Assembly: GCA_027574665.1 (NCBI GenBank)
Contig: CM050654.1
Span: 41,483,722 to 41,547,721 of the forward strand
Direction of reading: 5' to 3'
Length of the DNA: 64,000 bases
From: Rhynochetos jubatus
Taxonomy: Eukaryota > Chordata > Aves > Eurypygiformes > Rhynochetidae
Positions 1 through 64,000 of the stretch are shown here, in pieces (position 1 is the stretch's first letter; each line of letters starts with the position of its first letter). The notes beneath the pieces were generated by a model, which was not told where the DNA came from, ran no database searches, and saw only the letters and a list, made by a program, of their open reading frames with translations. Made by a program: the position numbers and the translations under genes.

Positions 1-309
1 ACTTTTAAAGATACTTGCTACATGCAAAGCAGCGGCATAATGTGCAAGCAGTCTGCAACTGAACTGCAAGCAAACATTCTGCAATGGGCCAAAAATCACA
101 TGGCTTCCACATGAACTGCCCAGAGTATTTCTGACGCCCAGGCTGAAAACACCACTGCTTTGGAAAGGTCATCCAGATGAATTAAAATACACATAGCAGG
201 ACTGACTGCAGGCTCCTGAACGTGCATTTGAAAGGATGTTTGCACGGTCACTCACAAACAGAGCCTCACACACCTGCCATAAAGCTTTCCTACAGGCACT
301 CTCACTCAC

Positions 310-621
310 ATCACTCTGGAGGTCGTAGGCCTTCCGTGCATGGATGACGTCGTTCTGGTCAGGAAGACAGGTCCACTGGTGAAGGTAATGGCGGTAGTCA
401 ACGTCGCTGACCATAGTCTGGCACTCCTTGGCTGCCTGCACCGACATCGCGTCCACTGGGATGTGGATCTGGGCCTTGGAATCATGGTACGCCTTCCGGT
501 AAATTCGGTCGTTCTGCAGCAACATGGCGCGCGCAGCCCATGACAGTTTGGGATCCTCCTTGGCAGTTCGGCACCCGACGTAGTGGCCTTTCTGCTTCTC
601 ATGCATTTCTTTGTATTTGTA
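310..621 (-). CDS. NEB: NEB c70: 312-bp three-module exon, residues 3754-3857 (last in window)
   Basis: Modules begin [40 protein letters not shown] and [20 protein letters not shown]; ends AYDLQSD; donor GTGAGT. The second module is strongly diverged from its paralogues (RIYRKAY for REYKKAF), so it has escaped the homogenisation seen to its right. The gene continues beyond position 1. Confidence 0.94.
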
Positions 622-3600
622 CTAAGAAATACAAAAAGAAGTATTAAAAGACACAGTGAATCTGGGATGAATTTCCCATAATCTTACATTGCTACTGATC
701 ACAGATATAAATTTGTTGTGCTATGAAATATACTCATTTAGAAATTAGGAATGCTTAATGCATTCTTATTCGACAGCTTTTGTTTATTTTCGTTGTAGTT
801 TATTATTTTCTAAGATCTGCTTAATATCGTGATTTATAATTCAATGTTCCTTATGGAAACTGTGTCCCATTTTCTTCCTGCAGTGGACGTCTGTCAGCAG
901 GCTTTCAAGACGAATCTGACACAGCATGGTTTTTTATGTTGTGCAGAGCTCATTGCCTCATTCTTGTTTCTCAAGCTAACCCAAAAGAAAGGTAAAGGAA
1001 GAACGTACATCACTCGCGATATCTCTTGAGGCCTTTGCACTTTTGATGGGAATTGCATCAGCTCTCATGTCATAACCCTTCTTTTTGGCGTCTTCCCAGG
1101 CTTGTACATAAAGTTTCTACCAAAAAGAAGACAGAAAATGGTTCTTGATATTCTGAAAGATGGAATTTCTACATTACGTAATTCTTTCTTAACATTTTCA
1201 TGAATGCGTATTTTAGATTATGGTAAAAGGAATGCTTAATTTCTGAATTTCCATTATTTTAGTAAATGTTTAAGTATTCTTACATGGCTAACATTAGCTG
1301 CATTGGCCTTGGCTAACAAAATCGTTGGCGTGTCAGGCATGACGTGAATTGATGTTTTGTCTGCATCCCAGGCTTCCGTATATAAACGCTAGGAGAGAGG
1401 AAAACACATGACTTTTGTTAAGAAATATGAAACATTTAGCTTAAATAAGTTATTTTAAAATGTAACGAAATGCTCAGAAACAATCATTGAGCATTTGGAT
1501 GCAAGGGTTACAGCATAATGTGGAGTAGTTTGCTGTAGTGTTTGCTCACTACTGACTTAGCATGAGTAGCTAGATGTGCTGAAGCCTTAGGCCGCACGCA
1601 AGCTGTGTGCTTCACCTAGCTATGCTTTGAGCCAGGACAGAGTTGATTTTCTTTTTAGTAGCTGGTACAGTGATGTGTTCTGCATTTAATATGAGAATAA
1701 TGTTGACTTTCATCCTCCAGGTCTGAGATAAACTGCAGAAGCTTCACTTCCAGAGAACATAAGCTGTTTCCTCATAACTTATTCATCATGCCATACAACA
1801 TTCAGTCAACAACACATCGTCACAGCAGCTGCAGTAAAACCCTCAACATTCTGCTACATCCTATCTCATAGCATGGTCATGGCACCACCACCTCTGGACA
1901 TACCCTAACAACTTGCTGCAACATCATTCCTGCCGATTTCATGGTGTTGTCTAAGAACTGCAAAAGAATTTAGCCTGTTCTGTCAGAGCTGAGCTTTGTA
2001 CAGTGAAGTAGCATCAACAAAAGAGAAAAACCATATTAAAAAAAAAAATTTAAAAATAGGGTTTCAGCTGAGAGGGGAGGAAGAAGAAAATTCACCAAAA
2101 TTTTTAGTATTACTCTTGAAAAATATATGATTTAGGTGACTTTTCTTCTGCACATTTTTACTAAGTGTTCACTTCAGACAGAGCCCTGACAGAGCTTTTC
2201 TGTGCAAAGGCTGAATTTGGGCATTCATTTTCTCTAAGTCCACATTGAAAGTGGTTAGTACACTTTGTATTTTGTATTTTTCACCTCAGGCACCAGTTCT
2301 GTTAGATAGCAATCCCAGTGATTTTGACAAAAAACCCCGAATATCTCACCTTGTTCATTATCTCAGCATTTTGCTTGGCTAGGACCATGGCCAAAGAATC
2401 TGTCACACTAGTAAATTTAATTTGATCTGCTGGTTGACGATACTTCCTTTCACTCAGGATTTCTCCAGCTTTCTTGGCTTTCTCAACTTCCATGGAACCA
2501 ATAGGAACCCATCCAATACCTCTCAGCCATTCCAGGTCTGATTTGTAAACAGCCTGAAAAAAAAGGAAAGTTCATGATACACGTTCAGGTGTGATCAAAT
2601 ACTAATTATAAATAAACATATCCTAGTCTATATGAGCAATTTTATATATTTCTGTATAGTAACAGGATATGGTTTTGAAAACAATTGTTATTTTTGAAAA
2701 TTTAGTAAAATAGTTATTAAATAACAGAAAGAACAGAGTTGTTGAAGAACTCCCCAAATACCAGAGTTACACACAAATTACACCTCACACTAAGGATTAA
2801 GAAATATGATTAAACATAAATTTGATGTTGAGAGTGGTGAAATGTTTAATATTCAATCATGTCTGATACAAGCAAATAAAGTATATTATATGTGTTTTAA
2901 AAATTATATTGTACAAGACCCGTATATTCAATTATGTATGACAAATCTAGTGATGTACTCACATCACTCTGTAGATCATAGGCCTTCTTAGCATGGATGA
3001 CATCATTCTGGTCTGGCAGACAGATCCACTGGTGCAGATAGTGGCGGTAATCAACATCGCTCACCAACTCTTGACACTTCTTGGCCAACACAATGCCCAG
3101 CATGTCCACTGGGCTGCTGAAGTGTGTCTTCGTCTTCTCAAAGGCCTTTTTGTACTCTCTGTCACTCTGGATCTTGGCTACGTGCATCGACCACATCATC
3201 TTCGGGTCATCCTCTATGTTACGGGCCCCGATGTGGTGGCCCAGCTGCTTGCGATAGCCTTCCTTGTACTTGTACTAAAATAAAGTATAATCATATTTAC
3301 ATGGTAAAATTGTAAATTAATAAATAATGCACACAGTTTACCATAATCATTAATATTTTCTTTAGAGAAAATATGATTTAGGTCTTCCTACTGTTCTACT
3401 GATCTTCACATATAAAGGATTTTTATTACAGATCTCATTATCTCTGATTTTTTATATAACTACATCACACTTTCAATTAACTGTGTCACATATCTACTAA
3501 CAAGTTTGATATTCCACATTCTCTTTACTATTAAGATTAAAATGTACCGAATAATTTATTCTAAAAGCTTATTACAAAGTACTTGGATGAAGAGAGTCTG

Positions 3601-6600
3601 AGACTCTCTTAATACTATTAGTTTAAATATCAATCTAGATAAAAACCCAAGGAGGATAATAAACTGTTATCCTGTGTTTCTTAGCAATGTTTCCTCATCC
3701 CAGAAGCAAAACCTGCAATTGCATATTTTTTTCTTGTTTTTGTATTTAGACACCTTGAATTTCAATGACACTTCAACAGAACTATTTTTTCCTCAGGAAA
3801 AGACAACAGTTTAGAACTTTTAGGACTGATTGGCTAATACATCCATTTTGGGGAGGGATTTGAAATTACTTCCCATTTTGAATCAGGAATTGACTCTAGC
3901 ATAAACTCATACACCTTATTGATCATCCTACTTCAACATCCATGGACATCAATGGAATTATTACAGTGGACATAGACATAAACCTCATATTATCTTATTT
4001 ATTTCTGTTATATGTATCTCATGCATAAAAACACTGGCTGTCAATTTGTGCTGGTTTGGGCTGGGATAGAGTTAATTTTCTTCCGAGTCCATAGCATGGG
4101 GCTGTGTTTCGGATTTGTGCAGGAAACTGCTGATAATACTGTGGCGTTTTCGTTACTGCTGAGCAGTGCTGACACAGAATCAAGGCCTTCTCACCCCACC
4201 CCACTAGTACGCTGGGAGGGGCCTACTACACAGCCAGGACAGCTGACCCCAACTGACCAAAGGGATGCTTCAGACCACATGGCATCACACTCAGCATATA
4301 GAGCTGGGGGGAGAAGGAGGAAGGGGGTGACGTTCTGAAGCCATACAGTAGAATCACTGGATTTCTGTATTCTCTGTTCTAGAAACTTGAGGTATTACAT
4401 TAACAAACAACGGAATAAACACTCTGATTCTTTTCCACTACCAAATCCATAGAGACACGATAGAAAAACTGCTTACATCACTGGCAATCTCCCTGGATGC
4501 TCTGGCAGCTTGGATAGGAATGGCATCAAAACGCAAATCATGACCTTTCTTCTTCGATTCCTCCAAAGCTAGTCTGTACATTTTCTGTGAGAAAAACAGT
4601 CACATTTTTGTTTCAAAAAAAAAAATTACACTTCAGTTAAGCACATCTGTGTAATAAAACAAGTTAAATCCCTACACAATATTGTTGAAGTTTAGACAAC
4701 TTAAATACAGCTGAATACAGCTCGATCTTCTCTAGAAAACAAAAAAATGCAGTTTTCAAAGAACATGTGATTGTATTGTAGATGACTGGAAACTGGAAAT
4801 CATTTAGGGAAGAGAAAAGAAGGAATAATCAGAAAGTTAAATTATTTATTTTCATACCTTACTATAGAAATGATTTCACATTTATGGCAGATAATATATT
4901 ACAAAAGCCCAATTATATACCCAGGAGGTAAATTCTAGTGAAAGAACAACTCTGATTTTAGCAGTGGAGCTGGCAATTTGTGAAACTAAACAGCTCAATA
5001 ATATGATAATTTTAATTAAAAGTCAGAGAAGACAAAACTGTATTTGTCAGAAATCCTTTCATCCTCTCAGCTCTTCAGTTTCACTCACCTGACTGTAGTG
5101 TAATTGGTTTTGTTTAGCGAGCAGGATTTCTGGTGTGTCGGGCATGACATGAACCATGGTCTTATCTTTATTCCATGCTTCAGTGTATAAACGCTAAGAA
5201 AGAACACAGTAAGAGATTAATATTGCATTCCAAAACAAGGTAATATCTCATTAATCAGGTAAAACATAGAGGATACGAGGTAAAATGATAGGAAATATAG
5301 GATGGATAAATGGTTCTGTATTTAGTCAGGTAGAGATAGTGTTATTAAAAAGAGAATTTATCTGAGGAAATTTATCAGCACTTAGGAAACTGCCACATTT
5401 CTTAAGAACAACGAATAAACCAAACCATTATTACTGCTCACTGCGTAGACATGTCAAAGAAAAGATGAAAATGTAATATGCAGAATATGATGACAAAGTT
5501 GAGTCTTCCATTACATGGTCGAATCGTTTTGATAGAAATGAACACAATTAAAATTCACCATTTGAAAATACATAACCTCTGAACTTCAGCATTACTTGTC
5601 ATCGTTACATTTCTAGGCCTGTCCCCAGGGTTTAGGCAGAGATTGCTGACGTGTTACCCAATCAACTCAAGATGCACCCACCTTATTCATCGTCTCCGCA
5701 TTCTGCTTGGCTAAGAGCATCTGTAGAGAATCAGTGACGCTAGTAAACTTGATTGTGTCTGGAGGCTGACGGTATATTTTATCGCTCAAGATCTCTCCTG
5801 CTTTCTTGGCTTTTTGAAGGTCCAAGGAGTCAATTGGGACCCAACCAATGCCCCGCAACCACTCAAGGTCAGACTTGTAGCAGTTCTATTACAAAAACAA
5901 GACACAGGTTATTCCAATAACAGCAATGCCACTTACACAGTGCATCTTTTCCCAGTTAAGTAACCTCACTATCAACATTTAATTCAAATAGATTCAAAAC
6001 CCTAGAGAAAAGTCTTAGAAAAAATCCCTGCATTTCATCTCTATTAAGAGCGAAATCATTATCCAAGTTACACAGAATGCAAATGATAAATAGCCCAAAT
6101 CCTGGAATTACAGGATATCATTTAAATATCAATTAGTTAACATATTCTATTGGAGATCTGAGTTTCAATTAGCCACAAAGCTTAAAAATAACTCTTGAAA
6201 ATATGGTTCTACCACACTGGTATGTGCTGGTCTGGGTCCACCTCTGTAAAATCTCAAATACATTCCTCATGGAAAATTAAATCAAAAGAGCTCACATCAC
6301 TCTGTAGTTCATAGGCCTTCTTAGCATGGATGACATCATTCTGGTCCGGCAGACAGATCCACTGGTGCAGATAGTGGCGGTAATCAACATCGCTCACCAA
6401 CTCTTGACACTTCTTGGCCAACACAATGCCCAGCATGTCCACTGGGCTGCTGAAGTGTGTCTTTGTCTTCTCAAAGGCCTTTTTGTACTCTCTGTCACTC
6501 TGGATCTTGGCTACGTGCATCGACCACATCATCTTCGGGTCATCCTCTATGTTACGGGCCCCGATGTGGTGGCCCAGCTGCTTGCGATAGCCTTCCTTGT

Positions 6601-9600
6601 ACTTGTACTGAAATATAAATCAAATCATTATACTTCTGTATCGCCTCTAAATATCAGTTACTCATATGAAATATTTCTAATAATAAATTTTCCGAATTTC
6701 ACTATAACCTACAGTCAAAAAATTGAAACTGTCAAAGCAATTCCATGGCTAATATAACGGATTCTCACGTTAAATTTTTGAGATTCCAGTTAGAATGCTA
6801 AAGTGTTTTTTTAAAACACCCTTCACTAATATGAGTGAGAAATAATCCTCTTCTTATTAAATATATTTAATCTTTATTAAATATATTAATATGCATGCTG
6901 TTAAGATTTCATTAAAGATACAGGTTTATGAGCTATAAAATTAACACGATAGCAGCATTCTATTGTCCTTGTAACCTCTCAATATTTAATTTTTACAATT
7001 ACGTCCTTAAACCTATATAAAAATTTGCTCACAAAAATGTATTATTTGCCATTTTAACAGAAATGCCTTTTACAGAATCCAGCTGATAACTCTCAGGTTG
7101 CAGAGATGGGGTGTCACCACACAAAGAAACAAAAAAGCAGTTTCTTACGTCACTGGCAATTTGCCTGGATGCCTTGGCAGCTTGAATGGGGATAGCATCA
7201 CTTCTCAAATCATAGCCTTTCTTTTTTGCTTCTTCCATGGCCTGTTTGTAGAGTTTCTAGGTGAAGAATTAAACAAGGGGATTCATGTAAGTTCCATATA
7301 TTACATTCTGTGCAAAACAAACTGCTTGTAAGTAGAGTAGATTTAAAAACTGCGTTGATTTATTCTACCCAGCTTTTTCTAACTTTCTAAACTCAAAGTC
7401 CCAGAGCAGTAGCTGATATGAATTCATATCAAAGGAAGATCTAAGCTAAATACATTAGCTAACAATTTTTTCTTTCAACACTTTAAATAACATTACATTG
7501 CCTACAGTTTAGGAGATGAACTATTCTTCTATACAAGTGGAGTAAGGTTTTAAAGCCAACTCTTACTGATGTGAATTTATCTGCCTAAACTAACACTGAA
7601 CACTGGGATCCCTGCTCCTCAGAATTGTGTTGGAAATCACCTTTTCGGTATTTACAATGTTGGAATTAATTTTGCGCCTTCCCAAGAGTATGCATCCTGG
7701 CAGAAATGACTCCCAAAAATTCACTGGCGACACACAACTTCTCATGGAATTTGTTCTCGGTAGTGCCCGCTGTTGTGTGTATGCACTACTGTACAAATAC
7801 GCAAACGATGCTTTTAAAGTCACAATTTTGAGGATAAATATTTGGGGGTTACTTAAAGAAACCAACAGTTTCTGTATCACATCATACAATATATGAAACA
7901 TCTGTATTAGGTTTGTCAGAGAAGTGATGATCCTGCCATAAACCAGACCAGTTCCGTCTGGAGAGCTAGCACACTCACCACACTGTAGTTGTGCATGTTC
8001 TGTTTTGCCAGTGTGATTTCAGGCGTGTCAGGCATGATGTGGATCTGTGTCTTGTCTTTATCCCAGGCTTCAGTATATAAACGCTGCAGGAGAAATAACG
8101 TATGTTAAAGGGAGAGAAAAAACTGTCACTATTTGGAGATCTCCTAAAACATAACAATTACAGATCTGTATTCCAAGTGTAAATACTCCTCATTCCAAAT
8201 ACAACTAGGAGATCTTATATTCGCTCCTCTAAATACTTACTGTCCAGGTTAAGCATTACTAACTTAGAAAGAATTCTTTTAAAAAACATATATTTAGGAA
8301 GACGGCACAAAGTGCCAATCAGACATACCGAGTTCTAAACTCTAAGAACAGAGCCTGTCTGAAAGAGGAAATGGTTTTATTGACATAAATAGGACTGAGA
8401 TCAGGGCCACAGATTTAGAAAAACTTACATTTTAAGAACTATGCTGAATTGTTTAAAATACAGATATCTCAAAGACTGCCCTAAAACAATTAGTTTATTG
8501 ATTACTAGATAAAATTGATAAACTAGTAGATTTATTAGACAAATTGTTATATTAAAAGATACAGAGGAAAGTTAGGTAACACATTCCTAGACACGCAGTA
8601 CAGTACGTGGAAAGCTTCAGACCTGATAATTCCATTTAACCTGCTAACTTGGAAGGTATTATTAAATTAGCACTTGCTGAAAAGAAGTGACCTGTTACCA
8701 CAGACGTAACTTACACTTTTAAAGCCTCGCTGTGCTGAAATCTCACACAGCAACCACACATCTGTACTTCTAGGCCTGTCCCCAGGGTTTAGGCAGAGAT
8801 TGCTGACGTGTTACCCAATCAACTCAAGATGCACCCACCTTATTCATCGTCTCCGCATTCTGCTTGGCTAAGAGCATCTGTAGAGAATCAGTGACGCTAG
8901 TAAACTTGATTGTGTCTGGAGGCTGACGGTATATTTTATCGCTCAAGATCTCTCCTGCCTTCTTGGCTTTTTGAAGGTCCAAGGAGTCAATTGGGACCCA
9001 ACCAATGCCCCGCAACCACTCAAGGTCAGACTTGTAGCAGTTCTATTACAAAACACAAAGACAGCCATCTCATTCATACTGCCAGTTAAACATTTCATGT
9101 ATACCATGCCACTACTGCTTAGTTTCTGTAAGATGCCTTCTCCTCCTAGTTCAATCTGCAAACCAATCTCTGTTAGGCACCTAGATTCAGATCCCTTCTC
9201 TGACTTCAAGAGGTATTGTTCACCCAACAACATGTTGGGGAATGGACAAAGAGTAATGGGTTTAAAACAAAACCCTGAAAGTCAATATAAACTTTTCCTG
9301 CAACACTGACTCCCAACAAATGTATGGTCAACCACTAAGAACAGCAGGTCTTAATTTATAGGGTTTTTCCTCAAAGATAGAACAAAGGAATTATCTCAAT
9401 TAAAGTCATGCCACTAAAAAAAAGTGATAGTAGGCAATTTCCTCTCTATATGCGGTGAAACTGCATAGAAAGGTATTAAGATTGCCTATTATGAAGGATT
9501 ATATGCAGCTATTTCTACAATTCAGCTAATAGATTAGCTGTATATAAACCTCCATAATACTCAACCTTCCCTACACACAGGTTCATTCACTCCAGAAAAT

Positions 9601-12600
9601 CTCATGACCTTGCTTGGAACAGGTATATCAAAACACTATGTGAAAAAACACTACGAGAGAGACAGTTCAAGCAGTATGTACAGCTTATATTTCAAGGAAA
9701 TGTCATACACTTTAGAGCTCCGACGCTTATCAGTGAGTACTCACATCACTCTGTAGTTCATAGGCCTTCTTAGCATGGATAACATCATTCTGGTCCGGCA
9801 GACAGATCCACTGGTGCAGATAGTGGCGGTAATCAACATCGCTCACCAACCCTTGACATTTCTTGGCCAACACGATGCCCAGCATGTCCACTGGGCTGCT
9901 GAAGTGTGTCTTTGTCTTCTCAAAGGCCTTTTTGTACTCTCTGTCACTCTGGATCTTGGCTACGTGCATCGACCACATCATCTTCGGGTCATCCTCTATG
10001 TTACGGGCCCCGATGTGGTGGCCCAGCTGCTTGCGATAGCCTTCCTTGTACTTGAACTGTGGGGAAAAAAAATGTTCAGTGAGTTTTAGTTTAGTTTTCC
10101 TGTCCCTAGCAGTCCCCCGTGGCACAGCCTCCAGAGAACTTAGTATGTGAAACCAGAGAGGCTTCAGAGTGTCAAAGTATTCAGCTGATGAACTGCAGTG
10201 TACAGCTACAAAAGGATTCACAGAACACTATCTGCCTGATACGACGTCCACATTTTCGAAGAAACTGCCTGGCTTACAAATTAAGAGCTACTACTCGGTA
10301 ACTGAGAGTAAAAAGTCACCAAGTTATATGTGATACAAAAGGCACAAAGCTCAATAAATGTCCCCTACATCAAAAATAAGGGAGCTTCAAGCACAATAGC
10401 CAAAAAAAAGGCCTATGAAATCTACTCAGGAGACAAAAACTGAAAGTGCACAGAGAGGTAGACCTGGAAGTTTAAATAAAGACACCACATATATATATAA
10501 AAAATAAATTTTCATATTAATACCTAATAATAGTAATAAATTGTTTACTATTATACTTTTACGCAAAAAGTTGGCTTGGGCTTTGTTTGCTCCTGTCCAG
10601 CTCAGCCATGTTGCTGCAATATTAGGGCTGTGTACATCCGCAGTTCAGAGGGCAGCACACCTCCTCCAAAGCCCAGCCGGTTGCAGGAGGACATGCTTCC
10701 ACAACTCCAGGAGGGACACTGATCGGCATTACATCCATCGCTCAGCTCCTGCTGCTACTCTCTCCACACTCCCTCGCAACACTGCACACCCATAACAGGC
10801 AGGGACAGCCTCGGGCAGACCCTCCAGAGCCAACACGATGACAGACTGGCAGCACAGGAATGACAGGCACGTGCTGAGTTGCCTCCAACCAGCTAAGGCT
10901 GCAAACCCTGGGCTGCACCTGCTGCACCCGGAAACTCTCCGATCGGGCGTGCTGCCCTCCTGGGTACTTACATCACTTGCAATGTCTCTGGAAGCTTTAG
11001 CAGACTTGATGGGAATGGCATCTGCCCGCATGTCGTAGCCCTTTTTCTTCTCTTCCTCCATCGCCAGCTTGTACAGTTTCTGAAAGAAAAACAAGCATCC
11101 CCCTCAAACAACCCTTCTTCCCCCGCGGGACACAGCAGCGTGCCGGGACGGACGCTCACCCCACCTCAAACACCCACCTCACTGAAGTTCACTTTGTTCT
11201 GCTGGGCCAGCAGAATACCAGGTGTGTCCGGCATAATGTGAATGCTGGTTTTGTCCTTCTCCCAGGCTGCTATGTACGAGCGCTGAAAACACAAGTGCAA
11301 CGTGAAATAAGATCATGAAGGCACCGGGCAACAAACTCAAAGAGCAAACGGGCTCCACAGAGTGAAGCCAGGGGCCCCGGCTTTGCACTGACTCCAGAAC
11401 ACCGCTTCTTGTCCCAGAACTTGCTAACGCTTCCCCCTTTGCCACACCGCACCCACTCACTGCTCCAACCACTAAACACAGGGGCACAAGGAACACAAAT
11501 CCCTGATGCAGGGGGATGCAGTAACTCCCCTCAACGCCCAGGGCCTGCAAGGAGACAGCCCAAAGTCCTGGGAAATGCACTCATTTCCTTCAGGCTGCAA
11601 ACCCACGGAAATCTCACTTGGTTCATAATTTCAGAGTTGTGCTTGGCCAGAAGCATCGGCATCGAGTCAGGAAGGCTTGTGAATTTGATGGTGTCCGGGT
11701 GCTGCCGATATGTCTTGTCACTCAGGATGCGGCTCGCCCGCTTATTCTTCTCATCATCCAGCGAACCACTTGGGGACCAGCCAATGCCCCTCAGCCACAG
11801 AAGGTCTGACTTGTACACGTTCTGGAAGGACAGGAAAGGACACAGAGCAGCTCAGCAACCCCCTGACTCCGTGACAACAATCCTCCTGCCACAGGCACCT
11901 CTGACTCCCAAAACACATTCATCTGGGTCAACCCACCAGCCATGACAAGAGGGACTCAGGTCCCCTCACCCTCGCTCCCCGTGCCTACAACAGCACAAGC
12001 AGGGGCCCCACAAACCCTCCCAAACCTCCTTCACAGACTCCCCAGGGAAGACCTGCCCCCTTTGGCAATCTCCACCTGGCACAGGCATGGGAGGAGCCTG
12101 ACACCTCATCACCTAACACTCCTCATACCATTTGCCACTGCACACGTGGCTTGCCTCTGCCTGCTCTGGGCCCTCCAAAAGATCATACTTGACCAAGTTG
12201 CCCTTCCCCTCCACACAGAACTCCAACCACCTGCCGCAAGACTCCCCCCAGAATGCTCAGGGCAAGGCACGACTCCTCTGTGGCCGTAAAGTACGACCCC
12301 ACACAAACGTCCTCCCTGCCCTTTCACAACAGCAACTCTCAGCAAGACAGTACGGCCACAGTCCCACCGCATCAGCCAGACTCCTGCTCCCCACACACAC
12401 CTTCTCCAGCAAAGGAACAGAACTCAAGAGAGACTGCTGCTTTCACACGGCCAGTGAAGAATAACTTACATCACTCTGAAGGTCGTACACTTTCCTGGCT
12501 TGTACTACATCGTTCTGGTCCGGCAGACACGTCCACCGATGCAGAGGGTGCTTGTAATCAATGTCGCTCACCAACTCCTGGCATTTCTTGGCCAACACAA

Positions 12601-15600
12601 TGTCCAGCATGTCCACTGGGCTGCTGAAGTGTGTCTTTGTCTTCTCAAAGGCCTTTTTGTACTCTCTGTCACTCTGGATCTTGGCTACGTGCATCGACCA
12701 CATCATCTTCGGGTCATCCTCTATGTTACGGGCCCCGATGTGGTGGCCCAGCTGCTTGCGATAGCCTTCCTTGTACTTGAACTGCAGGGGTAAAGAAGCA
12801 CAGTGAGTTTCAGCCCAGCCGTTCTCCCTCCTCACACTATTCTGTAGCAGCACCTGTGAACAAGCACATTGCTAACAGAGCCTGGCAAGATCACCCCACA
12901 AAGAGGGGTCTACGTGCACCTTACCCCTACTTTGCCCTACTCTTCCACCCCACCACACGCCCATGCTTCACCTCTGGAGTCACATGGAGGCCCAGACGCC
13001 AACTCCAACCACGCTAGCTCTGGAACCAGGAGTGATGCACGTGAGCAGGTGGCATGGAAACCTCTGGAAAACCACTGGAATTTTCCAGGCAGGTGACATA
13101 GGCCTCATCCTGCACAGCCCTGTCTGCACTCACCCACACAGCCCACAGCAGCTGACACACTGCACTGCACCAGGCTCTCCTGCACAGGGCTCAGCAGTCT
13201 TGTTCTCCCAGCCCAGTGTGGGCCCTCAGCTGCAGGTCAGCAGCCACTAAGCCTGGCGTGGGACAACGGGGAAGAGGACACTTCTTCAGCAATGCCATGT
13301 CAAAAGCTTATGACTGAAAAGTTAGAGACCAAGTGAACAAAGGAACTTTGTGACTGCCTTCTACTGCAGGCCACATCATCAAGGAGAGGAGGTGGAGGAA
13401 GTATTCTTTCTACAACAGCAGGAAAATTGCACTTGCAGGCCCTGGTCCTGGTAGGGGACTTCAACCACCCAAAGGTCTGCTGGAAAAGCAGCACGGCGAA
13501 CTGCAAGCAGTCCAGGAAACTACTGGATTGCGTTGACTTCCTATACCAGTGATGGAAGGCCTGACCATGGAAGAGGCAGTGCCAAACTTGTTGGTCACTA
13601 ATGGGGAAGAACTTACTGAAGAGGTCAAGATTGGAGGTAGCCTGGGCTGCAGGAAGCATGTCCTGGTAGAATTCTCCATCTTGAGGGGTACAGGACAGGT
13701 AAAAATTAGAGTCAGTGCCCTAAACCTCGGAAAGGCAAACCTTCAGTTGTTTACAGCCCTAGTGAGTGGGATCCCTTTGGAAACTGCCGTCAGACATAAA
13801 GGAGTGAACGAACACTCGGATGTATTTAAAGACATTTTTCTTAGGATGCAAGAGCTCTCAATCCCAACATGCACGAAGTCAGGCAGGTGAGGCAGGAGGC
13901 CACCTTGGCTAAGTCAAGACCTCTTAGCCAAACTAAAACCCAAACCCAAAATGCTTAGGCAGTAGAGACAGGGATAGGCATCCTGGGAAGATTATAGGGT
14001 TATGGTCCAGGATTGCAGGGAGTGGAATCAGGAAAGCCAAGGCACAGTTGGAGCTGAGCTTGGATAGGGATGTAAAAAATAACAAGAAGGGTTTGTTCAG
14101 GTACAGAGGACAATAAAGGAAGATGAAAGAGACTGTACCTCCCCTATGAGTGAAACAGGAGACATGGCTACAACTGACATGGAGAAGGCTGAGGTACTCA
14201 GCAACCTTTTTTCCTCAGTTTTCTCTAGCCACGCTGCCCAATTCACTGAATCCAAAGCCAGGGACTGGGAGAATGAAGTGCTGCCCATCACAGGAGAAGA
14301 TCAGGTTCAAGAGCATCTAAGGAACCTAAAAGTGCCCAGGTCGATGGGATCTGACCAGATGCATCCGCCGATCCTGAGGGAACTGGCAGATGAAGTTGCT
14401 AAGCCACTATCCATCATATTTGAGTAGTTGCGGTCTGGTGAAGCTCGCACTGATCAGAAAAGGGGAAACTTAACTCCCATCTTTAAAAAGAGAAAAAAGG
14501 AAGACACGGGGAACTACAGGCCAGTCAGCCTCATCCCTGTGCCTGGCAAGATCATGGAGCAGATCCTCCGGGAAACTCTGCTAAAGCACACTGAAAACAG
14601 ATAAACAGATAGGTGATTGGTGAAAGCCAGTATGATTTCACCAAGGGCAAATCGTGCCTGACAAGTTTGGTGGCCTTCTACAGCAGGGTTACAGTGTTGG
14701 TAGATAAGGGAAGAGTGACTGGCATAATCTACCTGGACATGCACAAAGCATTTGACATTGTTCCACACAACATCCTTGTCTCTAAAATGGAGAGACATGG
14801 ATTTGACCAGTGGACCATTTGGTGGATAAAGAATTGGCTGGATGGCTGCACTCAAAGAGTTGCAGACAATGGCTCGATGTCTGGGTAGAGGCCAATGAGA
14901 AGTGCTGTCCTTCAGGGGTCTGTACTGGGACCAGTATTAATCAACATCTTTGTTAGGGGCATGGAAAGTGGGATCAAGTGCAGCCTCAGCAAGTTTGTGG
15001 ATGACACCAGGCTGAGTGGTGTGGGTGAAATGCTGGAGGGAAGGGATGGCATCCAGAGGGACCTGGAAAGGCTGGGCCTGTGCCAACCTCATGAAGGCAA
15101 AGCGCAAGACCATGCACATGGGTCAGGGCAATCCTAAGCACTAGTACAGGCTGGGCAGAGAGCGGGTTGGTAACAGTCCTGAGGAGAAGGACTTGGGGGT
15201 GCTGGGGGATGAGCCAGCCGTGTGTGCTGGCAGCCCAGAAAGCCACCTGTATCCTGGGCTGCTTCAAAAGCAGCATGACCACCAGGTCAAGGGAGGGGAT
15301 TCTACCCCTCTGCTCCACTCTGGGGAGGATCATCCCCTGCAGTTCTGCCTCCAGCTCTGGGGCCCCAACAGCAGAAGGACACGAAGCTGTTGGGGCGAGG
15401 CCAGAGGAGACCATGGAGATGCTGCGAGGGCTGGAGCCCCTCTGCCATGGGGACAGGCTGGGGGAGTTGGGGGGTTCAGCCTGGAGAAGGGAAGGCTCTG
15501 GAGAGACTTTACAGTAGCCTACTGGTACTTAAAGGAGGCGTGAAGGAATGATGGGGAGGGTATCTTTCTCAGGGAGTGGAATGATAGGAAAAGGCAAACT

Positions 15601-18600
15601 GGTTTTACATGAAAGAGGGTAGATTTAGATTAAAAATTACAAAGAAATTCTTTACTGTGAGGGTGGTAAGGCAATGGGACAGGTTGCCCAGAGAGGCTGT
15701 GGATGTCCCATCCCTGGAAGTGTCCAAGGCCAGGCTGGATGAGGCTTGGAGCAACCTGGGCTATGGAAGGTGTCCCTGCCCATGGCAGGGGGTGGCACTG
15801 GGTGGGCTTTAAGGCCCCTTCCCACCCAAACCATTCTGTGAGACTGTAACTGTATGATACTATGAGGTATTCACACACCTATTCCTAAAAAATCAGGTAA
15901 GACTGAGGAGAACTTGCTGCCGCGGCCTCCTGGGTACTTACATCACTTGCAATGTCTCTGGAAGCTTTAGCAGACTTGATGGGAATGGCATCTGCCCGCA
16001 TGTCGTAGCCCTTTTTCTTCTCTTCCTCCATCGCCAGCTTGTACAGTTTCTGAAAGAAAAACAAGCATCCCCCTCAAACAACCCTTCTTCCCCCGCGGGA
16101 CACAGCAGCGTGCCGGGACGGACGCTCACCCCACCTCAAACACCCACCTCACTGAAGTTCACTTTGTTCTGCTGGGCCAGCAGAATACCAGGTGTGTCCG
16201 GCATAATGTGAATGCTGGTTTTGTCCTTCTCCCAGGCTGCTATGTACGAGCGCTGAAAACACGAGTGCAACGTGAAATAAGATCATGAAGGCACCGGGCA
16301 ACAAACTCAAAGAGCAAACGGGCTCCACAGAGTGAAGCCAGGGGCCCCGGCTTTGCACTGACTCCAGAACACCGCTTCTTGTCCAGAACTTGCTAACGCT
16401 TCCCCCTTTGCCACACCGCACCCACTCACTGCTCCAACCACTAAACACAGGGGCACAAGGAACACAAATCCCTGATGCAGGGGGATGCAGTAACCCCCCT
16501 CAACACCCAGGGCCTGCAAGGAGACAGCCCAAAGTCCTGGGAAATGCACTCATTTCCTTCAGGCTGCAAACCCACGGAAATCTCACTTGGTTCATAATTT
16601 CAGAGTTGTGCTTGGCCAGAAGCATCGGCATCGAGTCAGGAAGGCTCGTGAATTTGATGGTGTCTGGGTGCTGCCGATATGTCTTGTCACTCAGGATGCG
16701 GCTCGCCCGCTTATTCTTCTCATCATCCAGCGAACCACTTGGGGACCAGCCAATGCCCCTCAGCCACAGAAGGTCCGACTTGTACACGTTCTGGAAGGAC
16801 AGGAAAGGACACAGAGCAGCTCAGCAACCCCCTGACTCCGTGACAACAATCCTCCTGCCACAGGCACCTCTGACTCCCAAAATACATTCATCTGGGTCAA
16901 CCCACCAGCCACGACAAGAGGGACTCAGGTCCCCTCACCCTCGCTCCCCGTGCCTACAACAGCACAAGCAGGGGCCCCACAAACCCTCCCAAACCTCCTT
17001 CACAGACTCCCCAGGGAAGACCTGCCCCCTTTGGCAATCTCCACCTGGCACAGGCATGGGAGGAGCCTGACACCTCATCACCTAACACTCCTCATACCAT
17101 TCGCCACTGCACACGTGGCTTGCCTCTGCCTGCTCTGGGCCCTCCAAAAGATCATACTTGACCAAGTTGCCCTTCCCCTCCACACAGAACTCCAACCACC
17201 TGCCGCAAGACTCCCCCCAGAATGCTCAGGGCAAGGCACGACTCCTCTGTGGCCGTAAAGTACGACTCCACACAAACGTCCTCCCTGCCCTTTCACAACA
17301 GCAACTCTCAGCAAGACGGTACGGCCACAGTCCCACCGCATCAGCCAGACTCCTGCTCCCCACACACACCTTCTCCAGCAAAGGAACAGAACTCAAGAGA
17401 GACTGCTGCTTTCACACGGCCAGTGAAGAATAACTTACATCACTCTGAAGGTCGTACACTTTCCTGGCTTGTACTACATCGTTCTGGTCCGGCAGACACG
17501 TCCACCGATGCAGAGGGTGCTTGTAATCAATGTCGCTCACCAACTCCTGGCATTTCTTGGCCAACACAATGTCCAGCATGTCCACTGGGCTGCTGAAGTG
17601 TGTCTTTGTCTTCTCAAAGGCCTTTTTGTACTCTCTGTCACTCTGGATCTTGGCTACGTGCATCGACCACATCATCTTCGGGTCATCCTCTATGTTACGG
17701 GCCCCGATGTGGTGGCCCAGCTGCTTGCGATAGCCTTCCTTGTACTTGAACTGCAGGGGTAAAGAAGCACAGTGAGTTTCAGCCCAGCCGTTCTCCCTCC
17801 TCACACTATTCTGTAGCAGCACCTGTGAACAAGCACATTGCTAACAGAGCCTGGCAAGATCACCCCACAAAGAGGGGTCTACGCGCACCTTACCCCTACT
17901 TTGCCCTACTCTTCCACCCCACCACACGCCCATGCTTCACCTCTGGAGTCACATGGAGGCCCAGACGCCAACTCCAACCACGCTAGCTCTGGAACCAGGA
18001 GTGATGCACGTGAGCAGGTGGCATGGAAACCTCTGGAAAACCACTGGAATTTTCCAGGCAGGTGACATAGGCCTCATCCTGCACAGCCCTGTCTGCACTC
18101 ACCCACACAGCCCACAGCAGCTGACACACTGCACTGCACCAGGCTCTCCTGCACAGGGCTCAGCAGTCTTGTTCTCCCAGCCCAGTGTGGGCCCTCAGCT
18201 GCAGGTCAGCAGCCACTAAGCCTGGCGTGGGACAACGGGCAACACAAGACCTTTTCCCCCACCTCTGACTGAATTGTGAAGGAAGGCTAAGGAGAGGTTG
18301 AACTCATCTCCCTGCAGTAAGGGAACAAACCTGGATTACAGAACCACGCATGAGAGAGTAAATTCAGGTTCTACACTGCTAAGCCCTGAGAAGGTGATCA
18401 TCTGGGGTACGGTAGTGACTGGGCCTGCCCCAGTCCAGACAGAAACAATAAATGCCCTGCTTCTTAAACAAAACTTGGCTTGGGCTTTGTTTGCTCCTGT
18501 CCAGCTCAGCCATGTTGCTGCAATATTAGGGCTGTGTACATCCGCAGTTCAGAGGGCAGCACACCTCCTCCAAAGCCCAGCCTGTTGCAGGAGGACATGC

Positions 18601-21600
18601 TTCCACAACTCCAGGAGGGACACTGATCGGCATTACATCCATTGCTCAGCTCCTGCTGCTACTCTCTCCACACTCTCTCCACGCTCCCTTGCAACACTGC
18701 ACACCCATAACAGGCAGGGACAGCCTCGGGCAGACCCTCCAGAGCCAACACGATGACAGACTGGCAGCACAGGAATGACAGGCACGTGCTGAGTTGCCTC
18801 CAACCAGCTAAGGCTGCAAACCCTGGGCTGCACCTGCTGCACCCGGAAACTCTCCGATCGGGCGTGCTGCCCTCCTGGGTACTTACATCACTTGCAATGT
18901 CTCTGGAAGCTTTAGCAGACTTGATGGGAATGGCATCTGCCCGCATGTCGTAGCCCTTTTTCTTCTCTTCCTCCATCGCCAGCTTGTACAGTTTCTGAAA
19001 GAAAAACAAGCATCCCCCTCAAACAACCCTTCTTCCCCCGCGGGACACAGCAGTGTGCCGGGACGGACGCTCACCCCACCTCAAACACCCACCTCACTGA
19101 AGTTCACTTTGTTCTGCTGGGCCAGCAGAATACCAGGTGTGTCCGGCATAATGTGAATGCTGGTTTTGTCCTTCTCCCAGGCTGCTATGTACGAGCGCTG
19201 AAAACACAAGTGCAACGTGAAATAAGATCATGAAGGCACCGGGCAACAAACTCAAAGAGCAAACGGGCTCCACAGAGTGAAGCCAGGGGCCCCGGCTTTG
19301 CACTGACTCCGGAACACCGCTTCTTGTCCCAGAACTTGCTAACGCTTCCCCCTTTGCCACACCGCACCCACTCACTGCTCCAACCACTAAACACAGGGGC
19401 ACAAGGAACACAAATCCCTGATGCAGGGGGATGCAGTAACTCCCCTCAACGCCCAGGGCCTGCAAGGAGACAGCCCAAAGTCCTGGGAAATGCACTCATT
19501 TCCTTCAGGCTGCAAACCCACGGAAATCTCACTTGGTTCATAATTTCAGAGTTGTGCTTGGCCAGAAGCATCGGCATCGAGTCAGGAAGGCTCGTGAATT
19601 TGATGGTGTCCGGGTGCTGCCGATACGTCTTGTCACTCAGGATGTGGCTCGCCCGCTTATTCTTCTCATCATCCAGCGAACCACTTGGGGACCAGCCAAT
19701 GCCCCTCAGCCACAGAAGGTCCGACTTGTACACGTTCTGGAAGGACAGGAAAGGACACAGAGCAGCTCAGCAACCCCCTGACTCCGTGACAACAATCCTC
19801 CTGCCACAGGCACCTCTGACTCCCAAAACACATTCATCTGGGTCAACCCACCAGCCATGACAAGAGGGACTCAGGTCCCCTCACCCTCGCTCCCCGTGCC
19901 TACAACAGCACAAGCAGGGGCCCCACAAACCCTCCCAAACCTCCTTCACAGACTCCCCAGGGAAGACCTGCCCCCTTTGGCAATCTCCACCTGGCACAGG
20001 CATGGGAGGAGCCTGACACCTCATCACCTAACACTCCTCATACCATTTGCCACTGCACACGTGGCTTGCCTCTGCCTGCTCTGGGCCCTCCAAAAGATCA
20101 TACTTGACCAAGTTGCCCTTCCCCTCCACACAGAACTCCAACCACCTGCCGCAAGACTCCCCCCAGAATGCTCAGGGCAAGGCACGACTCCTCTGTGGCC
20201 ATAAAGTACGACCCCACACAAACGTCCTCCCTGCCCTTTCACAACAGCAACTCTCAGCAAGACGGTACGGCCACAGTCCCACCGCATCAGCCAGACTCCT
20301 GCTCCCCACACACACCTTCTCCAGCAAAGGAACAGAACTCAAGAGAGACTGCTGCTTTCACACGGCCAGTGAAGAATAACTTACATCACTCTGAAGGTCG
20401 TACACTTTCCTGGCTTGTACTACATCGTTCTGGTCCGGCAGACACGTCCACCGATGCAGAGGGTGCTTGTAATCAATGTCGCTCACCAACTCCTGGCATT
20501 TCTTGGCCAACACAATGTCCAGCATGTCCACTGGGCTGCTGAAGTGTGTCTTTGTCTTCTCAAAGGCCTTTTTGTACTCTCTGTCACTCTGGATCTTGGC
20601 TACGTGCATCGACCACATCATCTTCGGGTCATCCTCTATGTTACGGGCCCCGATGTGGTGGCCCAGCTGCTTGCGATAGCCTTCCTTGTACTTGAACTGC
20701 AGGGGTAAAGAAGCACAGTGAGTTTCAGCCCAGCCGTTCTCCCTCCTCACACTATTCTGTAGCAGCACCTGTGAACAAGCACGTTGCTAACAGAGCCTGG
20801 CAAGATCACCCCACAAAGAGGGGTCTAAGCACAGAATACTAGTTGTTCAACACACCCCGCATCTACAGTCAACAACATGACAACATAAGGCACCCAGAGG
20901 GCCAGACATGCAGGTCAGGAACCATGAGGAATGCATGCCAACAGACAGGGTCTCCACACAACCAAAACATCCTCACGGAGGGACCATCTCAGCAGCTGGC
21001 AATCAAAACACAGAGAAAACCAATGGACTGTTCCAGCAGGCGACATGGGCCTCATCCTGCACAGCCCTGTCTGCACTCACCCACACAGCCCACAGCAGCT
21101 GACACACTGCACTGCACCAGGCTCTCCTGCACAGGGCTCAGCAGTCTTGTTCTCCCAGCCCAGTGTGGGCCTTCAGCTGCAGGTCAGCAGCCACTAAGCC
21201 TGGCGTGGGACAACGGGCAACACAAGACCTTTTCCCCCACCTCTGACTGAATTGTGAAGGAAGGCTAAGGAGAGGTTGAACTCATCTCCCTGTAGTAAGG
21301 GAACAAACCTGGATTACAGAACCACGCATGAGAGAGTAAATTCAGGTTCTACACTGCTAAGCCCTGAGAAGGTGATCATCTGGGGTACGGTAGTGACTGG
21401 GCCTGCCCCAGTCCAGACAGAAACAATAAATGCCCTGCTTCTTAAACAAAACTTGGCTTGGGCTTTGTTTGCTCCTGTCCAGCTCAGCCATGTTGCTGCA
21501 ATATTAGGGCTGTGTACATCCGCAGTTCAGAGGGCAGCACACCTCCTCCAAAGCCCAGCCTGTTGCAGGAGGACATGCTTCCACAACTCCAGGAGGGACA

Positions 21601-24600
21601 CTGATCGGCATTACATCCATTGCTCAGCTCCTGCTGCTACTCTCTCCACACTCTCTCCACGCTCCCTTGCAACACTGCACACCCATAACAGGCAGGGACA
21701 GCCTCAGGCAGACCCTCCAGAGCCAACACGATGACAGACTGGCAGCACAGGAATGACAGGCACGTGCTGAGTTGCCTCCAACCAGCTAAGGCTGCAAACC
21801 CTGGGCTGCACCTGCTGCACCCGGAAACTCTCCGATCGGGCGTGCTGCCCTCCTGGGTACTTACATCACTTGCAATGTCTCTGGAAGCTTTAGCAGACTT
21901 GATGGGAATGGCATCTGCCCGCATGTCGTAGCCCTTTTTCTTCTCTTCCTCCATCGCCAGCTTGTACAGTTTCTGAAAGAAAAACAAGCATCCCCCTCAA
22001 ACAACCCTTCTTCCCCCGCGGGACACAGCAGCGTGCCGGGACGGACGCTCACCCCACCTCAAACACCCACCTCACTGAAGTTCACTTTGTTCTGCTGGGC
22101 CAGCAGAATACCAGGTGTGTCCGGCATAATGTGAATGCTGGTTTTGTCCTTCTCCCAGGCTGCTATGTACGAGCGCTGAAAACACAAGTGCAACGTGAAA
22201 TAAGATCATGAAGGCACCGGGCAACAAACTCAAAGAGCAAACGGGCTCCACAGAGTGAAGCCAGGGGCCCCGGCTTTGCACTGACTCCAGAACACCGCTT
22301 CTTGTCCCAGAACTTGCTAACGCTTCCCCCTTTGCCACACCGCACCCACTCACTGCTCCAACCACTAAACACAGGGGCACAAGGAACACAAATCCCTGAT
22401 GCAGGGGGATGCAGTAACCCCCCTCAACACCCAGGGCCTGCAAGGAGACAGCCCAAAGTCCTGGGAAATGCACTCATTTCCTTCAGGCTGCAAACCCACG
22501 GAAATCTCACTTGGTTCATAATTTCAGAGTTGTGCTTGGCCAGAAGCATCGGCATCGAGTCAGGAAGGCTTGTGAATTTGATGGTGTCCGGGTGCTGCCG
22601 ATACGTCTTGTCACTCAGGATGCGGCTCGCCCGCTTATTCTTCTCATCATCCAGCGAACCACTTGGGGACCAGCCAATGCCCCTCAGCCACAGAAGGTCC
22701 GACTTGTACACGTTCTGGAAGGACAGGAAAGGACACAGAGCAGCTCAGCAACCCCCTGACTCCGTGACAACAATCCTCCTGCCACAGGCACCTCTGACTC
22801 CCAAAACACATTCATCTGGGTCAACCCACCAGCCACGACAAGAGGGACTCAGGTCCCCTCACCCTCGCTCCCCGTGCCTACAACAGCACAAGCAGGGGCC
22901 CCACAAACCCTCCCAAACCTCCTTCACAGACTCCCCAGGGAAGACCTGCCCCCTTTGGCAATCTCCACCTGGCACAGGCATGGGAGGAGCCTGACACCTC
23001 ATCACCTAACACTCCTCATACCATTCGCCACTGCACACGTGGCTTGCCTCTGCCTGCTCTGGGCCCTCCAAAAGATCATACTTGACCAAGTTGCCCTTCC
23101 CCTCCACACAGAACTCCAACCACCTGCCGCAAGACTCCCCCCAGAATGCTCAGGGCAAGGCACGACTCCTCTGTGGCCGTAAAGTACGACCCCACACAAA
23201 CGTCCTCCCTGCCCTTTCACAACAGCAACTCTCAGCAAGACGGTACGGCCACAGTCCCACCGCATCAGCCAGACTCCTGCTCCCCACACACACCTTCTCC
23301 AGCAAAGGAACAGAACTCAAGAGAGACTGCTGCTTTCACACGGCCAGTGAAGAATAACTTACATCACTCTGAAGGTCGTACACTTTCCTGGCTTGTACTA
23401 CATCGTTCTGGTCCGGCAGACACGTCCACCGATGCAGAGGGTGCTTGTAATCAACGTCGCTCACCAACTCCTGGCATTTCTTGGCCAACACAATGTCCAG
23501 CATGTCCACTGGGCTGCTGAAGTGTGTCTTTGTCTTCTCAAAGGCCTTTTTGTACTCTCTGTCACTCTGGATCTTGGCTACGTGCATCGACCACATCATC
23601 TTCGGGTCATCCTCTATGTTACGGGCCCCGATGTGGTGGCCCAGCTGCTTTCGGTAGGCAGTTTTGTATTGGTACTAATTGAATGGGAAACAACAATTAT
23701 CACCTCTTTTCAAGCTGCAGTTTAAATTTGTCTGTTGTTAATATAGTGGTTAAAATGTTTATATGTAATACATTTTAAGTTTTTCTGCACATTTTTCCAA
23801 TATTTTTGGTGATTTTATTACATGGCAAGGAGATAGGAACTGATTTTTTTGTAGTTATCCATTATCTCCGTTTAGATTATTGTATTTAATTTAATTAACT
23901 TTATGTCATTATGAATTATACAACCTCTAGGGAGGGCAGCAATGTAAGACTGTTAACATTTTAAATGCCTTTTCATTTTAAATAAAAACCGTCTTTATCC
24001 AAACGCCTTTACCAGCTCTATGCCCCACTAGGTTTTTCGCTCTGTAGGACTTACTTCACTGGCTATGTCTCTGGATGCCTTTGCTGCCTTGAGCGGTATA
24101 GCATCAGGAGGGAGATCGTAGCCTTTCCTCTTCAGCTCTTCATATCCTAACTTGTAACGTTTCTGTTGGAGAAGGATTCAGAGTAATTATTGGAAATAAA
24201 GTTCTCAAGAGACTTTTACCATACTACAACTTTCCGCCCCTAAATACTGAATATTAAAGTATGAGATTCCAAACACAGTTTCATTCATCAAACTAAATTC
24301 TGTAGGTTGCTTATAATAATGTAACTGGTGATACAAAATATTTTATAATCACTCTCTATGTTATCTGATTAACTCATTCGAGATGAAAATTTTCTTGTAC
24401 TTAACCTATTCACCTGAATGATTCATCGAGTCTCCTACTGAGGTGAATAACAATGATTCTCTACACCCAATTGCAATTATTTTTGTCTTCTTGAGTTCTT
24501 ATGACAGAGCTGCTAATACTCCTTTACCTATGCCTGTAGCCTATGTTTGTTACATTATAAGCAGCAGTTGGACGTAAGTGACAATCCTGTGTAAATCTCA

Positions 24601-27600
24601 TGAGACAGTTCAGTATAATCACATACTTTAACAAGAATGACAGGCTTACTAAAACTTACTGAACACACATCTGCAATGTTAATATTATCAGTAGGGATGA
24701 AAGAGAAAACTGCTAACTTGGCCTGAACATCTTCTGGTACAGTCTAGCAACTCCACTTCCACTTTATATTTTAGCAATTCCACTTGGGCTTCCCAGTGCG
24801 TAAGAATTTTCCCAAGAACAGACCACAGGTTACAGCTGTTGGAATTGCAGAATTACGCTACTGCATTTTCAACTGAAACCACAATGGGTAATTGAAAATT
24901 CCACAAAAGAAACATTGCAGAAACACACTTACATCACTTGTGTTAATTAAGTTTGATTTAGCCAGCAAAATTTCAGGAGTATCAGGCATGATGTGAACCT
25001 GAGTCTTGTCCTTGTCCCAGGCTTCTCTGTACAGTCTCTGAAAAGAGACACAAACAAAAATACCTTGTCTGATAAAAGGCTCATGTGCACAGCAGTAAAT
25101 TCAGTTTACCTCCTCTCTGCAACAGCAAAGCAAAGATGTTCTACACAAGCATGAGCGATGCAAACAATGCAAGATATTAAAATGAAATAATACAATGACT
25201 TCTTACTCAATTACCACATTTTTTTCTTCTTTACATCCATGAAATGTCAGGGAAAAAGCATTATGACATTTACATACTACATAGTAAAGGGCCTCATTTG
25301 CAGTTGTTACTAAGTCATACAGCCCCAAAGACCTTAAACTTCTGAACAAGGTGTAGTGTTTCCTGACAACTGAGCAGTAAGGCACAGACCAGCAACGTCT
25401 GATATTTGTCTTTTTAACAAATGTATGCTAATGTATGCATTTATTTAATCACATGCCCTGTCTCTAGAGGCAACTTACATCACTTCTGTTTCTGGCATTA
25501 GATTTTGCTAAAACAATATTCATGGCATCTGGGATACTTGTGAACTTAATAGTATCCGGGTGCTGCCGGTACTTCTTTTCACTCAGTATTTCAGAAGCTT
25601 TCTTGTTCTTTTCAGATTCCAAAGATCCCAAAGGACTCCATCCAAGGCCTCTGAGCCATTGTAGATCTGACTTGTACAGATTCTGTTACGAAAAAAAATC
25701 AAAACCATAGTAGATTATTTCCCTGCTCATTTACTACACCATATTAAAAGACTAACTGGTATTTCAGCTTCCATCTGATCTATACTGACATCAAAAGAGA
25801 GTCATTAAAGATATTTTTCAATAAGCAGTAAATATCTTACAAAAAATGCATTCATTAAATCCAGAAGAAGCTTACATCACTCTGAAGTTCGTAGACCCTC
25901 TTTGCCTGGGTGACGTCATTCTGGTCTGGCAGACAGGTCCAGCGGTGTAGCATCCGTTTGTAGTCTATATCACTCACCAGTTCCTGACATTTTTTAGCCA
26001 GAAGGAAGCCTAGCATATCCACAGGCATATTAAACTTCGTCTTCCACTTCTCAAAATCTTTCTTGTACTCCCTCTCACTCTGCATCTTGGCTACTTTCAT
26101 AGACCACAGCATCTTAGGATCATCCTGCAAGCTGCGGAATCCAATGTGATGTCCCTGCTGCTTGCGGTAACCTTCTTTGTACTTGTACTAAAACGATCAA
26201 GGTTGTGGTATTGAAATGACAGTAAGAAACAGACAATGGTAACATATATAAGCAAAATACCAATCTAGTCACTCAGCTCAATGTTTCTCACTACCAATGA
26301 AATGAGCAACTTGTTATGGCACCTCATGTAAAGGTTTAGGAGCCCCTTGATTAATGTGCACCATTTGGTATCGGTGAATGCTCTCCCTGGGAATGAGCGG
26401 CATCCCTGGAGAGGAAGAGTGCATGGCTATAGGCATGGTCTCCTGTGCCATCTGATTCTTACTCATACTGTTCAGAACTCCCAAAGGCTGACACCGAAAT
26501 ATTTTGATGAATAAAACAATCAACAATGAAAAACGCAGATGTTTAAGCACTGGAAGCATTTCCTAACGATTAGTAAGGTCTCTTCCATACATGCAGGAGT
26601 TGTACTCATACCAAGTGATGATAACAGCAATACATGTGTGACCACATCCATCTCGGGTTGTAAAGAGGATTTCTCAGTACAGGTACTGGGATCAACTAAC
26701 TGAGCCAAATTTGCTGCTGCTCTGAAAATGTAACATCCAAAAGAGCAGCTAACTCCTAACTTGTATGACTTCATGGATGGACCACGAGCTTTGGAATCGC
26801 CAAGACACCAGAGCAACCCTTCTTAAATTGTTTTCTTCACTGACAAGAACAGATCAGGAAAGAGCTTTGTCAGCAATTTTGCTTTTTACTCCAAGCCATA
26901 CCATAGCAGAGAGGTGTATCTGGATCTAGAGCGACTCTCTCGTTATCACAACTAGATAAAGTGCGTGTCATATTGAATTTGAGATGTTGCTTACGTCACT
27001 TGCAATGTCCCTTGAAGCTTTGGCAGCTTTCACTGAAATGGCTTCAGGTGTGAGGTCATAGCCTTTCTTTATCATTTCCTCCCAGCCGAGCTTGTACTGT
27101 TTCTAAAATTGAAAACAGTATTAATGAAAAAGTCTTAGTAATACTTAGGTCACCTTTTATTTAGATACGCTAATGATCCATATTGCCAAGTTCTGGTCAG
27201 CTCACAGGCTTCAGTTACAAGAGAAGGGCCTCTAGAATGGGAACTGAGAAACGGGAAACTGATAAGCAAGGGGCACAGGCCTTCCAAGTCTCAGGTTAGT
27301 GATTAGATAGGTTTTCTTTACTGCAGCAGCCTCCTACTATAGCTTATCTTGGGGTTATGAAACATATCTGGGGAATTTGAAATACATACTTCTGGGATAA
27401 CCAAAGACTTTTTAATTGGCTTAACAAAATTTTAATTAATAAGGCTGTCCTGTAGCCATTCATAATGAATTCAGTTTGTGCACAGTTGATTTTAAGTACC
27501 AGCACTTGGAAGTCAAAGATTTGCTGCTGAGCAACCATGCAAAGCAAAGCCTAAGTGTTTTATATTGACACAGTTGTCACCTTCTCATATTTGAAAGCTG

Positions 27601-30600
27601 ACAGAGAAGATAGCATATGGGAAAAGAAACAGCGGCAGTGACTCTAAGTTAAATATATACACAATGAACTTGTGATTTTGTAGTATGGAATTTTTAACGT
27701 GATCAATTTCTATGGTAAGCATAGAGTATGGACTACGCATATCTAGATTTCAAAATCAGGACTTATGCTTTCCATACATTATAGGTTAATTTAGGCTGTC
27801 CCTTTGATAGCCTGAAGGTGGAATTACTGCTACTCTGAAAACACTACTCACACAAAAATCCTTGCTTCTCTTCTAAATCTCCCGTTCCATTTCTTCTAAC
27901 TTATACAAATTAATTACTTATTTTGAAATGGGAGGCATCTTTGAATTTGAAGTAGATATTAATTTAAAATGTATAGAAAGTATTAAAAAAGTCTACCTGG
28001 CTGTAGTTCGCCTTGTTCTGTTTTGCCTGTAGAATATCCGGTGTATCTGGCATCACATGAACCTGAATTTTATCCTTCTCCCAAGCTTCAGTATAAGCAT
28101 GCTATTTGAAAAAGTAGCATCAGATGTGTTAATATAGACGACAAAGGATGGCCTTCACCTTTCCCTGTGTGCACTTTGGATATGGATGGGTAAAAAGACC
28201 GAGGTGCTGACTTAGATTTATTTTACTGTGTGATGACCTAACCCCGAATCAGCTGAATGAGGACCCAAGTCTTGCTTCTGATAAAGCCCAACTCTCAAGA
28301 TTTTCAGGGCCAGTAATTTCTATACAAGAGTGAGAAGAACAGAGGTTGGAGAGGTAGCAATGAGAAAAATGAGAACAGATTTATTTAACCAATGCTATTT
28401 ATCAATAACTGAGGGTTTCACTAAGGAAAAAAAAAAAAAGAAAAAAAGAGGAACTGTAAGTGGTAGTTGTTTTTCCCAGCTAAACACTGCTGCATAGAGG
28501 TGGTGACAGAGACTTACAGACTGTTGACTGAAATGGATTATATATGAATGCCTCATGTTCCACTCACTTTGTTCATTATATTTGCATTCTGCTTTGCAAG
28601 GACCATGTCCATGGCATCATTCTGTTTTGTAAAGGGGAACATGCTGGGATGCTGGCGGTATTTCTGATCACTTGCGATTTCTGTGGCTTTCTTAGATTTC
28701 TCCACATCCAGAGAACCAGCAGGACTCCAGCCGATGCCCTTGAACCACTCATTGTAATCTTGCTTGTACTCATTCTGCCAAACCAGACACAAAAGGAAAG
28801 TTTACAATTTACAAATGGCTCATACAAAATAATTCTGTTGTTTCCAAAACACAGCTCTAATGAAAACACAGGGGAAAGAGTCAGAGTTGTGAAAGACACA
28901 GAAAACAGAAACTTACATCACTCTGTATCTGGTTCATGTTTCTGTACAGTTCTAAACTCATTGCATCTGGCAGAAGCATATACTGGTGAATCAGTCGTTT
29001 GTAGTTCGTATTGGTTACACGATCTTGCGCCTCCTTAGCCGCCACGATGCTGAGTGTATCAGAAGGCGTTTGGTAATGTGTCTTGCTCGCCTCATAAGCT
29101 TTCTTGTATTCACGATCAGACTGCATCTTAGCCACTTGCATGTAATGGACAAGTTTGGGATCATCCTGAAGGCTGCGGAACCCTACAAGTTTTCCCTTGT
29201 CTTGTTCATAACCTAATTTGTATTTGTACTGTAAAGAGAAAAGAGACTTTAATTCTAATTCATTTGTTTAATAAGCAGTATCTATCTTGTAAGGAAAAAA
29301 CCCCCAGACTTAGATTAAAATAAGGTTTTTACATTGTGCAGAAAACATCACAAAGCACAGAGGTGGTGGCTGTGAACACCTACTCTTAGGGGGCACTCGA
29401 AGCCAAAGAGATGTCGAGCTTCCCTTTTAAAAGCAGTATACTTAAAACACTTCCTTAACAAATGAAATTCCCTTACAATAGTTTATTCTTCTCCTGCATA
29501 CGGGTCAATGCAACCTCGGGTTCAATAGCTTTCTAATCTCGTTACAAATGACACAATGAAAATATAAACAAACTGACAGGAAGCAAAAGGCAAAGGAACA
29601 TGTAAGATCTGGTTTGCTGGAGATAGTTCTTTGGATAAAGTGCACTTTTTATTCTTTTCACACCATCTGTAGCTTAGAGACACTCAACGTTAGCTCTAAG
29701 ATGAGCTATAACAAACATTAGAACCAGGGTATGTTGACCCACACGGGTCTCCGTTACTATTGCTATCCTACTTCCAGTATTTGGCTTAGGTAACTATTTT
29801 CATGGCACTCTGTACCACACTCAGAATACTGAGTCTAAAACTCAGTCCTGTCTAAAGACTAACCATAAAATCAAAGATCTAATCATCACTTCCATTAGGT
29901 TCACTTGTTCAAATGATTAAAAAATTTCCAAGACCTTTTGCATTTGTTTGTTTAATGAAACCAACAGTTCAAATCCTTAAGCCCTTCCTCAGTCTGTAAT
30001 CAACCCTGGACAATGAACTACACAGACCAAGTATCAATTCCTTTTTCCTTCACTGCTTACTGCTTGCACAGAGCTCAGAATGGAAGTATTTTCCCCGCAG
30101 AGCAAATTGAGTTTGCAGTGGCTGCACCACTCCCTGTGTTGCCAAAAAATAAAGCTGGTGAGTTAAATAACACATCCTTCGGCCCTAACTTCACCCCTCT
30201 CTCAGGCTTGATCTGCCCCTGTCACAGCAAATCCCTCAGCGTTGATACACGAGGATTTCAGAATGGCACTGGTTCCAGAGCCCTGTATTCTCTGCACCAA
30301 GAAATTTAATGGGACTTTCACCAAAGGAATCAAGATAATTGTACCGCAGCAGTAACATAATTTAAGTCTGCATCTGTTCCTTTCAAATATTTCTAAGAAT
30401 CATGTCTGAACATTCTGTCTAAACTACAAATGCACATTTATAAAGTGTCCAACCACCATCACACTGAGGAATGAACTGCCTTGTTTTATTCCTAAGAGTC
30501 CTCATCTATCTCCTCACCTTTCTAATAAAGCAATTGTCCTTTAACCCTGGTAGAAAACGTATGAGAATATACATCAGATATGTCGGAAGTATTTAGAAGC

Positions 30601-33600
30601 GAGAGAATAAAGAGAATTCATATAACTGACATCAAAACTGAATTGTGTCAAGAAATGACTGTTGTACAACATCTGAATTATTTTTTCTTTCCAGAACTTA
30701 CATCGCTAGCAATATCCCTCGAAGCTTTGGCAGCTTTAATAGGGATGGCATCAGCTCTGAGATCATACCCTTTCTTCCTAGATTCTTCGAATGTAAGTCT
30801 GTACATTTTCTGTGAAAAGAAACAAAGCATCCTTTAAAAAAGCTAAACACACCACACTAACTGAAAAAAGCTCTATTCATTTTATATGATAACCTGAAAG
30901 CCAAACTATTTGTATGTTTAACGCTCTCTGATCAGCTGTGTGAGGCACTCAGGCACACACAGAGTTGAATACTCCAAAATTAACTCCTGTCCTAGTATTC
31001 GCCCATCACCGCAGCTGGACTGCACTATAATTAGTAACAATAACCTATAACAAAAGAGCAAGAAATTGCATTTGTTTCCCACATACACAACTATTGGTGA
31101 AAAGTGACACCTGTAAGGATGCCAACTTTTAACAAAACGTCTCACTCTGTGCAGACTGGAGATGTGCACAAACAATACTTTTCTGAGCATATGCAGATTT
31201 AACAACTGCCTACCGAAAATCTGTCTGTAATACCATCTGTTACCGAAAGAACATCTTTGATCTGCAACCACAGATTTTGAATGCAGTACAAAACTTCGTA
31301 CATGGGGAAATAAAATAAGGAATACAGTAAAAACCATGAATAGTACTCAAACTCTACTATTTCGTTAGTAACTATTCTGTTTTCATTACCTACATGAACA
31401 CTCTGCAATCGGATTATAAGCACTATGACTTTCTCTTGGCAACTTGCAGTATTCAATTTTGGGGAAGCGGGGAAAAGGAAAATTAATAGCTTTTTGTAAA
31501 ATTACTACAGGTTAGCAAAATGGGAATTAGGGAGGCTTTTGTATGCTGCCACCTCGACCATTCCTAATTAAAAAAATAAGAGCAACGTCATAGTCTTACA
31601 AACAATACTCACATCACTTAAATTAAATGCATTAACTTTTGCTAGAGCAATCTGTGGAATATCTGGGGTGAGGTGGACTTTCTTTTTATCTTCTTCCCAT
31701 GCTTGTTTGTACTTGTGCTAGAAAGATAACATTGGAAAAAAAAGATATCAACATAAATATAACAATTTAGAAAGTATTTCCTATTTGCAATATAAACTTT
31801 CCTTACAATGATGCAACTACTAACATTGTAGGTGCATGTGTCTTTTTATTTTAGCACTTAAAATTAGTGTGAATCAGGAATAGTTCTTATGAAGTTAATT
31901 GGGTGAGGCAGAAACAAGAGCGGAAGAAATATCAATCTTGCTAGAGTATTTCATTCCTTGTCTCTTGCCCAGCAGCGTATTCCAGCACACTGAACAGCAG
32001 AACACGATAGTTTCTATACTGGTCTGGCTGGGACGGAGCCAGTCCTCTTCACAGCAACTCAAACAGTGCTGTGGTTTAGATTTGTGACTAAAACAACGCT
32101 GATAACACACTAATGTTTTAGCTGTGCTGAACAGCGTCTGCACAGTAGCAAGGCCTTCTCTCTTTCTCACTCTGTCCCGGCAGTGTGTAGACTGGCTGGT
32201 GGGCAAGAGCTTGGGAGGGCACATAACCAGGCAGAGGGACCCAACTAAGCAAAGTTCATCTCCTGGAAAATACCAGTTGTGAGAGGCAACACAGCTTTTC
32301 TTAGAGGAAACAGAGCTAAGTGCACATAAGTCTCTGAATGTGCCTGTAACTACAATGCACAAGAAGTCTAGACATTTTGAAAGGACCACTGATTACACCA
32401 GTGCAGCAGGACAATCAGAAAATATGTATCTCAGTAGAAAAGCATTCATATCACAGAGCAATGTCATACTAATGTAACAGGCAGCAGATGATACAGACTA
32501 CACACTAAACAGTTTAAAGCCTATTTCTGAATGGAATCACTCCAGTATTTTTAGCCCTGTGCTGGTTTTGGCTGGGATAGAGTTAATTTTCTTCACAGTA
32601 GCTGGTGTGGGGCTGCATTTTGGATTTGTGTTGAAAAGAATGTTGATAACACTGATATTTCAGTTGTTGCCAGGTAATGTTTATATTAACCCACGGACTT
32701 TTTCAGTTTCCGATACTGCCCCTATGTTCCCAGCTTCTTTGCTACAAGAGACACAGCCAGGACAACTGACCAAATCAACCAAAGGGACATTTCACGCCAT
32801 AAGGCGTCACGCTCAGTATATAAGCTGAGGGGAGTCGGCCAGGGGGTCGCTGCTCTGGAACAGGCTATTGATCATATGGTCGTGAGCAATTCTAGTGCTG
32901 TGCATCATTTGGTTTTGTATATTCCTCTATTATTATTATTATTATTTCTTCTCCCTGTGCTTTGCTATTAAACTGTTCTTATTTCAACACAGGAGGCTTT
33001 TTTTCTGATTCCACTTTGGGGGGGGGGAGGGGGGGGGTGAGTGAGCGGCTGTGTGATGCTTAGCTGCCACCTGCGGCTAAACTGGGACAAGCCCCTAGAT
33101 TTAAACTACGTACTTCTTAGATATATTAGGGTCATGCTTTGCTTTCAGGTACATCAAAGCTCTATTAAGATGAAATACAACCACAGTCAAGCATATTCAT
33201 TAGCTGCCAAAACTGACACTTTCCAAAGCTATGCACAGAATAAGGTTATTACCACAGGTATAGTAGGTTTCCTACTTCTAAAAATTTAAATGAAGTTTAA
33301 TGAACATTTTCTTACCTCATCCATGATTTTAGCATTATTTAAAGCTAAGACCATGCTCATGGAATCCATAGGAACAGAATATTTCAGCTTGTCTGGATGC
33401 TGGCGATACTTCTTTTCACTAACAATTTCCATTGCTTTTTTGTTCTTCTCAGCTTCCAGGGAGCCCAGTGGCAACCATCCAATACCCTTCATGTTTTCAT
33501 CATATTCTGCTCTGTATTGATTCTGGAGGCAGAAAAAAAAGAAAGTAATCAGACGCATGGAAAAGTCTGTGAATCACGACACTTCTTCCTGCGTTTAACG

Positions 33601-36600
33601 AGTATTGGATTTTGAATGCACTTCTTCTACAAACAGTGTCAAGGTGCAGTCAAGGTTTATTTAGAAACACATTTGTTACAGTAGTGTCTGCATTCTATTA
33701 CTTTGCCTTTTATGCAATGTTCAGATCCTTCCTAAAATGTATATAGATTGCTCATGTGACATCATTATCTGCTAAGGCCCTCTTGAAGAAGGGGACTCTC
33801 TCAAACCACTATACTGAATTAAAAGGGCTCTCTTCTCTAGAGGTTAAACATCCCAGAAAATCTGAGAATACAGCTACTTAGCTGTTTTCCCCTTCTTCTG
33901 AAAAGATATCCTTGTGGAAGGACAAGATAAAACTATTAATGGAAAGTGAAGCTCTTCCTGTCTTGGCCTGCTCACAGCTATTGCTCCTGAAGAGTCTCCT
34001 GGACATGGAAGCAGTAAATACCCGTTTTACTTTATATATAAAACTACTTCTTTCTGAGCCCAAATTCTTCAGCAATAAAGTAATTTAATATTTCTGAGTC
34101 TTAGAAAAACACAATGGCTAGCATTGCTACAGCTCTCCTTTCCTTTACTACATTTTATTACACAGATGAACTTACCCCACTAAGAAAACAGTACTATTTA
34201 TCTTACAGTATGCTTTCATAAATTAGGCACCATTGTATTCATAATGCAAAGATTGAAGAGTCTCTCACTTACATCACTTTGTATCTGCATCATGTTTTTG
34301 GCTAATTCAAGGCTCATAGCATCAGGCAAAACATTGTAGGTATGGATCAAGTTTTTGTAGTTTGCATTTGTAGCCACTTCTTGTGCTTTCTTGGCTGCCA
34401 CAACACTGACCATGTCAACTGGAGTATGGAAATTAGTTTTTGCCTTCTCATAATCCTTTTTGTATTCACGATCAGATTGCATCTTAGCCACCTGCATGAA
34501 GTGCACCAGCTTGGGGTCGTCTTCGAGGCTGCGGAACCCAATGTGCTTTCCCTTCTCTTTTTCGTAGGCTAGTTTGTATTTATACTGGCAGCAGGAAAGA
34601 GAAAGAACAGCAAAAACTCCAATCAAAAAAAAAAAATTGCACCATTAAGCTCATTTTTATGTCTGAAAACATAGAAAATAATTGTTCTTTTTCATCACAA
34701 GGTCTCAGGTTTAGTCATTTAAACGTATGCACTCTTACGAAACAGCCTGGACCCAGGCACACGAAGCTCTGCAGCTCACTGAACCAAAAGCAGAAAAGCA
34801 CAATTCACTGTTATTCCACTGGAAAGCAAGTACCGCAAAGGTTTATCCCATCAAGCACATAACTGAAACCTAGACAACTCAAGATGCTCCAAAAAACCCG
34901 CATCTGCACATAACAAAGCACTTTGACAGTGTTCTGCCTTTGTGGCTCCTCTATCACGCAATCGAACTTACATCACTTGCAATGTCTCTGGAGGCTTTGG
35001 CTGCTTTTATTGGAATAGCATCTGGCTGCATGTCATAACCTTTCTTCTTGTCTTCCTCCCATCCGGCTTTGTAAAGTTTCTAATGTAAAATGTAGAAGAG
35101 AACAGGTAGTCTGTCATGAAGGCAGCAGTACTCAAGTACCCTACATCTGAATTTAAACGTTTTCAAAAAAGACAGAAAAATGACACCGCTTTTTGATCTA
35201 TGCAACAGACCCTGAACGCCCCCTGGGAACACGGCAACTCACATTGCTCATGGTGATCTGGTTCACCCTCGACTGCAGAATTTCCGGAGTATCTGGCATG
35301 ACATGAATGCTGGTCTTCTCTTTGTTCCATTTATCGGTGTAGAGCCTCTGCAATTACAAAGTAATGTTTAGCATCAAAAAAGCATTGCACTCACAGAACA
35401 AGAGCTTGCTTTTGCTTTGCTCATTTTCAATAAATAATATTTTACAGTAAAGTCCCAGAAGCACTACAATCTTCACAAATATAACTGCTGAGCAATGTTG
35501 TATTTCTCCTCTTTCTGCAGTATTTGATTTGAGAAATTTGCCAAGTATGCTTTGCTAACTAATAAATACTGAAACTGAAAAGGTACAATTTCCCTGCTTT
35601 CATGAAAAGCATAATTTTTTTTGTCCCCACACACCCTCTTTCCATGGCAAACATGGAATTAGGATCAATGGTGTCCCAGATAACTAGGGACACATTTGAA
35701 GAACTAAACTTTTTGTACAAAACTGACAGAATTTCAGGGTTTTTTCAGCTCACTGATTATCAATACTACTTCCGGCAGAGGTTTCCAAATCTTTCCCTTA
35801 GTTACGCATACAGCCCAAGGCTTCCATCACCTCTTAGTGTCTGTCGTAACTAAGCAAACCACCCCACCCATCCGAATTTCTAATGACTTGAGTAGGAATG
35901 AACCTGTCCCACAGTTTTGCAAGGCAAAGACCCCACCTGTGGCTCAGTCACGATCATCTGAACCAACTCTCACCTTATTCATGGTCTTGGCATTTTGCTT
36001 GGCTAGCACTTGTTCCATTGCATCCATTGTGATAGAATACTTCAGCTTGTCAGGGTGCTGGCGGTACTTCTTTTCACTGAGAATCTCCGTAGCTTTTTTG
36101 GCTTTTTCTACATCCAGTGACTGAATCGGTATCCAGCCAACTCCTCTCAACCAGTTATTAAAGTCTGCTTTGTACACATTCTTTTAAAAAATAAACAAGG
36201 AAAAGCACAGTTAGGCAAGGAAAACTAGAATGCCCACACACATGAGAACAGGTAAGGCCTTAAACCTGCTCCCGGGGATTCATTTTTGAAGGAAAATTCA
36301 GACAGGCCTGTTATAACTGCTATTGTTTTCCAAATTCTTAACATAAGATTAACAACTATTTACGTGTCAGGGATAAAGAAATTCTTTTCACTAAACCAAA
36401 GTGTAGAACTCACACCACAAACCAAATGCACAGACCTTAGAATGCACTTTGAGTGGTAAACATGAAAATCTGGCAAAAATATAATAATTTTTTTTTTTAT
36501 GACCTTCTTGTTGGTTAATAGACTCAGTTTGCAGTAGAATTAATTCAGAGAAAACATTTCAACAACTTCTGCTTAATGGCCTGGTTCTGCACAAGCTTGA

Positions 36601-39600
36601 ACAGACACCACACCTATTTAATCACACCGCATTACACGGCTTTTAGGGCAGATAAAGGTACACAAATGCTGTGAAAATAAAACCCGTTCCTGACCTGCAC
36701 TGTTAGAAGCAACAGGGACAATATCAGAGCCTGAGAAAGGAGACCTTTGCAGCATATGTATACAGGGCAAAATTTGTCCTCAAGCATCACGCTTCTGTCC
36801 TCGCAAACATCCCGAGTTGGACAAAATTTGAGATAAAAAGCTCTGTATTTGAAAAGAAGGTGTCTAAAGGTCACCTCCTCCGTCTGTTGGCCACTGGGAA
36901 CGTGCACATTACCCTCTCCAAACCACACGCAGAATGTGAAGAACACTTTCTATTAATGTCTGGGGGAATTTCACATTTGTCAGAGAATGCAGCTTAAACT
37001 ACATACTTTCTGGATAAACAAGTAGAAGAACAAACAGGGAACCAAGTCACACAACTTAATGGAAGCTACAAAGCTTTTCTATGGATCCTTATCATGCCCA
37101 GCATATGCATCTGCTGGAGGGTAAAGGCAGGAAGGAAAAGTGAACGAAATGAATGAATCTCAAATACCTAGGTATAACACAAACATACATAATGTATATT
37201 TTAGGTAAACTTAAATATAGTCAGAATTTAGACTCTGTAGATAACCTATGATCTCCGACAATACAGATAATAATCACAGTAATAACACATTGTAACTACA
37301 GTTACAAAGCCAACTACAAAAATACCCGAATTGGGAAAACATGTTAATTTGCTGAGAATCAGCCAAATATGCAGAGATACAATGAATGTTGTTACTTGCT
37401 AGGAACGTTCCCTAGAATGTATCAGCTACACATAATTCTGATAATCAGTGGAAAATTGAGGGTTCCAGACACTGACATCTCAGTCTACTGTTAATTCAAT
37501 ATATTCATTTTTTAGCCTTAAAAGGTTATTAGTGTAACACAGTCATTATGAGAAGGAAAAAACAAGAGCTCATTAATCATTACATACATCACTCTGAAGC
37601 TGCATCACATTTCTTGATAGCTCCAGATTCACGGAATCGGGCAAGAGTGTATAATCATGAATTTGCTGTCTATAGCCGGCGTTGGTAACCACTTCCTGGG
37701 CTTTCTTGGCAGCCATCACGCTGAACATGTCCAAAGGAGTATGATATTTGGTCTTGGTGACTTCGTAATCCTTCTTGTATTCACGATCTGATTGCATTTT
37801 GGCCACATTCATGTAATGAACAAGTTTAGGATCATCTTGTAGGCTACGGTATCCAACCTGTTTGCCTTTCTCTTTCTCATATGATTCCTTGTACTTGTAC
37901 TGGAAACAAAGGAAAAGAAAGTCTTGCCCGCTTTGGAAAGAGAAAGCATACTTTTTGCTAATTTTAATAACAATAATAATGATGATAATAATAATAATAT
38001 TTGAAACTCAATATTTTAACAACCTCATTCTATAAACTCATACATAAATTGTTTCTCAGACAGCACAGGATTACTTACAGCAAAATAAGAAGATTGTTGG
38101 ATTTCTCAGCTTGTCAGGACCCCCGGTACAGATCTAAATCTAGATTCGCAGTTACACGCCTTCCCTTGCTGTTGCTTCTGCCATGTTATATTTTACTGCC
38201 ATAAACTTCTAATTCCCAGGAACATTCGGGTTTTAATTGAAAGAGCAGCATAACAATGTATTACTGAGAGGCCCAAGACTACCCAACAGCTGGATATCTC
38301 AGTATTCAGCTACTGGGGAGAGGCATGTTTGAGCAGGGAATGGAATTAATTTGCAGCCTTTTGCTTAAGTTAGTGACTGCATTTCTGTGTTCCAAATCTC
38401 CTTTCACAGCTTGTGTCAGGAGGCACACCAAGCTTTACTGATGCCAATTCGTAACTGCCTGAAAACAGCCACATTTCTGTACTGCTCGTGAATGCCAGAC
38501 AAGTATCATAGAACCATGGGATGGTTTGGGTTGGAAGGGACCTTAAAGATCATCTAGTTCCAACCCCCCTGCCAGGGGCAGGGACACCTTCCATAGCCCA
38601 GGGTGCTCCAAGCCTCATCCAGCCTGGCCTTGGACACTCCCAGGGATGGGGCATCCACAGCTTCTCTGGGCAACCTGTCCCAGTGCCCCCCACCCTCTGC
38701 TGGAAGAATTCCTTCCTGATATCTAATCTAAAGCTCCCCCCTTTCAGTTTAAACCTGTTACCCCTTGTCCTGTCCCTACAGGCCCTTGGAAGAAAGCCCC
38801 CTCCCCAGCTTCCTTGTAGCCCCCTTCAGGTACTGGAAGGCTGCTATAAAGTCTCCTCGGAGCCTTCCCTTCTCCAAGCAGAAGCACAGGTCTCCAGCAA
38901 TTAAGAATACAGCACAGGTGAATTATAAGAAAGGAGCTTCCAAATAAGCTGTATCATAAGAGTTTCAGTTCTCAGAATTAAGTGTCTCTATACAACTCCC
39001 TGTACATAGCACATGCTCCATAGCACAGTATGCCACAGAAAGCTGTCACGCAGTAGATGTTTGCATCCCACTTCATGCAAACCGTACTTACATCGCTTGC
39101 AATATTTCGAGAAGCTTTAGCAGCAATAATAGGGATGGCGTCTGGTTTCAAATCATATCCTTTGGCAATGGTTTTTTTCCAGTCTGCTTTGTAGTTAGCC
39201 TTGTAGGGAAAAAAGGTATGAGTTCACAGTGTTAAGAGCAGTAATTTTAATTAAGTTGTCGGAGCCCATATTTTTACTGTAGTTATAGGAATCAAAATAT
39301 TTAGTGTAGTCTGTGCGATTTCAAGATAACATGTTAACCTGTACACAGATTACAGTTATAGAGTGATAAATAAACCCACTACAAACACAAGAGTCCTTCC
39401 AGACAATCAGTTCAATTAATGAAGTTAAATTATTAACTCCATCCTCATTTTTGTAACTTTTATGCGGAACGACTCTCAGTGGCATTTTGCCCTTGCTTAA
39501 GCAAACCCCTTTTTCAGTTGACGGAATCTTTTTCCTTTTAGCTTCAAAATAAGGCCTTTAGCTCTTAAGGGACTGAACCAAGCAGTCAGTGTGTGGACTG

Positions 39601-42600
39601 ACTACTACTCCAAGGCTTTCTATAGGATGGGATTAAAGAAGGTGTCAGCTTTTATCTAGTTCCTGGAGGACACCAGGATGATGGTGTTATTCAATCTTTT
39701 GATGATGCCACCAAAAGATCGAATAACACAACAGCAATAAAATTGATACTATCAGTGGAGAGCTTTATGCTGTTGGATGGATGCAAGAAGTGATGGAAAG
39801 CAGGCTAGTAGCTGAATGGCATAAAGAGGCATTAGTGCCTTTCCACTGAACGAGCTGATTTCCTTGGAAAGCCCAGCAGCAGGAAACAACATAGAGCGAA
39901 CTTGTACTGCGATGCGTTTTATATAAAAATGACATAAGTCTCCAAACCTATAGGAATTGGAATAATAAGTCACGCTGGGTTTCTCAGTCAGTCAATCCAA
40001 GTAGCCTGGCCACAGGGCACTGCAGTGTGTTTATGGCCATGAGTGCCCAGGCAGTTTAAAAATTTGCTTAACGAGCAACCTCATCGACTTCTAGAAGTAA
40101 AAATTTAGCTAAATTCAGAGCTTGTGCATTTCTATATTCAATATCAGGACACAAATAAATAAAAGGGTGGGGTTTTTCTGTTTAGTAAATGACAAATAAA
40201 CATATTATTGAACAAACTATTGGTTATCTGCTCACGTCACTCAAATTGAAGGCGTTGACCCTGGCTTGGATAAACTGAGGAACATCGGGATCCAGGGTGT
40301 ATTTGTGTTTTACTTTTTCACCTTCCTGCTTGTATGTTACCTGCAAGCAAAAATAAACAAATACATGTCGACAAGCCAAGGTAGATTATAGTGTTAACAA
40401 ACAGAAGCAATGCAACAATGCCTACCAACAAACTGTAATTTTACTATTTTTACAGGTTTTAAAATGTGAAGGGTTTTTTAAGTGAGAAATCAGACAGTAA
40501 CATATAAATAATAATAATAAAAAATAAAACCACCAATTAAGTATGAAAAAATTTAAATTATTAATAATTAAAAACTAATAATGACAAAATTCTTACATCA
40601 CTCAGCTGCTTGGTGTTGTGCTGAGCTAAAACCATTGGTATCGAGTCTGGTATACTTGTAAATTTGATGGTGTCTGGGTGCTGACGGTATTTCTTTTCAT
40701 TTAATGCATCTCCAGCCTTTTTCGCTTTTTCAACATCCAGAGAACCAAGAGGGCTCCACCCAATACCCTTGAACCAGCTGTTATACTCTTGTTTGTAGGC
40801 ATTCTGAAGGAGAGAAAGGCAACATGCACCAAGATTTTCCCACGGAACTGTAATAATTCTGTTTAAAGCACTCATCACACAGTCTAGGTAGGATGTTCTA
40901 TGTTAGCAAGAAATATTTACTAATTCTTGAAGAGAAACCAGATATTTTTAATGCTTCTCTGTGATTTCAGAAGGAAGAGAGTGAGCTATTGCATTTTTGA
41001 TTTGGGATTCATTTCCTATGAACTGTAACATCCCTTCAGGATTTCCTAACCTTCCTTTTCTTTCACCCACGTGAAAAATTTCACCAACCTCCAATTCTTA
41101 ATAACTTCAAAACAACCATATGGTGATGGTTTAACACAGTTTAATCTGTTCTGTGTTACAGCAGACTCCATGCAGTTTGGCCTTATACAAAGATCCACAG
41201 AGCAGAGGCTCCATTTTGGGGTTTTTTCCTATAGTTCCTCTGACAGTAAAATATGCAGAATCCACAGACTGCAAGTGAATTTATCCTGGCTACAAAATAT
41301 GCAGCAGGTTATCCCATCTAACCACTGAGACAGGGTTAATGCACACTCTGAAAGCCAGGATATTCTGAACACTCTTTTTTCAGCCCCTTCCATGTTCTGA
41401 CTCTAAAACGAGTGGTCCTCCACAGGGATCCATACAGACTCAAACTTCACAGTGTACAGAGGTGCAGAGTGCAACCATTTATGCCCAGTCATATCTATCC
41501 AAGAAGGTTCTAGAAGAGATCTCCTATGCTAGAGAACTCCAGAATGTATTTTCAGTATCTTTTCTGAGAAAATGTGAAAAAGAAGTTCATTTGAGTTCGA
41601 GATTCCAAGAGTCTGCTCTCCACTGATATGCCAGCATCAAAGTCCCGTTGAGCAGAACTCTCCAGGAACTCGGTATTTCTAAATGCCTCGTATTTTATTT
41701 TTCACAGCGTGCAGGAAAACATCAATGAAACTGTAATCGTTGCAATACTCACATCGCTCTGAATTTGCATCATGTTCTTTGCAAGCTCAACATCCATGGC
41801 ATCTGGCAGGTAAGTGTAGTGGTGGATCAGATTTTTGTAGTGGGCATTAGAAGCTACATCCTGAGACTGTTTAGCAGCCTGGATACTGTACATGTCAGGA
41901 GGTGTATGATAGTTAGTCTTGCTCTTCTCGTAGTCTTTCTTGTACTCACGCTCAGACTGAATCTTTGCTACATTCATGTAGTGGACAAGCTTAGGGTCAT
42001 CTTGCAGGCTTCTGAAACCGACCTGCTTTCCTTTAGCCTTTTCATATGCTTCTTTGTATTTGTACTAGAAAGAGGAAAGAGATCAATGTACTGTGGTGTG
42101 GCTTTGGTTGTCCACACTAACGTAAAAGAAAAGCAAAGCTCTCGTGTCTTTCATTGGAAAAAGAAGCTGCAAAGCAGTCCAGAAAGATAAAGTCTCCCAA
42201 ATGGCACACCCACCGACTGTCCCTATCGTACTGTATTCCTGTGCTGAAAGGTGTATGAAAAATAGCAGAATAATTGAGAAAATCCTTCTCAGTAATTTGA
42301 AAGCAATAGCAAACCAATGGAACGTGACTGGACAGCTTCCTCTAGTCACATGAAACCACTGAAACATCTCCCACTGGACACAATTTGCACTACAAAGCTG
42401 TTGGATTCATGTATAGCCATGTATATGTTACACTCCACTGTATAACCAAAAGCCCCCTTAGCACACCTCGTCCCATGCTCTGCGATGAGGTGTTATCATA
42501 GTGCGTTTTCTGGGGATTTGTCACAGAATGATTGTAAGAAGTACTGATTTCATTTCTCCTGTGAAACGTGGGTTAAGAAACATAGCACAGTAGGATTTGC

Positions 42601-45600
42601 CTGTCTAAAGGCAGTATATTCAGCATAAAATGAGTTCTACACAAATGAACACTTTGGGAAAGACTCAGAATCTCTTTCTCATAATACTGAATCTAGTGGG
42701 ACTCGTGCAGCATACGAGCTCTACCATGTGGGCTGGAACACATGACTTTTTTACTAAATGCCTGAAAAAGTATACCTGGGCAAGATACTTACATCACTAG
42801 CAATGTTCCTTGAAGCCTTGGCTAGAGTAATTGGGATAGCATCAAGTGACACATTGTTCCCTTTAGCTATCAGATCATGGTAGTCTTGTTTATAATATGC
42901 CTAAAAAAAAAGAAGAGTCATATTATTCTAGAGAATCTAGTAATCACATGAACTCCATGCAAGTCAAAGCTACTCCTAAGCTACTCCAGGCAATTCTTTA
43001 GAAGCAGATGCGGTGGGGATCACATACAACTATCAGTCTTCATTTACAAGAACAGATTTCTCTATTAATTAAATTATTACATGATAATGTGGTTAGAAAT
43101 TCAAATGACACCAAGAATTAAAACTTACAGTGATACAAGTTCATTATATAGTGAAACGAATTTGCAATATGAGTGTATCCGTAACGTACTACTCAAAAAT
43201 TCATTAACAGTGTGTAAAATGTAAAGAAGTCACTTACATCACTGATGTTAGCTGCATTGTATCTAGCTTGGATAAACTGCGGGACATCCGGGGTAAGAGT
43301 GTATTTATGTTTAACTTCCTCTCCAGAAGATCTGTACAGTTTCTGTAAAATGAGAGAGGAGAAATAAGCCCTTCTTTCCTTGTATAGCTAGGTGCAGGTC
43401 ACTGTGAATTAACTGAGGGTTTACGTTTGATTTTGCAAACCAACCATCTATCTCAAAGATTGAGACTGCACTTTTCGTACAGTTGTTGAGCTTATGTATA
43501 GGAGGAACGCACCCTAAAAGCTCTATGCAGTCTTTACTCAGTAAAATTATGTCTTTTAATGGACATAAAACCCCACTTTCGAAAGAGTGGGATAATAAGG
43601 GATGAGAGGAGAATGTAATAGAAAACAACGCTTGCTGGTTTATAATGATGGACATAATGTGATTCATCAAACATTTTGTAATTCATTTACTATTGCAGGT
43701 GGTAACACACCAGTAAACAACTTGAAAATTTCATATTTCTTAAATAAAATGTATTTCAAACGTACTTAAAGTATAAATGGACAGAACCAGCTGACGTGAA
43801 CTGAAAGAGCCACGTGATTTCCATACAGCTTTGCAGACTTACACCAGGAAATTACTCAGGAAAAATCAAGCACGAAACAAAGACAACACAGAGAAACACT
43901 TTCAGGCTAATACTACTGTAAAAGATGTTAAAGGCAATGCTCAGCTCTTCACTAGACACATCTCTGCTTTACTGTAACAGACATTTCTTTCTCTACTTAC
44001 ATCGTTGAGCTGAACTGAATTCTGTTTGGCTTGGACCATTACTGGAGAGTCCACCACGCTTGTAAATTTAATGGTGTCCGGATGCTGACGATATTTCTTT
44101 TCATTCAAGGCATCTCCAGCTTTTTTAGCTTTTTCTATTTCTATAGAGCCAATGGGGATCCAACCAATGCCTTTCATCCAGTTGTTATAATCTGCTTTGT
44201 ATGCATTCTAATAAAGGAGTGAAAACGATGTTTTAAAAGTTAGGGATTAAAAAAAACCATCATGATTCAAGGACATCTCCTGAGGCTTTGCAGATTTTGC
44301 TGGAGGCATCTCAAAAAAATTCTGTTCATGTGAGGTTTTACTTACATCACTCTGAATCTCCATCATATTTTTGGTCAGCTCCACATTCATTGCATCTGGT
44401 AAGTAAGTATAGTGGTGCAGGAGGTTCTTGTAATTGGCATTGCTGGCAATCTCTTGAGCCTTCTTGGCACCGACAACATTGACCATGTCCATTGGAATGT
44501 TGTACACAGTTTTTGACTTCTCATAATCTTTTTTGTACTCTCGCTCAGACTGCAGCTTGGCTACCTTCATATAATGAACGAGTTTGGGATCATCCTGGAG
44601 GCTCTTGAAGCCAACGAGTTTACCCTTGGAGAGTTCATAGCTTTTTTTATAGTTAACCTGGTAGAATATTAAAGAACACAGAGAATATCACCTAAAGTGT
44701 AGTAACTTTGCAATAAGTAAATTAAAAACAAAGGCTGCCCCTTGTTTTCTACACAGAGTATCCCTCACATTAAAGTCAGAGACCAGACATCTTAATGACA
44801 CCAGACACGTATCTCTCTACACAAATCAGTTAGCTTCCAAAGTAGCACTCTCTCAGTTGTCCCAAAGAGGTAAAAGAGTCTGAAAATACTAAAGCGCTTC
44901 TGCGAGGCCATCCCCAAGAATCTACTCAGGCTCCACTGATGTCCTAGAGTCTTTCATCTCATTTATTGTCAGGCCTATAATTAAGGACAGAGAGAATTCA
45001 GGGGCCCATTGCTCATGGAGCTGTCACTACTGACCTATTCCTCATGATTTTCCTTAACCATAGTGGACTGAAGACAGTCAGTTTATTCCCAGAGAATTAG
45101 ACAATGAAGCAGCCTTTTCTAAATGCAATTTTACAAATACATTAGAGAAACAATGAAACACCAATAAAAGTACGTGTGTTAAATACATCCAATAACGTGC
45201 TCAAAAAAGGCAATAAAGAACTTACCCTTCAGATACTCTTAACAAACATAATGACAAACATTGTTTAAGTAAATTCTTTTGATTAAACGGTTCCTTTAGG
45301 AAGGATGTACTTACATCACTGACAGCCTGCCTGGCAGCCTTGGCAGCTCGGATAGGGATAGCATCACTTTTTAGATCATATCCCCTTGATTTTAGTTCTT
45401 CCAATCCCGTTTTGTAGTAGTTCTAGAAGAAAAGGTGAATTTGGAATGATCAGTTTCTAGCTAACAGAAACTTCATCTTGTAAGTTGCATCAAGAGCTCT
45501 GGATTCAATACACTTACATCACTAAGATTGTAGGCATTAACTTTAGCCTGTATAAACTGGGGCACATCTGGAGGGAGGTGGTACTTGTGAAGAATTTCTT

Positions 45601-48600
45601 CACCTTTGGCTTTATACTTTATCTGCAAAGAACAATAAAGAAATTTAGCAGCCCAATGTTATAGACTGTAAATGCTGAGTAGTGTCGAGTGACGCGACTT
45701 AAAGACCTTGTGTTGCCTCGCTCGCAAAGACAGATGAAATCCTAGTCCTTGCCAAGTGAGTGGTATAAACCCCACTGACTCAACTAGTTCGAAGAATATC
45801 TCAAGTGATGGACATAAACAAAATTACACTAAAACTGGATGTGAACAGCCACTTGAAAAATGACAGAAACCTGCTCTGCAGGTGATCTTCCACTGGAACA
45901 GAACTGGAAAGCACACAAATGCTTTTCTGCCTGTGCGCATGTATATACGCCCACACATTCACCTCCCGCTGATTTCAGTTCCCTTAAAACAGGATGATAA
46001 GAGTGAAGGTGGCCACGGTGCAGAAATTGATAATGTCAGAGCGTAGCAACATGTTTTCTAAGCTTACTTACGTCACTGAGCTGTTTGCTATTGATCTCTG
46101 CTTGCTTCTGTACTGGAGAATCAGTCACTTGCGTGAATTTGGTTTGATCGGGATGCTTTTTGTAGGTGTGCTGAAGGAAGATAATAAAGATATTTGCAGA
46201 ACACGCATATAAGCAGAACTGTTTTATACGACACCGCAACGTGGCATTACTGGGGACAGTTAGCAGTTATGGCACGCATGCAGGTACGCATTGCCATGCA
46301 CTGTCGTTCTCATGTTACTTTTAAACATCAAAGAGCAAATAAATTTTTGAGGTATTTTCAAAGTATTAATGAAAATATTTTGAATAGGTATATAAATATT
46401 ACAATTTATTGTATACACTATATTATACACATTATAGTATATTCTATGGTTCTACAATTCTATGATTCTATATACATTTTATATATTATATTCAAATAGA
46501 TATTTAAAGAATTTCCCAAGTAATGATAAAATAAATAAAATTAATATTAATAAATTAAGTAAAGTACTTTTAAAGTATTAATGTAAAAATACGTTGACTT
46601 AAGCAGGTAAATGCTTGAGGTTCACTCTTTGTTTTGGTACTATTCCTCTGATATTACAGTTTTATTTGTTAGAATAAAGATTGTGCTGTATCTCTCTTGA
46701 TCACTAGATGGCCCAAAAGGCTCTAAAATACAGATGAATAAGGTTTTTAAAAATCACATATGGTGATAACTTCAAAATCATCAAAGTTAACAGGAATCAC
46801 TCTGTAAATTTCCACATGCCTCAGAAGCTGATGCTCTGCATGTAGGTGGCTACTTGATGACCACTACTGTCCTGTACTTACATCTTTACACTGCTCTAAC
46901 TTCTTCATAGCTTCATACTCTTGAGTTATGGTCTGAGGGAAGTAGCATTTTGCCTTTTCCTCCTCATAATCTGCTTTGTAATTTTTCTAGGAATAAAATC
47001 AACATTCAGTAAGAAACCACACTGAGCTTTCTCTGGACTGAAAGTACGATGGTGAAACCAGAATGATTGCCACACTTACATCACTCTTCATAGCTTCAAC
47101 CTTCATGCAGTGTGTATGATGTGGGTCCTCAAAGCTGCCCAAGTAGTGTCCTAAAATATTCTTTTGATAGGCATCTTTATATTTTACCTGGAAAAATAAT
47201 AACAAGTTCATAAACCAAAGTAATCAAGAGTGTCGGTACTGAACGACCTAACATAAATGAAATACGTACATCACTGAAGTTCTTTAGAACAGTATCAGTC
47301 TGGAACTTCGGTGTGTCACAGTAATTCATGCTGTTTCCTTTGGATTGTTCATAGGCTTCTTTGTATAATTTCTGCAAAAGAAAATGCAGCAGGTACCACC
47401 GCAACTCCTTACAACACATTAAAAATGACAAGAGCAAAATTGCAAAATGATCACAAAGAAAAACTGTCCCAGAAGACTGAAAACAGGTGGAACTTTTCTC
47501 CCTTGTGATTTTTTTTTTTTTTTAATTTTTAGTGACTGAAGGGTTTGTAAGGGAAGACTGGAAGGTCTGACTGACGGGTTTTGAGCTTCTGACACTGAGA
47601 AATACACGATCTTTTTCCATAAAGAAGAAAACAGCAAGAAGAGAGGAACGGAGAAAGCCATTACAGCGAGTAGCCAGAAGACAAGGGAGATGGGTATGTA
47701 AAAGTACCACGCATTTTATCATTACTGGCATCAGCTGAAGTTCCTTAAAACAGTAAGGGAAGAACTGTCATCTTGTGATCCGTTTTCCTCAGGGATCTAA
47801 ATGAACTACACAACAATTAGCTATCCCCATAACCTGCCATTGTTCCACTCTGCTGTGGAGAAATGACTCCTTATCTACGCCGTTCTGGTTGGGGATATCT
47901 CGTGACAAATATTGCTCTATAAAACTAAACATACTGGGAGATCCAAAGCAGAATTCTTGGATGCAATGCTGGGTTTGGTTTATTGTACATGACTGAAAAT
48001 CATCCAGCTGTACTTTGAGAATACTTACATCGCTCAGCATGTTGCCTGCGGCTTTTAGTTGCCTCAGCAATGGGTTCTCTGTCGCAGGAAGCACATTATA
48101 ATCTGCAACAGCTTTTTTCTTTTCATAGTCCGCTCTGTATTTTATCTTTAAAAAAATAAAAATAAAAAGGGTGAGGTTTTACAAGTCAGTCTTAAAAGCC
48201 AAACGCTCACTAACCTGTGTCACCTTGAACTTGTCAGGACAATTCCCTTTTAACTTATGATCCCTGATGGCAAAGGACCATGACAGGCACTCAGACCACA
48301 GGAGCGCATGGGTGAGGAGGTGGGAGGCAGGGGCACAAAGATAAACGGGAGCTATTTGGTAGATGTCCCCTCCTTTAAGCCCCTCTCCAAACACTGCGAT
48401 TTTTCAAATATCAGTTGACATCTCAGAATAGTCACATTTGCGCAATTGTCTTTGCTGATGCGTGCACTACTGCAGAAAAGGCAGAAGCCAAGCAAATTCT
48501 GTATTCTGAACCAAAGCTGGGCCAGCACAACAGCACTGAGATACACGGAGCAAGGATGAATAAACATGAAAATGCTGAGCCAAGTTCAGCTAGCTTGAGT

Positions 48601-51600
48601 TGGTCTTGGTTAACAGGATAGATTCGTTCCAACCAATAACCAGGCACATCACAAAATCAGAACAGTGAAGTGAATTCTACGCCGCGGGTACTATTGTGGA
48701 AGACCATAAGCATGGCCAGGAGTTGTTACAAGCTCCCCAGCGCACCAGAATGCATCTTTTGCATATAGGAAAATATTTTTGACACTTGATAAAACAGTTT
48801 CAGGACCAGCTGGCCTGGATTCAGAACTGTGGTCTGGCTAAACAAACGGGAGAGCGCATAACCTACCTTACTGACATTATCTGAAACTCTCTTATTAGCC
48901 TCATATTCTGGAGTTTCAGTCTGCATAAAGTAGATCTGGTCTTTCATGTTTTCAAAGTCTTCCTGGTATTTTCTCTGTCAGGAACAGAGACAAACAGATA
49001 ACAACACATCCAATGCACTTACATTATAAATCAGACATCCATGGAGTAGCTTATTTAGAAAGAGAGAAATACCACAACTGGAGCTGGCAAAATCAATCCA
49101 TATTTTCCACGTTAACATACACAGAGGATAAAGCTGTTCATCTCAAGATTATTCTGAAGAACTCACTTACCATACTTATATTTTCTGCATTCATTTTTGC
49201 AATGGCAACATCATAGCATGGAGTTTGACTCCACTTCCCTTTGATCTTGTTTTTATAGTCCTCATGGTAAACAACCTATAACAAAATAAAAAACCAGAAT
49301 TTAATCCCCAAGATACAGCTCAATTTTCACTCGACATACTTGTTTTTAAAAGTCATCTTTTTAAGGTTGCTTCACTTTTTACATCTGCCTTCACCAGTTA
49401 TTGTCAAAAACACCTTAAATATGATTTGACCTAATCACTTCAGCATTCAGTTATTTCTCTTAGCCCTTCCCCTGACCAAAAAGAGGATAAATAGGTGAAA
49501 TAAGTCATCTCTTCTAGAAGACTGTTATTAATAAGAAAATCACTCTGAGACATCACTAACATATTCCTTTAGTTCTGCTTGCTCTCTGGTCACACAATTT
49601 TGGGACATTGTATTGCCCATCGGCCAAGCCAGAATTTATTGTTATTGCTGCTGAAAGTTGCTGTAAGAAAACCCTGAGGTTTCTAGAGAAAGAAGAGCAC
49701 GGAATTCTACTCACGTCGCTCAGCTGCCTCGTCACTTTCTTGGCCTGTTCCACGTCAGGTGGATCTGGCAGAGAAGTATATTTAGATTTTCGTTCATCGT
49801 GCCCTTTCTTGTAGACAATCTGAAAATACGAAAGAAGTCAATGTTTACAGTAACTACCAACTTAAGCTTCGGAACATGTACTCTTAACTCTGCCAATGCC
49901 ACCATTAACAAAAGCAGTTTTGTCCACAGCTACTGCAGCACGAACACCTGCACACACTGTATTCTAGACTCCTGATGGGAGACAGTGACAAAGACTCAGT
50001 TCCCTGGGGAAGTTTTACACAGGTTCTGCTGACAAACATGGACTCGTGAACTTTGGGACACGTGCAAAATTCACTGAAGTCTTTCAGGGAGACTGGAAAT
50101 CCCCAGTTGAAGAGTTCTGTGTGTCTAACAATCAGCAAATCACAAAGCCTCAGGAATTCTTGACTTTTCTTATCACTGTTTTAGAGACAGATCTGTGGCT
50201 CCACAACAGTGAACTGAACTTACAGCCACCCTGAGAGCTCCTCCACATGTTTTGAGAGTTTCACTCTTTTTACTGATTACCTCAGAATAAATTAATTATT
50301 TCATTCTTTCATAACCCGGCACCAAATTGCCAACACATTTATACTCTAATACAGATTATCCGCTTCTCTACACTACTATCAGTGCACACCTGTGCGTTTG
50401 TATTTTTGGTTCCATCATGGAGTTTTCACATCTAGTCCAAGTTCACCACAAAGACTATCAAGTCATGCTGTAACAGGGACCCAGCTATCAAGAGGGCTTC
50501 GATACTTACATCACTCAGTGCCTTCTGAGCTTGTGCCACCCTCCTGAGCTCCGGACTGTCATTGTATGGATAGAATAATGTTTTGTCTCCTTCCCAGTCT
50601 TCGGTATAGAGTTTCTTAAAACCAGAAAAATGCCAGAATAGCCATTATGAATTAACCTCTGACTCGGAATGCTTTTTGTGCTTCAGCTGCAATTGGTTTT
50701 TTCTTACCTTGCTGAACATTGCTGTGTTTTTTATTGCATTCACAAGCTCTGGAGCATCAGGGGGAAGCAGGTACTTGTCCTTATTCTCCTCCCAGTTCTG
50801 TTTATATAACACCTGGAAAGAAAGATCAGTACATTGGTTACTCTATTCCTAGACAAACATTTCCATTTGTGAATAAACCACCTGCTCTTTTTTCAAAGTG
50901 AACGTCTCAAACCAGAGACATTTGAAGACATCAGTTTGAAACATTTAAGATGATATTTATACTTCCCTTATCAACTTCCCCGCGATCTCTCCCTGTGCTC
51001 CTAAACTGTTCTATAAACATTGCTTTAGTGCCCTGAGCTCAAACCTTTATTTATAGCAGTAACCTCCTGATTCACTAATGTCCTCAACCCTTCTGGAAAG
51101 CCAGAACTCACCCACCTTGCTCACTTGCTGTGACACCTTCTTTGCATGTTCTATATCCTTGGCCTTTTCATCAACGTGGCAAATAGTTCTAGCAACTTCA
51201 CCAGCCATGCGGTATTTAACCTAGATCAACACACAACAAAACACATGTATTCTTACAGCAAAACAGGATCTTTTAAAAGCAGAATATTGGCATTTTTACA
51301 CTTAGACTGTAAACACCAAAAATCTGAATTCAATGAAGCATTTAAGACTGGCTGTTCCTTAGAAAAGAAGCCTATGGAAACAAATGGATTTTGTGAATCA
51401 ACTGAGAAAGAAATGCAACTTGGAGACAGTTTCAAGAGCTGTGAATCCAGGATAGAGGTAGTGGCCTTCTGGAAGCACAAAGTTGTTTCTAAGAGCACTT
51501 CCACCCTGTATAATGAGATTGAGAGATCCCCAAGCTATGCAGTATATCTCAATTTCACAGTCCACTACTATGTTGTAAACGCACACTGTGGTGCCCAAAA

Positions 51601-54600
51601 CAATATAGCCACGTTACCATGGCAAACCAGCAGCTTGGGCCCAAAATCATCCTCATGCGGTCACAGCACTCGCAGCTTGACAGCAGGCTCGGTCAGCATC
51701 AGCACAGGGATGGCCGCATCACATTCCCCACTATATTCTCAGCCAGGAGTGGAGTAGAATTTAATGCACACTCCTCTCCTGAACACAGTTTAGGTTAGGT
51801 GACTACCCTCTCAGCTTCTGGGGGTTCCAGTTCCAAGGGACTCACAGCTTTAGGGGGTTCCAGTTTCAAGGGACTCAACTCTATTTATTGTACAAAGAAT
51901 TACGAAGCCTTTCCCGGTGGATTGCAGTTTCCCACACTGTGAGGTGTATTGTTGAAAGGGAGACTAGCGCTGCTTAAAAGAAAGAGGGGAGGATCAGCCA
52001 GCTTCCAGAACTAGAGGCACTCCATCAGTGGGGCAGTTGTGCTTGGGGTAGCTTTCAAATTGTGACTTAATTTGATTCCTTACCACGCAATAAGTATTTT
52101 TTTTCTTATGATAACTGTTACCTACCTCACTAAGCTGGTCTTGCACTTTCTTGATTCTCCGAATTTCTGGGGTATCAATTGTGGAAGCATATGGCTTTCC
52201 TTTTTCTTTATTAAATTTTTCTTTGTACTTGTTCTGAAAGAAAATGAAGACAAATACAATCAAGGCATATCACCAGGTTTTGGCAGAAGTGTATGTAGCA
52301 ATTAGAGATTTATTTATCTGGTTAGTATAGGAATTTGGGGCAGATTATTCAATAATACAAACTAGTATTACTCAGTTACGTTTGCAGGGTTATGCTTATT
52401 TTAGCCAACTGACTTTCTTACATCTAACACAATAGAAAAAAAAACATTTCTACCTTTAGCCTGGTTTAAATTCCCTCTGATTACATTCTCCTTAAGGAGT
52501 TTAGTGTTGATAAATTTACAGTTATTTGTTTCAGTGACCAAAGATTAGGAAGACATGGGGGTGAGGGCAGCAGTCCTAGTCCTGTGATCTCACATAAACC
52601 TTAAACAGTGAGTGCTGGTAGGTAACAGACATTAAAATCCAGGAAAAGGGATCCAATACCATCTGTATCTAAGCAGAGCAGTTGTTTCCCATAACACAGC
52701 AGAGTATTGGTCTACTGGTCTTTGATCAGAAATTGAGGTTGGTGCTTGTTCTTCTACACTGTGCACAAGGATTTTTCTTGGATATATATATAGAGGGATA
52801 TAAAAAATATCGAAGTTTGCTATTCAACAGACATTAGTCCCTGTTATCTTCCTTCATTCAGATATCCAGGTCAGAGCGCAGGAGTCCCACTGACCCCTCT
52901 GACAATCTTCAGCCATCTGCCTCAAGCCACTTTTTGCACCTAGTGATTACCTAACGCACCTACGCAGGAAATGGGCAAGAGATTGGCTCATTCAAAGAAG
53001 CAAATGACACTAATACACATCATGAAGTACAGCAGACAAAACAGTAGTATGGAAGTTTGCCATAATACTTATTAAATACTTTTTAAGTTGGTGTTCCTCA
53101 AGAAATAAAAGACATGGGACAATTTACCTCACTGAATAGGTCCTTCATTTTATTGCTGTGTTGCAGATAAGGTGTCAGAAACTTAGATGGGTCCACTTTT
53201 GTCCGTATTGTCCTCTTTCTGACTGGAGCTGCTGCATCCTTAGAAGGCTTTTCATGCTCAACAGTGTAGGTGGTAGTTTTAGGATCTGTGAAGTCAGTGC
53301 TAACGGTCTCAGTGATCTCAGTGACCACCTAGGAATAAAGAAAAAAATAATTACTTGCTTTATATCTATAAATCATGAATTTATGATAATTATTTTCCAC
53401 CTCCCCTAGCTAGGAAAAGGTTCTTATCCAGGAATCACCTGCAAGACACAAAAATCAGTGACACTTTTCCTACTGGTATTACCCAGTATGCCTACTATAC
53501 ACCACCCAACCTAAAAAGACCCCACAAGGAATTAAGTGACCGGCTGATTTCGGTGCCAAAATCATGTTATTATTCTCCAGAGGAGCTGGAAGAGTGGGGT
53601 TCCTGTTGCCTCTGTTCTATATGCATAACTTCCACTGGCATGAGGGGAGTTCTCAGGTGGGACAACCACCTCCTAAAACCAACGTGTAGAAATGCTCTCC
53701 GTGCTGAAGTTGTGCTGAAGGCACACGTCGCACAACCAGGGCTCCTAATGAGGTCACTGGAAGTTGTGAAAGCAGGTCAAAGGAGCACACAGCCATTCAA
53801 AAGGTTATCTTCTTGCAAAGGGAAAGGAACGGACCCAGCAGACAGATAAGATGAGGTCTTTGGGATCTTGTAGTAACTATAGGATGCCAGCTGACTGAAC
53901 AAATACCTGGAACCCACCTTTTCTTACTAAACTACATTTTCTCATAGCCAGATCACAATCATGGCAGAAACACAGCCGAGATACTTATATAATCAATTGA
54001 TCAAGCATCATTGTAAAGAAGTCCTCAACTGCAGGAGCAAATGGAAGACGATCAGCAAGACACAGGGCAGGACAGGAATGAGCACAGTCCTGTTCTGATG
54101 GACACATCCACAACGCCTTCTAATGGAAACCAAAGAGTGGCACAGAGGATATTGGGAACAATCTAGGAGTCATCTAGATCATCCCACAACAGGGTCTTGC
54201 AGAGGAAATAAAGTATTAAGAAGCAACTGTTCACTGACATTTGTGTGTTTAATATGAAAAATTAGTTCTCAGAATACAAAAGGCCACTAATTCAGCATTA
54301 TAAGTTAGTTACACACCCCATGTAACATCACAGGGGCCTTTACCTCATGTGGTTCACCACCCTCCTCAATAACTGTCTCTTCAATGTAGTACTATTAAAA
54401 AAAAGAGAAAAGAAATCGTCGTTAGGCCAGATCATACAGAACAGCAAATTCTAGATTCTGCACAGATGCTTTAAAAGCACATGTCTGGAGAAATAGGGCT
54501 GTAGTTCATAGGCCCCTATGTAGTCACATTTGCATCCCTGGTAATTCTGAACATCTGCGCCTTTTTTGCATTAAGGATTGGATTTTCACCATACATTCCT

Positions 54601-57600
54601 CAGTTAACCATCCTCCCATGCAATTAATGCAGGATCATTATCTAATCTTACCCACAAGAGGAAAGACAATGATGCACACACTAAAAGAAAGAATCAGCGT
54701 TGAGAAAATCCCAGGATTTTCCAAGTGTTTGGCAATAGGCTGAGAGGACTGTAGGAGGTTCCCCTCTCTCTAAGACTGCCCTCAGAGTTGTTCCTACCTA
54801 CAGATCCTTGAAGGACACCAATAATTACTGGCTGCCTGCCAAACTTTGTACAACTGATCACATGTCTGAGCTCAGCAGCCTAGTCGATATTCCACCCACT
54901 TCATCGTCCACTTATCCGTCCCACGTCTCATGAATTTGATGCTAAGACACTGAGAGACCATTCTGCTCTGGTCTCACAGAACTATGTACATCCCAGGGGG
55001 TTAAGTCATCCCTAACTCTGCTACTTCACTCCCACATCTCTGATAGGAAGATGAGATGTGGAAGACCATAGCACAAGCTGTATCAAACTTGGGGCCAAAA
55101 AGGCTTCAAGTACCTCAGCATTTTGCCTGTTCCTTGTCACTAGCTTCCCTACTCACTGAACTATAGTCCCACACTCTCTTAGATTTCCTTTTGCTGCTGA
55201 TGGCACTTGCAGAAACCTGTCTTGCTGTCCTTCATTTCCCTTCTTGGCTTCAGCTCCAGCTGAAATTTGCCCATGCATGTAGGAATGGAGTTTATAATGT
55301 CTTATGTCTTTATGTTCCTCCCAAGCGGCCTGCTTCTGCCTTCGGTATACTTCTTTTTTTGTGTGTTTCAGCTCAGTCAATAGCTCCCTGTTCATCCACA
55401 CCATCCTGCTGTATTTGCCTTCTGCACACTGGACTGAACATTTCTTGTGCTCTGAGAAAATTGTTCCCAAGGATCACTCAGCTTCCCAGGGCCCCTTTGA
55501 CCTCCAAGGCAGTTTCCCATAGGATCTTCCCGAGCAAGTCCCTGAACAGGTCCAAATCTGTTCTTCTGAAGTGTGGGGTTGTAATTTTATCTTGCTTGCT
55601 CTTCTCTGAATCTGCAGCTCCACAGTCGCATGGTCACTGCAGCCATGGCTGCCATTGACCTTTGCATCTTCCAACACTTCTTTCTTCTTGTTTGTGAGTA
55701 GCACGTGCAGCAGATCATCCCTTCTAATTAGCTCATCAACGAACCACATCAAGAAATCTACCATCAGTACCTCCCAGAAATCTCCTAGGTTTCTTGCGCC
55801 CTGCCATAGGCCCTTCCAGCAGACACTGGGGTGGTTAAACCCACCCACAGGCACAAGGGCTGTGCCTGTAACGCTTTCTCCAGCTGCCTAAAGGAGACCT
55901 CCTAAAGGAGACCTCCTAAAGAAGGTCCCGGGGTGCTACATCTACTCTGAAGCGGCAGATCCGCAGGTGGAGCACCAACCTTCCTCCTGTTGCCAGAAAC
56001 CACGAGCTTCCCGCCTTCTCCATCCTGACAGCCACCCTCCAGCACCCATTTAACCAGGGTCTACAAGTGGCACTCCTTCCTTGCCATGCGTGCCTCTGCC
56101 TCCTGCTTTCCATGAAGGTGCTGCCAACCTCTCCTTCACCTTGCGTGAAGGTGCAACGCCTGCTCAGCTCTCCCTCCAGCAAGCTGCAGTGCAACCGACT
56201 GACCTGACAGCACACATCCCCCCCGGAGAGGCAACAAGGGCTACACCCCTGCCTGCAGCTGCCCCGCTGGCAGCTTGCCTTTCCCCACGGCCGCTGGAGG
56301 CAGAGGTGACAGCAGTAGCTCCCACCAGCTCCAAGACAGAGCCCGCGGCCCCCCTGTCCGGCACCGGCCCAGGCCCCCTCCGAGGAGCCCCTCACGGCCG
56401 CACAGCCACAGGCGGCCGCGCGATGGCGCCGTCCCGCCAGGGCGGCAGCCCGCCACAGCGCCGCCCCGCGGCAGACGGTGGCCGTGCTGAGGGGAGCGGG
56501 CGGCGCCGAGGCTTCCCCCCCATCTCCCCTCACCGCTTAATGCAGGAGAACACCTTTCAAAGATGTTGCTCCAGAAAACGGCAGCTATTTCATTAAAAAG
56601 GCTGAACTTGCCACTGATTACCAGAAAGGAGAAAATGTAACATGCGGTTTTTATCTGGAAAAACCTCCTCAGTGATGATCTGCTGAGGGTCACCTCCAAA
56701 CCTGCAGGAACAGAGTGCCCTTTGCATCAAGCCTTAAAAAAATCAGAATAAAACTGGAGTCCTTTTCCCCGAGTTGTTCCTCAGAGTCAGGGTCACGTAA
56801 CCAGCCCGTACTTTTCAAGCTGTCTCACACTGGGCTGTTTTGAGGCAATTTCTGCTCACCAGCTTCGTACCGTGTTTGACCGGCCTTCCACAAAGCCTCA
56901 GCAGCAAAGATCTGTGTCATTCACACAGGGGGGTTTTGCACCTCACAAATGGCTACAATGTCCAGGGCAGGCTAACACCTCCCGAGGAAGGAAAAACAGT
57001 ATCTGAAAACCCTCAAATGTTTTCTCAGCCACTCGTTATTCAGCAGCCATTTTCTGCTCTCTCAGAAGACGAATTTCTGACAGAACTCTTACAGGCTTTA
57101 AATAGGCGGTTCATAGACAAGCGAAACTCTGCTTAAGAAAACTCTTGAAAGGCTTAAGCTGCCTTAAAATCGTACCAGATGCTATTGTTCCTGTTTTGTG
57201 TAACGCCTCGCTATGAATTTCTCAAGGGAAGCTACTAAAGCAGCACCATCTCGGTCTGTCCGAGGGATGTGGTTAGAGGAAGGTTGAAAATTAAAAACAA
57301 AGGCTGAAACAGAGCGTTCTAGACAAAAAGCCCAACATACTATAATTCCAGCAACAACAAATAAACATTGACAGCAAATAAATGCATTTTGTTACAGAGA
57401 GCACATAATGCAAGGCGAGCATAAAGGCAATTAGAAGTAACATGGTAATAAAAAACTTAATAAAGGACCGGTGTCTTAACTAGGTGGCACAGTATCTTTA
57501 AAACTGACTTTATGAACGGTGACACTTATTTTCCAAAACACATTTAACTAATTCAGCTGGCAAACCACTTGACCTGACTTCACTATTTGAAATGTATGAA

Positions 57601-58500
57601 GCCGGCGGTCACACTGCCTGAAATACACACAGTCCACTGAATGTGGTGTGGAGATGTACTACCTTCTTCCTTTCCTCAAACACTGAGCAAACTGCTGTAA
57701 TAACTTAGGTATTTCGTAACACATAACTTCATTTCAGATTAGTAAGAACGCAGCCACGCTGATTGTTAACCTCGTATCCTGTTTCAACAGCAGTCATTAT
57801 TCCAGTGGAACTTGCTCGTGGGAATAAGCTGTAGGTTCCCCAGTTCCTGGGGATTTTTTAAATCAAATTGTTCAAACTAAATAATCAGGCATATAACTGT
57901 GAATTTAAATGACCCATCAGCAAATTAGTCCCTGATGCAACTCCATGGGCATCTACAGGTTTAAATGTAGCTCCACCTCTGCAGCTTCTAAGGCTAATTT
58001 GGTTAACGGTACCTCGGTGCCACAGAACTGCTTCATTTCTCCACTGCAGTGGGCACAGAGGTGAGGCTAGAAAGTGGCTTCCAAAGCCATCCTCTCTAGC
58101 ACGGATTAGGTGACAGAGGGCAAGCCAGGAGAACAAAGAGATGGCCCACTGCATCTATAATTACGTCAAAGAGTAACCACAAAACCTTGCGATGGGAGTG
58201 TGGGATGGTTACAATCCTTATTTAAATAGAGAAACTATGACAGGAACCAGAGAGATTTTGTTCTGCTGAGCAACTATTGTTGTTGTTTTGTTATTTGTTG
58301 TTGTTTTTTACTGATCAAAGTATTTAATAGATATCTACCCACACCCTAATCTTCAGAGGGCATACAACAAGTAAGCATCTACGTTCACTAACAACATCTC
58401 ATTAAAGTGATTAATATATTCACTCACAAGGCAGGAAACAAAAATTTCTACTCTCAGATTTTCTTACCTCCACAACTTCCTCATATTCTTCTTCCTCCAT
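310..58500 (-). CDS. NEB: Nebulin gene, N-terminal 70 coding exons (3' part lies outside the window)
   Basis: Giant actin-binding protein of the skeletal-muscle sarcomere that lies along the thin filament and sets or stabilises its length. Seventy exons, each bounded by GT-AG signals, join in one frame to 3,857 codons. What is seen: an acidic N-terminus ([11 protein letters not shown]), then about 35-residue modules with the SDxxYK-type motif, and from residue 519 a seven-module super-repeat with one WLRGIGW-type motif each. The SDxxYK motif is the known actin-binding element and WLKGIGW is the proposed tropomyosin/troponin-linked element. All introns are phase 0, so exons can be skipped, added or duplicated without frameshift. 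No premature stop was seen in any exon. The vertebrate relatives nebulette and LASP-type proteins are far shorter and lack super-repeats, so they are excluded. The last exon in the window (310-621) ends with a normal donor, so the gene continues to the left. Confidence 0.97.
1009..1116 (-). CDS. NEB: NEB c69: 108-bp module exon, residues 3718-3753
   Basis: Reads [20 protein letters not shown] and ends [10 protein letters not shown]; donor GTACGT. Confidence 0.93.
1284..1388 (-). CDS. NEB: NEB c68: 105-bp module exon, residues 3683-3717
   Basis: Reads [20 protein letters not shown] and ends NAANVSH; donor GTAAGA. Ends SH rather than SD. Confidence 0.93.
1627..1712 (+). mobile_element. Short LTR remnant
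   Basis: About 85 bp resembling the start of the same LTR family: gacagagttgattttc, tagtagctggtacagtg, gagaataatgttgac. Ends are indistinct. Confidence 0.55.
2350..2553 (-). CDS. NEB: NEB c67: 204-bp WLRGIGW exon, residues 3615-3682
   Basis: Reads [20 protein letters not shown], then [19 protein letters not shown], ending NAEIMNK; donor GTGAGA. Related to, but clearly diverged from, the pair at 5682 and 8839. Confidence 0.95.
2963..3274 (-). CDS. NEB: NEB c66: 312-bp three-module exon, residues 3511-3614
   Basis: [60 protein letters not shown], ending AYDLQSD. One of three nearly identical non-array exons. Confidence 0.95.
4047..4345 (+). mobile_element. Partial LTR of the same family as 32558-33089
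   Basis: Starts TGTGCTGGTTTGGGCTGG and follows the 32.56 kb LTR through ggatagagttaattttc, acagccaggacagctgacc and catggcatcacactcag to the TATA-like position. It then loses similarity: the R-U5 part is missing. No target duplication can be assigned. Confidence 0.82.
4477..4584 (-). CDS. NEB: NEB c65: 108-bp module exon, residues 3475-3510
   Basis: Reads [20 protein letters not shown] and ends [14 protein letters not shown] replaces GYDL. Confidence 0.94.
5089..5193 (-). CDS. NEB: NEB c64: 105-bp module exon, residues 3440-3474
   Basis: Reads [20 protein letters not shown] and ends QNQLHYSQ; donor GTGAGT. Confidence 0.94.
5611..5896 (-). repeat. 286-bp segment shared with 8768-9053
   Basis: Comprises exon c63, 71 bp of the intron on its 3' side and 11 bp on its 5' side. 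Aligned at an offset of 3157 it differs from 8768-9053 at one base that I can see (t5802 against c8959, silent Lys codon). Beyond both ends the two loci have no obvious similarity. Confidence 0.92.
5682..5885 (-). CDS. NEB: NEB c63: 204-bp WLRGIGW exon, residues 3372-3439
   Basis: Same 68-residue product as the exon at 8839 ([20 protein letters not shown]). Part of a 286-bp segment (5611-5896) shared with 8768-9053. Confidence 0.95.
6296..6607 (-). CDS. NEB: NEB c62: 312-bp three-module exon, residues 3268-3371
   Basis: [60 protein letters not shown], ending AYELQSD. Differs from the 2963 exon by only about three bases by eye. Confidence 0.95.
7149..7256 (-). CDS. NEB: NEB c61: 108-bp module exon, residues 3232-3267
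   Basis: Reads [20 protein letters not shown] and ends [10 protein letters not shown]; donor GTAAGA. Confidence 0.94.
7979..8083 (-). CDS. NEB: NEB c60: 105-bp module exon, residues 3197-3231
   Basis: Reads [20 protein letters not shown] and ends QNMHNYSV. The final residue is V rather than the usual D (SV). Confidence 0.93.
8768..9053 (-). repeat. 286-bp segment shared with 5611-5896
   Basis: Partner of the segment at 5611-5896, containing exon c59. The shared intron part starts ttctaggcctgtcccc and runs to the exon's donor; on the other side the match ends after ctattacaaaa. Confidence 0.92.
8839..9042 (-). CDS. NEB: NEB c59: 204-bp WLRGIGW exon, residues 3129-3196
   Basis: Reads [20 protein letters not shown], then [19 protein letters not shown], ending NAETMNK. 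Differs from the exon at 5682 at a single silent base (8959), and the identity continues into the intron on both sides. Confidence 0.95.
9745..10056 (-). CDS. NEB: NEB c58: 312-bp exon just 3' of the array, residues 3025-3128
   Basis: Begins [20 protein letters not shown] and ends AYELQSD; last module [20 protein letters not shown]. Almost the same sequence as the exons at 6296 and 2963 although the flanking introns differ. The start of its 5' intron shows traces of the array intron (cagtgagtt shared), suggesting an older sister of the array unit. Confidence 0.95.
10972..11079 (-). CDS. NEB: NEB c57: array copy A, 108-bp module exon, residues 2989-3024
   Basis: [20 protein letters not shown] module ending DIASD; donor GTAAGT. 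Similarity to the other copies continues about 400 bp to its left, ending near 10,570. Confidence 0.95.
11178..11282 (-). CDS. NEB: NEB c56: array copy A, 105-bp module exon, residues 2954-2988
   Basis: [20 protein letters not shown] module ending NKVNFSE; donor GTGGGT. Confidence 0.95.
11618..11821 (-). CDS. NEB: NEB c55: array copy A, 204-bp WLRGIGW exon, residues 2886-2953
   Basis: [20 protein letters not shown] with [12 protein letters not shown], ending NSEIMNQ. Carries t at 11678 and t at 11711. Confidence 0.95.
12470..12781 (-). CDS. NEB: NEB c54: array copy A (3'-most), 312-bp exon, residues 2782-2885
   Basis: Same protein as the 17439 and 20385 exons. Its 5' two thirds (right part) is also nearly identical to the non-array exons at 9745, 6296 and 2963, whereas its last module ([19 protein letters not shown]) is array-specific. 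It is separated from c53 by a 3.16 kb intron containing CR1. Confidence 0.95.
13271..15868 (+). mobile_element. Decayed CR1 LINE (reverse-transcriptase part), 5'-truncated
   Basis: Plus-strand CR1 non-LTR retrotransposon. Endonuclease remnant with GDFNHP at about 13454-13471. Reverse-transcriptase remnants include [13 protein letters not shown] near 14730-14770 and FVDD (the YxDD-box position) at 14994-15005. It closes with the usual CR1 3' region: ggatgtcccatccctgg, then accattctgtgag at about 15830. Frames are broken by stops and shifts, so it is inactive. Left edge: array intron sequence ending acaacggg changes abruptly at 13271. Right edge: array sequence resumes near 15926 (cctcctgggtacttac). 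Confidence 0.9.
15942..16049 (-). CDS. NEB: NEB c53: array copy B, 108-bp module exon, residues 2746-2781
   Basis: [20 protein letters not shown] module ending DIASD. Only about 16 bp of the shared array intron remain on its left; beyond that lies the CR1 that separates it from copy A. Confidence 0.95.
16148..16252 (-). CDS. NEB: NEB c52: array copy B, 105-bp module exon, residues 2711-2745
   Basis: [20 protein letters not shown] module ending NKVNFSE. Just 5' of it, the intron of copy B lacks one C at about 16383 that the other copies have (gtccagaac against gtcccagaac). Confidence 0.95.
16587..16790 (-). CDS. NEB: NEB c51: array copy B, 204-bp WLRGIGW exon, residues 2643-2710
   Basis: [20 protein letters not shown] with [12 protein letters not shown]. 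Carries c at 16647 and t at 16680, a combination different from each of the other copies. Confidence 0.95.
17439..17750 (-). CDS. NEB: NEB c50: array copy B, 312-bp exon, residues 2539-2642
   Basis: [20 protein letters not shown] start, three modules, ending VYDLQSD. The 3' (left) flank of this copy continues directly into copy B's 204-bp exon with the same intron as the other copies. Confidence 0.95.
18887..18994 (-). CDS. NEB: NEB c49: array copy C, 108-bp module exon, residues 2503-2538
   Basis: [20 protein letters not shown] module ending DIASD, as in the other array copies; 98-bp intron to c48. Confidence 0.95.
19093..19197 (-). CDS. NEB: NEB c48: array copy C, 105-bp module exon, residues 2468-2502
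   Basis: [20 protein letters not shown] module ending NKVNFSE, as in the other array copies. Confidence 0.95.
19533..19736 (-). CDS. NEB: NEB c47: array copy C, 204-bp WLRGIGW exon, residues 2400-2467
   Basis: Like the other array copies but with [12 protein letters not shown] instead of [12 protein letters not shown]: a gtg in place of gcg on the plus strand near 19645, an Arg-to-His change and the main coding difference between copies. Confidence 0.95.
20385..20696 (-). CDS. NEB: NEB c46: array copy C, 312-bp exon, residues 2296-2399
   Basis: Begins [20 protein letters not shown], middle module [20 protein letters not shown], last module [19 protein letters not shown]. Same protein as the exons at 17439 and 12470. 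Confidence 0.95.
21865..21972 (-). CDS. NEB: NEB c45: array copy D, 108-bp module exon, residues 2260-2295
   Basis: Reads [20 protein letters not shown] and ends [10 protein letters not shown]; donor GTAAGT. The intron from c44 is only 98 bp, a length kept in all four array copies. Confidence 0.95.
22071..22175 (-). CDS. NEB: NEB c44: array copy D, 105-bp module exon, residues 2225-2259
   Basis: Reads [20 protein letters not shown] and ends NKVNFSE; donor GTGGGT. Identical in coding sequence to the other array copies as far as I can see by eye. Confidence 0.95.
22511..22714 (-). CDS. NEB: NEB c43: array copy D, 204-bp WLRGIGW exon, residues 2157-2224
   Basis: Reads [20 protein letters not shown], then [19 protein letters not shown], ending NSEIMNQ. 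Near-identical to the exons at 19533, 16587 and 11618; carries t at 22571 and c at 22604. Confidence 0.95.
23363..23674 (-). CDS. NEB: NEB c42: array copy D (5'-most), 312-bp exon, residues 2053-2156
   Basis: Reads [20 protein letters not shown], then the [18 protein letters not shown] segment, ending VYDLQSD. Its first ~22 nt and the intron 5' of it are unlike the other array copies (which begin [12 protein letters not shown]), while everything 3' of about 23,651 matches them. The array edge therefore falls inside this exon. It has VSDVDYKH where the other three copies have VSDIDYKH. Confidence 0.95.
24055..24162 (-). CDS. NEB: NEB c41: super-repeat set 7, 108-bp module exon, residues 2017-2052
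   Basis: Reads [20 protein letters not shown] and ends [10 protein letters not shown]. Last non-array exon before the amplified block; it lies in AT-rich sequence. Confidence 0.94.
24933..25037 (-). CDS. NEB: NEB c40: super-repeat set 7, 105-bp module exon, residues 1982-2016
   Basis: Reads [20 protein letters not shown] and ends SNLINTSD; donor GTAAGT. Confidence 0.94.
25479..25682 (-). CDS. NEB: NEB c39: super-repeat set 6, 204-bp WLRGLGW exon, residues 1914-1981
   Basis: Reads [20 protein letters not shown], then [19 protein letters not shown], ending NARNRSD. First 68-codon version: the spacing between YK and the signature Trp is one residue shorter (SDLQW against ADYNNW). Confidence 0.95.
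25876..26187 (-). CDS. NEB: NEB c38: super-repeat set 6, 312-bp three-module exon, residues 1810-1913
   Basis: Modules begin [40 protein letters not shown] and [20 protein letters not shown]; ends RVYELQSD. First exon of the HHIG...[10 protein letters not shown] class that continues through the array and to the left edge. Confidence 0.95.
26995..27102 (-). CDS. NEB: NEB c37: super-repeat set 6, 108-bp module exon, residues 1774-1809
   Basis: Reads [20 protein letters not shown] and ends [10 protein letters not shown]. Confidence 0.94.
27997..28101 (-). CDS. NEB: NEB c36: super-repeat set 6, 105-bp module exon, residues 1739-1773
   Basis: Begins [20 protein letters not shown] and ends NKANYSQ. 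It ends SQ rather than SD; donor GTAGAC is weak in its last bases. Confidence 0.92.
28568..28774 (-). CDS. NEB: NEB c35: super-repeat set 5, 207-bp FKGIGW exon, residues 1670-1738
   Basis: Reads [20 protein letters not shown], then [20 protein letters not shown], ending NANIMNK. Last 69-codon exon of this class before the change to 68 codons in c39. The intron to c34 is 142 bp. Confidence 0.95.
28917..29228 (-). CDS. NEB: NEB c34: super-repeat set 5, 312-bp three-module exon, residues 1566-1669
   Basis: Modules begin [40 protein letters not shown] and [20 protein letters not shown]; ends MNQIQSD. It follows a 1.47 kb intron in which I see no recognisable element. Confidence 0.95.
30702..30809 (-). 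CDS. NEB: NEB c33: super-repeat set 5, 108-bp module exon, residues 1530-1565
   Basis: Reads [20 protein letters not shown] and ends [10 protein letters not shown]; donor GTAAGT. Confidence 0.94.
31613..31717 (-). CDS. NEB: NEB c32: super-repeat set 5, 105-bp module exon, residues 1495-1529
   Basis: Reads [20 protein letters not shown] and ends VNAFNLSD. Intermediate between the early PDVPQF form and the later MPDTPEI form. Its upstream-side neighbour c31 lies across the 1.6 kb intron that carries a solo LTR. Confidence 0.94.
32016..32250 (+). mobile_element. Diverged LTR remnant, related to 32558-33089
   Basis: Shows the same order of landmarks with many substitutions: ctggtctggctgggacgg, gatttgtgactaaaac, gctgataacacactaatg, agcaaggccttctctc and accaggcagagggaccc. 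Lies about 300 bp left of the intact solo LTR in the same intron. Confidence 0.65.
32558..33089 (+). mobile_element. Solo LTR of an avian endogenous retrovirus, with 5-bp target duplication
   Basis: A 532-bp LTR starting TGTGCTGG and ending GGGACA, flanked by the direct repeat AGCCC at 32553-32557 and 33090-33094. Inside: cagtatataag (TATA-like) near 32813, an attattatt run near 32930, attaaa (polyadenylation-like) near 32968 and a G-rich run near 33020. No internal retroviral genes are present, so it is a solo LTR. The 5-bp duplication favours an ERVL-like or related class; I cannot name the family from sequence alone. It lies in the intron between c31 and c32 and is antisense to NEB. Confidence 0.9.
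33316..33522 (-). CDS. NEB: NEB c31: super-repeat set 4, 207-bp MKGIGW exon, residues 1426-1494
   Basis: Reads [20 protein letters not shown]; the first Trp of the WxKGIGW signature is replaced by Asn (ENMKGIGW). It continues [19 protein letters not shown] and ends AKIMDE. Confidence 0.94.
34273..34584 (-). CDS. NEB: NEB c30: super-repeat set 4, 312-bp three-module exon, residues 1322-1425
   Basis: Modules begin [40 protein letters not shown] and [20 protein letters not shown]; ends MMQIQSD; donor GTAAGT. Confidence 0.95.
34972..35079 (-). CDS. NEB: NEB c29: super-repeat set 4, 108-bp module exon, residues 1286-1321
   Basis: Reads [20 protein letters not shown] and ends [10 protein letters not shown]. 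The intron to c28 is 163 bp. Confidence 0.95.
35243..35347 (-). CDS. NEB: NEB c28: super-repeat set 4, 105-bp module exon, residues 1251-1285
   Basis: Reads [20 protein letters not shown] and ends NQITMSN. First exon of the KDKTxIHxMPDTPEI type. Confidence 0.94.
35974..36180 (-). CDS. NEB: NEB c27: super-repeat set 3, 207-bp WLRGVGW exon, residues 1182-1250
   Basis: Signature [20 protein letters not shown] (Val for Ile in GIGW), then [19 protein letters not shown], ending NAKTMNK. Confidence 0.95.
37588..37899 (-). CDS. NEB: NEB c26: super-repeat set 3, 312-bp three-module exon, residues 1078-1181
   Basis: Modules begin [40 protein letters not shown] and [20 protein letters not shown]; ends VMQLQSD. 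Donor GTATGT, one of the few here that is not GTAAG/GTGAG. Confidence 0.94.
37966..38000. repeat. AAT/GAT microsatellite
   Basis: Short interrupted (aat)n tract, with gat units, just 5' of exon c26. Confidence 0.85.
38505..38885 (-). mobile_element. CR1 LINE 3' fragment
   Basis: Minus-oriented CR1 3' end in the intron between c25 and c26. It begins tcatagaaccatgggatgg and continues ggtttgggttggaagggacc, typical of avian CR1 3' regions; the 5' side fades out near 38885. About 380 bp, lacking any coding capacity. Confidence 0.9.
39092..39199 (-). CDS. NEB: NEB c25: super-repeat set 3, 108-bp module exon, residues 1042-1077
   Basis: Reads [20 protein letters not shown] and ends [10 protein letters not shown]. 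Acceptor ends CTACAAG with little pyrimidine tract directly before it, a weaker-looking 3' splice site than its neighbours. Confidence 0.93.
39684..39729. repeat. Near-perfect 18-bp inverted repeat with 10-bp loop
   Basis: Left arm gtgttattcaatcttttg (39684-39701) and right arm caaaagatcgaataacac (39712-39729) are complementary except at one position. Intron between c24 and c25. Stem-loop potential is clear; function unknown. Confidence 0.85.
40236..40340 (-). CDS. NEB: NEB c24: super-repeat set 3, 105-bp module exon, residues 1007-1041
   Basis: Reads [20 protein letters not shown] and ends RVNAFNLSD; donor GTGAGC. Last exon of the GEExxHKY type. Confidence 0.94.
40597..40803 (-). CDS. NEB: NEB c23: super-repeat set 2, 207-bp FKGIGW exon, residues 938-1006
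   Basis: Signature [20 protein letters not shown], then [19 protein letters not shown], ending NTKQLSD. Phe replaces the Leu/Met after the first Trp. Confidence 0.95.
41753..42064 (-). CDS. NEB: NEB c22: super-repeat set 2, 312-bp three-module exon, residues 834-937
   Basis: Modules begin [40 protein letters not shown] and [20 protein letters not shown]; the exon ends MMQIQSD. Donor GTGAGT. Confidence 0.95.
42793..42900 (-). CDS. NEB: NEB c21: super-repeat set 2, 108-bp module exon, residues 798-833
   Basis: Reads [20 protein letters not shown] and ends [14 protein letters not shown] replaces the usual GYDL, as in the corresponding mammalian module as I remember it. Confidence 0.94.
43238..43342 (-). 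CDS. NEB: NEB c20: super-repeat set 2, 105-bp module exon, residues 763-797
   Basis: Reads [20 protein letters not shown] and ends YNAANISD; donor GTAAGT. Confidence 0.94.
44001..44207 (-). CDS. NEB: NEB c19: super-repeat set 1, 207-bp WxKGIGW exon, residues 694-762
   Basis: Two modules. The first carries [15 protein letters not shown], the super-repeat signature, and the second [19 protein letters not shown]. It ends VQLND. This is the 69-codon form of the exon; from c39 on the homologous exon has 68 codons. Confidence 0.95.
44346..44657 (-). CDS. NEB: NEB c18: super-repeat set 1, 312-bp three-module exon, residues 590-693
   Basis: 104 codons with three modules: [20 protein letters not shown], then [20 protein letters not shown], then [19 protein letters not shown], ending MMEIQSD. 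Donor GTAAGT. Confidence 0.95.
45315..45422 (-). CDS. NEB: NEB c17: super-repeat set 1, 108-bp module exon, residues 554-589
   Basis: Reads [20 protein letters not shown] and ends [11 protein letters not shown]; donor GTAAGT. The GYDLxxDAIPIxAAKA core is the constant part of all fourteen 108-bp exons, varying to [11 protein letters not shown] in c21. Confidence 0.95.
45518..45622 (-). CDS. NEB: NEB c16: super-repeat set 1, 105-bp module exon, residues 519-553
   Basis: Reads [20 protein letters not shown] and ends VNAYNLSD. The GEExxHKY...[15 protein letters not shown] form is shared by the first three super-repeats (c16, c20, c24) and is replaced further along by a TEAWDKDKT...MPDTPEI form. 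Confidence 0.95.
46072..46170 (-). CDS. NEB: NEB c15: short nebulin module, residues 486-518
   Basis: 99 bp, the shortest module exon (33 codons). Reads [20 protein letters not shown] and ends INSKQLSD. It is the last N-terminal module before the super-repeats. No exon-like sequence is visible in the 449 bp between it and c16. Confidence 0.93.
46882..46986 (-). CDS. NEB: NEB c14: single nebulin module, residues 451-485
   Basis: 105 bp. Reads [20 protein letters not shown] and ends [10 protein letters not shown]. It ends KD instead of SD, as in mammalian nebulin (QCKD). The intron to c13 is only 93 bp. Confidence 0.93.
47080..47187 (-). CDS. NEB: NEB c13: single nebulin module, residues 415-450
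   Basis: 108 bp. Reads [20 protein letters not shown] and ends [10 protein letters not shown]. The intron separating it from c12 is only 82 bp (47188-47269). Confidence 0.93.
47270..47371 (-). CDS. NEB: NEB c12: single nebulin module, residues 381-414
   Basis: 102 bp. Reads [20 protein letters not shown] and ends DTVLKNFSD; donor GTACGT. The NYCxTPKF motif marks the first of a four-module set that is, as I recall, duplicated in mammals but occurs only once in this window. Confidence 0.93.
48029..48145 (-). CDS. NEB: NEB c11: single nebulin module, residues 342-380
   Basis: 117 bp, the longest single-module exon here (39 codons). Reads [20 protein letters not shown] and ends [11 protein letters not shown]; donor GTAAGT. 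Confidence 0.93.
48867..48974 (-). CDS. NEB: NEB c10: single nebulin module, residues 306-341
   Basis: 108 bp. Reads [20 protein letters not shown] and ends [10 protein letters not shown]; donor GTAGGT. The [18 protein letters not shown] stretch is a highly conserved nebulin signature. Confidence 0.95.
49171..49275 (-). CDS. NEB: NEB c9: single nebulin module, residues 271-305
   Basis: 105 bp. Reads [20 protein letters not shown] and ends [10 protein letters not shown]; donor GTAAGT. The final residue pair is SM rather than SD, a degenerate module boundary. Confidence 0.93.
49715..49819 (-). CDS. NEB: NEB c8: single nebulin module, residues 236-270
   Basis: 105 bp. Reads [20 protein letters not shown] and ends [12 protein letters not shown]; donor GTGAGT. 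Single-module exon of the N-terminal block. Confidence 0.94.
50510..50614 (-). CDS. NEB: NEB c7: single nebulin module, residues 201-235
   Basis: 105 bp. Reads [20 protein letters not shown] and ends [12 protein letters not shown] before donor GTAAGT. Canonical module ending SD. Confidence 0.95.
50708..50812 (-). CDS. NEB: NEB c6: single nebulin module, residues 166-200
   Basis: 105 bp. Reads [20 protein letters not shown] and ends IKNTAMFSK. The donor GTAAGA lies only 93 bp upstream of the next exon (intron 50615-50707), one of the shortest introns in the gene. Confidence 0.95.
51116..51220 (-). CDS. NEB: NEB c5: single nebulin module, residues 131-165
   Basis: 105 bp. Reads [20 protein letters not shown] and ends [11 protein letters not shown]; donor GTGGGT. 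Very close to the mammalian module as remembered, consistent with strong conservation of the N-terminal modules. Confidence 0.95.
51812..51877. repeat. Two-copy 33-bp direct repeat
   Basis: Two copies of cagcttctgggggttccag / cagctttagggggttccag followed by tt(c/t)caagggactca, at 51812 and 51845. Intron between c4 and c5. Confidence 0.8.
52126..52233 (-). CDS. NEB: NEB c4: single nebulin module, residues 95-130
   Basis: 108 bp starting [17 protein letters not shown] and ending [10 protein letters not shown] before donor GTAGGT. First full module. In the known protein the first modules contact tropomodulin at the pointed end. Confidence 0.94.
53128..53328 (-). CDS. NEB: NEB c3: N-terminal tail and entry to module region, residues 28-94
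   Basis: 67 codons. A Thr/Glu-rich stretch ([13 protein letters not shown]) is followed by a basic patch ([14 protein letters not shown]) and then [17 protein letters not shown]. The VDPSKF...TPY...MxDLFS block is characteristic of nebulin just before module M1. This region lies at the pointed end of thin filaments in the known protein. Confidence 0.92.
54344..54391 (-). CDS. NEB: NEB c2: N-terminal micro-exon, residues 12-27
   Basis: A 48-bp exon coding [16 protein letters not shown], acceptor ending AATAG and donor GTAAAG. It continues the acidic N-terminal tail. It is separated from c1 by a 4.1 kb intron, the longest coding-region intron in the window. Confidence 0.88.
55170..55905 (-). 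mobile_element. Decayed CR1 LINE internal fragment in NEB intron c1-c2
   Basis: Minus-strand translation shows [11 protein letters not shown] (endonuclease end), [32 protein letters not shown] and, further on, [20 protein letters not shown]. These are the conserved steps between endonuclease and reverse transcriptase of avian CR1. It is split over two frames, with the RT domain missing. It is older and more decayed than the copy at 13.3 kb. Confidence 0.75.
55887..55925. repeat. 14-bp tandem repeat, 2.8 copies
   Basis: Unit cctaaaggagacct at 55887-55900 and 55901-55914, with a partial third copy to 55925. It marks the 5' edge of the decayed CR1 in the c1-c2 intron. Confidence 0.8.
56221..56540. 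promoter_or_regulatory. CpG island inside the first coding intron
   Basis: By hand count there are about 26 CpG dinucleotides in 56341-56520 (180 bp), in sequence that is mostly G+C, against very few CpGs in the surrounding intron. It sits between c1 and c2. It could be an internal or alternative promoter, or a GC-rich leftover of the CR1 immediately to its left. No splice donor tied to a known exon was identified on either strand. Confidence 0.5.
58277..58311. repeat. TTG-rich microsatellite
   Basis: Interrupted (ttg)n tract about 160 bp from the donor of c1, within the c1-c2 intron. Confidence 0.8.
58468..58500 (-). CDS. NEB: NEB c1: first coding exon, residues 1-11
   Basis: Start codon at 58500-58498 in context CAAAATGG (A at -3, G at +4). 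Eleven codons [11 protein letters not shown] are followed by donor GTAAGA. The acidic start with YEEVVE matches the start of mammalian nebulin as I remember it. The exon extends 5' to about 58531, where a pyrimidine tract ending GTGTCCAG gives a plausible acceptor, so 58501-58531 is 5' UTR and transcription begins in an exon further right. Confidence 0.9.
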
Positions 58501-59893
58501 TTTGAGGGTATTCGTCTCTCTCCCTCGCTCACTGGACACGCGGCAGATGAAAAGTGTGAATATACAGTATTAGCCCAAGACTGAAAGTACTATTCAAAGC
58601 TACAAGTCAAGTCCATAAAACCCCTTGGTCACAGTTACCAACTAGTCAGATTATTGCAATGTTGTTGGTTAGTTAGTGGAAGAACCTGAACAACAAAGAG
58701 AACTAATGTTGGGCTCTGGCATTACTTTCTTTGTGACTATAAAGGGAAAGCCTTGCATTAAGTTTCAAAGATGCTGATATAAGTTACAAAGTTGGACAAA
58801 TACTTTATCCTAATAGTTGTAACACCAATACTAAAATTCAATTAAAAGAAAAAAGAAAAAAAATCAGAGGAAGAGATTTCTTTAAGTATGATTTGATTTT
58901 TTCATTACAACAAAAATTATTTGAAGAGTTTTTCTTTCCTCTGTGACTGTTTACACTATTTCATTACGTTGTTCAAGCTCCTGTTCGAATGGGAGCTTTA
59001 TCTGCGTATTCTGCTCTATTCATTCACAAAGAAAAGCATCATGTACAAAAAGATAGTAAATATTTTTTTAAGCAACCTTAGGTTAATGAGGCAATTTCTG
59101 TCTTCCCAGCATTAGCCTATATAGATGCTCTGGGGAGGGTTTTTTAGCTCTTGTGGCTCTTTTTCCTCTATTTCTTCAGACCTGGAAAATATGAAAATCC
59201 ATACAGTTGGCTGAATTACAAAGTACAGATTACTGTCGAAACCTTTAAAAGAATTAATTAACACAACGATTTTGCTGTGAGGCAAAGCTACAATTTTCCA
59301 CCAGAGACTAGAGCCCTGTTTCTAATGTTGGTAGGAGATGAGGCTTTGGAACAGCTGTTCCTAAGTCCAAAGATATTTGCCGTGTAAGCTAATACTGCCA
59401 AATGACGGGGTGGTTTTGTTTAGCTGGCTGAACTGCAATTCCTTCTGAGGCAAGTGAAGTCTAGTAATGCAGGTTAAATATAGGAACCTAGAATACTGTC
59501 CCTTTTTAGTTATAACGTGTTGAGAAAATACACCAAAAAAAACCCAATTTGTTAAACCAGAATGTTAACTGTTAAAAGAAATTAAGAATAACTCAATTAG
59601 TGGCATGTCATGTGAAAAAGTAGGCCAAAGTTAACGAACAAACCCAAGAAGTAGGGACTGGATATAAGGATACAATCTGTACCAACCGTCACTATTACAA
59701 CCTTCCATCACGCTTCCAAAGCACAGCTCCAGGGCCTCTTCTCTTACTGCAATGTGCAACTAGTCACCCAGACAGAAGATCTGACTCCCACGGGCAAGGT
59801 ACGCCACCTAATCCCAAAAAACTACAGAACTGGGAAACACCTCAACATCCTATTTTAAGAAAAAGAAGTGAAATGTGATGAAAATGTTCTTAC

Positions 59894-60020
59894 CAGCAAC
59901 ATCTAGTAAATATCCTTAGGAGCAAAGCCTCTCCAGTCTTCCCTCCTGAGCAGCACTGGGCGAGAGCGAGCCTGGGGCATCGGCTCCTAATTACGCATGT
60001 GGCTAGCACAGCCAATCTGG
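59894..60020 (-). other. NEB: Candidate non-coding first exon of NEB
   Basis: A strong donor GTAAGAAC lies at 59893-59886 after ATGTTGCTG. The about 125 bp 5' of it lie just downstream of a TATA-like element. c1 begins with an acceptor-like site, so at least one upstream 5' UTR exon is needed, and this is the best candidate I see. No coding content supports it. Confidence 0.3.
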
Positions 60021-60053
60021 CTCCAGCCCGCTCGAGTTTCAGTCCTAAATATA
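60018..60053 (-). promoter_or_regulatory. Candidate NEB promoter element (TATA-like / A+T-rich muscle-type box)
   Basis: On the minus strand TATATTTAGG (complement of 60044-60053) is followed at some distance by ATTGG (inverted CCAAT, near 60011-60015). The same A+T block read on the plus strand is CTAAATATAC, one base from a MEF2-type site. Placement relative to the candidate first exon is reasonable, but such motifs are common. Confidence 0.25.
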
Positions 60054-62209
60054 CTCGGTGACCCCGTTCAGGCCACCTGTTCTCAGCAACATGAAGGAAA
60101 AGAGAGCTGGGCACTTCTGCGCTCCCGAGGAAACCCATAACACACCAGAGCTTGGCTGAACCTCGCCAGGTCCCTGCTGAAATGGATCCCTAAGGCAAAT
60201 CCGAGGGAGCACTCAAATGGAAAACACATGCACATTTTCTTCTTCCTGACGTGATTATAATCATGAATTTGAATTGACAGAGACAATTTCATTTCTATAT
60301 TGTACCTGAATCAAAACCATCTGAATTCAAGAATCTCTGAACTTCATAGCAAGGAGAGAGGAGTCTGGACTTCTAACTAAATTTTTAGTAGAAGTCTGTC
60401 TTTAATTTCATCCCCTAAGTATTCCTGAATTGCTTTGTCAACTTACCCTGTTGCAAATCCTATGTCCATAGTCTTATCTCTTCTTATGAAATGTTACATA
60501 GCTGAACCCATGGACCCGGGAACTGCCTACTTGCAAGGAACCCAATTAACAGCCAATGTCTGGTGAAGAAGGGCAGAGAACGCATGATAAAGAGATTAAG
60601 CGACAGGGGAGCAATTCTAATGCAACGAGTGTTTTGGAATGTCAAGAACTGCATGGAGTAGAATCACGGTGACAAGGAACTGACCTCCTAGGTCCTGTAG
60701 TTGACTCACATAACAGGATTGCTTTAGCTCTCCAAGGAGGTGCATTTAAAAGCCAATACCAACAATGATCTCTTCTCATATACTGCACCACGTAATCCAA
60801 TAAATGATTGTCAGGAGCCCTTGAGAGACATTTTCTTGTTCCTTAACTCTTTCCAGAAGTTAATATTTATATCCAGATGAAATATCATATCTCATTCACC
60901 ACTGCCAAGTATTTTATACTCTGCACTGGGCTGTAGATTCCTCCCTTTCTCCTTTAGGCAAGCTATATGCTTTCAATTACTTAGCATTTTGCTTTACTAG
61001 GCAATCCTTCCTCTTTTAATCTGATTTCTGTTTATTTAAAAGGCCTTCAGTTGCTTAACATCTTTTGAAGATGTCCAGAAATTAATATAGCGTGTTGATG
61101 GAGTCTCACAAGAGCAATGTCAGCTTAACCTTCTGCTCTCCAATCCAGATCCTGTGTGTGTGCGTTCCAGAAATAATCACAGCGTCATTTTTCTCCCAAG
61201 TACTTCTTTTCAGCTGACTGGATGCATAACATGACATCTACATAAGTGATGACAAACCTTTATGTAGTGAAGGGCCGATTGTCTTTATTAAACACGTAAT
61301 TCATTATTGCTGTTTCCAGCTCAAATCTCTGTTGATGGCAAAATTAGCACAGTGGCCTCACGACTCACCACCCCCTTTCTTGGTTCCTTTCAGCAAGTCT
61401 GGGTTCGTGGCCTCTTTTTGACTCAGCAGTTGTTACATTGCTCCTCCTGTAAATGGCTTTCCCCCATAGTCACTGCGACAATATTGGATATTATTATGCC
61501 TCATCCTGATCACCTGATTTAGATCAGGTTTACTAGACCAACAGAGGCTTGTGTTCCTCTGCCCCAAGGGTCATTCTGACAAAATTAGCAAGCACTTTCA
61601 AACGGGATGCTACTTTCTGTGCAGTTCTCTTCAAGTTCCTGCACACAATCTCTACCTTAGTGATATACCCTGAAACCCTTAGGTTACTAGAACATCACCT
61701 TCAGATTATTTCACAGGGCTGTCCAATACATATTGTCTAGAAATGCACTAAACAAGGCCAAAGTTACATGCAGGATGCGAGTACCCCTTTTCCTGTTACC
61801 GAAAGGCCAATTCACACCAATGTCTTTCGTGCAGCAGAGAGTCAAGGGCTGGAAACACAGCATGGAATAACAGATCAAAATTGCAGAAAGCATTTAAGAA
61901 CCAGAAGTATTATTGCTGAAAAGCTGGACAAGAACATAAGATTTCATGACATCAGAACACGAGGAGAGGGAGGAGAATGCTCTTAGGTCACCTATGGCTG
62001 CCAGCAAATCTTTCAGTTCTTACATTCGCTGCTTTGCTCCTTCAGCTCCAGAACTCAGGGAACCACTCTGACAAAATGATCACTACCAGTTTTCTTTTTG
62101 TTTAAAACTGGAAAAATCCCACTACATTTTCTGTGATTTCTACTGCAGTCCACAACTGGCTTCTACTGATGAAAATTTAGCGTTCACTTGCTAAAGAAGT
62201 CAGATTTAC

Positions 62210-62429
62210 GCTAGATATAAGGAAGGAATCCTTCCTGCAGAGGGTGGGGAGCACTGGGACAGGTTCCCAGAGAAGCTGTGGGTGCCCCATCCCTGGGAGT
62301 GTCCAAGGCCAGGCTGGATGAGGCTTGGAGCAACCTGGGCTAGTGGAGGGTGTCCCTGCCCATGGCAGGGGGTGGGACTGGGTGGCTTTAAGGTCCCTTC
62401 AACCCAAACCATTCCATGATTCCATGAAG
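62210..62429 (+). mobile_element. CR1 LINE 3' fragment upstream of NEB
   Basis: Short plus-oriented CR1 3' end: agatataaggaaggaatcc, then aggctggatgaggcttgg and ggtggctttaaggtccc, closing ccattccatgattccatg (CR1 tail octamers). Lies in the NEB upstream region. Confidence 0.88.
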
Positions 62430-64000
62430 TGCTTTTATCTACATACAACACATACAATAAACGGATCTTTACACACGTGACTATATGAAAACAAGTTATT
62501 TGTATATTTATAATACCTAAACACATACCCACATCCCTTCACATGTCTATCCATTGCTCTTCACTCTATGCTCTTTCTTACATTTCATAACACTCACTGC
62601 TCAGGCCCATTAAATGTCAATGACGCATATGGAAATACCAGCAAGTATTGTGTGCTGAAGCAGAACACGCAGGAGGTAAACGGAATAATTATGGTTAACA
62701 TTCATTTAATTTTTATTTTTATTGCTTTATTGTGAAAATTTGTCCCTGTGACTCAGATTTCAAGTCACTGTTTGCTGGGATTTGCTGAGAATATCAACTT
62801 GACTTGCTGGGGGACAAATGTTTGGAGGCACTAGGAAAATTCTGCTGTAGGTGACAGCCTGGCAGTTCTGATACAGGCTCGCACACCAGAGCAGATCGGC
62901 TTATCCACAGTACACAAATATGCATAGGCTCAGCAGTTTGGAACTGAAGAGACAGAACGGTGCAAGATGACTAAGGTGGAGGGAGATGTTGGTTTGCATT
63001 TAAATGGCCCAAAATTTTAAAGCAGAAAATATTTTCCTGTACTTAACCTTTTTAAAATATTAAATTTGATCGGTCCTACTTATCAAACAGTAACCTCTCA
63101 GAGTGGGGGGGGAGGAAGGAAATAACACGTGACCTTCTCTAGATTTATTTAGAAGGTATATAATACAACAACTATGAAATAGCAGCCTGCGTACACCAGC
63201 TCTCCTCACCCACACAGCATTCACATACAAAAACCCACTGCTTTTTTCTAGTTTGTTTTGGAAGGCAGTTTTCCACCTGTGAAAAATATGTAAGCTAAGG
63301 CAGGAGGCTGATCAGCACAGAGGATCAGTATGTAAGGACCACGGGGCAGCCACCCTGTAACCCCCTCACCCCCAAAAGACACAACTGCTACAGAAATTCT
63401 AGTTTTCTACAACCCCCCTGCCCATTAGTGACAGTGTGTTGCCTTGATCATTCACTCCCTTGGATTTCTTTTACAGTGCATCACTCTCTAGACCCCAAGG
63501 TAGTGTTTGGAAGATTTTTAGTAAGCCGAGGGCAGATCCCACATCATGAAACCCAGGCAGTACATACCATCGACTGCAAGCCTGCAGTTTCTTCTTGAAG
63601 AAGACACGACTTCAAGACTCAAAAGACTTTTTACCCATCCTTTCCTCTGTTTGAAAATTTGACAGGCTTCTGTGTGTCCTGCCCTTCCCGTGGATAAACT
63701 GAATGACATCATGGGCACTATATTTAACCTCCTGAGGTAATCAGTAGGCCACCCAGACTTAACAAGCATTGTATCACTGAAAAAGGACATATTTTAATAC
63801 ACATTTATCTCATTGGTGTCTATTATTTAACTACCATCATTAAGTTACTTTTCAGTTCTTTAGCCATTCTTTTCTGCTTACCAGATTTTGCACAGGAAAG
63901 CTGGAAAATCAAAACTTGCACTGGGCTCTCACCCAAGCTAATCATGTGTCCACAATCCTCCTTTAGAGTGCAGTCTCACCAAAAATCTAAAAATGCACTG

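What the first reader, a model, noticed from the sequence alone, without database searches (positions are those of the whole stretch)
10570..23651. Four-copy amplification of a single nebulin super-repeat, probably independent of the mammalian triplicate region
Seen: the same four exons (312, 204, 105, 108 bp) with the same introns occur four times in a row at about 2.95-2.98 kb spacing. Known (from memory): human NEB has a triplicate region, three blocks of eight exons each, at the comparable HHIGARxIxDDPKMMW part of the protein. Inference: the bird array has a different unit (4 exons, one super-repeat) and copy number, so the same stretch of the ruler seems to have been amplified separately in two lineages. 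This changes the protein by 279 residues per unit and could vary between individuals or species.
Basis: partly seen in the sequence, partly recalled or inferred. Interest (0 to 1): 0.85.

Follow-up and report, generated by a model that had tools for sequence, protein, structure and literature searches.

The report
Bird nebulin's self-homogenising repeat block
A stretch of the muscle "ruler" gene nebulin is present in four almost identical tandem copies in this bird; the other birds compared carry it in two to four copies, and the copies appear to be kept alike within a lineage by repeated copying between them, which makes it an old and variable part of the ruler rather than a recent one-off amplification.

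Summary
On the minus strand, the 312-204-105-108 bp exons of one nebulin super-repeat occur four times in 10566-23657. Spacings are 2978, 2946 and 4969 bp; in the third a decayed LINE stands in place of intron. One unit adds 243 residues, not 279.
This is not a recent amplification in one bird: the block sits at the same place in 26 of 26 birds (window plus the 25 bird species listed), in 2-4 copies, and 24 of 26 share a junction signature. In seven distant lineages 22 of 22 copies match their own species best; in 18 oscines only 16 of 71 do. Mosaic tracts and GC enrichment that stops at the array's edges point to concerted evolution by GC-biased gene conversion.
Independence from the mammalian triplicate is likely but unproven, because homogenisation erases origin. 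The one-super-repeat unit is not bird-specific: an elephant seal protein shows one too.
Super-repeat amplification in many vertebrate lineages was already known (Bjorklund 2010, cited in PMC3484663). What seems new, in the papers searched, is the avian concerted evolution and its base-composition footprint.

The parts
10566..23657 (-). Whole array: four tandem copies of one nebulin super-repeat
   Evidence: blastn self-comparison, 98.8-99.4% identity; repeat families
21865..23674 (-). Copy 1 (first in the gene): exons 23363-23674, 22511-22714, 22071-22175, 21865-21972; its 312 exon starts [10 protein letters not shown], unlike the others
18887..20696 (-). Copy 2: exons 20385-20696, 19533-19736, 19093-19197, 18887-18994; 312 exon starts [10 protein letters not shown]
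15942..17750 (-). Copy 3: exons 17439-17750, 16587-16790, 16148-16252, 15942-16049
10972..12781 (-). Copy 4: exons 12470-12781, 11618-11821, 11178-11282, 10972-11079
13274..15866 (+). Decayed LINE (RVT_1 pieces in three successive ORFs; CR1-type by its 3' end, recalled) between copies 3 and 4; it stands where 629 bp of unit intron are missing
   Evidence: Pfam RVT_1 4.9e-9 at 14613-14888, below cut-off at 14428-14604 and 14889-15137; junctions
20834..21050 (.). Unhomogenised tract in the intron between copies 1 and 2: 20834-20990 without detectable homology, 20991-21050 77% to copies 3 and 4, with about 99% identity on both sides
9745..10056 (-). 312 exon of the super-repeat after the array (SR11); no difference from copy 4 in the first 178 nt, 27 in the last 129 nt
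6296..6607 (-). 312 exon of SR12; same mosaic, 98.4% to SR11
2963..3274 (-). 312 exon of SR13; same mosaic
5611..5904 (-). Putative conversion tract around the 204 exon (5682-5885): 99% to 8768-9063 and about 70 bp into one intron, then no similarity
8768..9063 (-). Partner of the tract at 5611-5904 (204 exon 8839-9042)
25876..26187 (-). 312 exon of SR6, the super-repeat before the array, used as upstream anchor

Best explanation
The block is an old tandem array of one nebulin super-repeat (seven actin-binding modules, four exons, 243 residues). Proposed history: unequal crossing-over inside the conserved 312-bp exon, between this super-repeat and the next one, made in-frame tandem copies before the bird lineages compared here diverged. 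Since then, recurrent gene conversion between copies, with occasional unequal crossing-over that changes the number to 2, 3 or 4, has kept the copies alike within each lineage while lineages diverge. Repair biased towards G and C has raised GC in the homogenised DNA. Shown: the copies, the junction signature, lineage-wise clustering, mosaic tracts, the GC contrast. Inferred: crossing-over and biased conversion as mechanisms, a single origin, and the effect that each extra unit lengthens the nebulin ruler by one 38.5-nm thin-filament period (spacing from PMC7109182, passages) when all units are spliced in.
For: Array in 26 of 26 birds (window plus the 25 bird species listed, one isoform each): 21 with four copies, 3 with three, 2 with two. 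Junction: the first copy starts Y[QK]YKTAYRKQ, while later copies (one Oenanthe copy reads YKYKKGYRKQ) and the next super-repeat start [FY]KYKEGYRKQ, in 24 of 26; the two parrots lack it. Seven distant lineages: 22 of 22 copies nearest to their own species; within 0.993, between 0.918, no memory of position (0.9185 versus 0.9177). In a tree of 10 of the 26 birds each bird's copies are monophyletic (support missing for 2, 0.547-0.994 for 8). In the window: for the four copy pairs not touched by the odd tract, introns differ by 0.27-0.75% and exons by 0.4-0.7%; all three two-against-two groupings of copies occur (4, 1 and 1 sites; my reading). Copy 4 against SR11-13: 0-1 synonymous codon differences in the first 61 codons of the 312 exon, 10-13 in the last 43. 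A 77% tract inside 99% flanks. GC: 15 of 15 array introns at 0.546-0.602 versus 0.246-0.448 in 50 others, steps at both edges (one edge intron, 0.464, half inside the block, in neither group); GC3 0.674 in 21 exons with a paralogue of at least 95% versus 0.454 in 43 others, Spearman rho 0.65, n = 64. Homogenisation plus high intron GC and GC3 is a published sign of gene conversion (PMC2720389, passages).
Against: Among the 18 oscines only 16 of 71 copies are nearest to their own species (17 ties, 38 nearer another species), and in the larger tree Poecile and Taeniopygia copies intermix, so homogenisation there is slower than speciation. Independent duplication of the same unit in each lineage, always by crossing-over in the same exon, would give a similar junction. 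The listing (120 of 1197) was ranked by score against the array region, which may favour array-bearing proteins. The GC excess could be original to the amplified unit: no other bird's DNA was available. Published mammalian gene arrays show the opposite trend, AT rising with copy number (PMC10463633, passages). Four exons without a close paralogue in the window also have GC3 above 0.56 (35243, 7979, 25876, 310). Copy numbers in other species come from predicted isoforms.
Confidence: 0.75

Rival explanations
1. Separate recent amplifications: each bird lineage duplicated the same super-repeat anew by unequal crossing-over in the 312 exon, so copies are alike because they are young.
For: Copies in the window differ by less than 1% outside the odd tract, and copies cluster by lineage. 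Near-identical super-repeat groups in 9 of 19 mammals and in a shark sit at differing positions with differing unit sizes, so new amplifications do occur.
Against: The same super-repeat is amplified in 26 of 26 birds, with the same junction in 24 of 26. Copy 2 keeps a 77% tract inside 99% flanks. Homogenised exons lie outside the array, beside introns that no longer align. GC enrichment needs time.
Confidence: 0.15
2. One ancestral amniote array underlies both the bird block and the mammalian triplicate region; each class then homogenised it separately.
For: In birds and in the four mammals of the tree the stretch after SR6 and before the ortholog pair bird SR13/mammal SR12 (Macrotis numbering) lacks one-to-one orthology between the classes. 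In deer and takin, as in birds, the first copy differs from the next mainly at the start of the 312 exon (residues 1-19 in deer; 1-21 and 91 in takin).
Against: Unit size differs (two super-repeats in human, deer and takin). In the elephant seal, homology with the following super-repeat runs to residue 156, against 59 in the window and 43-76 in two other birds. Ten of 19 mammalian isoforms examined have no pair at or above 0.96, although isoforms may omit copies.
Confidence: 0.2
3. Assembly artefact: duplicate haplotypes or collapsed and re-expanded repeats.
For: Identity of 99% between copies is where assemblers err, and no reads were available.
Against: The copies carry private features: a different first exon start, a LINE, an unhomogenised tract and single-base differences. 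The 25 other birds, many on contigs of tens of megabases, show the same array.
Confidence: 0.02

Closest known systems
Human NEB triplicate region (exons 82-105)
   Same: Tandem, about 99% identical, in-frame super-repeat copies inside nebulin; copy number varies
   Different: Human unit is eight exons, 10 kb, two super-repeats, three copies (PMC12402328 and PMC7109182, passages); here four exons, about 3 kb, one super-repeat, four copies. No human sequence was compared
Tandem super-repeat duplications in vertebrate nebulins (Bjorklund 2006, 2010)
   Same: Seven-domain unit encoded by four exons, described for chicken nebulin (PMC1553488, passages); amplification in many vertebrate lineages (2010 paper as cited in PMC3484663)
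   Different: The passages read do not describe homogenisation between copies, clustering by species or a GC footprint; the 2010 paper itself was not held
Concerted evolution by biased gene conversion in mammalian gene pairs (PMC2720389)
   Same: Paralogues more alike than orthologues, mosaic tracts, raised GC in introns and GC3
   Different: Here the units are exon groups inside one gene and their number varies, so crossing-over probably takes part as well
Nebulin super-repeat number across vertebrates (Gohlke 2021)
   Same: Variation of super-repeat number between species; seen only as a title in reference lists
   Different: Paper not held; whether it describes this array is unknown to me

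Membership tests
Nebulin super-repeat | Seven nebulin modules in about 243-245 residues, with the WLRGIGW-type motif | tested here: met
   243 residues, PF00880 6.8e-38 (five stretches pass on their own), WLRGIGW in the 204 exon
Nebulin super-repeat | Four-exon block repeated along the gene (PMC1553488) | tested here: met
   Order 108-312-204/207-105 recurs along the window
Human-type NEB triplicate region | Eight-exon, two-super-repeat unit | tested here: not met
   Four-exon unit; neighbours at lag 1 are 98-100% alike
Human-type NEB triplicate region | Same place in the super-repeat region | tested here: inconclusive
   Zone between SR6 and bird SR13/mammal SR12 shared with the four mammals of the tree; human and the amplified units of deer and elephant seal were not in the tree
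Concerted evolution by gene conversion | Paralogues within a species more alike than orthologues | tested here: met
   22 of 22 copies in seven distant lineages; but only 16 of 71 in oscines
Concerted evolution by gene conversion | Mosaic of converted and diverged tracts | tested here: met
   312 exon boundary at nt 178/179; 77% tract; tracts confined to exons
Concerted evolution by gene conversion | Raised GC in introns and at third codon positions | tested here: met
   with four exceptions among exons
Concerted evolution by gene conversion | Exchange seen directly in pedigrees or polymorphism | not testable with these tools
   No reads or population data

The most novel reading that the evidence does not exclude
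In birds one internal segment of the thin-filament ruler is a self-maintaining length cassette: homology inside the 312-bp exon drives both copy-number change in 38.5-nm steps and GC-biased conversion that has rewritten about 13 kb of an AT-rich gene to GC-rich over some tens of millions of years, and copy number still varies between bird species or individuals with an effect on thin-filament length.
Probability: 0.2. Interest if true: 0.7.

Novelty: new member of a known kind. Interest (0 to 1): 0.5.

Why it matters
It turns a suspected recent, bird-specific amplification into a shared avian feature with an identifiable mechanism. It offers a compact test bed for GC-biased gene conversion, with sharp edges, internal controls in the same gene and replicate lineages. 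Because each unit should correspond to one 38.5-nm thin-filament period, natural copy-number differences between birds could test whether nebulin length sets thin-filament length. It also warns that super-repeat counts in bird nebulin depend on how assemblies and gene models treat this block.

Tried and rejected
Rejected: assembly artefact as main reading (private features of the copies; same array in the other birds). Rejected: purifying selection alone as the cause of identical exons, since synonymous sites are nearly identical too and one tract runs about 70 bp into intron. Rejected: one simple duplication tree for the four copies, since all three two-against-two groupings occur (read; six sites only). 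Tried for DNA relatives: the genome search on the window's own assembly did not complete, so no other bird's introns were compared. The third protein search, meant to bring turtles and crocodiles, listed 120 mammalian proteins only; ancestry outside birds stays open. Solved structures: no sequence match to the unit. Tandem Repeats Finder does not list the array (its longest period is 500). An automatic placement of the downstream anchor by best identity was unreliable in mammals (it jumped between super-repeats 9 and 15), so I used the tree instead. The tree holds 297 super-repeats from the window and 16 species; units outside 235-250 residues were dropped. Partial bird proteins were not used in any count. 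Paper searches: one search used a two-of-four rule and none of its ten listed papers mentions nebulin; required both terms; (nebulin, chicken, super-repeats, exon, avian; four of five) found 25 papers, of which I saw eight titles, none on this array.
Full report
What is there. The window's minus strand carries a long stretch of a nebulin gene. My exon search asked for AG and GT borders, phase 0 and nebulin-like motifs and gave 67 exons that join to 3763 residues; further exons probably lie above 52 kb but were not modelled. From 44.6 kb downwards the exons follow the super-repeat order 108-312-204 (or 207)-105 bp, 729 or 732 bp per super-repeat. I number super-repeats by their 312 exons along the gene: SR1 at 44346 to SR14 at 310. 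Copies 1-4 of the array are SR7-SR10, with 312 exons at 23363, 20385, 17439 and 12470. A blastn self-comparison puts the homology block at 10566-23657 with 98.8-99.4% identity between the long aligned stretches. Three details are not: one of the three spacings is 4969 bp, the unit adds 243 residues rather than 279, and not all introns are the same.

The odd introns. Between copies 3 and 4, about 2.65 kb (13274-15925) stands where the other copies have 629 bp of unit intron. It holds three successive reading frames with pieces of reverse transcriptase (Pfam RVT_1, 4.9e-9 for one, below the cut-off for two) and ends in a motif I recall as typical of CR1 LINEs. The 60 bp after it (15867-15926) match nothing else in the window at E 0.01. 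Between copies 1 and 2, 20834-20990 shows no homology to the matching place in copy 3 (alignment score no better than 200 shuffles), and 20991-21050 is 77% identical to copies 3 and 4, while both flanks are about 99% identical. Such divergence inside a 99% context is hard to explain if all four copies are young, though the tract is short.

Age and spread. A protein search with the array region returned full-length nebulins of many vertebrates (1197 matches, the best 120 listed; ranking by score against this region may favour proteins that have the array). I took one isoform for each of the 25 bird species in that listing and cut the proteins into super-repeats with a profile of the window's 312 exons. 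All 25 have near-identical tandem super-repeats after the counterpart of SR6. With the window, 21 of 26 have four copies, 3 have three (Chrysolophus, Aptenodytes, Ammospiza) and 2 have two (Gallus, Pezoporus). These are predicted isoforms, so the numbers are provisional. In 24 of 26 the first copy begins Y[QK]YKTAYRKQ, while later copies (save one Oenanthe copy, YKYKKGYRKQ) and the super-repeat after the array begin [FY]KYKEGYRKQ. This is what a crossover inside the 312 exon, between the amplified super-repeat and the next one, would leave. In the window copy 1 differs from copy 4 at ten sites in the first 24 nt, and copy 4 from SR11 only after nt 178, so the crossover interval is about residues 7-59. 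Both parrots lack the signature: their super-repeat before the array ends with the array's 108 exon, as if the first unit had been fused with SR6.

Concerted evolution. Leaving out the first 12 residues, each of 22 copies from seven distant lineages (window, Gallus, Chrysolophus, Patagioenas, Aptenodytes, Pezoporus, Pseudopipra) is nearest to a copy of its own species; mean identity is 0.993 within and 0.918 between species, and copies at the same position in two species are no more alike than copies at different positions (0.9185 versus 0.9177). In a tree of 10 of the 26 birds, with only two oscines, each bird's copies are monophyletic (10 of 10; support missing for two, 0.547-0.994 for eight). 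In the larger tree the 34 array copies from ten birds group together (0.91; the node that adds the parrot's fused unit has 0.05), while flanking super-repeats largely group by position across species. The results against: among 18 oscines only 16 of 71 copies are nearest to their own species, 17 tie and 38 are nearer to another species, with slight memory of position (0.982 versus 0.978), and Poecile and Taeniopygia copies intermix in the larger tree. Homogenisation is therefore slower than oscine speciation.

Conversion tracts in the window. For the four copy pairs that the odd tract does not touch, introns differ by 0.27-0.75%; for copy 2 against 3 and 4 the figure is 6.1 and 5.6% with the tract included; exons differ by 0.4-0.7%, the first 23 nt of copy 1's 312 exon left out. 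With an avian rate near 2e-9 per site per year (recalled) this is about one to two million years since the last homogenisation, far less than the age of the bird lineages that share the array. Six two-against-two sites fall into all three possible groupings (4, 1, 1; my reading). Homogenisation reaches beyond the array: copy 4 differs from the 312 exons of SR11, SR12 and SR13 at 2-3 of the first 183 nt (0-1 synonymous codon differences) but at 27-28 of the last 129 nt (10-13 synonymous). The 204 exons of SR11 and SR12 are 99% identical, and the match runs about 70 bp into one intron and then stops. Selection on the protein does not explain identity at synonymous and intron sites.

Base composition. 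All 15 array introns have GC 0.546-0.602 (LINE removed); 50 other introns have 0.246-0.448; the intron at the left edge (10057-10971), half inside the block, has 0.464 and is in neither group. The 15 are four intron types in copies; four types all above 50 others has a rank probability of about 3e-6 if types are independent. GC in 100-bp windows steps at both edges: 0.26 to 0.57 at 10.5/10.6 kb and 0.48 to 0.27 at 23.6/23.7 kb. Third-position GC follows homogenisation exon by exon, also outside the array: 0.674 in 21 exons with a paralogue of at least 95%, 0.454 in 43 others, rho 0.65 (three exons of other lengths left out). Four of the 43 exceed 0.56: the 105 exons at 35243 and 7979 and the 312 exons at 25876 and 310. 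High GC in introns and third positions of homogenised regions is a published sign of biased gene conversion (PMC2720389, passages).

Mammals and others. I examined one isoform each of 19 mammals (12 of the 14 taxa, all 7). Nine have a super-repeat pair of at least 0.96: deer and takin a two-super-repeat unit (lag-2 identity 0.98-1.00 at 9-12); an elephant seal three super-repeats 0.99-1.00 alike at lag 1 (10-12); two water buffaloes (13-16), two cattle species (15/17), donkey and horse (16/18) lag-2 pairs further downstream. Ten have none: Equus przewalskii, pangolin (0.96 only when rounded), elephant, bilby, marmot and five primates. Of eight other vertebrates picked, a shark has a pair of 0.99 and Amphiprion one of 0.96; two frogs, the lungfish and three other fishes have none. 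Chicken has a further pair of 0.97, and 19 of 19 passerines have a second pair of 0.98-1.00. The human triplicate is eight exons, 10 kb, three blocks at 99% identity; gain or loss of one block is held benign, and totals of 5 to 14 copies have been seen (PMC12402328, passages). In the tree, which holds four mammals but neither human nor the amplified deer or seal units, the stretch between SR6 and the pair bird SR13/mammal SR12 has no one-to-one orthology between birds and mammals. Unit size, and the extent of homology with the following super-repeat (residue 156 in the elephant seal, 59 in the window, 76 in Patagioenas, 43 in Taeniopygia), differ; deer and takin resemble birds in that the first copy differs at the start of the 312 exon. 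Separate amplification is the better reading, though a shared ancestral array homogenised twice is not excluded. No reptile protein was obtained.

What is known. Amplification of seven-module, four-exon blocks was described for chicken nebulin in 2006 (PMC1553488, passages), and super-repeat amplification in many vertebrate lineages is credited to Bjorklund 2010 (PMC3484663, passage). From memory, the 2010 abstract reports recent tandem duplications whose unit varies between and within species and an Alu at the human junction; that paper and Gohlke 2021 are not held. In the library searched, one paper has both "nebulin" and "concerted evolution" (a spider silk paper that has nebulin only in its reference list), and eight have both "nebulin" and "gene conversion": in three of these I read the nebulin passages, none of which describes conversion in nebulin; the other five I saw only as a listing. 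The array is thus a new member of a known kind; its avian concerted evolution and GC footprint are what seem new.

How it probably works. Exchange between homologous points in the 312 exons of successive super-repeats adds or removes whole seven-module units in frame, which explains why copy number can change without breaking the protein. Conversion between copies keeps them alike and enriches GC. Each unit should add one 38.5-nm thin-filament period to the ruler (spacing from PMC7109182, passages), about 77 nm between two and four copies if all are spliced in; this last step is inference only.

Noticed in passing
Bird proteins P0134, P0069, P0075 and other passerines, super-repeats 10 and 11 (9 and 10 in P0065): A second tandem pair (0.98-1.00 identical) downstream of the array in 19 of 19 passerines listed, not found at 0.96 or more in the six non-passerine birds and the window.
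   Followed up: partly
P0164/P0167 (Pezoporus) and P0125 (Melopsittacus), super-repeat before the array: In both parrots the super-repeat before the array ends with the array's 108 exon and the junction signature is missing, as if the first unit had been fused by unequal crossing-over.
   Followed up: partly
P0189, P0211, P0226, P0247, P0199, P0225, super-repeats 13-18: Water buffalo, cattle and horse/donkey nebulins have near-identical lag-2 super-repeats further downstream than the deer and takin block, so ruminants differ among themselves.
   Followed up: partly
window 310-621: 312 exon with GC3 of 0.73 but no close paralogue in the window; partners may lie beyond the window's left end.
   Followed up: no
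window 10057-10565: AT-rich intron part beside the array without homology to the array's introns, although the sequence next to it (10566-10971) is shared; it may mark where the original intron was replaced.
   Followed up: partly
window 51808-51877 and 55887-55921: Two short tandem repeats (periods 33 and 14) outside the finding.
   Followed up: no
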